Source of the DNA: Pocillopora verrucosa
Lineage: Eukaryota; Cnidaria; Anthozoa; Scleractinia; Pocilloporidae
NCBI RefSeq assembly: GCF_036669915.1
Contig: NC_089321.1
Coordinates: 8,838,449 to 8,902,448 of the forward strand
DNA length: 64,000 nucleotides
Direction: 5' to 3'
A program made the position numbers and the translations under genes. Within the stretch, counting starts at the first letter, position 1, and each line of letters begins with the position of its first letter. Under the pieces are notes generated by a model. That model was not told the DNA's origin. It ran no database searches and saw only the letters and a program-made list of their open reading frames with translations. This document shows, piece by piece, positions 1 to 64,000 of this stretch.

Positions 1-865
1 TTAAAACAATAGCGTTTTAAAAGCAGATTTAACTTGGTGGTTACATACCAGCCAATAATTATTAACTATAGTCTTGGATAGTAAATAATTTTTTCACAGG
101 TTCATTGACTCCTCTTTAACAACAAATGTTTAACTTACTAATTCCATATTGATGGCAAAGTTGTTGATGGAGAGACCAATATTTTGGGTGTGGTAATAGC
201 CAACCATTGTACTACTGAGAACTTAAAGTTTCTGCATGCACCATTTGAATTTTTTCATCATCCTTGAAGAATGTGAAAGTTTGAAATGATTCTTTAGTTT
301 TCCTATTAGCTATCTTTTTAGACATTGCTGGCAGGGGCATAGTCAGCTTTTCCACTTGTTGCAGGCCTGTACCCTAAGAAAGCTCAATTTTCATTTCGAA
401 ATTTGCAAGCATTGTTTTATAATAGTCAGGAAGGTTGAAACAAAATTGTAGTCCTAGGCTCAGAGGACTATTGGCTGGCTATGCCCCTGGCTTCCTTGGC
501 TTATGTATTATTTAGGTTTGCATTCAAAGTGTACTTTCAAAATAAAGTTTTGGCAAAGAAGGCTGCTTCTCATGTAGTGCATTAAATGCATGTAATTGTC
601 TCAGTTGTCTTAAATTCCCAGGAAAGTAAAGGAAAAGGTTCGTCACAAAGAGGCCTTCAAGGAATCTAAATATGGAAACAGAACGAGTTCGTTTTTCTTC
701 CACGTAAAGGTAGTGATAAAGATGAAAAAATGATACTCTTAAGCTGGCTTTTTTCTGCTGGCTTTGTTACTTTTCAACAGAAATTATCAAAGGACATGTA
801 TTGACGTAAACAGGGGTTATTGCGTGATGACTTTCCAGTGATTCTATACAATGTAACATACAGTT

Positions 866-1043
866 AACAAATAGATTCCAAGTTGCGGTTCGTCTGTTCA
901 GTAATGATCACAGATGACGTCAAAATGTGGTAAGAACAAAAAAGTGGCACACGAGGCGCAGCCGAGTGTGTCACTGATGTTCTTGACGTCCTCTGTGATC
1001 TATTACTGAACAGACGCACGGCAACTTGGAATCTATTTGTTTT
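866..1043. repeat. Foldback (MITE-like) element
   Basis: The left arm begins AACAAATAGATTCCAAGTTG and the right arm ends with its reverse complement near 1022-1043. The arms run roughly 866-930 and 985-1043 with a few mismatches, around a non-repeated centre. The element contains a perfect TGACGTCA (915-922), and a second TGACGTCA lies just outside at 1084-1091. No transposase is encoded. The structure suggests a non-autonomous DNA element. Its superfamily cannot be assigned by eye. Confidence 0.75.
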
Positions 1044-1579
1044 ATATAATAAAGAATTAAAATATACGGAAAAATTTTAATGATGACGTCATCTATACGT
1101 CTGTCCTCCAATAGATCATAAGTGAGAACCAATCAGAATGCGTGCATAACTGAGCTTATTATATAATAACCAATGGAATCACACGAAAATTAATGGGTGG
1201 GTTTTAAGCACGGATAGCCGTCTGCGGACATTATATGTTCCGCGCACTTGGGCCTCCGCTATGATGGCATCATTTAGCGCTTTGTGGGTTCTAGCTTAGA
1301 GCCAGTAACATACTATGTTATCATCCTTTAAGTCCATAAGTATACGAAGCGCGAAGACCGACGGTATACCGGAAGGCTCGAGTTCTTGTGGAGTTCTCTC
1401 CAAGTCACTTTTTTTAAATAAACAACGACGTCTTTCAAGTAGTGAATTGGTAGGAATCGTCGTGGTTTCTGGTTCATAGCCTGAGAGTATCATTTTGAGA
1501 ATTCTTCGTAGCTGTCTCGCTACAGGTCTCGCTAGAAGTTGTAATCTAGTTGATAGAGGACTACGTCAGCTGTAGTCAA

Positions 1580-1608
1580 CTCTCCCACCGACGCAGCACC
1601 ACAGTTTC
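1580..1608 (-). repeat. 29-bp dispersed repeat shared with 56.5 kb
   Basis: Read on the minus strand, this segment starts GAAACTGTGGTGCTGCGTCG and matches 56521-56549 (plus strand) exactly over 29 bases. The second copy sits immediately upstream of a Penelope-like terminal repeat with a hammerhead-like motif. The copy here is therefore probably an inverted fragment of the same repeat family. Confidence 0.7.
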
Positions 1609-2241
1609 TGTCGAGAGAGGACTTGGTGCCGAGTTTTTTTGCCGAGGGAAACCAGAAAAATTTGAACTATAGGAAACGTGTCAAAAGATTTTCAAGGAGC
1701 AAATAAGAAACTCCAAACTATCATGGGAAAACAAGGACTGCGAATTCCACTCCCATGCATGTTCGGCTACAGTATTCTTAATGTTATGACTGCATCATGA
1801 TGTGTGGGAGGTCCTACGGAAAGTAGAACCTTGTATCTGCACTAATCAACGACACATGGCATATGAACAGTTTATTTCACAATGGTCATGATCTTTTCAC
1901 TATGACACGTTTTACAATAATCTGTCTCAGCATCCAAGAGGAATGACACTTTATTGCCCCTATATTCGGTGCTTTATTTATTATCCTGACAAACCAACGC
2001 TTTTGTGATACGTTAGTACGATATATCAATGATTGCGAGTAAATTAATAAATACAATAAGTTACATTGTAAGCTGTGTAGCGCAATTGATCGGATTCCAA
2101 TTAAAATACAAAAAAAATATGCACAGATTTAACAAAAATATAGTTCCTGTACATACAAACACTGTTAATGAAAATAAAATATCACATATGAGCACATTAG
2201 TCTAACTTATTTGCTGCCTTTTTCCCTCTTCAAAACCAAAG

Positions 2242-2247
2242 TTTATT
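2242..2247 (-). promoter_or_regulatory. Candidate polyadenylation signal of the CSPP1-like gene
   Basis: AATAAA on the minus strand, about 38 bases after the inferred TAG stop of the CSPP1-like gene. Confidence 0.45.
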
Positions 2248-2284
2248 GTTGTTTTGAATAAACACTTGGGTGTTTGACGAACGT

Positions 2285-5200
2285 CTAGGCGTCTCTATAG
2301 GTGTAAGACGAGTCAGCAGGAACAAGACCAACTGGGGAAAAAGAAAAGTCACGAGGAGGAAAGTGTTACCAAGTATCTCAACAAGTATACCTCCCACAAG
2401 TAGAGGAACCAATCTGCGTGACCGATCGTCACACTAAAGGACTCCTTTTTTATTTTTACAAAGCAGTGAGTGTAGGATGTTGGTTTTGAAATTCAACTAA
2501 ATTAAATAAAGTTGCTTCCCAATCAAAATCTGAAACTGTGAGTTTTAATTCTCCGTCTAAATGCGAAGAAGGCAAGTTTCTCGGAGGTCACCTGCCCCCC
2601 TCCCCTCACCTCTTCGCAAACAAAACCGTTACTTTTTTAGACAAATCATCGCGTTTCTTTTTGGGAGAAGAATAAGGACCTGGGTTTGACTTACGTTTTT
2701 GTTTTCGGGCAAAATCCAAGTGTTCTCGTCCGAGAGGGGCTCCCGCCCCAGGCCTTCCCCACATCCTGTCCATAGTCTTCAAATGCTGAAAAAATTAACA
2801 TGGATGGCGATTTAACCACTAAATAGCTTAACCCTCAGGGACGTATGTAATGACTCTTAAAGAAACTGAAGAGTGAAATTCACATGTGTCACAAATCTAA
2901 CCTAAATGGCGTGACAGTCACGTACCTCTACCGACTTGATTCTCTGTTGATCTTCACTCTGTTTACGATTCTGATACCTCTCCCGCGCTTGAGCTTCCAA
3001 GTCAGTGTGATATTCACGGCTTTTTTCATTTTTCTGTCTTCTTATATTTAAAACCTGGCCGTAAATATAAATATATTTAAATTTAAGGTCAGTAGTGTCA
3101 AAAGTTTCAGTAAGATTTACCGTAAGAGCTCAGAGCCTTCGCCGTCTTCGCCGCAGTCGTTCATGTTGTCACGCGTCTCCGCTTCTTGTGTGACATAACG
3201 CAAATAATAATTCTGGTGGTGTGACAAGTCACCTAACAAATATGACCTTGAGATATTACTTCTTAAGGAAAGGTTTTTCTTGCAGGCATATGTGTGTACC
3301 TGTGATGTGACGTCTGAAGTCTGTTTCTTTTGAGCAATAATCTCCTTGGTAGTAGGATTATAACTTGGCTGACCGACCACACCCGATCGCAACCAAGAGG
3401 CAACGTCCTTTTCACTCTATACAAAAACAAAAACACGACCACCGATGAGACGAACCCTTCGCTAGCAACGAACACCGTTCTTTTGAAGGTAACATTCGAC
3501 CAAACACACAAAAAGATGTACCAAATTGTAGCTCGATGATCACAACGACCCCACACGAATCCCGCAGCGATTCATCTCAGAGAGTTTCCTTTCTATTCTT
3601 ATTTTATTATTAATACGGAAAACGAAAATGAAGCAAACAGTATAACTGTATGTCGCGGCAAAAATCATTTTTGATAAACCACGCACAGCGTAATAAAACT
3701 AAAAACTTAATAAGACTTACAGTTAGCAAGTCTTCATGTTCAGCTTTGCGCCTGCTTCTACTCTCCTCGGACATTTTCTCTGTTTAAAAAAAAAGTAATA
3801 AAAGGGAGTTTCGTCTCTACATTCGTTCAATAAGCTTTTTTTTTCGGACACCGCTCTTAACTCAGCTTTACAGATTCTTTATTTTCCAAGACTTCGAAGG
3901 CCTCATATGCGAAGAAAGATTTCGTGTGAAAAGAATCATTTGAAATTATTAAGCACATTTCGATAGAGTGTGGTAAAAACTAAAGTAATCGCAATCAGGG
4001 CAAAAGAAAATATCACCAAGAGCCAATTAGTATTCAAACTGACCAGGGCTCAGGACAACGCCAACGACCAAGGAGCAATTGCATCTAATTGGCGGGACAG
4101 GTAGAAAAAGGTTTGAAGATCCACAACAAACTGAAGTCAACCAAAACCAACATAAACCCAAATAACTCAGTTTCAGCTCTCTATTGAAAATGTCCTGATT
4201 AGTTGCCACGATATGCGCACCACGGTCTCCGAAAAACACTAGATAACAGACACTTGGTGCAAACTTACGTAAAGTAGTAAGAAGTTCCTGCTTGGCTTGC
4301 GGGTCTTTCTTGCCACTTGGAGACATCGACTGTGTTGGAAAAACACAAATTTAACATCAGCGCTATTGCTCCCAACGCATTTAAAATAGCAACACATTAC
4401 GTAATAAAAAAATGTACAAAGTCAATCAGGGAAAAGGCCAAAAAGGGATTTAAAATAGTTTAATATATTTTTTTGGGAGTGTAAACAAGAGAAAGCAATG
4501 GAACAGAGTTGAGGGTTTCTGTTCCAGGACTTGGGATATGTCGCTTTCACTAACGTTATTCATAAATAGTCTTTCGAAAAAAGTACGTTTCCAGGGGCAT
4601 CCACGTTTAAGTTAACATCTATGCGATCCTTTACCTCCTAAAGCCAAGAATAAATCAAGTGACATTGAAATGCCCCAGACGACGCCCTGATTGTCACTCC
4701 CTGTTTCCTTTTCTTCATCGAGTGTAAATCAATCCACAAACAGACAATAGATCGAAATTAAACAAATAATAATGATATTAAAAATAATAGTAATAATAAT
4801 AGAACATGCTCTCTCGTTTCACACGGTGACATCGAACGTACGTACACTTGAGTCATGAGTCACCCGGCCTGCTGTTCGAGTTTGAATTTGTCCATCCGAG
4901 TTCTTAATGGGAGCTCCCGCACCAGATCTTCCCCAGGGGTCATAAACGTTACGCTGGTTCAAGGGGCTGAAATCGCGTTGCATTGTTTCTGCAATAAAAT
5001 AAAAGATAAATCAACCGACATAATATAACTGTCAGTAACTGCAACTTATCTATAAACAATTCAACAAAAAATGCAGTACGAAATCAGCCTCGTTCCAGGA
5101 TCTCCCTTATTCCCTACCCTTTCTCGCTCTCTTGCTCCGCCAGGGGAAGGGGAGGAGGAGAGAAAAGAAAACTTGAAAACGAAGAATTTGGTATTTCAAT

Positions 5201-8200
5201 AATCTATTTTTCTTTTTTTTTTTTTTTACAACCGATCAAGAAGACAAATACAAAATTTGATCTGGCAAGGCTTCGACTGATAAAACGAAGCAAGGAATAC
5301 TTACGACCACTAGAAGTCTTAGTCAGTGTTTGTGCTTTCCTTGTTTTCAGTTTTCCTCCCTTGTCGACATTAGGGGCCCCGCCTCCCGGACGGTTAGCTT
5401 CAATACCGATACCTTCCTGTTGAGATTAAAACACAGATTGACTTGAGCTTCGCTAAATTCGCGAACCACCTTTCGAAGAATCGACTTCCGCGCGTAAGAA
5501 CTCTGTCAGCAAAAAAACCTCTTTTTCATGAAAGAAGATAAATAAAAAATTCGACACCTCTTTGGCTGCTGTACGATTTTCTTCATTTGATAAGTTGACA
5601 CTGAAAATAATTTCTAACATAAAAAAGGAAGCCTGCGGGAATAAGTTCTTAAGATCGCGTAACTAGAGGATATGATCACGTCCTGGTATATAACATGATG
5701 AAGGGCACATAATGTTACAAGATGTTTTATTGTTTATCTCACGATATGGAGTCAGACTATCAATATGAATCGGTTATACATACCAATTCATTCTCTTCCT
5801 TCTCGCGCACAGGCTTAATCATTCGTCCTTGTCTATCAAATTGTGGGGGGTTTCCATGACCGCGACCCCAGGGATTATACTATAATAGAAAAAGAAATGG
5901 AATAAAAACTCAAGAATACTCCTGAGAAAATGGGAAGGACCAGTGCGCTAGTAGCGCTAGGCGTTACTAATGCCTGGAACGTGGGGAGGTGGGCTGCCCG
6001 GGGTGCACACATTATAATACTTGGAGCCCAGGCCACCTTCATCGAAATAGCTTGGAAGGCCCTGGAGGGCAGATTATTGTGGGCCCCTGTCCTACAGACC
6101 CCAAAAAAGAAATTATATAGTAGCTTCTGATGAAGATGAATCGTGAAGAAAGCTTTGCCAGAATCCTTACACGGTAAGTGCAGTAATGGGCAAACAATTT
6201 TAACTACATGTAACATGAACAGAAATATGTAATTTTTGCTCACCTGAGGATTTCGATCATCTGAAAATTGAACAAAAAAAAAGGTTAATTTCTCTCCTTG
6301 AAAATAATCTTTTAATTAACAGCAGAGGTAACAAATTTTGTTTCAAGGCCTAGTTCAGGTTGTTCCATATTTTCACACTCCAATAATAAAAGGCACACTG
6401 AATGGCAGCTATTGTGCAGGATGGAATTTGAAGGTTGTCCCATGTGTCTTGTCTGTCTGTTATGGATAGCAGACTAAGTACAAAATTTGTCTGACAAATA
6501 GCTAAAGGACAAACCATTAAGACATATATGCATCATAATTGCATCATTGATCATGAATCACAACAGTACAGCTGATTTGAGTAACAGAAGAAATCAAAAC
6601 AAGCTTATGACAACTCAGACGAAAACTACTCACAACATGGCCTGGGAAGATGCAAGTGATTAAGTTTATAGTTTATGGTTTAGTTTTGATTCTGATTAGT
6701 TGAGAAATTTTGGTGGATTTTCTGAAACGATCAAATAGCAAATACAAGGCTTTCCCTAGTTAATTATTGAAATTCAATGGAAAATTGCTCAAGGAGGACT
6801 GTGTCTATAATAAAAATGAGTATTGCGAAAAGACACAAACCTGTCTCATTCAAGTCAAGGGTTAATGGATTCCTGCGTTGCCCTTTTCGAAGTTCTTCAA
6901 TATCTTTTGACAGCGTCGTAGGATAAGCAGCCTTAACAGTTCCTAACAGGAAATACAACAAATTTTATACATCACAGAGGAAAAAAAAATAAAAACACCA
7001 CAAATTGCATGATTTATTCCCATTTCTTTCAATTTGATGCAATTTCTTTACACATGCAGTTCACCAAAAAACTGACATAGAAATTTATTTCTGATATTAA
7101 TATGAACCCAAATTAGCACTAGTATGGTTCATGTTTATTGTTTTTATTGTCAGTATCAACATGTACATTGCAACAATAACAATAGGATTTTGATTGGCAG
7201 AGTTACAACAAAAAGAGGCCAATAGGAGGTTCTAGGTACCTCTTTGTAGTTCCTCTTGTTTATTCTCTTTCTGCCTCTTTCCTGTAGTTATAACCTTACC
7301 CTAACCCATGCAGACTGAAGAGGACTGAAAATCAACAATGCAAATAAACTTTCATGTTTACCTGAGCCTGTTTTGCGTGGAGCACCAGCTCCTTCTCTTC
7401 CAAATGGATCTGTCTTCAACTACAAAAAGAAAAATCAGAAGTTAATTTTTTTTAAACATTTTTGCATTTCTTTTACTAGTCATTCTAAAGTATCTCAGCC
7501 CCATGAAGGTGAACCAGTGAGTGTTGTGTTTTCAATCAATATCTTTCTGACTGTAAGGAACTTAAATCAATGTAACTCAAAGTAGATTTCAATATTTTAA
7601 TAAAAGCTCAGTTACATTAAACATTAACTTAAAGAAATTTCTTTCAAGTTAGTTCATAATTCATTTTTTGCTGGAAAATAGACAGATTTTATGAAAAGTC
7701 TATGATTTTATGAAATTCAGTGTTAATCAGTTGTGGGAGTTAATTAGGGCTCACGCACATGCTGAAGTTCATCCTCTTTGCTCTTTTCCCGTTGAAGAGT
7801 CTTCATATTTCTTGAACCTTCAATCATTGAGTCTGAGAAAATAACAGAATAAGATGTTTTAAAATGAACTTTACTGTGCAGGACATTTTTAAATAATGAT
7901 AGTAAATCTTAAAAATAGCTAATCAATACAAGTAACAAAAGTTTAACAGAGAAAGTCAACATACCTAGGTCTTGCCTATATCGTTCATCTCTTCCTGCAT
8001 ATCTCTGAAACATGACATGATAGTTACTGTTGTCAGATTTACATTATTGACTTCAAAAAAATGATTGCTTCTTATTGGCTCTACCCATGTAAAGTAAGTT
8101 TTGGTCTACTTGTGTCTTAAACATTTATTGTCAGTAATTTTTATAACATTCATCATGAACTACTTTAAAAAACAGTCTAATAATAACAATAGACTGTACA

Positions 8201-11200
8201 TTCACCACTTGAAGTTGATTGCATATTATCAAATTGTCACACTCACCAGGTTTGGATCAACGTTAGCTTTGGATGCATGCCTTGGAAATCTCAGTTCAGG
8301 ATCAGCACGGAATCCTGCAGCAACATGCCCTGATTCTGTTCTGTTTGGAGCCCCTCCCCCACCTTGGTGTCCTCCAAATGGCTGATAAGGCTGAAAAACA
8401 AACAAACTTACTATAGCTTATGGTTAATTCGTTTGAATTTGGCTTTTTCCTTTCTTTCTTTTCACTTTTTCTATGTCTAAGTTACTGCAAAAGGCCTTGC
8501 TGGTAAAACTGTCTAAAGTGTTTACTTGGATATAAAACATTACCTACACCAAGCCATCAGAGTTGCACTCTAAAATTCATTAAAAAGCACCATTGATTTT
8601 CTTTCTGTTTAGGAAGTGATAAAAAAAAGAACTACTGTAATCTCCACATGGCAACACTATTAACTCAATCATATAAGACAATTTGTGGAAAGCTAAAGAC
8701 ATCAATGAATTTAAAATATTAGCTTTGATAAGTTTCTGTATATTTTTAACAATTCTGATGAAAATAAATCTCAGTAAACAAAGTAATTTACAAGTGTTTC
8801 ATCTTTTATGTCTGTACAGTGGAATTCTCCATTGAGTGTTAAGATTATTCCAGGAATGTATCTGTTTGATTTCCTTTGCTCTGTAATTCCTAAAAAAAAT
8901 AACCTAATATGCTACCTTTTTTTCAACCAATCAGATAAAAAACCAATGTGAACTTAGCCACTAGCATTTCCCATGTCTAAGGCAATTTGCTTGCTTTTAA
9001 CTTGAGTTCCCATAAGCTCCTAGACTCAAAGAGATAATTTATTTTTGCCTGATTGGCCTTTGAGTGTACTTTGGTTTTTTTATCACAACACTAAAGCAAA
9101 ACATTATCTGAAACATGTATGTTTCAAAGGTTAACCTATTGACTTAGTAATCCCCAAAAAACTTAAGAGTAAAGAAATACCTCTTGAACAAGGTTCTTGA
9201 TACTTTTTGTTCTTTTTGTCTCAGGCTTTTCATCTGTGCCAGACTGCAAAAATATCAAAGTGATTTGAAAAACACAATGTGCACTATCTCATTAATAATA
9301 ATTGTTATACAAAAAAAGAAAATAAATCATCATTATAATATTACATTAGTAGCTGGCAAATAGTGTATAATTAACAATTTCTGTGAGACAGTCACTGAGT
9401 AGCTATTTGGGGAACCCCAGGTAGGTGTAAATATAAAGGGCAAGTTTGATCAGGGAGTGAACTTGCAGGGCAAAGTTAAAATGCTCAGGATGAAGGCCTT
9501 GATAATCATCACCGTATTCAGGGGTTGCACAATAATTAAATTTGAACAATGCCCTTACAATCTTGGACCTTAGGAAATGGCACCTTGTTACTGGAGCCGC
9601 CTAAGAGAAAATGTCTTCTATGCTTGGTGCTTGCTACATCCTTTTATCTCACTGAACCGATAGTTTGCATGCTGAATTGCATGCTATTCCATCATTGATG
9701 ATTTTAAATTCAATCTTAAGACCTATCTTTTTAGTCAGGTTTTTCTCTAACTGATTTAGACCAGAAATTTTATTTTATTCCAGTTTTTATGAGTACCACT
9801 TGATCTGATGTGTTTTACTTTATTTTAAGTCTCATTTACATTTTACATGGTATACTTAGATTGTTGTATAATAGTTGTGTAGGTGAATCATTGTAAAGTG
9901 CTACTGATCATTTCTATGTAAATAGTACTATAGAAATACTCATATTATCATTATTATTTACTATATAAATACCATGCTAAAAACTATTAAACTAAACTAT
10001 TAACAAAAAAACAAAATTGATTCTGTTCTTTCTTAAACACTTTATTTACCACATGAAGTGAACTGATGGTTGTTACCTCAGGCATCTGAAATAAACCCAC
10101 AACAAGGAAGTTTTGTTAATATGGGACACCTGATTTTAAGTTGTTGCTTATATGCAACACTTGGCCAGCATGTTGAGACAAACTTTAAAATGACTGATAT
10201 TTTTTGGATGTCAGCCAGATCTTTGAATTTTTACCACTGACAACTATTGACCAAAAATATTGTAGCAGCCGCCTTTCTGTGTGAAAGGGGATGCGAGAAT
10301 GCAGAACTACAACTCATCAGTCCAACAAACCATGCAAACAGCATTTATTTAATCGAACATCCACGGTTTGCGAGGAATTACAGTCTGTATAACAAGGTAA
10401 CGAATCCAGAAATGGCTGTAAGAATGGTTCCAAAGACAGCTGTCAAAGACTGTGATGAACTGTAGCAAAAACGAAAGGGCTTCGGGTGAAGCTACAAAAC
10501 ACTAGCGATGTTATCACGTTCTTCTTTTTAGCACGAGGAGCTAACCAAGGTCCCATATATGAGCTAACGTACGACAGGATATGTCACGCAATACGACTGA
10601 ACGACTGAGAAGACGTTACAAATATCATTTCTTGAGAAAGAAAACCTCAACCCTAACCCAATAACTAAAATTCAACAGTCATTACTAAAACTTTTACAAT
10701 CACATCATATTTGCAACAACAAATTATTCATTACTAAGGTTCTAAAGAACCACAAAATGATGAACAAGTGATACAACTTACAATAGGGGCACCTCCTCCT
10801 GGTCGTCCCCAAGGGTCATAGTTCTTTAGATCTTGTAAATCCTACAAGTCACACATACAGGTACATTAAGTATAAGGTGTTTTTTACAAAGAGTGCAAAC
10901 GAAAATTTGTAGTACAGTATGATAGTTGCATCATTTAAAAAAACTAATCAAATTATAAGCTAATTAAAACAACTATACCCTTCTCTTCTCTTCCAGTTCT
11001 GCTTGTCGCTTTCTTGTCTTCTCCTCCATATGTCTTGCTAAAAATTCATCTATTTGAAAAAATAACTTACAATAAATAATGATTTCACTAAAAACTCTTC
11101 TCAATAATAACCAGTTAACTTAATCTTTTTTTGTTACAAATTGATAAAGAATAAAGTTGTTACCTTGAGTCGTTGCTAACTTTTTGTTTTTGAAGGTTTC

Positions 11201-14200
11201 TTTTTCACTGAAAGACACATAAAGTAATATCAGCTGATAATAACAAATAAGTTATCAAAATTTTAAAAGAAAGGTATCACTTACGTTCTCTCCTCCAACC
11301 ACAGAACATTATTTGGTCGAGGTCCAGGAGATGGCTTTCCAACCTTTGTTGCTGCTTCTGTTCCATAAAGAAACCCAGATGGATTATTACCATCTCTCAT
11401 ATTTGCTTGACGAAGGACTTCATCTGTGCCGTAAATCAACTTATTACTTGCTGATCCACCTGGTACCTGAAAAATTATTACAAAATAAGAGCAATAACAT
11501 TATTCTGTGCTCCATGATGCAGTGGGTAAACAATTATTAGCAACAATATCATCATGGTTCTCCCTCTTATGGTCGTAAACACAATTTATTGTGTGAAATC
11601 AAGCATTGTGCAAAATTTCAAATCATCTCTGAATTAATGTACAAAGAATGTCCAAGCTGCAATGTATGTAAGAGAAAAGAAAATAAATAGCTGGTGTACC
11701 TTTCCTCTGATGAAATGTTGTCTCTTGGTGTATTTATCATTGGATGTCCTTGTTTCAAATGAAGAGGTAAGCCCTAATTCATAACCTTGGTTGTGGGCAT
11801 TTTTTAGATGATAATTCTTGCTTGATGGTCTGTATGTGTCCTGCATTGCTATAGGATTTGCCTTTTGAGGCTCTAGTGGGAAAACTGAACACAATGCAAA
11901 CTGTACATTATTAAAATGAAAAATAAAAACTTGTCACCACTAACATTAAGTAATTAAATTTAGGTAAAGTTAGCTATGAGGTTTTAAAATGTGTTTATTT
12001 TCAACAGTCTTGTCCCCTCTGTGTCATAAAAGTTTTTCAAGGATTGTCTGCCTATACACATTACAGGGTTTGATTTAAATAATTAAAAGTAGATTACCCA
12101 CCAACATACATTGAGGCTAAAAGCACTTAAAGTACTTGCACATTATTTACTATAAGTGCAGGTCACAGTGCCTTTTGTCATCAGTGCTGGTGCAATTAAA
12201 TGTAGATTACTGAATGACATACATTGAAGCTAAAAGCACTAACAGTACATGTGCATTATTTATTTGAAGTGCAGGTCACAGTGCCTTTAGTCATCAGTGC
12301 ACATGCAGGAAAAATAATTTTCTCTCTTACCAGAAGAGCTACTTTTTTCTCTTTGGTCTGACCCGTACACAAGCCCTGATCCTGATGTACCACCAATTAT
12401 CTTTCCATTATGAAACCACTGAGTTTTATGGTGATGATAACCCGACTCAAATGGGGCTGGCCTAACTTGATCCCTATCAATCAGTCACGCACAGATTGAT
12501 TTATTTCAAATGTAAAATATTTATAATTGCAGCTTGTTGAAGAATAAAATCTGCTCAAGTTGACTCTATCTACTGGACCTGACCAAAGAATTATTATTAC
12601 TAGTTTTTAATACTTCAGTTTTTATCAATCAAAATGTTTAGAAGTTCAATCCAAATACATTCCAAGTTCTTCCATCTGTTACTGTGAGCCACCAGGAGTA
12701 ATCAAAGATATTTACACACTGATCACATGATTGAAAGGCTCTTAATTTTCAGTGGTAGTCAAAGATAGATGAAAGGAATTACTCTGATCATGAGTGACTG
12801 TTACTTCTTTGTCAAAGAGATCAGGCTACAGTGTAAATGTTCTGATGTTTGTTACCAGAAGAGGAAAATCTCTTAAATTCCCTTTGATTGTTAAGAGGGT
12901 TCCAAGATGTATCATAAAATTATTCAATCATATGGTACATGTGGATGTAAATATAGAAATTTTTATTAAATCCAAAGTTCAAAAAGCTGTACTCTGGTGT
13001 AAAAGTATAGAGTAAATGAGTTAACTTGGGTCATTAATAAATATTGGTCTGAAGAGTTACTTTTAGTGAAGGCAGAAAGCTGCAACCGATGTAAAGAACG
13101 ACTGTCACTTGAAAAAGAAAATATAGCCTCACAAGCATAATGTGTGTTGTGTAAGACTATTGATGAAATATAGCCAGTTACGTGAATGGAATGTGTATAA
13201 TTTTCCCGTGGAAATGTCATTCTAACCGCTGGAAAAACAGCGTACAGCAATTGAATTTTTCAAAGCTGTTTTGGTCAACAAATTCCCGACTCGTCACTCA
13301 CAAAATTCCGATGAGGCTTATCGGATAGTAAAGAATTTTTATGAATATTAGTCTTGCATTGTTGTTTAGAGACAGGCAGATTACAATTAATCTTCCGTGC
13401 TCTATAAATATTTGAGTTTAAGCCGACTAGCAACATCGTGCATATTTTGGAAAGTTGAATATAGATGGTAGTCTAAGTAGAGAGGCCGTTCTCGAATCAA
13501 AGATCACACTATGAATAGAAGCTCGTGTAATATATGTCATGTATATGTCTTGAGTAAAATATGTCAATGATCCTTCATTCTTGTCACTAAAGTACATTAA
13601 AGATTAAAGAGAAAACGAACGTTTTCTAGGACGGTTAAGTTACCTAGTGAGCTCAAGCCTGATTTCACATTGGTGGTAAATAAAGTAAATTTTCTGGCGC
13701 AATACTATTCGAAAAGGAACGATAACTATACTGCACCGACGCAACCCGCATTGCTGGCGTTAAACTGTACGTGACAAGAAGCTAATTTCGCGCGACCTTG
13801 AATCGATGATGCAATGCTCTTTTCAACTTCTTCGATAGGTAAAGTCGATCCACAAAGCTTAAATATCCTCTTAATAAACCATAAACTGAACAAAGACACT
13901 TACATTAGTTGCTGTTTAGTAAAGACTTGGGGCAAATACCTCGTGCCTTACATCTGGAATAAACACCTTTCAATGAAATCCGCCAAAGTCGTTGTTATGG
14001 CAACATTGAAGAAGCCAAATGACAAATTATTGTAAACAAGTGCGGCAACTAATTGACTTTTGAATCAAGTTCTGACACAATTCGCATAACAATGAAGAAG
14101 GTACAATGAAGAAAAACAGTCGATTGCAAAGCTAAGCGGGAACCCCAAAACAATCTGAACTTGCGCTAATAGGCAATCTTTCAAATTTTGAACACCAACG

Positions 14201-15111
14201 AGATAAGTCAAAACCGGGTGGTTTCAAAAAATTAAACGAAGAGACACTAATGATGAGCTTAAATCTGGCTAATTACTCATACATTTGTTATCTATAAATC
14301 TTTTTGTTTCATTAGTAGTCTATGGTATCTTAAGAAAATTGAAAGCCCTCCAGAAATATCTTCTTTTGTCACAGGCTCGAAATCGAGCATAACCCAGTTT
14401 AACACAAGTAGCCAAAGAGAGAGAGAAAATATCCGTAATTAGCTTTCTGGGGCTATCTTGAGCTTCCCAAGACCCTTACAATTCTGTGCAAGAAGAGCTT
14501 CTGTCCAAATTTTTATGTCAGAGAGTGTAAGAATATTCTTACTCGATTGTTTTACATGTACGTGGATTCTCGACCCACTCATCCATATACTTACCTTCAA
14601 TAAATCACTTTTGCGCGAAGAAGTAACCCAACAATTTCATTACTTAAACTTGCACTATCTTACCTGCTGCCAGTAAGAAGTACAGCTTAAAACGATATAA
14701 TAATTTGTTTCAATGCAAACTAGACATTAACATACTAATGCCAGGTCAGATGTTACAAATTTTCAAACTCCCTAGGACATTGTTCGTCACCCGCCCTTTT
14801 CTAGACCTGAATAGAAATTAAACCCTACTTATATGTTTTCGTTTAGACCTTCAATGAAAACAGTTTCCCTTTCGGGAGCAGTAACCCCTTAAGCTGGCAT
14901 AAAAAGGGTTACGTCAAAATGTGTATTTTGGCCCCATACTGTGGAGTACACAAGCCGCCCCTGAATTTTTTTCTTTTGCAAAAAGAGTCTGATTAAACCT
15001 AGCTTGGTCCAAATCGAGTCAGAAACGGTTTGATATTAAAAATTAATGATTTAATTACCATGCACTGAGTTGACGTGGAACAGAGTCTTGCAGTCCTGTG
15101 GACTCCTCCAT
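2285..15111 (-). CDS. CSPP1: CSPP1-like centrosome/spindle-pole-associated protein, about 24 coding exons
   Basis: Coding exons in transcript order: 15059-15111, 12331-12473, 11700-11884, 11285-11466, 11164-11207, 10979-11049, 10782-10841, 10077-10085, 9181-9243, 8247-8390, 7965-8004, 7759-7832, 7362-7419, 6841-6942, 6244-6260, 5784-5879, 5305-5416, 4864-4988, 4269-4329, 3721-3779, 3300-3407, 2926-3033, 2695-2785, 2285-2331. Phases are continuous, giving 683 codons plus stop. The protein is highly charged and carries about eight proline/glycine modules, for example YDPWGRPGGGAPI, YDPWGRSGAGAPI and MWGRPGAGAPL, each on its own exon. Human CSPP1 has comparable PWGKxGGGAP segments, and CSPP1 is a microtubule-lumen/ciliary and spindle protein. 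The N-terminal half has LxYG repeats (GLVYGS, KLIYGT, GFLYGT). The start is the first ATG in frame with exon 2; upstream in that frame is a stop. An extra in-frame exon at 5558-5632 is possible. The family call is from motif recognition only; a related centrosomal family is the alternative. Confidence 0.65.
5925..6135. other. GC-rich block inside a CSPP1-like intron, unassigned
   Basis: This stretch is clearly more GC-rich than the surrounding intron and has no stop for 66 codons on the plus strand and for a long run on the minus strand. It has no recognisable protein motif and no flanking splice signals that fit the CSPP1-like reading phase. It may be a repeat fragment. Confidence 0.3.
9690..9965 (+). 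mobile_element. 3' end of a LINE-like (CR1/L2-type) retrotransposon, degraded
   Basis: Plus-strand translation near 9700-9750 gives FKFNLKTYLFSQVFL followed by a stop. This resembles the basic (F/L)K..LKT(H/Y)LF ending common to reverse transcriptase ORFs of CR1/L2-like LINEs. It is followed by an AT-rich 3' region with a tail of TTATTATT type. Only the terminus is present, so the copy is 5'-truncated. Inference from motif shape; no family name is supported. Confidence 0.45.
12081..12306. repeat. Approximate tandem repeat, two copies of about 113 bp
   Basis: The segment with GTAGATTAC...ACATACATTGA and GTGCAGGTCACAGTGCCTTT occurs at 12081-12192 and again at 12194-12306 with scattered substitutions. 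It lies in intron sequence directly after CSPP1-like exon 2. Confidence 0.75.
12474..15058. other. First intron of the CSPP1-like gene
   Basis: No exon, RNA gene or clear repeat was recognised in these 2.6 kb. Open frames of 70-94 codons are present on both strands, with no motif and no consistent splice sites. Confidence 0.5.
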
Positions 15112-16082
15112 TGATCTCTCAATCTCGAGGATTTTACTGAACGATTTGACACAGGATAAAAAAGAGAAGAACGAAGAGTTTCTCCCTGAAACAAAAAACG
15201 AAAAACAAACAACAACGGTTCATTTTTGAAGAAGAGTGGGGCTGGGGAGAGGGTGCACTAATTGGATTTACGAAAATACTGGTTCACGATGATTACCGCT
15301 GGGAACATGGGTAAATAAAACGTTCCCACAAGTAAATAGGCACTCTTCTTATAATCCAAAAATTAAGTTCAGTGACACATCAAGTTCAATTTCCTTAAGG
15401 GCTCGTCATTCAAACAATCTAATGGCTTTTGTTCCATCGATTTTAGTTCATTCTAAGCTGACTTTTTCTATAGATTAATAACTCCGATGTGATTAATTAT
15501 TACTTCTCCTAAGAAAAATAGAGTCACGGGTATGAAACAACCATCGAGACCAAATCGCATCGAAAAGGTCTTCTGCTTCTCTAATTAAATTTAGAACTGT
15601 TTAGAAATGTACATACCGAACATAGCCGTCTAGGAATAGGAGGACCCCAGATGTTGTTAATGAAGACATAGTCGGGTGGAGCACTGAACGACCTCATTCA
15701 AAAACTATCCACAAAATGCCGTCCACTTTTGCTGCAATTTTCCAATCAAATTACTAAGCCCACCGTAAATTACTTATTTGATATTTGTGCTTTCTCAGCA
15801 TGATAAAATTTGAAAACTTATTAAAGGATACTAATTACAACGTCATGAATTCCTAATACAACTTATTAATGAAAAGGAGTATTACCTCATAATCACAATC
15901 ATGACGTCTGTAAGGAGACAACCGTCTCAAGTAATTCCATCTTTACGATGGGGATTAGAGCTTACTGGCTTGTGGGGTCGTGTTATGATGAACATTAGTT
16001 ACAAAAGTGATACTTAAAAGCCAATATACATGTCTATAAAAGTAAAAATTTTGCCGCCTATCATTTCAGTTTAGGGAACCGG

Positions 16083-16116
16083 CATTATCATCATCATCGT
16101 CGTCGTCGTCATCATT
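16083..16116. repeat. Short trinucleotide microsatellite (ATC/GTC)
   Basis: Run of ATC units followed by CGTCGTCGTCGTC and ATCATT. Confidence 0.8.
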
Positions 16117-16639
16117 ATTTTGTTTGAGAGAAAAGTAGCGAAAAAAAAATAATCTGCACAGACAACGACGTAGGGAAGAATGGTTATCAAAATAACATTT
16201 CCACCCCCGGCCCCATCCAATAGAATGATAATATTCGCCCTCCCAGTGTACCAGATGACTTCAAACATTGTTGAATTTCCTTTGAGTTTGGAGGAATTCT
16301 CAAATGAGTGCGTAAAGTAATCCGGACTGCTTTTTTTCGTTTGTCTTTGGAAGTGCTTTTAGTTTACTTCGAGTTGGTAAGTGCGTGTACCCACGATGGG
16401 GTCCAGACCTCTCATAGGCTGAGCCAAGAAATTCAGTAATAAACGCCAATCAAACATGATCACTGATGAGTGAAAACAATTTGGAGATCATGTAAAGCAA
16501 CCAAAGCCTCACTGTGTCCAACACATAAATTCTCCCACTTGCTGCTAAGTAAGCGTCCATTAAAGAATTCAATTGTTCTTAATTAAAACGGAACATTTAA
16601 TTAACCTCAATGAAACACATCTTTAAGGAACATTTCATT

Positions 16640-16825
16640 CTCTATATAAAACTGTTCTAATAAGGCCTTAAATTTCTGTTTAAAATATAAAATCTAAAAC
16701 CCAAGCTTTTTCCGATCAACGGCATGATGATGATGCCGTTGATCGGCGAAAGCTTGGATTTTAGATTTTACTTTTTAAACAACAGTTTAAGGTCTCATTA
16801 GAAGAGTTTCATAGTTTTAATTATG
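16640..16825. repeat. Large imperfect foldback element
   Basis: Left-arm motif CCAAGCTTTTTCCGATCAAC is mirrored on the right by GTTGATCGGCGAAAGCTTGG. The symmetry extends outward through AAAATCTAAAA/TTTTAGATTTT, TTAAA and CTAATAAGG/CTCATTAG blocks. Each arm is about 80-90 bases, and the apex is GATGATGATG with almost no loop. No coding capacity. It resembles a MITE or recent inverted duplication. Confidence 0.8.
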
Positions 16826-18086
16826 CTGGTGAAGGACAACATGAACAGATTATTTCATTCTCTCTTTAATGACATCACGAATTCCAACAATGGTAGCCTG
16901 GACATTATCATATTAATTTAAATAACAAGAAATTGAATATACTGCAGTCCAACAAAAGATAATATTCTTTTCACACTAATACTACAGAGAAAGATTTAGG
17001 ATAAGCTATGATATTCAGTACACTGCATGAACACAGTTGCACAAGGACACCTAGATACCACTATCCCCAGCTTAACTATACAACTGTCAATTAATTTCAC
17101 TCATGGTATTTAGAAAGCAAAAGTTTAAAACTGCAATTATGGAATCTAATTCCCAAACAATTCCCAACCAATTGACTTATGCTTAAATTCCTGTAAAACA
17201 CAGACCTGTTTATCAAACTAGATTTTGTATTACCAAAACTGTATAGCCTGATTTATGAGCCTGAACACAGTTGCACTCTAGTCCTTTTACTGACAAGACA
17301 AAGGCACTTGGGAGCAGCTTATTCCTATCAGTTTGTTCATAAGTTTGAATGAGTTACAATTATCAGTCTCTTGTCGACAAATAAGCCTTGTACAGATCGT
17401 GATTTCCTCCACAATTTTGAAAACTAGTCCAGAAGCTCTTATCAAAGGTGATCACATAGTTTAGAAGCTTCAAAAGGCATGATTTCTTTCAGAACACTAG
17501 ATTGGAAGAAAGTGTTTGTGAAGCCTACAGAGAGTTAGTGACATATTGGTTGAGAAACTAGTAATTGTATAAACAAATATTGACTTAACTGTTATCATCA
17601 ATTAAAGCCTTTATATTTGACTGGGAAAATAGTCTTTTTCATAACAGTGCTAACCCTTTTTGACTAATACTGTTAAGTTGGCATGTTATTCCATATAAAC
17701 CAAAGTCTGTACACTGTACATGGACTGTATTATAGCATAATCATCATCCTTATAGCTGTGTTGTAATATGTTATTTCATTATTCTTTCTTCATAAGCAAC
17801 CAATGGAGTCTCTATATCAGAATATTCCAGACAAGTCCCATAAGCAACTGACTATATATAATTAATACATTGATTATTTACAGTTTTATTAACAATTACT
17901 ATTACTATTGTTAAAATTAAGATCAGGGAAAAAAGATGATCCTGAACTCTTCCTCTTTCTCAACCAGTTGTGCTCTGTTCACATACTATCTAAAGCAAGT
18001 CTGTTTTTTAACTTCAACCCTCACTGACTTAACCTCACCCAACATTATTGATTACTATTAATTACTTAGTGAATACATGGCAGATG

Positions 18087-21000
18087 TTAATAATCAAAGC
18101 GACGTTCTCTCCCATATTCTAAACCAGGTTTTACAACATCCACATAGTCCAAGTCCAGGTCATAAAACTCACTTAAGCTGTCACCATCATCATTTCCTGC
18201 CATTTTTGTTATAGATTCCAATGGAATTATTTCATAATCCTCCAGTACAAAGTCAATTTCATCCCTTGGTGTTCCATGCCAGCTGCGACTCAGTGGATGT
18301 TCTTCAGTTTGTCCATCTGGTTCTGTAAACGATGCACTTTCTGCACTGTCTAACCCATCCTCACTGCTACCAGGAATTGTGGGAAGGGTCAGTTGGCCAC
18401 CAGGATATGCACAGCAGCTGATACTGCGACATTTCTTCATGTCTCTATTGGCTTCAAAGGGAAATTTATTGATTGTTACTTTCAAACAAGTGAAAAAAAA
18501 TTTAACTTTTGAATTACATCATACATGACAGTAAATAAATATAATAACTGTTCTCTAAATAAAATAATAACCAAACAAAAATTCATGTCATTTTTCAAAA
18601 TATTTTAACTTGAAATTCTTATGGCAAGTATATTCTGGAAATGATTACATGGTACTGAACCTTTGAAGCAAAAGTTACTGAGGTGTAAACAGCAGCTTAA
18701 TGGTTCAATTTTTTTTCTGCTCCTGATACAGTTTCTAGTTTTGTGCAATATTGATTGTCCACTGAAAAAATATGCAACATTTTCACTCATGTAGTTAGTG
18801 GCTATGTACAATATACCCACCTGGATGTCATGTGAACACATTTTCTAAGTTAGATGTTAAATTTGGTGTAATGATACTCTACTGCGTAATATACAAATAT
18901 TGATATCATTATTATCATTAGTAACATCACTGTTGCAATAAAAACTATAATTATCAGTTTTACTATTAGTGTTATCATACAGTAAAAGGTGTTGCTAAAA
19001 AGATAAATCTGAGCCAAACAGAAAATAAAACATTAGTGCATTGGAGTTTTTAATTAGTAAAAAAATTTCCCTTACAGAATAAATGAGATGTCACTGCTAG
19101 CATTTTTGAAGCTCACCTGGAACATCAATAGCATCTTCAACAGCAGTATTAAACCCAAACAGGTTATCACTGTGAAAACTTGACCATTCCTTACCATAGG
19201 ATTTGTATTTCAGGGTTTGGGGCCTTAAAAATTAAAGAAAAACATAACTCACTTTTCCACTGACATACATCAATCATAAAGAGAGACTACTTTGGGGAGA
19301 TACACTATGCTGATGGAGTGTGTATTTACACACACACACACACACAGTGCACAATAAATGGAAATGTAGGAGGATCACTGGCACTAATGGCTTCCTATTC
19401 TTGATGAGTAGAAGTTGTTAATGTGACTTAAGGTTATTAAGTGGATGAGAGCCTTTGGTTCTACTCCAAAACATAAAAAGTAACAAGTTTCTCCTGGATG
19501 GGATTGTTTTTAATAACAAGTGACACTCTGCATTTTATCAGATTTCCCTGATAGTTTGCAGATCCCATTCAGACTTCTGCATGGAGAGAGGTACTATGAG
19601 AGTTAATTGTTTTAACCCTTTAACTCCCAAGATCTTATTAGTAATTCTCCTTACTATCTCCAATACAGTTCTTGTGATGTTAGTTTGGAGGATTTAGAAT
19701 TGGATCATCTTCGAATCCCCTCACTGATATTTTTCTCGATTCTCATAACTTGTCTGCTAACATTGTTTTGATATTGTAAGGAGAAATTCTGTCTTGGTCA
19801 CTCATGAGAGTTAAAGGGTTAACCAAGAAACACAAAGGATCTTAAACACAGCTAAATCCCACAACTCCTGATAAAAAGAGTGACATCCAAACTATTAAGT
19901 CACCCTGTCTCTCAAAAGTTTACAATCTTGAGAGGTAAAGCCCCTCTTTTCCTTACTTTTCTGCAGATGGATACTCTGCACTGAATGTTTTTGTTCTGGG
20001 TCGTCTTTCTGAGTCGTCCCTCTTCAATTCTTTCTCATGCAGTCTATGAATAAGTGATCTGATACCTCCCGGAGTTCGTGTTTTCATGTAGTAGTCCATT
20101 TGATGTTTACTGAGACTTGTCTGCAGAAATAGTAGCATGGCTGAATTGTTCACAAAAGAATTAATGCTTGCAAGCCTGTTGAGAAAAAAATTGTTCAGAA
20201 AAAAATATGTTAGAAGACAATATTTCACCAATTTTCTTGTTAATACTTTGAGACTTATTGAATGTCACCACAGTCACAAATGTGACCAAGAGGAAAGGAA
20301 CTTCTACCTGTAAACATAAACTCCTAAATTACCATCTGTAAAAAAATTAATCGTATTGAATAGATCAAGTTCATATTAAAGGAACTGGAAGCAATAAAAA
20401 TCAATATGAAACTACAACTGGGTTTGTAGTAACTTTGTACACAGACCTATTCAGAAATCTTGATAATCCTTCTTGGCGTTTCTGTAAAAAGCTCTCCTTG
20501 AAACGTCCAACATACTGTTTTCTTGGTAGATGTGGAACTTGCCTATTCAAAATAAGTCATTTATTCTTATGTTTTAAACATTAATCAGTTCAAAAAAGGC
20601 AAAGGGATATGTATATTTATTGTACCACTATCAATTAAAATTCAATTCACAAATATCTTAAGCCCAGATTGACATCATGACCCAAAATTTAAAAACAAAG
20701 AAATCATTTTATTCAGACTTGAATATTTGTTTGAAGTTCTAATAATTGGAGAACTTTAAACCTCCAGCACACTTACACCATTACAACATCATCAAGACCC
20801 AATCTGGTTCTCAGCCAAACAAACTCTGAATATCTTCGTCTCACTTGAGAATGGAACAATGGAAATGCAGGATGATTTGTCTACAGAAAGATTAACAAAG
20901 GTAAGAGAGAACAATCATGATAAAATTCAATCGAGGAATTCTTGCCTATGATTAAATGTTGAGGCATGTGATTATCATGTGGTAGTCACACCTCTGACAT

Positions 21001-21806
21001 GCCCCCTGACACACCTCCAATAAGTAAATCATTATCTCTACTCACTTTAGAAAAATTTGGTTTCTTATTCCTATCTTAGAGCAAAGGCTGGTTGCAGATG
21101 AAGACATCTTATTATCGAATAAGTCACTTTGAATTTCCAAAATTGGGTTGGTGGAATAAATTGTGTTAAATATGTCACTCTTAGTGTGCATCAATGTAGG
21201 GTTGATTCCATTGCAACATATTGCAGTACCCTAATTTCATAACATGATTGGCATGAGGGACGATACTCTGATTTTACTGCTTACCGGTTAGAATTCATAA
21301 CATCTCAGTTGTTTTCTTTGCTCATTCCTCAACAAAGATAAACACACGCCTTTCGAATGCCCCAAATTATCGACGCGATGACAAAGGAAATTTGCATGAC
21401 TTTCGATATTAGCTTCGACCCACAGAAGAAACCCGTTGAAGTTTATAAACCAGGAATGCTCATTTAAAACCTTGAGAGTTACTGAATACGATAACAATTT
21501 GTGTTGTCCTAGGTCTCAAGGTTTCCGTGGACCTTGGAATGAATTGCCGCCCCCCAAGAGACTCAAAACTAACGAAACACCGGCTTACCTTCAATTCAAT
21601 TTCGTAGTCAGTATAAAGTGCCTTTTCTTTCTCAATATGGGTTCGAGGATTTTTCACTTCGATTTCCAAATACTGAAAACACAACATAGCAAAATAAATG
21701 AAATGAAAACATCTCGCAAAGTTCAGTCAGACTTAAAACACAATTAGAAATCGCTTTTACACACCGCGTTGCCGTACGCAGTTTCTCCCACTTGATCTCT
21801 TATCAT
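18087..21806 (-). CDS. SNX10/SNX11-like PX-domain sorting nexin, copy A
   Basis: Exons in transcript order: 21765-21806, 21589-21672, 20777-20880, 20447-20542, 19957-20175, 19117-19223, 18087-18478. Phases join cleanly into 347 codons plus stop. Residues about 15-125 form a PX domain: EVKNPRTH and YTDYEIEL, then the phosphoinositide-binding core QVRRRYSEFVWL (R56-F62), a LPRK..VGRF loop, and a C-terminal helix with MLLFLQTSL. This order and spacing match SNX10/SNX11, small PX-only sorting nexins of endosomes and lysosomes (V-ATPase trafficking in the SNX10 case). The 200-residue tail is much longer than the PX core and is acidic. It includes PGGQL and an LEDYEII motif (Y299) shared with copy B. 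The start ATG lies in a short first exon, as in copy B. Confidence 0.88.
19328..19346. repeat. (AC)n microsatellite
   Basis: Uninterrupted AC dinucleotide run in an intron of SNX copy A. Confidence 0.9.
19613..19823. mobile_element. MITE with TTAACCCTTTAACTC terminal inverted repeats
   Basis: Starts TTAACCCTTTAACTCCCAAG and ends GAGAGTTAAAGGGTTAA, giving imperfect terminal inverted repeats of about 17 bases around 210 bp of non-coding sequence. I recognise this type of element as common in anthozoan genomes (recollection, not a search). It lies in the intron between exons 5 and 6 of SNX copy A. Confidence 0.75.
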
Positions 21807-24800
21807 AATCCAATCAAAATTCGGCTGAAACAGCCTGTAACCTCGTCTTCTATGCATGTGTGACCAAGATACCTGAAAACATCAACAAACCTCCTGAGCT
21901 AAGCGGCCAAAACAAAGAAAATTACAAACAAGAGAAGCCCCTAAACCGATTGCGTACATACCAGCCATTTTGCATCCGAACCCACTCTCCCCAGGGCTTC
22001 ACGAATTCAGTTACATCACCGAAAATATATAAGGTATTGTACAGTTGAACAGACCGCCAAAACGTTTGAGACGAAGATAGATGTTTTGTAACATCATCTT
22101 ACGATACGTGGGTTGGGATACTCATGACTAAATTTAATAAGCTTCCCATCGTTTCGCGATGTTATGTAATAAAATTGGTGCTTCGTGGTTTGCACGAAGT
22201 AGGTGCTCGATAGTTCACATTGAGGTCACATCAACGTTTGACAAGACTAATGAGTTTGCATTCACTGGCACCAGTGGGTAAATGAGGTACCGTGCAGTGA
22301 AAGAACAAGTTATAATCTTTAGAAGCCTTTGTTTCTCATTCAGGAGTTGTGAATGCAAAGAAACGCGGGGAGGAAAGGAGAAGTATCGGAGGGGATCGTA
22401 AAAAGAACTGCCATATGAAGCACGTGTCCCGCGGTCCTGGGGCACTGCACGTGAGAGACGGCGTGATTGTAGATAAGTCAGATTGTTAGCTTGTTTCTTC
22501 CATAATGAACTTATAGAGGTCGATGATTCTCCTCTGAAGCGACTTAAACTTGCCTTTTAAGCAGTTTTTGGGGTTTCTCTCTTTGACTCGTCCTTAAAGC
22601 GCGAGGAGATTCAAATAATGTTACATCTACATTGAAAACAGAAGCATTATTTCTATCATAAAGATTTTATTTTTCCCAGATACATGGTTCAAACACCTGT
22701 ACACACCTTTGTGTCGAAGAAATATCCGTGATTGATTTCCGGAGGAGGTATTTCCCTGTATAAGCTACCAACTAGTACGTATCTGCCTCTCTAAAAGGCT
22801 TGGTTTTGGAGCTTTTTTGGGGGTCTAAACACAGGAATACATTTTCAGAACTATGGCCTTAAAACACGGATGATTTTCAAGGTAACCCGGAGAACATGTA
22901 AACATATTTGTTTTTTCAACTCCACATGGACAATAGAGAAAGAGAAGGAACCAAATATATTATTCGAGCTGAGTTCAAGGTTAAATTTTACCATTATTGA
23001 CCTCTGGTACTGATATGAAGATTCATTTGGCTACAAAACTAAGAACTTGTTTCAATGGCTAGGCGTTAAAACAGCCATGGATCTTGGAGCCTACTTTTGG
23101 TAACGAGTGAGGAGAGTGACAGTTTTCTGTCTGAAATAGGGTCAAGAATTGGAGAACCGAGCTGCATACCTCTATCAAAAGTACCAAGGAGTTGGTGATT
23201 ACAGATACGCCGGAATTCGAGTTTTCTGTTCATTGTTCAACATCATACGTTATTCCTTGCATCCGGTTGCATTAGTACTGTTGAGGTCACATTTTAGAGT
23301 TTCCACATTAGCCTCTAACAGACTTCGATCAAGGCGAAATAAGTCTATAAAAGTATGAAATAAACAATCTCTCTGAAAGAAATATCGCGTGTCGAAAGAG
23401 CTTAGAAAATTTTCTTTGCGTGACTGTGGTGTTATTACGTAATAATTTGATATGATTCAGCGAAGCGGCCTTGCATCAAATACTAACCGTGAAATTACTA
23501 GGTTTTTGAATGTCCATCAAAGCTAATGTCTGATGAAGAGGAATTTCAGCACGAGGAACGAGGACTTGTTATAGCTTTATTTGTAAGAAACATTTTGCTT
23601 GCCATCGTTAAAACCGGGTCCAAGTGATTACAGACCGCCGCACGCGCTTCTACTCTTTCTTGGTCGTCTTTATCGCGTCTTCCGTAGAGAGCCTACTACA
23701 CAGGCTAATTCCAAAATTAAAAATATTTTACGCTTCTGTAGCCGTATTTGGGTCAGGGCTATTGTAAGAGCGAGTGAACGACCCATCGAAACCCAACAAC
23801 AAAAACTTACTAATACTGAGAGATAGTATGTTAGTTTTTGAACGGTTCCTTATCAACATCATTGACCAGGCTTTGCTCATGAAACGAAGACTGAATTTTT
23901 ACCGCAGTATTCTGTAGCTGGTGCAGTTGGTGGTTTCCAGCAAGTTATGCAGGAGCAGAGCAAGTGTAAAAAGCGATGCTCGAGGCCGCGAAAGATATGG
24001 CTGAGATAAAGCACAGACGAAAGTCTTGAAATAGTTAGTCAAAGGAATGTCGCATTTACTGCTTACATGGTATTAGGTGTTACCTGTACTCACTTAGCCA
24101 ACAGCTTTCACTATTTTCCGTAAGCTAAGAGTCCGTTACGTCAAGAAGATCAGTTTGTACAGCTTGAAATTTGCTTACGACAGAACGGAAAACGGTGACG
24201 CCGACAACGGAAGACGAGGTCAGAGGACATTCGCAAATTGGTTTGCGCGTCTCTTTGGGTAAGAAAATATTCAGCCTAACTCAAGAAACAGGTCAGCTTA
24301 CCTCGTTTAAATAGTTGTCAGAAAAGCTGTGATTGACCAATTTTTCGGTTAACAGATGTTCATGGCTTCATAACGTAACTACCGGGGCACGAGTAGAAAT
24401 AAAAGTCTGGCACGTCTTCAATTTTGGGCAAGAGATGCACTTCACTTTCTCATGTTTACATGTGCTGTCACTCACTTCATCCTGTGACTGACGTTTTTCA
24501 GGGTTGAACGGAACACTTGTAGCTCTAAACCGGAATTATCTTAACTCCACACCGGAAGTAGTATTGCATAGCCTACGTTCTTGGGAAGGTGAAAAAAACG
24601 TACCAGTCAAGAGAAGGCGAATAGTTTCTGAATTTTTCCTCTCGAAGTTTTGTTTTCGTGACTGAGTGAAAATGAGTAACTCGAAGGCCCTTTCCCCATC
24701 TTCCAACCGCCACCCACGCACTTAACTTGTCCTCAGGCCGGAAGCGTTTAATTTGATAAGATACCGTTATAATATCTTGCCTAACTCTGAAAACCAATTT

Positions 24801-25180
24801 GCTTTTCGGGTCAGACGACGAAATCGATTTTGTTATAATCAAATGAGGTCGAATTTTAGATAGTTCTAAAGAAGAAAATTGACACACAAGATTATTAGAA
24901 CCAGAGTATTCATAAAATCTTAGATTTATCGTACACTATTCGATTATAGAATATTTCTACAAATGGATATCATATTAAAAAGTGACCTCATTAATGAGTC
25001 ATCATAACATTTCAATGCCTTGTCCAAATGGCATACTTGGTTTACGAGCTGTCACGCAAATTCTTCCTCCAATAATAATCCTATATAGGTATTTGCACTC
25101 TATCCAAAGGCCAAACCTATTCTTTCATGCGCACGCGTAATATTTCACGCAACATTCCAACATTCACTTAGTCATGATAA
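21807..25180. other. Intergenic region between the two SNX-like genes
   Basis: Upstream of copy A and downstream of copy B. Open frames up to 104 codons occur, but none has a motif, homology that I recognise, or consistent splice signals. It presumably holds the copy A promoter; no TATA box could be fixed. Confidence 0.45.
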
Positions 25181-28100
25181 TCATACAACGTTAGTGTAAC
25201 GCAATTCTATCATTTCGACTACATCGTAAGTTAGAAACACAGATGCTGACTGTAAACTGTCACATGAAGATGAAAACTCATCACGATCTTTCCAATCAAG
25301 TCCACCTATGGAAGAATGAAGAACACTATATTCGGAGTCACCATCGTCTCCATCTTCTTCCGAAATGGCATCTCCTTGGACACTACATTCTTTGCTTTCA
25401 TAAACCATACTAGCCGTTGATTTGCACTTATTAATCTGACGAGCACAAGGAATACTTAAAACGTCGTACTCTTTCAATCGCACTTCCCTTTGGCAAGCAT
25501 CCAAAGTATCTTCCTCATCACTACTGTCACATCTACCAGCTGATTTATCATTTTGAGAATTTAACCAGTCTCTTACACGAATAAAAGGTTCGTCTTTAAC
25601 GATTTCATAGTCTGATAAATCAAACTCCGTTTCGTTATCCCCTTCATAAGGATTGGGGCTGCCCGATTTACCATCAGTGCTCTTACAATTGGCTTCATCA
25701 ATCCTGGGGCAATTCATACCCGAGGGGGCAATCATGAGCTGTCCACCTGGTAATACTGATGCTACATTATGGGTCAGACTAAGTCTTCTGTTCAAAGGGG
25801 TTGACTGTTTCTCGAAGCAAACGGGACAGAAACCCCGAAGTTGTGAATTTGAACGTGATTTGCAGGTGGTTTGACATGTGTATCCTGAGCTCCAGCCATT
25901 TCCCATATGGCCGCTGGAGGCGAAGTGCTGTTGTGAGGCAACCCAGCTGGAAACATCTGAAAGAATACAGAGAAAGTGAGGTTGATTTTACAATATAATC
26001 TAAGTATCTTTTAGAAGGTTTTTGCTTATTATAACTTTTTGGTTAACGGAACCCAAACGGCTGGCAAGAAACCCTAACGTCCCCCCCCCCCCTCTCCTCA
26101 GAACAAAAGAGACCATAGAAGGAATTAAAACTTCATAAATATATGCGAAAACAACGAGAAAGCAGATTACTCTCAAACAACACTGGGATCAAAGCAAACT
26201 TATTAAGCAGAGAGGAATTATCAAAAGGATCTTTTTGAGAGCAGGAATGACGTATTTTTCTATTCATAGCAACCATTTTCTAAGCCTAGTAAATAATGGG
26301 AACTTACCATCCAATATTCCTAGACTTTCTTCATCTGGCTGAACACTACCCGAATAACCGCTGTCCACTGTTGAATGACATGTACATCTTCTGTCTTTGT
26401 ATCGTTGACATGCCCCTGTAGGGTCAATGATGTCGACAAGATCTCTCTTATCTCTTCCGCTGATAAAGTTCTCCATCTCTTTTCTTGTTAAGTTACTTTG
26501 GATAAACAGATGAAATACGGAGTCCGCGAGAATTGGGGTGATTCGCGATAGACTGGAAAACAAAAACCAAAATTCAGGTCAATCTGGTTTATGCGTTCAA
26601 ATTCGAGCAAACATGGTGGGAAAACAAATGCAAAAAACCGGTGCAACCTAATTCATCTCACATTTTCAAATTACTCTTCAACAAGGCTAATGTTTGGCAC
26701 AGAAATCAAATTTTCAAACTGCAAATATATCATAATATGTAACAAGGCCACCTGGTAGTAAATTTGCAAACTTCAAACTAATGAAATTCGCATCACGTTT
26801 CTGCTCTTGTGAAACATATTTACTCAGATATACACTTTTTACACGTATACTTTTAATTTTCAAAATGACGTAAGAGAGGGTTAAAGGTGTGACTACGCCA
26901 AGGCAAAAAACGTTGATCTAGGAAGCGGTTTCCTTCCAGAAGCTTTAAAATACTGATTTTTCATCAAAATATGCAGAAAATACCGTTAGTGAATGCAACA
27001 AAGGAAAAGCTTTTGTTCTGAGTGTACTTTGGACTGTTTTATACAATTGCCTTCTTGTCACAAAAAGGCTCAGGATTAGAGCCATGTTGTTCACGTGCGA
27101 TTCTACTAAGTGACTTGTTTCATCATTCAAGCTGCCATGGAGAATAGTTGGTGCGAAAAGATGGCGAAATCTAAAATAAACTTGATTAGAAATGATATTT
27201 TTGTCCCGTAATTAACTCTAACGTGAGCAAATAGATAAAAGAGGTGTTTTCATTCAACAAGTTGATCTGCTCTCTTGGATATGATCGAATATTTTCCGCA
27301 AAAAAAAGGAGGAACAAAACGAACAAAAAATAATTAAAGGATATGGCTAGATAACGTAGTACCAGGATCCAAGGACCTATTTATATCCAGCTCGGATTCA
27401 GAGATCTCACTCAACTGAGTTGATCACAAAGCTACAAAAAAAAAAATCTATTTTTTTCGTTTGGGATGGCGTGCAAACCCTTTCCGAAATGTCGATTTTT
27501 TTTCTCAGTAACCAGGCTGGAAAATTACAAATGGAAAAATATCCAGCCCTGTCATCGGGAAAAAACTTCAAAAATCGCACCGTGTTATTCTGACGCGGGA
27601 CAGCGCGTGGGTTGGTCAGTTTCGAGCATTTATTTACATGAGGAACAGGACAGGGCAGGTCGGGTTAGTGATGGCAAAAGATGGACTGGATCTTACCTGG
27701 CCAAAGCCTCCTGTAGACCACTTCGACGTTCCTCTAAAAATCCTTTGCTAAATCGACCAAAGACTTTTCTCCTCGTTGGCAACGGAGGTAGTTTCCTGAA
27801 AGTAACCAAGGCATAAATCGATCTTCAATAAATCATGTATGAAACGGTACGTGGTTAAGTACATCTCAGCCACCGCCTCTAAAAATAAAGCTAAACGAAT
27901 GGTCCAGCTCATTGAGCGTGTACCTTATAGGAAGCAAGCATTGAAGGCTGAATGGTTCTTGAATGAAATTGATTTAAATGGACGGCCGTTTACAGTATGC
28001 AAATTTATTTTGATCCATGAAACAAAGGAGGGAAGGTGTCTTGGCAACCAGACAAGTCGCTATCAAGCTGATGCAATCTCCGCGGTTTGGACGCTAAATT

Positions 28101-30206
28101 CTTATTTCCTACAGGAACTTGTTAATATTTCGGCCAACAATTCTAAAACCAGTAGGAGCGACTTAACGCACAACGCCAGCGAGTTCTATTTGTTGCTCCA
28201 TTTGAGTGCTCATACAAAACTTTGAGGCATGAGTGCTACTTAATGACAATAATGAAAACAATCAATGACTTTTAAATGCATGGTTGTAAAGGTTTCTAAC
28301 TTACAGTGTCAGTGAGGTATGTCTTGATAAATGTTTCCATAACCAAATAAACTCCGAGAAACGTCTTCTAACTTGAGTATTTTGCTTAGCAAAGATCATA
28401 CTGTTGGTCTGTGAATGAGTAGGTAAGTTACTACAGATCAATTATTTTTAATGTATATTCACTATTTTCGGGTCCAACCTAATCACAAGTATTCAGAAAA
28501 ACACGCCCGAACATTCAAAGCAAATTAAAGAGGCACAAGAAGGGTGGGGGAAGGGAGTTCTTGATCAAACTCTCTAACTTTTCCTCTTCTCTCCTGATCA
28601 TGCCCTTCCCCTCTGCTATCATTATAATATTTTCAAAACACTTTAAACAGGTAACGAGGAAAAACAATATGATGTTTTCATGTTTTCACTATCTCTTTGT
28701 ATACTAAGTTGGTTTGAAAACTTTGCTTGAAATTTTTAAGTAGAGTTGAGATCGAATCTTGATTTATTCCTTGCTAAAATAAGGAAGATTTCGTGATCAG
28801 TTCGTTTCATAAAGGTCGACTTATTCGGCTGCTCCCCACCCACGCCCACACGGATATGTGCCCACCAAAAGCTAAGAACCGGAATTTTACGGTAAGTTTC
28901 CAAAAATAACACTTTCACCCACCAGAACTACGATCTCGAAGTCTGTATAAACAGGCCATCTGCGCAACAAATGGGTTCGAGGATTACGAACATGGATAGA
29001 GATGAACTGAAAAAAAAGAGTGCTGTTAGCGTTATATTGCCTCTAACTGACCGCCACTCCTCCATTTGGCTAACAACCAACTTATAGGATTATAGAAAGG
29101 TCACGTTTTTAAAGCAAAATTTTTTTGTCCAGAGGGGTTCAATGTCCTTTGTTCGCTAGATCGCTCGGTGTGGGTCGATTTGTGCCGCTTCCCGAAAGAC
29201 CGCGGGCTCACCACAAGCAATGTGCTTGTATCGTAGCGAAATCTTTACACTTTTTCACCATTCTGACTTTCTCTCTCTTCGAAATGTTTTCCGTAACGCT
29301 GAAAGAAAGTAAACGCCCTAAATAGAATTAGATCTCTCGTCTCATTAGTAGCATCCCCTGGTTCACGAATGTTAATCTTTGGTATACGATCACGCGTGTG
29401 GGTCCCCTCTGGGTGCCGTCACGTTCTTTTCTTCACAAACGATAAATTTGTACCCAATTTTTTTGCAAACCGTAGTTAGAACATTTATAATAGTCCATAC
29501 GCATGTGCAGTGTATAAATAAATTGAACAAACTGATTTGCTTTGAAAACATCAATTTCTCATGAAGCTTGAGATAGATTAACAGAACAAAGACGTGTCAT
29601 ATCTTGCTCATTAGCGTAATAAAACATTTCTAACAGGGTCTCTGGAATTTGGAAATGACTTGTCTGAAGAGATGAATGAAGGTTTTCTCCTTTCTTGCAA
29701 TTAACTCAGATAAACAATGGATCGGGGATGCAATTTCAGCCCACAGGTGAATAACTTTCCTTCATATTTTATTCAAACCGTGGAATGGGCCTTATAATCG
29801 CTCGTAAACCAATTTTTTTTCTTTTGGTGAGCTCAGCCGCACATAATCGAGATAAGGGATCCATTCAAAGGGGGAGATTTTGATCTCGGGTGTTATACGG
29901 GCTGTTATAATCCACACTGACAAGCAAGTCCTACACGGTTAATATTCCTCAACAGGATGCCTACTCTGGTTAGTTATTGAAGGTTTTTCTATTCTATTGC
30001 GTTTCATTGACAAATGTTCGTGGAGACAGCAAAGTGGCTGTTGGCAAAGTAGCTCCTCACAGATTTTCCGTTTTAAGGCATTTGAACACATTGTGTACCT
30101 TCTTCACGCAGTAATCGAAATACAATTCAGCGTTGAGAAATGAACGGCAAAAGATTTATGCATTGTTTACCTCAAAATCCGCTGCCTGTCCGGCCAAGTT
30201 TGCCAT
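25181..30206 (-). CDS. SNX10/SNX11-like PX-domain sorting nexin, copy B
   Basis: Exons in transcript order: 30171-30206, 28923-29006, 28305-28408, 27697-27795, 26308-26552, 25181-25956. They give 447 codons plus stop. The first four exons correspond one to one with copy A (84 and 104 bases identical in length; 99 versus 96 for exon 4; same phases). PX landmarks: HVRNPRTH, YTDFEIVV, the lipid-binding core QVRRRFSEFIWL, LPTRRKVFGRF, and a helix with VFHLFIQSNL. The tail of about 260 residues is Cys- and Ser-rich in its first part (CHSTVDSGYSGS, FCPVCFEK). It then has PGGQL and a LSDYEIV motif (Y306), both shared with copy A, followed by acidic low-complexity sequence. The tail encoded by copy A exons 6-7 is fused here in one large exon. 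The pair looks like a tandem duplication followed by tail divergence. Confidence 0.87.
26081..26092. repeat. Poly-C run of 12
   Basis: Homopolymer in an intron of SNX copy B. Confidence 0.9.
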
Positions 30207-32374
30207 TGTCGGGCTCTTCTGTGTTCAATTAACCACTCAGCGCAGACTTTTAGTGTAATTTTCTTCTCGTTTGGTGAGGCGGAGAGTTATTAAACCGCTC
30301 TAATACAGTAGATTCTGATATGTATTAAGTCGCGCCGTGGCATGAGCTGGAATCGAACCAGCAGAGACGGAAGTCCACAAGCGACCGTCAATCGCTAGCT
30401 TGCCAGCCACTCGGTTCCTCTCAATTTTCTAAGGTTCTTGATTGCATTGGCAGAATTTTCCTGATCCTCAGAACACGAGAAGAACTTGCGAGATTGCAAC
30501 ATTAGGTTTGTGAAGTGTCGAAAATTATCATATATGTACACCGCTATTATTGTCTGCCAGCGTCACTGGGTGAAGCAGGAACCAATTACCTTTCGGTTTA
30601 CGCAATAAGTTTAATAAGTTATGCAAATGATCAAGCCGTGAAAGCCGCTCTCTCTGAAATGCATATCATTACAATAGGTGGTGTCGACTGCCTTCTTTAA
30701 TTTACTTCATTACCATTTAGAACTCACAACATTCATTAAAGCTCAATCACTCCATTTAAAATCACGATTTAAATTGTTTTGCAACCAAGAAAAATCAGTT
30801 ACTGGGCACTCCCAATAATTTCCTTTCATTTCAGTTATCATCACAACATGAGATAGATTAGAATTGGAATGTAGTGTTTTATTTTAAGCATAAGGAGAGT
30901 GTACCCTTTCACATTTAGAAAACATGAAATCGATACCTCAGGAAGGAACATTCCTGTAAAGAACTGGATCAAACACGCATTTATGTATTTCGGAATTCGA
31001 AGAAATCTAAATTTCTGAGAATACAGTATGGTGTCGATTTATTTCCATCATTTTCTATTTCAGCACGTATCATTTCTATTCTTGAGCCACTTGGTCGAAC
31101 ACGAGCCACTACGGTCACGTTTTAGTGCCATTTGTCAGCCTCAAGAAGAATTTTGTCTTATCCTCTGCCTGCTCTCTTGATTTTCCTCTTGCAAAAGTTC
31201 ATCTCAGCGATATCTTGCTAATTCTCCCTCCCTAGACTGTATCTTCCGCTTCACTAGTGAGGGAAACAACCCTATTCGACATCCTTTGGTTTATAATCAC
31301 GATCATAACCGTTATCATCTACTGTATATAAAATTGGTTGAATAATTTTAGACGGAGAACAAGTTTTGTTGCGCATAAATAAATCTTGCTGACTGATTTT
31401 TTGTTTGTTTGTTTTTTTTTTTAACTAAAGCGCAGATGGCAACTTTTTAACCTTTTAAAATCCAACTGAACCACTAGTAGTCTAAAACGCTTGCCTCTCG
31501 CAAGGGCCGCCATATTTTTACTCGTTCAAATTTCTTTGCAATTCTGTTTTCGCGGAAAACCAAGGCCACTTTTGTCTGTTTTCGTGTCTATCATAACGTC
31601 ACAGCAAATGTTTATGCGAGGTTTAAAATATCTCAGTTGGGTGGGCCTACTGAAAAATGTCGTGTTATTCAAATTTCATTGAGAGTTCATCAAGCAACCA
31701 CGAAATCAAACGTGATATTGTAAAAGCAACATTGTACAATTCTTTACTAATCCCGTTCGCTTCATATAGTTCTTTTTTTTTTCGACCTGTGAACTGAAGG
31801 AAAACACTAACTTGGAAGACTGGTGACTTTTTTCAGGCTGAGTGGATGTGTGTAGAGTAATTCAGGTCACCTTCCTTCGAAGAATAAGCACTGTTTGATC
31901 TGCGCTCTTCATGACATCCTTAAGGTTTTTAGAGAAGCCTGATTGATTTTTACGGATAAAAATTTTTGTCTTGGGGAGTGCATATTTTACCAAGTGTCCA
32001 ATGTCTGGTTGCTAGCGGGTCTAACTTCCGCTTAAACCGGAAATTTGCAATGTTCGTGGAAACGAGGCTATCAAACAGGAAATGGTGCATTGACATTTGA
32101 AAAGTTTAGAGGGAGACAGTTAGATTAATGTCTTACTACAGGGATTGTTGTTATTAAAGAGGCACAAGAGAGCAAGCATGGAGAGTAAAAAGGGAAGAAG
32201 AAGATTGAAGGTGTTCTAAAATAGAATATAATTTTCTCATCTACATACCGTTTACCTCTGGATAGGCTTTTCAACACATGTACAAGCTAAACTTTAGTCG
32301 ATACCTTGAGTATTTGTAGATCTTGTATAGTGATCGTTTCTTGATTAAATTACTGACACCATCAAACATATCAG
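30207..32374. other. Divergent intergenic region between SNX copy B (minus) and shugoshin (plus)
   Basis: Should contain both promoters. A tRNA-like sequence lies at 30337-30420. A CCGCCAT (minus-strand ATGGCGG, YY1-like) occurs near 31507. No coding exon was recognised. An upstream non-coding or N-terminal exon of shugoshin could lie here. Confidence 0.45.
30337..30420 (-). pseudogene. tRNA-like sequence (class II, Ser/Leu-type), probably a pseudogene or SINE head
   Basis: The minus strand has a good B box (GGTTCGATTCC) in a 5-bp T stem (GCTGG/CCAGC), an A-box-like CCGAGTGG, and an anticodon-type stem AGCGA/TCGCT closing a 7-base loop TTGACGG. A longer variable region could form a short GAC/GTC stem. 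The expected acceptor stem does not pair: the 3' side TCATGCC has no complementary 5' strand. A functional tRNA is therefore unlikely. Confidence 0.5.
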
Positions 32375-32452
32375 AAAAGGAGAACGAGTGTGAATCTCGA
32401 AAGACAGAGGACCAACCTCACGGAACAGGACAAAAAACAAGATCAAGAGAAC

Positions 32453-35330
32453 ATGGAAGTGGAACCATCAGTGACAAGTAAGATTAATAGACTTTTTGAT
32501 GCCTTGAGTTCAGATTCATGCTTACTTTACTTTAAAAACATTGTTATATTTTCTTCAGATGTGTCTAAACTGTCCACATATACCACACTTAAAGCAAACA
32601 ACAAAGCCCTGGCGGCAGCTCTTGGTAAAGTCTTGTTGAATTTATTCTTGTCTATGAAACTTGTCAGCTATGAAGAATCAAGCTTAATTTGAGGTTTTCC
32701 TTTATCAGTATTATCAAAGATGTTAAACTTTTTTTTCAGAGGATGCCCAGCAAGAACTTTGCCTTGTTCAGCGTGAAAATGTCCAGCTTAAAAAGAAAAT
32801 CTATAACAGTCATTTAGAATTTGTGGAGAAAACAAAAGTGTTAGAACAACAATTGAATTCCCATGAGAAGATCTCAGAAAATGATTTTGCATCAAAAGCA
32901 GAGGTGTGGTCCATTAAAATTTTGTCTAATCATGTGTTAACTATCAAGAAAGCATAAAACTAGTTCTTTGCTGTAGCTCTTCATTCAAGTTCATAAAGCT
33001 GATATAAGAGCTGTCAAATCCAGATTTTTTAAATTCTGGGAAAAAAGGAACTAGTGTGAATGGAGGGTTTGAAAACCTGAGTTAAAGTTATACTTTTTCT
33101 TGGGACATGTAAGCCCTTTTTGGTTTGAATGGTTAGGGTTCTCATGAAACTGCAGGGTGAACATTTTACAATTCCACAGTATTTCTTCTCATAGCTCACT
33201 AGTTTTACTAGCAACTAACTAGTTAAAGGGGCTCTGAGAATAATTTTTTAAATATTCATATAGATTGCTGCTATTCTTTTAAGACTAAAATGCTTAGAAT
33301 TATTTCTAAAATCTTGCAACTTTATATAGATATGTAGGTATGATCAGACTATTTACATATTAAGGTAACTTGATTGTTTATGGCTGCTCTATTTATTTTA
33401 TGTAGGCTGGAATTAAAGAAGTCCATAATCTCCTGAACCAGACATGTGGCAAGTTTGTTCAAGGTTCAAACTTTTTGTCAGAAGCCCTTCATCTTCTTAG
33501 CTCTCTCCTTGCTCCAGCTGAAGGACACAAGCATGAAACTATTCATGTAGTATCAAACAGTGTGTCTCCTTATATGGACCCTGTCTCAAACTGTGTGTGT
33601 ACCACTCCTCCACCAGATGAACCATCAGCAATGGAGATCACAGATATACAATCAACCATTATTGAGAACAATGAGGTTTTCATGAAAAACTTGGACAGAG
33701 GTAAGTTTGTGGTAAGTTATCTAAGTCTGGTGTGAGAAACAACGCTTGACCACATTCCAGATAATGGAAAAAAATATCAAAAATACCTTCAACAGTTGAA
33801 TGTTTTTTACATCTTTTTGGGGGAGTTTGGAAATCTGGTTTAACACAGTTTTGATGGAAACAGAGAAATAGACTGAATTAATTTGATGTAAGGTCCTAAA
33901 ATATTGAAGATTCTAACTCACACTTACAGTAAGGCTTCCTGACGGGATGAATTGTTGGTGAATTTTAGAGTAAGGTCACTAGCAGATTTAGAAATTTTTA
34001 ATTTCTAGTGTCACTCAAATAATAATATCCTGAAATGTAATTTCTGATTAATATGTATTAATATTCAAATGAAAATAAATTACTTCATTTTAAGGACATG
34101 TTTTGAAAATGCTCTGCCCATTTATTTGGAAAAAGGAATTCTGAGTAACATGGTGGACCAAAATGAAACAAGGAAGGAATCCAGCCAGCCTCAGCCTGCT
34201 AGATGCCACATGAAGAGAAAAAGTACCACAGGTGTCAGTTATGTAGAGCCAGGACTTCGCAGGTATTAAATGTACAACCTTAATGACTCTCTACAATGGG
34301 GGAGTGGTAAAGCCATACTCTAAGGTCCCTTTGGCAATGGAAAGCAAATAACTAAGCGCAGGGAATGTTGGCCTCTTAGGTTATGTAAAAGACATTACTT
34401 CTTCCATGTCTTGTTTCCTATGCATGTGTATGCTTGTTCTTCATGTAATTTTGAACTCTACAGTATGGTCATTTTAAATGATGTCTTTGTCATGTTAGGG
34501 AGTCCTGTAAAAATTTTATCATTCAGAGTCATGTTTGTAGGTTGATTTACCAGGATTTTATTGACAAGACATGGTATGCAGTGTTGAACTGACTTCTGTT
34601 TACAAGAGATGTCTCTTTGAATTTTTCTTTGGTTTTATGTCAACAGCAAATTGCGTAGAGGAGACCCTTTTACTGACAGCAGATTGTTTGGTGATGCAAT
34701 CCAAATAAACACAACACGAAAAAGTAAGTTAGGAAGTTTTTTTGTTCCAACAAGTACTTTGATCTACTATCAAGCATTGCAGCCTAAAAAATAAACCACC
34801 AGAAAATGATGATTAAATCCATCTCATCAAATCTTTTATTTTTTTATGTCCCCGATCTGTTTGGTCAAAGTTAAATTTAAGTTGGTTGAACCAAAATAAA
34901 TCTATATTTTTTGCTTGCACTGTGTTGAATACATCTTTTGACTAGTTTTGCAGCACATTTCAAAGTGAATCAAGTAGCATTTATTTATTTAATTCAGCTA
35001 GAATGTACACATACATTTTAAAGCTTAAAAAAATAAATACATGAAATTGAGACTATCCTATTGGACAAGTAAGGAACATGCTGAGTACACAGATAGTAAG
35101 TGAAGTCTCTTCTTGTAGAAAAGAGAAGTTTGACAAAAGGAACCACGACTCTACCTATCATGGGAAAAACAGTAAGTGCACATGTTAGATTTTCATATTT
35201 GCTTGAGATGAGAATGTTTTATTCTCAGTGAGCTTGTTTGGCTTTAAGTATTTACAAAAATTCTTCTTTTCCTCAGAAAAAACGTGCTCCCTTGGCAAAT
35301 CTAACAAACATCATCGTTGAAGAAATCTGA
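32453..35330 (+). CDS. SGO1: Shugoshin (centromeric cohesin protector)
   Basis: Exons: 32453-32477 (start uncertain), 32559-32624, 32740-32903, 33406-33700, 34232-34262 or a longer exon from about 34095, 34647-34723, 35119-35171, 35277-35330. With the short fifth exon the frame is continuous, giving 254 codons plus stop. The N-terminus matches the shugoshin coiled coil: TNVSKLSTYTTLKANNKALA, then LEDAQQELCLVQRENVQLKK, the region that binds PP2A-B56. The C-terminus has the diagnostic basic SGO motif, VSYVEPGLRSKLRRGDPFTD, which recognises phosphorylated H2A at centromeres. Shugoshin protects cohesin from removal until anaphase. The 34095-34262 frame (with ESSQPQPARCHMKRKS) is probably coding in some form, but its upstream splice partner does not preserve phase. 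Vertebrate-type SGO1 versus SGO2 identity is not implied. The frame is open upstream of 32453 to about 32357 without an ATG. Confidence 0.85.
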
Positions 35331-36332
35331 AAAAATCCCGAGAACTTCCCATGCATGAACTCATTGGAGTCAAAGGAATCTGGCTGGCCATGAAGAAACG
35401 AAAAACAAACAATGTACCCACAACTGAGTTATTACTTTAGAGTATTTATTTACAAGTGGATAAAGTCTTGTACGTAGAGGAGGTTTTTGTTGTGAAATAT
35501 CGACCTTTTAATGTGTTTGTCGATTAAATTTATTTATCTACGAAGTAGTTGTATTTTTCCAAGGAACATCTCTTTTCCTTTTTTTCAACTGTCTGTGAAC
35601 TCTTGCCAAATCAATCATACGATTCTGTAAAAGAAAACCTGGTATTTCTCCAATTTTGAATCAGAGGAGTTTTCAAAGGGTCTGCTGTTTGAAAACGCGC
35701 GAAAAGGAAACGCTTTTCACCATTACTCCAGCAGCACGTACAAGAAATGAGATGGTATGTCCTTCGCCTCGACTCGCCTGCCACAACCAATCTCTTTTCC
35801 AACGTCTGAGAGGGGAATAATTGTTTTATTTAATAACACAACCAAAGAAATGTCTAAGATCTGCGAAAGACCGCACGAAATAGCAATTTATTCCACGAGA
35901 AAGATTTTTTAATACGAACTCGTATAACCTGGCCTGTAAACCAATCAAAGCTCAGGAATTGAAATAAAAAAAATGGTTAATTTTAACAAAGAGATAGCTC
36001 AAATAAGTACATGAGCCACGTTACAAAATACATTACTCGGTTTACACAATATTGCAGCATCGTTCCCAGTGTAGAGAACGACACCCTTAAAGACAGCTTA
36101 GTCCTACTGCTCTCCCTCTTCGATTCCTAACACAAACACAGAAACAAAGACCCTATATTTTATCCACCTCCATTGGTTACAAGGAGACTTTGATCCCCCT
36201 ATCTGTCTTTGCGATCCTTTCTCTGTATGTGAAACATTAAATTAGACGTAAGTAAGAGAGAACATAAGGAAGGGCACTGACAGCTCCTTGAAATCTGAAC
36301 AATTTATGTTCTATTTCTTGGCCTCAGTCTCC
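35331..36332. other. Convergent intergenic region, shugoshin and AOX-L 3' ends
   Basis: Contains an ATTAAA (35523-35528) usable as a shugoshin polyadenylation signal. No gene seen. Confidence 0.5.
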
Positions 36333-39301
36333 TCAAAGCTTTTTTTCTCCGGGATGGAATGGGTTTGGTGCACATAGCGGCAAGGAACTAAGAGTATGAT
36401 TGACAACTCGGTGATGAGCTTCGTCAGCTCGAATGGCCAAAATGACGTCACGCATCCTTGAACCATCCTATGAATAACAAAAACAAGAAGGAGAAAGAAA
36501 AGATGGATATAAAACCTTTATCATTTCAGGTTGAAAAATATTTTGTTCTAACTTGCGGAAAACTCTTACCGGTAATTTCCAGTAATTAACAGCAATCTTG
36601 GGAGCCAAAAGATTTTCCCACAGAGGCAACTTACCGCTGTCGATACACTACAAACATAGAAGATGAATGAGTCAAGATAAGATGAAGTCTGGGGAATATT
36701 TAGAAGACATACGAATTACAACCCGGCTAAGCCAACTAGAAAAGACGGTAATCTCAATCTTCGGGGTGCTCTGATACCTCAATACAATGAGTATACGTTT
36801 TAACAGCTTCCTCCTCCAGGTAACCAACAAATCTGTGGCAAAACTTGGGGCTTATCAGGTAGGCCAAGAAAAACAGGTTTACAAACGTTCCTGAAGAAAA
36901 TAAAGCCATGGAAATGTTCAGAAACGCGCTTAAAAAAAAACGATTCTGAAGGAGAAACAAGTTATTCTTATCCTTAGTATAACTGTACATAAGCACTTCC
37001 TGGTCCCTTCACATACGGGACATTGAGGCTTAAGCCACCTACCTTCAAGATTTGAAAGCTTTCTATTCTCCTAAATGAACCCTCTGCATCCTCTTGTTGA
37101 TAGTATCTTGAATTATTCACGTAATGATTATTCCATCTTCGTCACTTTTGATTCTTGTATTTATATACTTCATTTGATGGTAGAAAAATTAAAAAAGTCT
37201 TTATTCTCCTTTGATATTTGTTCGACAGTATTATAAGCAAGTTGGGTGAATTTCTGGACTGATCATTCTTGAGAGCCAATGAGTACAGTAACAATCTTGT
37301 ACCGGCAGTACGCTCAAAGTATCATGACATAACGAATCCAAAATTGGCTGTGAAAATGATTCACGTAGAGTATAGATAAATAGTATGAGGTACCTTGAGC
37401 TAGGAGAATTGCTCCCCGAAATAAAATCCCAGGTTGCTTCATTTCCAGGGCTGTCATCAAGTGCATTCTCTCGTTTTCAGCCTCCTCTAAAGATTAAAGA
37501 CATCAATTGACTTCGAGGTGATTCTGTTGAAAGCCACCACAGTTCAATTTACAATCAGCGCACCCTTTATTTTTCGCTTACCCAGAAGTGTGTGTATCCA
37601 TCCATTATCTCTCTGGAGCCTCCTAAGCGCGTGGAAGTGTCTTGTCATGCCAGCAATCATTCCAGGAACTCCTGCTATTGTCTCTAACATAATGATCCGA
37701 CTGTTGATTTAATTAAGCAGATATGTTGTGTAAACGGTACCACAAAAAAAATCCAGCTTCAAAAGAAGCTAGTCAAAAAAGTCTTAGCCACGCTGATTTC
37801 CTCCGTGTACAACCATGTATTTTTCCAATTAGAGACAAATTACAAAAATTACGCCACCTTTGCGGCCAGCTTTGGAATCAAGACGTGGCCCAGGTCAGTT
37901 TACTGGTTATACAGACCGACGTGGGGGGGGCTAAAGTGTCGGAAAACCAGCTCAAACTTACTTGAGCCAGCGGTTTTCGTCGAGCTCCATGAAGCGATAC
38001 AATGATATGATGTCGAATGCTGCTCTCAAGGCCTGAACACTTTTGTATGCAAGCTGTTGGTTAAGAGAAAGAATGAAATGGAATTATCACTCAACTGACT
38101 ACAAAATACAGATACAAAATTACACACGAACGATTTCCAGTAAATTTCTCCACCACAGTACCATCTAACCAATAACTTAGTAAAAATTAAACGAACGTAG
38201 CCTGGGATGTGTAGGGATTATGTAGACATATTATAAAAAGCTCTGAAGCACTGTGGCAGGTAAGCCATATTTTGCTGCATGGCATGACGTTCAATTTATA
38301 ACCTTTCAGTCTCGAAACTTACAAGAACATATTTTGCTGCATGGCATGACGTTCAATTTATAACCTTTCAGTCTCGAAACTTACAAGAACATATGACTTC
38401 TGATCGCTAGGAACAAAAACAATACCTCATCCACAAACTTTTGTGGTTTTTGGTGAGTAATTTTCACGCTGCGGACATCCTCTGCCGTCCTAAATGAAAA
38501 CAAAAAACAGCTAGTTTAAATAGCTTGAATTTGTAAGTGAAGTCTTTAATTTCTCACGTAGTTTTATGAACTCTGAATGATATATCAATAGATGTAATAG
38601 ATAGTATCGTGAGATTACGTTGTCTAGAGGCTCGTACCAGACTGGGTGTGGCATTCTGTAGGCTTCATCCCCAGTTGTGCTTCCATTTTTACCAAAATGA
38701 CTGATGGCTGTTTCCTTGGATGGAGTGGTTACCACTGGCGTTGGTTGTTGGACTTCTGATGTACTTTGATTTAGAATGGCATTTGTGGAAAACAAAGAAG
38801 TCTGCAAGTAACAAAAGTTCCTACTAATGGTAATAATGATAATAATACTTAATATGATAATAGTAATAATAATAATAATTGTAAAAATCATCATGGTAAT
38901 CATAATATAACGGCTGTTTACTGAGAACGAAGAAACGAAATCATTTCCCCGGCGGAGGAAAATATTACTTTCGCGAGTATGTGCTCCTTTCGTGACATAC
39001 TCCTTTCGTTAATTTTTCCTTGCGTAATGTATGTGAACCCAATATCCCTTATATTTTTGCTTTATTTCGTCATATTTTACTCGCAGAACCCCTGGATAAC
39101 TATGATTTATTTTCTCACCTTAATCGCTATCCCTTATAACACTGTAAGTAGTCTATAACTTACCCCTGTTCGCCGTGGCTGTGCAATTCCGCACAAAAAA
39201 CCTCTCAAGAAATCGACCTCAGAAATCGGTTTGACGAAAGTAAAACAATTTTCAATTCCTCTCATTGAAAGAGGAACCCGCTGGAGTCCAGTTGTGGCCA
39301 T
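36333..39301 (-). CDS. AOX: Alternative oxidase, mitochondrial, complete (AOX-L)
   Basis: Exons in transcript order: 39164-39301, 38638-38801, 38426-38489, 37962-38053, 37582-37700, 37394-37486, 36778-36890, 36570-36647, 36333-36467. All phases join, giving 331 codons plus stop. AOX is a di-iron ubiquinol oxidase on the matrix side of the inner mitochondrial membrane that reduces oxygen to water without proton pumping. All ligand motifs are visible: LETIA (E159), NERMH (E198, H201), LEEEA (about E249) and RADEAHH (E303, H306). RMPHPVW marks the start of the conserved core. The N-terminal ~90 residues are basic with few acids at first ([22 protein letters not shown]), fitting a targeting peptide. 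ATG at 39301 has the better context (AAAATGG); another in-frame ATG lies 9 bases upstream. Domain order, length and C-terminus are normal for animal AOX. Confidence 0.95.
38267..38390. repeat. Perfect 62-bp tandem duplication
   Basis: Copies 38267-38328 and 38329-38390 are identical, starting ATATTTTGCTGCATGGCATG. They lie in the intron between exons 3 and 4 of AOX-L. Identity indicates a recent event or an assembly artefact. Confidence 0.95.
38821..38895. repeat. ATA/ATG-type trinucleotide microsatellite, imperfect
   Basis: Run of TAATAATGATAATAATAC and similar units in the AOX-L intron between exons 1 and 2. Confidence 0.8.
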
Positions 39302-41372
39302 TTTGAACATTAGAACGATCAAAGAAATACAGTCTGATGCTTATTCCCTTTCTTCTGTCAGCTGTCGCTTTTTAAAATCAATTTTTGTTTGTAGGATAAC
39401 GCAATTTGTCGTCGCGATTGCAGTATTCTTCTGACGTAATTGAGAGCTTCCTTTGCAATTACCCCTTGAATTATATTTAATCCGTTTTGCTCCGGCCAGC
39501 ATTGATGAGTCATAGTCGGACCAAACACTTCAAATTTTAATGTTTTACAATTTTTTATATATAACCAAGCAGCTAATGAGATGTTTCGCTCACTAGAATA
39601 TACCAAGTGGACTATCACATTTTCTTTTCTTTGGCCCTGGATCCACTGAAATAGAGAAAAAAAAGTTTCGTTTCTTTTATAGAGTCGAATACGTATTAGC
39701 TGTATAGAATAATACCAGATAACTGAGGTACACCAAAGGACGACTTAATCGACAGAATGACACAGAATAACACAGAGTGACCCAGAATAAAACGCGCGCA
39801 AAAAAAACTACGAGCTTACGATGTACAAGCATGGAGAAGTTTAATCATGGTATTTGCAAATTTCAAATTCTTCCCTCAGGTGAAATGCTCGATTTAAGTA
39901 ATCAATTCATCTACTTCGCTTAATCGAGAACAAGGAGGAAAGTCTCACTGAATTTTCGTAACATTTTCATGGTTTCGTATCTTGGAAGTAAATCCAAAAG
40001 TTTCTCCATGACGGTCGCGAGAAATTATTAGATTAGGAAGGAACTTTTTTCAGGTTGGCGCAGTGAATTCCCGAATTTCAATCGTCTTGATTTCTTTCCG
40101 TAGAATAATTCAGCAAGAAAATAATTATATTTCGTCATAAAAGGAACTAAAAAGAAATGAACGTCAATAAATCCTTTGATATCTGTAACTAATGATGCAA
40201 TAATTTCACTGAGCTCTCCCAAGGTCAACTAAGAATAGATTATTGGTCGCGGGGGCATGGATCTAACAACGATTTGTACGCCATTATTTTCGCTGAGGGT
40301 GATGTGGGCCAAACTCAAGCAGTTGAGGCTTAAATGTAAGTACGTAAATAAGGAAGTCTTATAGTTTTTTTTTTCTACGTACATGTGATTTTGAGATATA
40401 ATATTCTAGAAGCAGTGATGTAATTTGCATTTACCTGAACTTCAATGAGCTTCAAAATCTCTTCAGAGTGGTTAAAGTACAATTTTCTATTGACCTTTTC
40501 TGGTTATGATCAAATTATTTCAACTAAATTTGGAATATATAAGCGCAAAAATTTGCCACGGACTATGAAAAATGATCGGGTACGTAAGTTTCAACGCAGT
40601 CAACGAAGAGGTCTTTTAGTCAGATAAACTGCTTTGAAGTTCTTTCATAACCATAAGTCTTGAGTTCAGCCTCTACTCCAAATTAGATAGCTTGGCAAAC
40701 AGCAAGGGTTAAGTGATCTTTTAGTGTGAAACAATCTGCTATTTATCTAAAACACCATTGTGAAATATAAGACTAACATTTTACAACATCCAAAGTCTTT
40801 TGCTTCTTTAATATCAAATAAAAGTTATCTACACAGGCATAGAAGAAGAGCTTTACAAGAGGATTACTAATTTAAACGGCAGGTCAGATGTCATGTTGTA
40901 CAATATATTATGAGGGTTTTGTATACTCCTTCAACAGTTAACTCTCATCAGCCTCTCACAGTTCTTCTCTCTATCTGGGCACCTCTGAATAAGCACTTAT
41001 CGATTGTTAGCTAAAACTCATCACTACAATGCAGCAAGAGTACACTTCCAAGACACTAGGTTTTTACTCTTAACTTAATTTATGTCCCATGATCAAGAAA
41101 ATGAGATAAGTTTACTGTGTGTGAACTGTAACCCTAACTTTACCATGGAGAAAACAAATTTCCTGGACTACCCCTGAAATGATCATGAAACTATGAATTC
41201 ATATTTGAAATAACAATTTAAAATTGTATTGGAGTTAAGTGATTGCGGATTCCTTAGAAACATGAACATGTATTTTGCCTCACTAAGAAAAAGCAAGCTG
41301 TCTGAAATTACATTCATTTAGCATACAACTAGTAATTAACTAGCTAAGCACAGTTTTGTTACACTATGACAG
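39302..41372. other. Divergent region between AOX-L (minus) and METAP1D (plus)
   Basis: Must contain the AOX-L promoter and the missing METAP1D first exon. The first visible METAP1D exon starts in phase 2, so an upstream exon with the ATG and targeting peptide is required. None of the ATG-donor combinations checked by eye gave the required phase. Otherwise AT-rich with no recognisable feature. Confidence 0.45.
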
Positions 41373-44300
41373 AAATTTGTCAACAAACAATACAAAGGAA
41401 GCACTTACAGAACTGTATAAAATTTCTCCTGCTGGCCATGTTCCTCTGCACATTACACGTCCACCTTATGCTGACACTGGTACAGTGCCAGACCCACCTT
41501 ACTCCACTGAAATTAAAACAGAGAAGCAGATTGCTCTCATGAGAACAGCATGCAGAACAGCCAGGAAAGTTCTCAATGTGGCCAGAGATAGTATCAAGGT
41601 GAGAATATTTTTTTGCTACTTTTATCTGATGTATTTCAATTTTTCCTTCATCTTTTCATCCAAGTGCTCAGGCAGTTCAAAAAGATTGGTGAATTATTCT
41701 TAATTGCCAGAAGGGAATTAATTTTTCAGTGGAACATTGACACAACATGTATACAATAAAATGGGTGTTAGTTGGTAACGTTTATTTTAAGACATTGCAA
41801 TCATGTGTGATACTGAAGTCACTTCAGTCACTGAACTGTAGGATTTTGATAGAATTGACCTACACACTTGAATTCCATAGATGAATTATGAGGTCATGAA
41901 GACTTAAAAGAGTAACATGCAATGATGCACATTATAATCTTGTACATTATATTTAGCTCCTTGAGCTAAGTCAGTTTGATCTCATTTTTTCTTCTTTTAA
42001 GGTAGGTGTTACAACACAAGATATTGACCAGATTGTACACCAAGCTGCAATTTCATTTGGAGCCTACCCCTCTCCTCTGAACTACAAAAAATTTCCCAAG
42101 TCTGTGTGTACATCTGTTAATAATGTGGCTGTACATGGTATACCAGACAGGTAATCTGCTTCTACACAAGGAATAATTAATTTTTGTGGTACGGTTTAGT
42201 GGTAATTTTTATATGGCATGATTTATATAGTGGTGAAGTACTTAGTACCTCTAGGATTGCAAAATTTTGTTCAATGTAGTCTAGGGAAGATCTGATCTAC
42301 CGATCGTTATTTGAAAGAATTGCTGTAGGGCTAAATAAGACTAGGATTAGTGTAATTTAATTACTCATTGGTTACACAACTGATTTGTTGGAACCAAATT
42401 TGGTAAAAACTCTACTCATTACAGCTGTTAGGATATTTTGTTTATTTCATTGCAGTCGATCTTTACAAGATGGTGACATTATTAGTGTGGATGTTTCTGT
42501 AAGTGTGACATGATATATACGGTTGGAGTAATTATTTGATTAAGAACATTGTGCACTACTTTTTATGGTTTAAAAGATGAATTCTTGTAGTTAGTTATTT
42601 TTTGCACCTGTGAGCAGAATTATGTTTGGATCAGTAGTATGACAACTTACAATGATGCAGTATGATGCTTGTGTGTGGTTATATGTTATATAATTATTTA
42701 ACTTGAGAACATTGTCTCAGAGGAAATGTTACTATTTCTTTGCAAAAGTCAATCATGTTAATATTTAGCCTTTTTATAAATGACAGCAATACTCCAAATT
42801 CTCTCGCATTCAAGCAAAAGACCAGTTTATCACAGTGACTGTTATTGATTTGTGAATGTAATAATCAATACACAGAGGCTTAAATCATGTCTTATAAGAA
42901 AGTTTCAATACAAAACTTCCTTTTTTTATTTTCCTGTATGATATGTAACACTCCTGTGTTCCTTTTTTTGTAATTGTTTTCTTCAGGTCTTCATTGGTGG
43001 TATGCATGGTGACTTGTGCACAACATATGTAGTTGGTTCTGTTGACAAACAGGGTCAGAGATTACTAGAAAGCTGTCAGCGTAGTCTTGATGCTGCAATC
43101 AATATCTGTAAACCTGGAGTACGGTTTTCGTTGATTGGAAACACAATTGAGTAAGTAGAACAACTAAATTTGGCTATTTTTGGAGAATGTTGCCATACAT
43201 GTTCATCTCTAATGTTGGTAATGTTTGTGTCTGGTAATAGTTTTTGTTTGTTAGGGCTCTTTCATCAGGAAAGTTTGATTTGCTTCTAGATCTGTGGCTG
43301 GGAAGGATGGATTCACAGTTTGTCCCAATTTAGCAGGTCATGGTATTGGATCATACTTTCATGGACCTCCAGAAATTTTGCATACAGGTTTGCAGTACTT
43401 GTAAGCATGCACAACTCCAAAGTTATGATTCTGGTTATTTTTATTTACCTTCCTCTTCAAAATGAGATCCCCATAGGTTTTCACACAGGAACTGAAAAAA
43501 ATTGTTGATTCATATTTTTCCTAGATCATTTGATAAAACCAACAATCTTAAAGCTTTATTGTTCTTGGCTCAGCCTCCAGGCAGTATGCACTATTACCAA
43601 TGGAAAACTGGATGCCACTTGGATATCAATTTTTTTTTTAAAGGAATCCAGTAAGCTAGATAGGCGGTACAACGTGTCTTTTATTGCAGTTTCATCAAAT
43701 TTTACTCCTCCCCCAGGAATCTCATTTAAAAGGTTAAAATTTTGTATGAAATGTAAGGCTTTAATTTCTCATATTCTTCTCTTCCTCTTCTTTTCACAAT
43801 AGCAAATTATAAACCTGGGAAAATGGGACCAGGCATGACATTTACTATTGGTAAATATCTTGACTATCAAACAGCTATTTTATGAATAGGTATAATATTA
43901 CCTGGCAAGAACCTCATTAAGGTAGACCTTGTAAAGCCCAAACTGACAGTTGGCATGGTTACCCGTTACTTGTCCTTTTCCAAAGCACTACTATTCAAGT
44001 ATTGATTTCTTAGCTCAAGTATCCCTGGTGCTCTCAGACTTTCTCATGGTGCAGATCAAAGCATAATAGCTTGAGCTGACCACTTAACAAGAATGATTAT
44101 GCACGAAGAAAAAGTGTAGGTGAGAGTTTTTGCTAGTGGGACTTTGTTAAGGCAGCCACAAGAGAAATGTTTTCATTAGCATGCTGCCTAATTATAAAGG
44201 TCGTATATGTGAAAATGTATCTTTCATTTCATTAAATGTGGCAACTTTGTTAATATTTAATAGTGTAGTTTGATCGTTCGGGTGAGTGTAGTGCTGAGAA

Positions 44301-46117
44301 GGATTGTTGTCGGTAGTGGTGACTGACGTGTCGACAACCTCAGCGGAAGTCATCATCAGAGTCAAGTGAATAGTTGTTGTTAGTCGAATGTTCTTAGTCC
44401 GGTTTGTATAAACTGATTGTTCAGTTTTGCCGTGATTTTATTGGCTGCAAAACTCGAGTGGCGTAGGTCGTTCGTGATTGGTCGGTCTCGATCTGTTAGT
44501 GAAGTTGGATCGTTCTGTTCGGTTCGTCTGTAATGTAAATGTCATGAATGAGTCGTTTGTATGATGCCGGTAGTGGTTGACACCTGTTGAGGGGAATCTG
44601 TTCCAAGTTAGTCGACCAGCTTTCTAGGGTCAGTCGTTAAAAGTAGTTGGTGCTGTAGGTTACGCATTGCGCAGAGTCCCAGTCAATAGTGTGGTTCGTA
44701 AGTTGGTGATGTTCAGCAATGTGATTGTTGACATCGCCTTTCCTCGTCGCTCGTTTGTGTTTAGTTAGTCTAGTTGTAAGGTTTCTACCAGTCTCACCGA
44801 TGTAAGAGGCGTGGTAGTCGGAGCAATTGATCTTATACACTGCAATTACTGCTCCCTGTCTGTTCCTCGGTTCGTCTTTGTCTTTGACGTTAGTCAATAA
44901 CTGACGTAGTGTGGTAATAGGTTTTGTGAGCGACGCGGATATTGAATGGTTGTAGGATGAGCGAAATGTTCTCAGATATGCCCTTTATGTACGGTATGAT
45001 TACTGTAATTGTAGGAGTTGCGTTGTTGTTAGCGGTGGTAGTAGTAGTAGGTCGGTGAGTGTCACGTTGGATGAAGTCTTCGTTGTAGTTGTTCTTTGAA
45101 AAAACGCGGTCAAGGTACTTGTTCTCGTTGGATAAGCTGTCCGTCGTGTTGCATACTAGTTGCGCTCGTCTCGTAAAAGTCCTGATAGTTGTGGCTTTGC
45201 GTGATTTCGGGTTGTAGGACAACTCGTCCAGTAATTTGTCGGTATGTGTCGGTTTCTTGTAAACTGTTGTCCATAGTGAGTTATCGTCACGGCTTACCAG
45301 GTAGTAAACTGTATGTCAGTGTTTAGTCCGTTAAGGACTATCGACAACAGTCCTTCTCAGGACTACACTCACCCAGACGACCCAAACTACACTATTAAAT
45401 GTTACCCCCGGGTTCAAACCACTTGCTGTATTTGTTAATATTCAGAACCTGTCCTTTGTGAGGGATCTCCAAAAATAGCTATCCTAGGAGATGGTTGGAC
45501 TGTTGTCACAAAGGATGGTAAAAGGTTGAGTACACCAGTTTTTATTCAATCAGGCGTAATAGTTAGTGATATATGAATACAATTCAGTATCATTTGTCCT
45601 CATGTGGCGCGCTGCAGAAGAATAACTATTAGCTGAAAATTGTGCTACTTCAAGTTTGAAGGCTCAGGAGCTTAAGGGGCTTGAGGAACCATTCTAGGCC
45701 AGTATAAGTCAGGATCAAGGGTTTGCTTGTGGGGAATTTTTACCAAATTCAAGAAATGAAAAGGTCAAAAATGTACCATGGCAAAGCATCATTTCAATTC
45801 TTACTTAAGATTAATGCAACTGGTTGGAAAAGATGAAGGACTACAAACAACAACTTTATGCCTTAAAATATGTCCTGCGAATACTGATGAGGGAAAGCTA
45901 CTCTAACATCCTTGTTGTTTCTTCAGTGGATGTTGAGACGAGTGTTATCTGTTAGCTCATTCCAATGCAGACAGACAGTATTGTCATTTTTAAACTTCTC
46001 ATTTTTCATGTATGATTTTTTTCCGTCTCTTTCTCTCTCAGGACGGCACAGTTCGAACACACTGTTTTGATAACAGATTCTGGTGTTGAAGTACTTACTG
46101 CTGATACCAAAGATTGA
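41373..46117 (+). CDS. METAP1D: Methionine aminopeptidase type 1D, mitochondrial (5' exon not found)
   Basis: Exons: 41373-41598, 42002-42150, 42456-42498, 42987-43150, 43290-43387, 43803-43850, 45446-45524, 46042-46117. Phases are continuous and about 294 codons including the stop are visible. The enzyme removes the initiator Met from proteins, here predicted in mitochondria. Type I MetAP landmarks: [19 protein letters not shown] (catalytic His), [11 protein letters not shown] and [10 protein letters not shown] (two metal-binding Asp), [14 protein letters not shown] (metal His), FTIEPVL and [11 protein letters not shown] (two metal Glu). All five metal ligands are kept. The upstream segment [20 protein letters not shown] is the linker typical of METAP1D rather than the zinc-finger N-terminus of METAP1. 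The intron between 43850 and 45446 holds a Penelope-like element in opposite orientation. A possible polyadenylation signal lies at 46464. Confidence 0.92.
44321..44363 (-). ncRNA. Hammerhead-ribozyme-like motif in the PLE terminal repeat, probably inactive
   Basis: On the minus strand: stem I GACT/AGTC, conserved CTGATGA, a stem-loop closed by GAC/GTC, then CGACACGTC where an active ribozyme has CGAAAC followed by the GTC cleavage site. One core A is replaced by C. Stem III is reduced to almost nothing, as in the minimal hammerheads described from Penelope-like elements. Confidence 0.65.
44637..45222 (-). pseudogene. PLE protein fragment: linker plus GIY-YIG endonuclease domain, frameshifted
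   Basis: Two open frames in different phases join near 44922-44925, where a run of four A (minus strand) suggests a single-base insertion. The upstream part contains [20 protein letters not shown] and [12 protein letters not shown]. The downstream part contains [20 protein letters not shown] and [18 protein letters not shown], the GIY-YIG-type signature (Y...YIGET, R, H) found at the C-terminus of canonical PLE proteins. A two-codon insertion sits before YKINC. The reverse transcriptase core is absent and the copy cannot be autonomous. Confidence 0.85.
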
Positions 46118-47422
46118 CATTGAAAAAAACTAAGGAAGAAGAGTTTTATTTTATTTTGTGTTTTGTGAAGAACATCACAGATAAACAATTAATGAAACAA
46201 ATTCTGCCTCCTCTGTGGTAATTTCAAAATATTTTTGTCTTTTTGCAACGTTTTGTGAATCAAAACTTACAAGGTCATATTATTCCAAGTTGTGTTAAAA
46301 GATTAAAGATGTGTTTTCTTAACTTACTCTTTCTACATTTTCTTTGTGAAACGGAATCCTACTTTTTGTTTGAGGTTGTTTGACTTGGATATTTTTTCTT
46401 GGTTTAAAATTTTTTCAAGAGATTTTGATTTTTACTGTCCTTTGCTTCAGATTCATAGTAATGAATAAAAGAGGTTGGAAAATAAAAATGGAACTGCTTC
46501 AAAAATAAAAAGATAAAATGTTAGAAGAAAAGAGATACTCTTCAGTCTAGTCAGGATGGCTTCCCATTGATCAGGATCCCTTCCCGTTTAAACAATTGGG
46601 TCAAAAACAGGGAAATCATTTAATCATACAGTAAGATTGATGCTCCAACTTTTTTGGTGAGTCTAACTGTTTTATTTCAGACTCAACATTTCTGACTTAT
46701 CTTTTAAGGCTCAGGGAAAGAGAAGGGAGGAAAGTCTGAAACTTGATTGCTGGCTCGTCAAAATTATTTTATCCTGCATAGGGTTTTTCAGTTCATGAAT
46801 ACACCTCACCTATTTTCGATTCGGTTTTGTTCTTGTGTTTACTCAGAAACAATTTTGCTCTTCTTTGGAATTCCTATAGACCTTATAGCATCTTGTGCAT
46901 CAGATCTGGAGCCACACAATATGCACAGTGTTCTTTAAAAGTACCGGCGGACAGTGTTTTCACCAGCTACTTGTTTCTGAAACACTTGCAACATAAGCAG
47001 TAAAACACCTGTGCGGATGTGAAACACATTTGGCAGACGTTCTCTTATGACTGGCCTTAAAGAGTCGTGAGAGTATAGTATGTACCAATACTTCACAATA
47101 ACCAAGAAAGTTTTCCCTGTGGTAAAGTACGTTGTGTTGCTTGCACACACTGCATGCCTATGCGTTAGCTGTAAGTCCATCATGCAGTGCGAAACTAATC
47201 TCGCACCAGTGGCACACATTTTTGTCGTTTCGGTGTTGCGCCATTCCTTGATTATTAGGAGATAAATTCCTCTTCCTAAACGATTTGTTCACGGTTTGGC
47301 TCTAGCTAAGGTCGAATTTTCTGGTTTTATCGATTACTTTACGAGAAATGCATCTGAAGAGTTCTGCTGGACGTCCAAAAGGGAAGTGTAAAGGAGTAGT
47401 TGCTTTGACCAAGAAAGACAAC
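46118..47422. other. Intergenic region between METAP1D and the bZIP gene
   Basis: Holds the METAP1D 3' untranslated region with AATAAA near 46464 and, at its right end, the presumed bZIP promoter. Several 60-94 codon frames between 46.7 and 47.5 kb have no motif. Confidence 0.5.
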
Positions 47423-47527
47423 ATGGCGGCTGAAGTTCCCCTCACCAACCGCCACGTGGAAAAGCCGGTTACTAGCGGCTATACTTTCTGTGCGTCGCCT
47501 CTGTACGAATCCAAGCCTCGTCTTTGA
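47423..47527 (+). other. Upstream ORF (34 codons) in the presumed first exon of the bZIP gene
   Basis: The ATG is in an ACATGGCGGC context, which also resembles a YY1 site, and the frame ends in TGA five bases before a strong GTAAGA donor (exon end 47532). Splicing that donor to the acceptor at 48524 keeps a different frame open into the bZIP coding sequence, but that frame has no ATG. The short ORF would thus be a uORF of the mRNA. The exon assignment is inferred. Confidence 0.4.
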
Positions 47528-48523
47528 CACTGGTAAGATTTAATTATACGTAAACGGCCACTTTTCCTTTGTTGTCTCTGGACTTTGCATGCTTTCCGAA
47601 GAAGTGAACTACAGGAACACTAGATCAATCTCTTGATAACATCGCAAAAATTGTTTACAGGAAATGCTCTGAAGTTTGAAGTTTCACCTGTTAGATTTTT
47701 AACTAAGTCTTTTGAAAGGACTTTTGATGTTGATAGTGGCACACATTTTGACGATCGATCTGAACGAAAGTCCTATTTCTCGGCCCAATCGGTGTTTTAC
47801 AACTAACTCGGGAAACAACCAACTCATCATCTTGAAATACGGCGAACTTCTCTGATATACCCCCTCTTAAGTGCTATTTTCAAACTTTTAACTGATTAAT
47901 TAGATCGTTTCGTGTCTTTCAGCAATAGTTGGTTAATTTTCCCCATTTATTACTTAAACTTTCATCGCTATTTGTTCTTCCGAGAACTTTGCTCTCCTAT
48001 TGTGACACCTACCTTTTAACCTGAGATACACGGACAAAGGACATATTCATAAATGGCATCTGTAAATCTCTCAACCAGAATAGATATGGACTTTTTTGCA
48101 AGTTATTGGATACTTTTAAATCGAACATTAAGACCTTTCCTTTTAAACGTTTCTATATTTGATATGTTATATAATTATTTTGTTGTTTATATTGTTTGAA
48201 ACTTTGTTGCTTAAGAACTTTCTTCTATAGAAGTTTTGTGTTGATATTATGTTACTTACTTATTTAAAACACTGTTTGGTACTCTGTAGAAAGAAAACCG
48301 TACAAGTCATATATTTTATTATTGTTATCATTATTTAATTCTTAACTGTATATCAGTTCATTTTTTCTGTTTTTGTAAAGAGTGAAATACCATTTTAACC
48401 CAAAAGTGTTTTAAATAGAAATTGGGCCAAGTTAGGGGTTAATGAGGACCAGTGAATACCTTATCTCAAGGAAGTTGTGTTATTAACAGTTCAAAGCGGT
48501 AACATATCTTTACCTTTCTGTAG

Positions 48524-49215
48524 GGGTTTATGACCTTGCTTCCCCAAAAACTGAAGGTGATCTTCCCAAGGCTTCAGTTCCAGATGAAGGTGACAGCCTT
48601 TGGTCTGTTGATTCTGTTCCAGATTGGAACAAGGCAAATCCTGGAGAACTTTTTTTTGACCAAGTGGCTGAACTTGAGAAGCTCATACCGGGGGAGAGAA
48701 GCAAGGGACACTGTTTGGAGGAGTCTTGGATGGCAGATGTGGAGTTGCTTAAGAGTGAAGAGACCATCAACAACTGGACTGGTCCAGAAGAAAAATTTGG
48801 TGGAATTGACCAACCTGATAACATTTATGTCGGAGCACAGAATGTTGGCTTGGATATTTGTGGCAAAAGGGAGGTGGAAAGCAAAGCTTTCATTATGATT
48901 GAGCAACAAACACTTAAGCATTCAGATGTGCTGAATGGGGAGGCAGCAGGAGCACTATTTGATGTCTCCCAAGATTCTCCTTCATCAGTTGGAAGTTCTT
49001 GCAGTGATGAAGTTTCAGACAAGAGAATAAGGAACAACCAGGCTTCAAGAAAGTTTCGTCGTGCAAGGAAAGAAAGAAATAATTCATTGTTTGTGAGAGC
49101 ATCAAAGTTAGAGCAGGAAAACCAGGCCTTGAAGCTTCAAGTTAATCAGATGCTTCAGGAAGTAATTTCTTTGAGGTCTATGCTCTCAAATAATACTTTT
49201 CCCAGTCAATTTTGA
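48524..49215 (+). CDS. bZIP transcription factor (ATF4/C-EBP-like), start unresolved
   Basis: A single large terminal exon. The acceptor CTTTCTGTAG precedes 48524 and the stop is TGA at 49213. The basic region reads NNQASRKFRRARKE and fits the bZIP signature NxxASxxFR. It is followed by a heptad leucine zipper (LFVRASKLEQENQALKLQ, then VNQMLQEVISLRSML). The N-terminal part is acidic with Trp/Phe (DSLWSVDSVPDW, GELFFDQVAELEKLI, ESWMADVELL), resembling an activation domain. The zipper pattern LExxNxALK...EVxxL is reminiscent of ATF4, but the family is not settled. No ATG occurs in frame before 48730 in this exon, although the sequence upstream of it looks coding. An undetected upstream exon, or the exon near 47.4 kb with non-AUG initiation, may supply the start. 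Confidence 0.75.
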
Positions 49216-50378
49216 CTTTTTTCAATTAAGATTTGGTTTCTTATTTTGTTTAAGTATACCAACAATTGTGTGAGAAAAGTTTCAAAGTTGATCACTTCAT
49301 AGTAGTCTTATTTAATTACTGTCCCAAGAAATTTACATTTAAAGCATGTTATGACCACTAGTGTTAGACTGAAAGAATTCTTTTCAAAAATCAACATGCA
49401 GCTTTTAACAAAGTTCACTGTTGTAATTTCAAGACTTAATAGATTGTGTGTTTGATTACTTTTTATGTCATCTGTGCTGCTTAAAAATCTAGAAGTAGTA
49501 CAATTCTCTGGTGTTGGGTTAAAATACCCACTTTAGAACTCGCACACTATTCCAAAGTATATTCTCAATTAGATAATTTTTTTGTAAGAGTTAGCATGTA
49601 GCATTTATGCTGTTGTTGTGCAATGTTTTTGTAGTTTCCATAATTAGTTCAACTAGTTGAAGTGTAATTTTGAAGGAGTCATAGGACTGATTCTGATTAA
49701 AAAGTGTAAATTTGGTGTTCCAATGACTATGTAATATGATTTAGACTTAATGATTATTCTTATGTGATAGGATTTCTTTTGTCTATTAAAATGTTTAGTC
49801 ATGTCAGTAAAGGTGCTTGCCATATTTCTTTTGTGTGGTCATCAGATTTCTGCCAACCAAGCTAAATTATTGGTAGTCCATATTTGACAAATTAAAGCCC
49901 TGGGTAGAAACAAATGTAATTTGAAGTGGCTGGCTAAAGATAACATGGAGAGTCAGTGGATTTCAACTTAATCATTTCCCTTTTTGCTCTTGTTCCTTTG
50001 TCACTTTAGTACTCCAGACTTATCCTAAATAACTCTCTTCACACTTTCTCAAGTGGCCATAAAACAAGTCACAAACCTTAAAAAAGTTGTGGTGGACAGA
50101 TTAGTGTTACCACTGTACCAGATAATATTTCGTACTACATCCTTGATGTGTGCTTAGTGGAAAGTAAAATGAAATTTGAACCAAGGATAAGGAATCCAGC
50201 GGACAATGGTAATGAAATTTATTAATCGCGTGTTAAACAGTTTCCTTTAGCGTGGCGTCCTCTGGATTAGAGAAGCCTAGGAACTAGTCAATGCAGTTAC
50301 GCAGTACCCGATGGTGGCGATGTTAAATTCGAGTTTCTCTCTCGCAGACTAATCGTTGTCCCCACTGTGCGCGGTGGA
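49216..50378. other. Intergenic region between the bZIP gene and AOX-R
   Basis: bZIP 3' untranslated sequence followed by the AOX-R promoter region. No other gene or repeat recognised. Confidence 0.5.
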
Positions 50379-53300
50379 ATGCTTCCCACGAAGACCCGAC
50401 AGTTTTTCTCTCCGACCATCCTGTTCGCTCTCAAGTCGTCCTTGAATCGGCGTATTTTGCCAGGGTTTGGGGCGCTTCAAGATGGCGGACTGTTGTTGGA
50501 AACTCTATTGTCCAACTCATGCACTGTAAGCTCTACAAGTTGGATAAGATAAGAACTTTATTATTGTGTCGAAATCGCTAGCATACAGTATATTAGCGAA
50601 CGTTGAACTGATTATCGTCACTTAAGTGGTCGGCAACTTTTTTTGTTTTTGTTTTGGTTCTTTTTGCATGAGCCCCATTGCAGGGCGAAATTCCCAGACA
50701 TGTTTATTTGGTGTGAAATGAAGAAAACATAAGCTTAATTATGATGATCATGACGCACTTTTGTTGCAAAGAGGTTGAACTGTTAAAGTGAATGGAAATA
50801 TGGTTGAAGTTACTTACATTATTTGTGCATCAGCTTTTTTCGTTGTAAAAGTTATATCTACAACTTACTGCTAGGAATAATGCAGAAAGTTCACGGTTAT
50901 TAAATGCCGGTAAAACAACTGCAACTGCAGTCTTTTCTACAGATATGGCCGCATAGTGGTGTTTTCCCACAGATATCGGGTCAAATCCCTCTCAAATCCT
51001 ATCCTGCTTTGTAAGGGAAACGAGATGTTTCTTTTTATACACATTTTTTATTCATTTTTTATTTCAGGTTCGTTTACTATCGACCACTGGTGTCTCAAGA
51101 CAAAAGGATTTAAAACATTTCAAAGCAGGAGCCGAGAAAAAAGACAGCGTAGATGATGATCATACAAGGGGCAACGAGATCTACAGAATGCCACATCCTA
51201 TTTGGTAGGTTTATTTTGCAAAAATACATAATGGAATAATTTGGACAAGAAATCTGAGCCCCAGAGATATTTTAGGTACATATTAATTCATGATTGTCTT
51301 TATTTTAGTCAAAGCTTGTTCAAATTTTAGACTGATGTGTGAACCCAGGTGGTGTACACTTAGGTTACCATATTTCCTCGAGTAAGTGTCTGAGCGCTTA
51401 TGTTATATTTTGGCTAAAAGGAGAGCACTTAATCAAGGGAGGTGATTGTTAAGTTAGCCCAGCAATAGGATATAAATTAAAAGAACAGATAACATGCATA
51501 AAGGAACTCTGTCAGCACATGGAGAAAGAAATAACTAGAGGTGACATGATGGAAAAGAAACTATTCTTCTGTACTAATCCTGCTCTAGTTTAAGCTTGAA
51601 AAGTTATATATAAAGTGCCAACACATACAGGTTTTCTTTGTATCCCTACTATTAAAGAAAGCAAGGGAAGAGGGGGTAACTCATTCCAGAGAGGCACAAG
51701 TTTGACATCTCAGCCCAGGGGGTGGACTCTCATTTGGGGAGGGTGATTTTTAGAGAGTGGGTGTTTTTTGGGGAAGTATAGTGTGTTTCTCTGACAAAAG
51801 AAAATGACATATGGACTTTTGATATTTAACTGAACAGAAATGAAATAGTTACATATTAACCAACAGCTAGTGCGACACTATTGGAGATGAATTACTATTA
51901 CTGAACTTGCAAAACTTTTGCAAGGCACTCTTTGATTTCCCCAACTCCTGAATAATCCTTATGTTCAGACTTTAATTTTTGTCACTGTAACAAACACTAA
52001 TTCTCAAGTCAACTTCCATGGTGCAGACAATTTAAATACATTGAAATAATTTATCACAATGTCAATTTTGTGCTAAGATTTCAAACTTTACAAGTCCTCG
52101 GTAATATTTTTTGTAAGGTCAGAGCAAGAAGTTAATACTGTAGAGATTACACATCAAGAGACAAAGACAAAAGTTGACAAGGTATTCTTAAATATGGAAA
52201 TCAAAAAATGTTTACTGTACATCAAACATCTTTTCATTACAATTACTACAGTTTTCCTTATTAGTGAAAATCATCAGAACCTTTGTCAATGCAAGGGTTG
52301 GCCTGCTGGATTCCAAATTGAAATGTCTGAGTTTTGGTCCAAGTGTTGAGAAAACATGTTATCAGACTGAAAAATTGTGAGGGGCAAAACTTAAAAAAAA
52401 ACTACTAGATTAGGAATGGACTGGCATCCTATCCAGGAAGGAGTTATAATACTCCTGGTCATCTAGATTAAGCTTTCTTACAACTGTTTGGCCCAGTATG
52501 GAAAGTTTCATTCATTCATGTATTTATAGATCCATTATTTTTATTAACTGTAGGCTGACAAACAATAATCACGGAGAACCTAAGTTGATCAGTCAGTACA
52601 CAAAAAGTTCATATATATAGGTTTATTTTCTCTTCTTTAAATTTCAGATTGCCTATGGCTGTGTGCAATTCTTGAGGATCGCATTTGATATTGTTTCTCT
52701 CTATAAAGTTGGAAAAATGACAGAGAACAAGTGGTTGAAGTAAGTTAGCATTTTAGCAATCTTTTAGTCCTTAATTACCTGTTGTTTGAGGGAAAGGACA
52801 ATATTCAATTGGTCATGGTCTCATGCCTCAGTGTCAGGATAGTTGGGGACACCTTCATTGAGGCATTGGTACTCATGTCACTCAGTTTATTAAATGAGGA
52901 CTGTCAGGTGACCATGGAGAAACTGTCTACCAACAAATTTATCATGGAGATCTATAATATTGCAAATTGAAGTTATATTGTCTTGGGGATGGAATTAGAA
53001 GATCCCTTCATTCATTTAGATTATCAGGTAGTTCATAGGATCTTAACTCCTAACTAAAGTTTAAAAAAGTCATTTTCAAATGTGATGTTAAAATTTCATG
53101 TTAAAAAATGCGTTTTACAATAAGCTCTATTTCCCCTTATTAACCGCTAAATAGTTCGCCGTGTCGTTATTTCATGCTGTTTTTTGAAAATGGAAATAAA
53201 TGTTTTATATTGATGTACAAAATTAAAGCAAGTTTCTTTTTGGTAAAATGGAGCATCTTATGTCTTCACATAAAAAAATAGGAACAGTGATGTGTTTTCT

Positions 53301-56300
53301 ATTTCCCAACAGTCGTATCATTATGTTGGAGACAGTAGCAGGAGTGCCTGGAATGATTGCGGCGATGGCTCGTCATTTTGATTCACTGAGGAAACTTACG
53401 AGAGATCATGGATGGATTCATACATTGTTAGGTATTGACTCTTAATATGCATTGAAGGTGCAGTGGTGAAGGTATCAGAGAGGAATAGCTAGCGTTTTCA
53501 TTCAAACTGAGATGGCGGAAAAAATTATGCGCGCTGTGATAATATCCCAGTAAACGTATACACTTTCTTTAAGCTTAATAAACACTGATTTCGGATTAGC
53601 CTGCAGTGCAGGCGTCTTGTTAGTGCGAGCTAACGCTAAAAGCTCGCGATCGTTTGTTCGACCGGCCATTTTTGACCGTCAACCGCCCCCTTGGTATAAA
53701 TTTTTCCTCTCCTCAGCCTTCCGCTGCCATTAAAATCAAAGATGGCGGACATAATATTCGTTATGAAATTACTTAGCATTTGCTAGCCTAAATTACGCCT
53801 GATTTGCAGGCTAATTTTGGATATGTAATTTGATTTTATAATTTGCTTGAACATAATCGGAGCTTATGCTTTAACGCCGACACGTTTTACATAATAGGCT
53901 GATTTAGCAACAGGACGGTAACGTCAGTTGACGACGGGAAAGCGCGCGGAAAGGACTAAACACGACTTCCGGTGCTAAATTTGCCGCTCTGCCATTGGTC
54001 AAGCCAGTTGTTTGATTTGTGCGCGCCGTCGTCGACTGACGTTCCCGTTCTGTTGCTAAATCAGCCTACTAAGTTTATTAGACGACGCGTTCTAATCAAC
54101 AAGTTTCTTTTATATCGGAACGAATCGGAAAGTAATCTGCACATATTGAACTAAAACAGGGTGTCTGGGATTTGTATTTTAACGCCTCGTTATATTTTAA
54201 TCATTTTTTTATATTTTTTAAATAGTATTACTTTTGAGCAAAGTTTTCAATGTAGATGCTATATCTCGAGAAATAAGGAAAAAGTAAAAAATCCGGGACA
54301 TGCTTTTGGGTATCAACAATATCTCCCAATTTCACGAAAATGGACCGAATATCAGCCGAGAATGAACTCTCAAAAGACCTGAACTGAACTCTCAAAAGAT
54401 CAGAACTCGAGCCAAAATACTTTACCAGAAAAAGCGACTAGAAATTTTTCGGGGCGTTGCTGTTTGTTTACATAAATGCGTTCCCGCTTCACACCTGTGA
54501 AGGCTGTTATTCAACCACATTGAAGCAAGCCATTTGACACTGCTCTGCCTGTACAAGGAGGAGGAGCAGGGCAGAGGGAGGTTGGACGATGAAACGAGCG
54601 GATCCGAGCTGGTTCGAGCAAAAAGGTGTAATGCAGTCGACTGGGACCGACTTCAAACAAACATTGGCTTTTTCTAAAAAAGATGGCGGCAAGTTCGGCA
54701 ATTTTGGATAAGCTGGAAGAATTGTTTGACTGGGATCTCTAACGGATGACCATTTCTGTTCTACCAATGTCATTATGTCGTCGCAGAAGTTTGTTATTGA
54801 TAGGTTGACAGATAGAGGGGTGGATAGACGGAATGATTAAAAAGATTTAAAAGGCTTCCAGGAAAACTTTGAAACATTTGTCTTATTAGTTCCTTTCAAA
54901 TTCTGACAGCTATCACTTAGCAAGCGCGAAAAAAAGCCCCCTCTTTTGAATGAACAACAGTAAAACTCGGGTTAAATGAACATTCCGACGTTTTTTTTGC
55001 GAAACAGTCAGTGATCTTAAGAAAAGTATTATTCATTTCCATCGACGATTAATGTACGAGGCTTTACCTCTGCTCTGTCAGTTTTGAATGGCAAGGAAAG
55101 TCATTGTAAGTAAATTTAAAATGGATGTTTTTTGAGTATTGAGAATTAGTTCATTTGTTTGCTGCAGTGACGTGTGCAAACCTTGTCTTTCTTCCACCGA
55201 AAAGCTGAAGTCAAATGAGGCACTTTATCTCGAAACAAGGGAATGAATGCGGCGTTTATTCGTCGATTTTTTGCGGTTTCTTTGGCGGAATACGTTACAA
55301 ATTACCACATTCAACGGACTAGCAAAGACGAACCGAAAGTTTATTCGTAGTAGACCTCACAACTTAGCTCAACGTTTTGCAAAGAACAATTCAGACATTA
55401 AACGAATACACGTTACGTTGATTAATGTAATTGTAAACAAATACTTCATGTTGCAACTTTCTTAATAAGTACTCTTTTTAAGGTTATTGACTAAATCACA
55501 AACGGTTTTTAGGGCACGTGTTATTTTTACTTGATCATCACGATCTAATGACTTCCTTCCATTTTTTCGTTTCTTTCACGTGTTGTTTTCGAGGAGCCAA
55601 AGTTTCTGTTCTTGTTAGTCGGTATTTTTTGTTGTTGTTGTTGTTGGTGTGGAGAAGCATCGCTTTGAAATGGTTTCCCCAATTCTTTCGTCACTTTGAT
55701 AATGTGTTATCTCTATCTCCCTCGACACATAGGCGGTAAGAACTAATATCTTTGGAAATAGCAACTAAATATAGTACATGAACATCGAGTATAGCCAACA
55801 ACAATAGTAAGTAATCTTCGTTCAATGATGACTTGTAGTTTGCAGATTGTGCAGATCGTAATTACCAGTACTAAATATAATTATGCTAAAGTTAAAAACC
55901 TTGCCAACACGCATGTTAACTGATATAGTTTTACCATTTACTGTCTTTCATATGACTCTCCATTCAAAGGTAGATACGCGGGGTGAGCGCTCGTGCCAAT
56001 CCTATTCCGCACCACACATTGCTAGAGCGGTGTTACAGTGTTTTGGGTATCCCCTCACCAAAAACACTTAAAGGGAATTAAACAGGAGATTGGGGTGGAA
56101 AAAATATAATTTATTGCAGAAAATTGTCATCCAAAGTTAATTCTCGCACCTGAGATTGTGGTTGGTGAAGAGAGAAGTGTTCATTTGTTGTCTCTAAATC
56201 GAAAGAGTGATCAGTCAGCAGTTTCAAGTGTGTTGCTTTGCAAGTAAATAGTAGTGAATAAATAAATGAATAAATAAATAAGTGCAGTTCAGCCAATCAA

Positions 56301-56504
56301 TTTTAGACACACACGGAAGGAAGATCTTTCCACTTGTTGGAATTTCGCGTTTGAGAAAATGACCGAAACCTTGTACTTTTCGATTGGCCCTAACCTCTGC
56401 TGACTCTGGGAGTAATCATAACTGTCTGACTTGTTGACCATGTATGCGTGTGTGTGTGTCTTCTTGCTTCAGTGACCTTTGCAATGTTATCAGAAATTTA
56501 TAAA

Positions 56505-56549
<45 letters not shown>

Positions 56550-59500
56550 TATAGCAGGTAATTTAGTGTTAACAACTGGGTTGAAAACGTAAATTAGCCA
56601 CCGTAAAGAGTAAAAAAGCTGACGTTTCGAGCGTTAGCCCTTCGTCAGAGCGATGGAAATTTACTACGATTTGGGCCAAGTATCTTGGCAGCAATGAATC
56701 TCTGGGATATGAAACTCTTGTCGCTTTTGGACATGGTAACAGCTTAAATAAAATAAAATTTCAGAAGTTGATCAGTGAGATCTTTATATATTTTTTTTAT
56801 GATATATTAAATTTTCAGGAAATTGAAAAAAAGAATGAATTTTTTCCTTCTGTGATACCTTAATTCATGAATTTCTACAGTAATGATAACAAATAAAGAT
56901 GAATGCAATGTCAATTATTTATTACATTTATTTTTTTATCAGAAGAGGCAGAGAATGAGAGAATGCACTTAATGACAGCATTGGAGTTAAAACAACCAGG
57001 CGCTTTATTCCGCGGAGTTATATTGCTTGCTCAAGGTGATTATCAAATAATTTGTTAGAGTTAGGCAGTTCCTGTAAGAAAAAGAGGGTTGATTGACCAT
57101 TTTTCTTTATTAATATGATTAAACGTATACTGAAAAACCAAAGAAATTTCCTGCAACGTTTGTTTTCTTGATTTCTTCCTTTTTTGCGCAATTTGTAGGT
57201 GTCTTTGTCAACTGCTTCTTTGTGGCATATATATTAAGCCCCAGGTTTTGTCACAGATTTGTGGGATATTTGGAAGAAGAGGCAGTCAAGACTTACACCT
57301 ACTGTTTAAAGGTAATTTAAAATCAAGAACTTAACCCTCTCAGCTTTGTTTCGTTCCTTTATTAAGTCAAAATTCCTCGCAAGAATTCAGGATCTTTTCT
57401 TCCAAACTAATGCACATTGTGACCATTGCTAAAATACATTTGATAATTGCTACTGCTTCTGATCTTCAATAAAATGGGCAAATGATTTGACGAGAACACT
57501 TCACCATGACACGAACTTTTTTTTTTTGCGTTTTCTGGTTGATAGCTGTATTTAAAATTTAAATTCATCGACCTTATCACCTGGCGAGTTGTCCTTGACC
57601 TTTCTTTTGTGCATTGAAAGTACGATTTGGCGGCCAAAAAAGTATCCCCATCTAGCGCGCGGCCAAAACGATCATTGTTTTATAGCTGTGACTTAAAAAA
57701 CTATGAAGACAAGTCGAAAACCATGGTGGGGAAAGGAGAAATCAAGAAGAGAGGACCAACATGTTGCGTGTCCGGAGCGCAACATGTATATCTATTCACT
57801 TCTTTCCAAAAGATGCCACTGTATGGCCAAATGGACGCGTTTCGATAGTCGATATCGAGAAGATTTGCTCTTTGCTCTCGTCCTTGTGTTCCGTCCTGGC
57901 TTCGAAGACAGCTGTTACGCACATCACTTACCGCTGGTCAAATCAGGAGAAGATGGCCAATTAATTCAGCTAAGAAGAATGCCGATAAGGGGGCCTGTTC
58001 CCACACCAAAAACGACTGTTGCACATTCTTTTCGGCTGACATTTCGTAGGCGAAGAATGGCGAGCTTCTTATTGTTGTTTATTTCACGCGCTTGAGATGA
58101 ACTTGTGAACACAAATATTAATGAATTAGATGGTAGCGAATCCAAGTGATCTTTGAAAGTCGATCAATGAATACGAAATATTCATTTACAACACCGATGT
58201 CAGTTATTTGCCAGCGAGCGAAATAGGTCATGTAGCAATGCTGCACTTAAACTAAAGAAGTTTTTCTCTACTAAAATCCCTATTTTAGATAAACTTAAAT
58301 CAGACGAATTTAAACTCACTCTTTTTCCGTTTGACCGGCTGGACGACGATAGCCTCTGTCTTTGCAATCTCTGAGGAAAGGAGCAACTTGCAGTTGAACT
58401 ACCCAATGACTTCTCGGCGAAAATCATTGTGCCTCATGATACAGCTGATTCTTTCGATGTTGCCGTCAAAAGTTACTTTTTTGGTTTGCTTAGAGAATTA
58501 CTCTACGGCAACGAAGCTCAAGAGCACTCACCAAGTGGAACCTTCGCTGCACTTAATGCGAAGGAATATGTTATGGCAACAGAAACGAACACAGCCTCAG
58601 GTCCTATTTACACTACTCGTTTCAGTAGTGTTCTTAGCTGCAAGGATCTCTTAAACCGAGATTTAATATTTCTGAACTTTTTCTTCTATCGGAAGAATAG
58701 TATCTTGGCCTATCTTTGTTTTTTCTTAGTAATTGATAAAAGCAGTGGTATCCTAAATATAGGGTTGTTGCAATTGCGCGATAAGGTGGAATAGTTCTCC
58801 GCAAAAGATGATATTCTCTCAGTAAGGCCGTCACAACCTGAGATCAGTTATAGGTCTACCGACCGGTACTGGTTTGTGTATTTTTGTGAGCGTATAGAAA
58901 GCCATTTCTCAGTCATGTCATCAATGTGTTTGCCCTGATGCATTTGGTCAATGACCCTTTCCCTTTCCTGCGTGTTTTTATGGCTACTGCGTCCTATGGA
59001 GGCAGTAGCCATACATTCCCTTGTTCTCTTCAATGCTATAAAAATTGTGCGGTATCAGTAGCCACATGCAGTCATAACTGCCTATTTTTTTACTATCGGT
59101 GCTCTGAGAGGTTTGTAGTGAACTCTATTGCCGAGGTGCACTTTAGCCTCTTCTATTTTTTTTTCTGTCTTATTTGTGATGACTGTTGTTGTACCTTTGT
59201 CTGCTTTTTTGAGGTTTAAAGCAGAGTTGTTTTTCAACTCTTTTGGAGCCGTGACCTCATTGCGAGTTGTGCTTTGACAATTTCCAAGTAGCCCTCAGGG
59301 GCAATAGAAAGCTGAACCGGTGGCATCCAGTTTGATTTAACATTAAACGGATGTGGCTCTTTGTTTTGTCCGTGAAAGATGTATTGGAGGCGTATTCGTC
59401 TTGCAAATTGTTCAAAATCTCGCTAGAGTTGTTGCCTAATTTTACATTCGTTTGTCACGAGTGTTGCGATTAATTTGAGACCCTTTGATGGCACGCTGAC

Positions 59501-62500
59501 TTGACTGTCAGAAAGTTGACGGTTTGAGAGCTTTTTAGGAATTTTTCATTTGTCTCCCTTTCTTTGGAAGTGTTTCTACGCACTCTGCGTCTTTTGCTCT
59601 TTGTTCTGCTTCCGCTGTTGTTAAGGCTAGTCTTTTTAAAGTCAGAGAACACACTGTTATATTTTCTTTCTCTTTTATTTACAAGTGTATAAAAAAGCTC
59701 TTTATAATAAAGTTCGGATATAACGCGCGCTGTCATTGGTTAAAAGAGCGTGCTCTATGAGAGTAAAGAGCATAGAACTGAGCTAAAGCTGTCACGCCAT
59801 CTGCCAAATTGTACCATGTTCGACCTTTTCCGGGACTCATTTTTAGCTTTTTTCCGATAATTGAAAGTGAAATTTCGGAACAAGCGAGCCGGCAAGTAGT
59901 AACAGAAGAACCAAAGAAAGGTTTGTAAACATACCAGGCGCCGTTATTTACGTTATGTGTATAAAAGAGCTCTTTTTAGAGTCACAACTCTCATTCCCTA
60001 ATTCGGCTATTGTATCATCGTTTTTTAAGATGTTCGCCGAGTGCTCCTTTGAGCGGTTGCTTATTTACATGTTTGTACGTCTTTGAACCAGTGTTGTTTG
60101 CTTGATTGTGATTCAAACGTCTCGCTCACCTCCAATTCCGTGCCCGGAATGATTTTTAATTTACATCACTCATTTTCGCTTAACTTTCTTGCTATAATAC
60201 TGATAGACTTTTCGATACTGAGCTGGTTGAATACGACCTTTTTCATTCGAGATGTTGCCACAGTGTCAGCGCGCTAAGCGATCACGTAACTGTGTTATTA
60301 TAGCAGGAAAATCACAATATAGTCAGCGATAATGGTGTGTTGCTGCTCAGTAACTTCGCTAGAAACTGAAAAAACAAAAAACAAAACAAAAAAACAAAAA
60401 AAAAAACAGCTATCTCTTTCCATTTTAGGTTACTGTTAACATAGTCTAGTCAAAATTTTAATTTTTTTTTTATATTTTAGTTCGAGTAAGCATCCAAGTT
60501 AAATTTGTCAAAAGAAAAAATATAATTTCTCCAAAGAACGCGGGAGTGTTTTAAGTCAGCTGGAACCGAATAGCGAAAGGTGTAATAATCCAGAGTGTTG
60601 ACGTTTTTATCTTTTACGAGGCTTTTACGAAATTCGAAATATTTCAGTTTGTTCAACTTCCAATTGAAATTATCGGGAACCAAAAGGAATATCGAAAAGG
60701 CCTCACGACCTTTGTTAGCGTTTTTTTTTTTTTTTGTCTGCTGGGTGACACTGTCACTCAGTTTGGATGTCTGCGTTAACGCGGAGGCTGTTAATTGACT
60801 TAAATTGACACCGTCAGTTTTGTCTTTAAATTGCTTGCGCGTGCTTATCAAAACAAAACTGTTCAAACTTTGTTATATTCAGAACCCATACTTTAAAGTG
60901 ATACGTAGTTCGCTATGTTGTTTTCTTTCTTTACGTAGCGCGCATAGGACGATTTTTCTGGAAGGCATTCTATTTTGTTGTCAGTAACCCGCTTAAGTGG
61001 TACGTTTTGGAACTGTCAAGTTGGATTCTTTAGTGAATGTTTAAAGATCAACTCTAAAATAAGTAAACTTTACCATTCAAAAAACCAAATGTGATCTTTA
61101 CTGACCCTAACAAATCTTATTCTCTTGAAAAGGACGAAGAACAATATCTAGGGTACCTGCAGGCGCTGGGTGGTGTTTCATTAGTTTTCACACAAAGCAG
61201 TCGTGTGTGATCAGTGTCTTTTTCAGAGAAGTTGATATCACGAAGATTATGACCTGATTATGATCAGTTTGCGTACAGCGAACTTAGAGTGATTTTCGCT
61301 GATGTTTCTGAAATCGTATGAAACTTACATCTAATAAAGGCTAAGAAGAATTTGTATATTGTGACATTAAAAGCGCGTGTAAATGCAACGAAGTTCACTG
61401 AAATGAACTTGGCGTCCTTTCTTTGGTAAAAGCACAAAGAATGTCGACGTGACCTTTAAAACGAGTTTCGTTCTTATGAGCACAATTCGTACTCAAATTT
61501 GATGAGACTTGTATGATATTATATCATATGAGAGCCTTGATCTTGAAGTTTATTTTTTTTGGTTTTTTTGGTTTTGATGTTGTGAAATTAAGAGTGCGCT
61601 CAAAACTAACGGCGAAATTTGGCAGAAAGAAAGTTGGCGTCCTCTAGGAGTCTCTAAAGAACAAACGGATCAAACTTTGAAGTTATTGGAATAATAAGTT
61701 GTTTGTCAGCGATAATCCCTCCGACGGCCGCATTCGTTGACTTATTCCATTAATATCGTTGCAGAACGAAGTATGGTCGTTGAAAGCTCTTTCTCTGGAT
61801 TTCTGAAAACTCTTTAAGACTTTTTGATTGAGGAGCACACCCCTAGGTACTTCCCGAAACGCCGAACGAAATTTCCCTAATTCTGTGACGACGATGGATA
61901 AGTTAATTGCCCTTAATTGAATTGGCTTCAAAATACTTTCGTATGGTTAAATAACTTGACTGTATAATGAAAACTGTGTCTTGTAGAGCCCAGAAATTGA
62001 GAAGTAATATGTCAAAGACAGGGGCGAGTTCTTCAAAACGGGTTCCAAACATCGAGAAACATGGTGATGTTTGGCGTTTGGAACCGCGATTAAGCACAAA
62101 GCTGGAGTTTTTGATATGTCTTCTCAAATGAAAGAATAAATTATTAAACAGTGATATGTTTTCTTAAATCAAACAAAGATAAATTATGCATTGTTACATT
62201 TTTGGCCTTCACTGATGGAACGTGTTTACATGTTATTACATCTTAGCTTTCATTTGATGTAAGTTTCATGCGGTTTCATCTGGTTTCCCTGTACGTAGAC
62301 CGATCAGTCTTCGTGATATCACGAAGAACGTTAGCCATTAAAATGGTTAACGTTCCATAATTGAGACGCTACACAAAAAGTTTGAGTTCCTTTCGCCGCA
62401 TTTGTTCGCACCTCTAATTTTGCAACAAACTACTACAAGGTATATCAGCATCAAACCATCGCCAAACTACTACAATTAAGCTTTCGTTTGATTTTACTTT

Positions 62501-63894
62501 CATAGAAGAGGCTAAACATAACGCATGAGTCAAATCGCCATCGGTGACAATTTAACTCTCAGTGGTGGAGAGTTTGGTGCGAGTTTGTTGGAGGTGGCGA
62601 GTCTGTTGCAGTTGCGAATCGACCGTAAACTGTTTTGTTTCATTAGCCATGTAGCTCACGGATATGACTAACACCTTCATTTCCACACCTCAGCAAGTGC
62701 TTGGATGTGAAGTTTGAGATTTTTAAAAAGGGCTTAATACGGTGCTCTCCTAAGGTCAAAAAAGACAGGCGGTACAGCATAGACCGCACATTATAACCCA
62801 CGTACTGTTTACACTGTTCTTAGTTATTTTTGTAAGGAAATGCTAGGCAAGATTGGCAAGATTTCGGTATAACCCTGACTTCATTTTGCATACATATTCC
62901 TAGATGAATGGAATAAACAATAAAAATAGTTGGGGATTAAGTATTAGTAACTGAGTCGATAACGTAAATTTGCCAACTTAAAGAGTTTTATAGATGATGT
63001 TTCGAGGGTTACCCCTCGTCAGGGCGAATGGAGGAATTATGGGTTGTATATGTGTTTAAATGCAGAAATGAGTACAGTTGAAACCGTTTCAAGTGGCTGT
63101 GTTCTAAGCGGTCTCCCCTTATTATGAGGTGTTTTTGAAAGTTCAGTATTGTAATTTTCACATCTATTAAACGGTCGTGGTCACCCGCAACTGAGTCCCA
63201 TCGGCCTGTATTGTCTTTCACCAGTCACAAATGGTCACTGTTTCAGACGGAACTGTCTCAAATATGACTAAGAATAATCTCTAAAGTATAAATTATTCCA
63301 TGTTTATCTCCGGAAATTAATGTCAGCACTCTAAATTAAATATTGAAGTGTCCTCAATACATTGCAGGTTTTCTCTCTTCCAAGTACAGTTAGGACAAAG
63401 TGGTGTTTTTTTATCGTGTCTGACCTCTTCTCTGTTGAAGCTGTATTCAGCAGTCAACCTGTCATTCTGTCATTCTATGTAAGTGACAGGTTCGACTGTA
63501 GCTCAGAAACCTCTCCAGTTACCTTTGGCTGACAAACTTAATATTTTATTCGCTTTGGTTGACGAAATCTACCGTGCTGTAACAAACATTGACTTCCTCT
63601 GTTGATATGAATAAGCTTTGAAAAGGAGCTAACATTTCATTTCCTTAACGTTTTATACAGAAATTAAATTGAAGTAATTTTATGTCATGGAGGGCTGGGT
63701 ACCATGATTGCTTTAGCATTTAATCGTGGTCAGCAAAGCATTTAAAATACAGAGAAAGAAAATCGAAGCCGTATATTTTGAACACATAGTAACAACAATA
63801 ATTTTCTTGATGGCAGTGTATTGATGACGGAACTCTTCCAGTTTGGAGCACAAGACCTGCACCAAGCCTGGCTATTAACTACTGGAGGCTTAAA
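50379..63894 (+). CDS. AOX: Alternative oxidase, mitochondrial, second copy (AOX-R), 3' end outside window
   Basis: Exons: 50379-50525, 51068-51204, 52118-52181, 52648-52739, 53313-53431, 56943-57035, 57199-57311, 63817-63894. Phases are continuous; 281 codons are visible. Exons 3-8 are 64, 92, 119, 93, 113 and 78 bases long, identical to those of AOX-L. Core motifs present: [41 protein letters not shown] and [11 protein letters not shown]. The last iron-binding motif (ADEAHH type) should be on the next exon beyond 64000. The N-terminus ([32 protein letters not shown]) is Arg-rich and fits a mitochondrial targeting peptide. The start is the first ATG in the frame. Intron 5 (3.5 kb) and intron 7 (6.5 kb) carry repeats. 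The core differs from AOX-L at many positions, so this is a real paralog and not an assembly echo. Confidence 0.93.
53895..54068. mobile_element. MITE with about 43-bp terminal inverted repeats
   Basis: Begins TAGGCTGATTTAGCAACAGG and ends with the matching reverse complement CTGTTGCTAAATCAGCCTA. The inverted repeat continues through the GACGTCAGT-like and GTCGACGACGG-like blocks, with a few mismatches. Total length 174 bp, non-coding, in AOX-R intron 5. A possible TA target duplication could not be confirmed. Confidence 0.85.
55631..55646. repeat. (GTT)5 microsatellite
   Basis: Perfect GTT run in AOX-R intron 5. Confidence 0.9.
56516..56700 (-). mobile_element. Isolated Penelope-type terminal-repeat fragment
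   Basis: Contains GTTAACAACTGGGTTGAAAA, ACGTAAATTAGCCACCGTAA and the block GACGTTTCGAGCGTTAGCCC. A diverged copy in the same orientation lies at about 62945-63060. No coding sequence is attached, so it is a solo or truncated terminal repeat. The boundaries are approximate. Confidence 0.6.
56618..56651 (-). ncRNA. Minimal hammerhead-ribozyme motif with intact core
   Basis: Minus strand: stem I GCT/AGC, CTGACGA (fits CTGANGA), a hairpin GGGC-TAAC-GCTC, then GAAAC and the GTC cleavage triplet. Stem III is only the self-complementary ACGT, which would need a second molecule to pair, as described for PLE-associated hammerheads that cleave as dimers. There is one extra A between the CTGACGA core and stem II. 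Confidence 0.75.
58231..58620 (+). other. Unidentified protein-like stretch with one in-frame stop
   Basis: One plus-strand frame reads as plausible protein for about 130 codons ([20 protein letters not shown], then [20 protein letters not shown] and LLRELLYGN), interrupted by a single TGA near 58369. I do not recognise the family. It could be a broken gene or retrocopy fragment, or chance. Confidence 0.3.
58800..59560 (-). pseudogene. Remnant of a Penelope-like reverse transcriptase, N-terminal region
   Basis: Minus-strand pieces in several frames read [67 protein letters not shown] and [14 protein letters not shown], in the order expected for the segment of PLE proteins before and into the reverse transcriptase. 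Stops and frameshifts separate them, so the copy is dead. It covers the part of the protein missing from the 44-45 kb fragment. Confidence 0.75.
60368..60407. repeat. A-rich low-complexity tract
   Basis: Runs of A interrupted by single C, about 40 bases. Confidence 0.85.
62309..62355. repeat. Two abutting palindromes
   Basis: CTTCGTGATATCACGAAG (62309-62326) is a perfect 18-base palindrome. It shares its last base with a 30-base near-palindrome starting GAACGTTAGCCATT and ending AATGGTTAACGTTC (two non-matching pairs). Function unknown. Confidence 0.8.
62945..63060 (-). mobile_element. Second Penelope-type terminal-repeat fragment, diverged
   Basis: Aligns by eye with the 56.5-kb copy: ACTGAGTCGATAACGTAAAT, TTTGCCAACTTAAAGAG, TTTCGAGGGTTACCCCTCGT and the following CAGGGCGAATGGAGG. 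Same orientation as the other copy. No coding sequence. Confidence 0.6.
62993..63025 (-). ncRNA. Hammerhead-ribozyme-like motif, degenerate stem
   Basis: Minus strand: CCCTGACGA, a GGGG..CCTC hairpin, GAAAC, then ATC at the cleavage position. The core CTGACGA and GAAA are kept, but the ACGTC of the other copy is ACATC here and stem I pairs poorly, so activity is doubtful. Confidence 0.5.
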
Positions 63895-64000
63895 GTAGGT
63901 CACATGATGGAGTGAGCGGACAACAAGTTGATTTTAGTGCTAATGATTCAAAAGTAAAAAAGAGAAAACAATGGAATTAGTATCAAGTGGTATCTAATTC

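Follow-up and report, generated by a model that had tools for sequence, protein, structure and literature searches.

A minimal type I hammerhead ribozyme motif antisense to AOX in Pocillopora verrucosa, a probable relic of a Penelope-like insertion

The window analyzed here, a 64-kb stretch of the Pocillopora verrucosa genome, carries two inverted alternative oxidase (AOX) genes, one at 36775-37706 (minus strand) and the other at 53307-57314 (plus strand). Their matching exons are 71%-78% alike, and their intron lengths are very different. The plus-strand gene contains a phase 1 intron of 3,511 nt at 53432..56942, with ends placed by eye on the basis of the splice signals and the reading phase. 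One exon on either side of this intron matched the Pfam AOX family (E values of 3.5e-16 and 3.7e-17); these scans exclude the exon that directly follows the intron, at 56943, which shows 76% similarity to the second AOX copy. In this second copy, which lies inverted at about 36.8-37.7 kb, the intron at the same phase 1 position is 95 nt long (37487-37581, minus strand), and no hammerhead motif was seen in it.

Other repeats and frames were noted in the window. An open frame of 242 aa (48487-49215, plus strand) has a C-terminal end that resembles, by eye, a basic leucine zipper. The 169 nt at 16645-16813 are 84% complementary to themselves, and long self-complementary stretches occur at 866-1041 (76%) and 53889-54074 (69%). 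Two direct repeats were found: one of 67 nt with 100% identity at 38266-38394, whose copies overlap by a few bases, and an adjacent pair of about 107 nt at 12081-12300, 85% alike. An inverted 38-nt pair (61309-61346 and 62241-62278) is 87% complementary, with its members about 900 nt apart.

A minimal type I hammerhead motif with an intact core, which we call copy A, lies in the long AOX intron on the minus strand (56618..56651), 291 nt before the acceptor. Read from 56651 to 56618 it is GCT-CTGACGA-A-GGGC-TAAC-GCTC-GAAAC-GTC-AGC. Direct reading of the strand found all the parts that a sequence-only reading had listed at this place: the core, the stem II hairpin, GAAAC, GTC, and a GCT/AGC stem I. 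Stem II has four pairs (G-C, G-U, G-C, and C-G) and a TAAC loop, and stem I has three. As that reading had also said, and as is seen in the sequence, one extra base, an A, precedes stem II, and stem III is replaced by ACGT only, between the core and the cleavage site. The cleavage triplet is GTC, with the predicted cut between 56621 (the C of GTC) and 56620 (A). The orientation claimed for the motif, antisense to the AOX pre-mRNA, is borne out, with the intron on the plus strand and the motif on the minus strand.

The core was defined by the invariant positions of the hammerhead, and copy A has all of its parts (CUGANGA, stem II, GAAA, and a NUH cleavage triplet). It also agrees with the definition of the minimal hammerheads of Penelope-like elements (PLEs), which are type I with a missing or very short, palindromic stem III. 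As an exact sequence, its 26-mer has a single occurrence in the 64-kb window.

The chance level of the motif was estimated with a descriptor consisting of CTGANGA, GAAA, and then C-N-T-not G, in which stem II needs 3 bp or more and may be accompanied by one extra base, and the gap is 6-30. The descriptor was composed after copy A had been seen, which flatters the result, though the margin is large: the two strands of the 64 kb together held two core-perfect sites, whereas 300 dinucleotide shuffles averaged 0.013. When a stem I of at least 3 bp was added, one site was left, copy A, against 0 in the 300 shuffles. The looser pattern CTGANGA-N{4,30}-GAAAC alone was found three times in the window against 1.31 expected, which is not significant. 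The descriptor search also gave a further site with two core mismatches, at 52277 on the minus strand.

Of 57 IMG/VR stretches pre-selected by a loose core pattern, several of which are the same sequence in different contigs, three (L015, L039, and L056) matched the descriptor. Only L039 among these three had a stem I of at least three pairs (four pairs, two of them G-T), and the near-identical stretches L034 and L041 failed the descriptor. All the stretches were treated as chance; in a very large collection, chance does reach the descriptor. Neither the exact motif nor the tail nor the 31-mer core had a match in IMG/VR, and the GTDB scans were also empty. A search of literature text with the motif sequence as words found nothing.

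The sequence-only reading had named the lack of a covariance-model match as one result that would refute the motif, and none was obtained with the Rfam 15 hammerhead models, the search having used Rfam only; by that criterion the result speaks against the motif. In the whole window no Rfam family, and hence no hammerhead, reached its gathering score; within 71 or 1,501 bases around copy A no hammerhead family appeared at E values up to 10. At a relaxed threshold no hammerhead was detected either around the two further motifs described below, copy B and motif C, which are poor controls, since one has a damaged core and the other lacks stem I. The Rfam hammerhead models are probably built on a closed stem III, and the hammerheads of PLEs have none, so we weighed the missing match lightly. 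The description of PLE hammerheads as lacking stem III is that given in PMC7761336.

The copy A motif belongs to a dispersed repeat. An older, related hammerhead with its tail, copy B, was recovered at 62926..63025 (minus strand) by repeat and core-pattern searches and by alignment, and the two copies make up repeat D1, 76% identical over 91 nt in the window repeat search (blastn E value of about 1e-15). Copy B keeps the core and stem II; stem I is lost, and its ACGT has decayed to ACAT. A nhmmer profile of A and B gave 98.0 bits for B, both copies being in the model, and no third match above threshold was found in the window.

In an alignment of A and B whose gap was placed by hand to line up stem II, 77 of 101 columns were identical overall, and so were 12 of the 12 catalytic columns (hypergeometric, 0.031). 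All four stem II pairs are kept in both copies, and one of them is changed on both sides, from C-G to G-C. Conservation of the hammerhead columns (24/28) against the tail (49/67) was not significantly different (Fisher p 0.14). Copy B was first met through the core pattern, which favours a kept core; the repeat search also recovers it independently.

Motif C (44318..44366, minus strand) was found by the descriptor with one core mismatch, and it has the layout of copy A: an extra base before stem II, GTC, and ACGT. From 44366 to 44318 it reads TTGACT CTGATGA T GAC TT CC GCTGA GG TT GTC GACAC GTC AGTCA. Its stem I has 5 bp, its stem II is broken by an internal loop and is unlike that of copy A, and its core is the same in layout with one base changed (GAAAC to GACAC). 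When one core mismatch was allowed and stem I had to reach 3 bp, the shuffles averaged 0.053. Because the extra base before stem II recurs in motif C, it is probably a trait of such motifs and not a defect or private oddity of copy A.

A GIY-YIG endonuclease-like piece occurs 5' of motif C, at 44640..44984 on the minus strand (Pfam GIY-YIG, E value of 7e-4, 20.3 bits, under the cut-off of 22.6), and its frame ends about 270 nt 5' of the motif. A second open frame of this remnant, 44893..45315 (minus strand), overlaps the piece in another frame, and we take it to resemble, by eye, the C-terminal part of a Penelope-like RT. For this frame no match supporting RT was found in the Pfam and NCBIfam libraries, and its chitoporin match at an E value of 0.3 was taken as chance. 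The terminal sequence of the element (44251-44317) has an inverted copy at 45337..45404 (plus strand), 88% identical over 68 nt. Among the Penelope copies treated in PMC3846280, inverted pLTRs are described as flanking the element. On the strength of the GIY-YIG-like piece and of inverted ends such as those described for Penelope copies, 44251-45404 is a probable PLE relic with a decayed hammerhead of the copy A layout at its 3' end.

Relatives of the GIY-YIG-like piece were not confirmed in viral contigs and were not found in the PDB, and NCBIfam gave nothing useful. An AlphaFold single-sequence model of it had a mean pLDDT of 32.6 and was discarded. When the regions around the motifs were compared, 15 of 500 shuffles scored as high as A against C, so that the two are not convincingly alike; the counts were 28/500 for A against a region D, 18/500 for B against region D, and 149/500 for B against C. 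A and C are not claimed as one family, the similarity of A with C and of A with region D being unconvincing against the shuffles. The assignment made in the sequence-only reading, a stem-III-poor hammerhead of Penelope type, gains backing from copy B and from motif C beside the GIY-YIG-like remnant, all in the same window.

The 70 nt 3' of the cleavage site of copy A (56551..56620, minus strand) form a tail that is common to copy B, as seen in repeat D1 and by blastn. The computed fold of the copy A tail is a long hairpin (-11.5 kcal/mol). A conserved hairpin in the tail was considered as evidence of covariation and dropped, since it is missing from the consensus fold of the two copies; most of it is lost in B. 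Beyond the tail, copy A has a C-rich extension of 31 nt (56520..56550, minus strand; 14 C, 7 A, 6 T, and 4 G) that was not seen in B. Window self-comparison found the same segment, 31/31 identical, at 1579..1609 on the plus strand, without an intact hammerhead. At that second locus (1440-1660), the segment comes after a hairpin GACTAC...GTAGTC, and by eye the sequence upstream may hold a strongly decayed hammerhead.

The optional tail of Penelope is given as 31 bp for one element in PMC3846280 and as 30-40 bp in the account of PMC11167929; the extension of copy A is a candidate for such a tail. In PAc, a Poseidon-type PLE of Anolis carolinensis, reverse transcription is described as starting at nt 111-118 of the ORF, within an AC-rich stem loop, and the hammerhead as cutting at position 26 (PMC11167929). 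The distance from cut to start in PAc is 85-92 nt, and the C-rich segment of copy A spans 71-101 nt after its own cut. The templates of A, B, and C appear to have been uncut at the expected site, because all three carry sequence on both sides of it.

The ends of the insertions are marked by candidate repeats. An 8-bp putative target-site duplication, TAAATTTC, surrounds copy A on the minus strand (56656..56663 on the 5' side, and 56493-56500); it is a weak candidate, as about 2.4% of 20,000 random placements were as good. A 7-bp direct repeat, TCCATTC, flanks copy B (63032-63026 and 62912-62906), and about 8% of random placements match it. In both cases the 25-nt span used for the test was chosen after the repeats had been seen. 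The flanks of motif C showed no direct repeat of 6 bp. In the examples given in PMC3846280, Penelope target-site duplications are 8-10 bp long. If the flanking duplications are real, the A and B inserts would be short and would start just 5' of the ribozyme; the A/B alignment extends slightly further 5' than the candidate duplications, which speaks against them.

Our results show that copy A is a genuine hammerhead motif, of a common and already described kind. We consider it likely that it is the relic of a PLE-type hammerhead, the 3' end of a 5'-truncated Penelope-like insertion. The insertion would be an old one, lying antisense in the AOX intron, and copy A would keep the minimal type I hammerhead of the element together with the tail where such elements start reverse transcription. 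For copy A itself, the PLE origin is suggested by its sequence and its relatives, the latter known from this one 64-kb window and from published papers. The search for PLE domains around A and B (Pfam, 22 of 33 minus-strand frames of at least 60 aa, 48-64 kb) found none and gave weak, unrelated matches only; the window ends about 1 kb 5' of copy B. A truncated insertion explains this result, and an element without a frame would explain it too. A tandem pLTR was not seen in the window self-comparison. Nor does copy A have a tandem partner in the window, the nearest core-perfect motif on its strand being copy B, 6,374 nt away; this is expected of a truncated copy.

The role of the hammerhead in the parent element would be to cut multimeric RNA between tandem units. 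Because ACGU is the only stem III, cleavage would need either two motifs paired through their ACGU sequences or the aid of the element's protein; we infer this dimer or protein-aided cleavage by analogy with known elements. Lone copy A is probably inert in its present place, given that it is on the wrong strand in the AOX pre-mRNA, that it has no intact tandem partner, and that a hairpin competes with the hammerhead; our confidence in any activity is low. This hairpin, CUGACG/CGUCAG, comes first among the computed folds of copy A, making up 90% of the ensemble at -12.3 kcal/mol, while the hammerhead reaches -5.6 kcal/mol. With two copies, both a pair of hairpins (-24.6 kcal/mol) and the best joint fold (-26.6) score lower than the double hammerhead (-9.5). 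These energies ignore tertiary contacts and show only that pairing alone does not favour the active state.

The dominance of the hairpin in the computed fold gives ground to another reading, in which copy A is the palindromic hairpin of a non-coding repeat, for example one derived from a DNA transposon, and its likeness to a hammerhead is a by-product. We judge it unlikely: in B the outer hairpin is broken, yet the 12 of 12 catalytic positions and stem II, with its two-sided pair change, remain. Against it also stand the score of 0 in 300 shuffles for the core with stem I, and the core layout that motif C shares, one base apart, with an unlike stem II.

Under the PLE reading, the same pairing might have had a function, an idea that we put forward as an improbable one. 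The CUGACG core strand would pair perfectly with CGUCAG, on the strand that carries the palindrome of stem III together with the cleavage site and stem I, and would act as an off-switch that locks a lone motif; only a partner motif or an element protein bound to the tail would open it. The hammerhead-plus-tail unit would itself move in trans as a short insert whose start lies immediately 5' of the ribozyme in both A and B; provided that the candidate duplications are genuine, the inserts measure about 155 bp (A) and 113 bp (B). By hand count, the pairing is 6/6 in A, 6/6 in C with one U-G, and 4/6 in B; the core and ACGUC by themselves already account for three of the six pairs, so that only the other three are additional. 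In the computed fold of motif C, stem I persists and no more than the four inner pairs form. If true, the off-switch would give a reason why a PLE hammerhead cleaved only with protein added, as described for the element treated in PMC11167929.

Two further readings were considered. One takes copy A for part of a non-autonomous retrozyme that has a canonical type I hammerhead and would make small circular RNAs; the type I topology and the frequency of retrozymes in cnidarians (PMC7229834) agree with it. We regard it as very unlikely, because copy A has no closed stem III and no tandem unit surrounds it in the window self-comparison; the next core-perfect motif on its strand is 6.4 kb off. The other, that the host has taken over the motif to regulate AOX through an antisense transcript, would suit an intact core within an intron of the gene, and we give it slightly less credence still, since the motif is on the wrong strand for the AOX pre-mRNA and missing from the 95-nt intron that the second AOX copy has at this position, and since other such remnants in the window make an insertion in an intron unremarkable.

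Minimal type I hammerheads of PLEs were reportedly described by Cervera and De la Pena in 2014 and by Lunse, Weinberg and Breaker in 2017, and the 2017 paper is said to report the pairing of two motifs as a dimer. Copy A would be one more copy of this widespread retrotransposon ribozyme. With A, B, and C in one window, the locus offers a clean example of what hammerhead relics keep and what they lose, and copy A provides a core-intact sequence for asking what makes such ribozymes depend on a partner or a protein.

Three known systems can be compared with copy A. The metazoan non-LTR retrozymes, in the account given by PMC7229834, have type I hammerheads dispersed in the genome, as does copy A; theirs are canonical and stand in tandem repeats of 150-450 bp, whereas copy A has neither a closed stem III nor a tandem repeat. 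PAc resembles copy A in what lies about 100 nt beyond the hammerhead: a C-rich stretch in copy A and, at that distance in PAc, the AC-rich stem loop where reverse transcription starts. PAc differs in its coding sequence, which copy A does not have, and in that its hammerhead was shown to cleave only with its protein added (PMC11167929).

The closest likeness is to the minimal hammerheads of PLEs. In the descriptions of PMC7761336 and PMC6466107 that concern them, stem III is missing or very short and palindromic, and most minimal motifs are dispersed in non-coding regions (PMC7761336). In Acropora millepora, more than 6,000 type I hammerheads are reported, of which 1,508 are canonical and all the others are like the minimal PLE/Terminon kind (PMC7229834). 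Unlike the PLE hammerheads, copy A stands alone, has an extra base before stem II (shared with motif C), and has no attached element frame that we could find. Like them, it is type I, with a full core, a near-absent stem III, a palindromic ACGT, and dispersed non-coding copies, and it fits the published description of dispersed non-coding minimal hammerheads.
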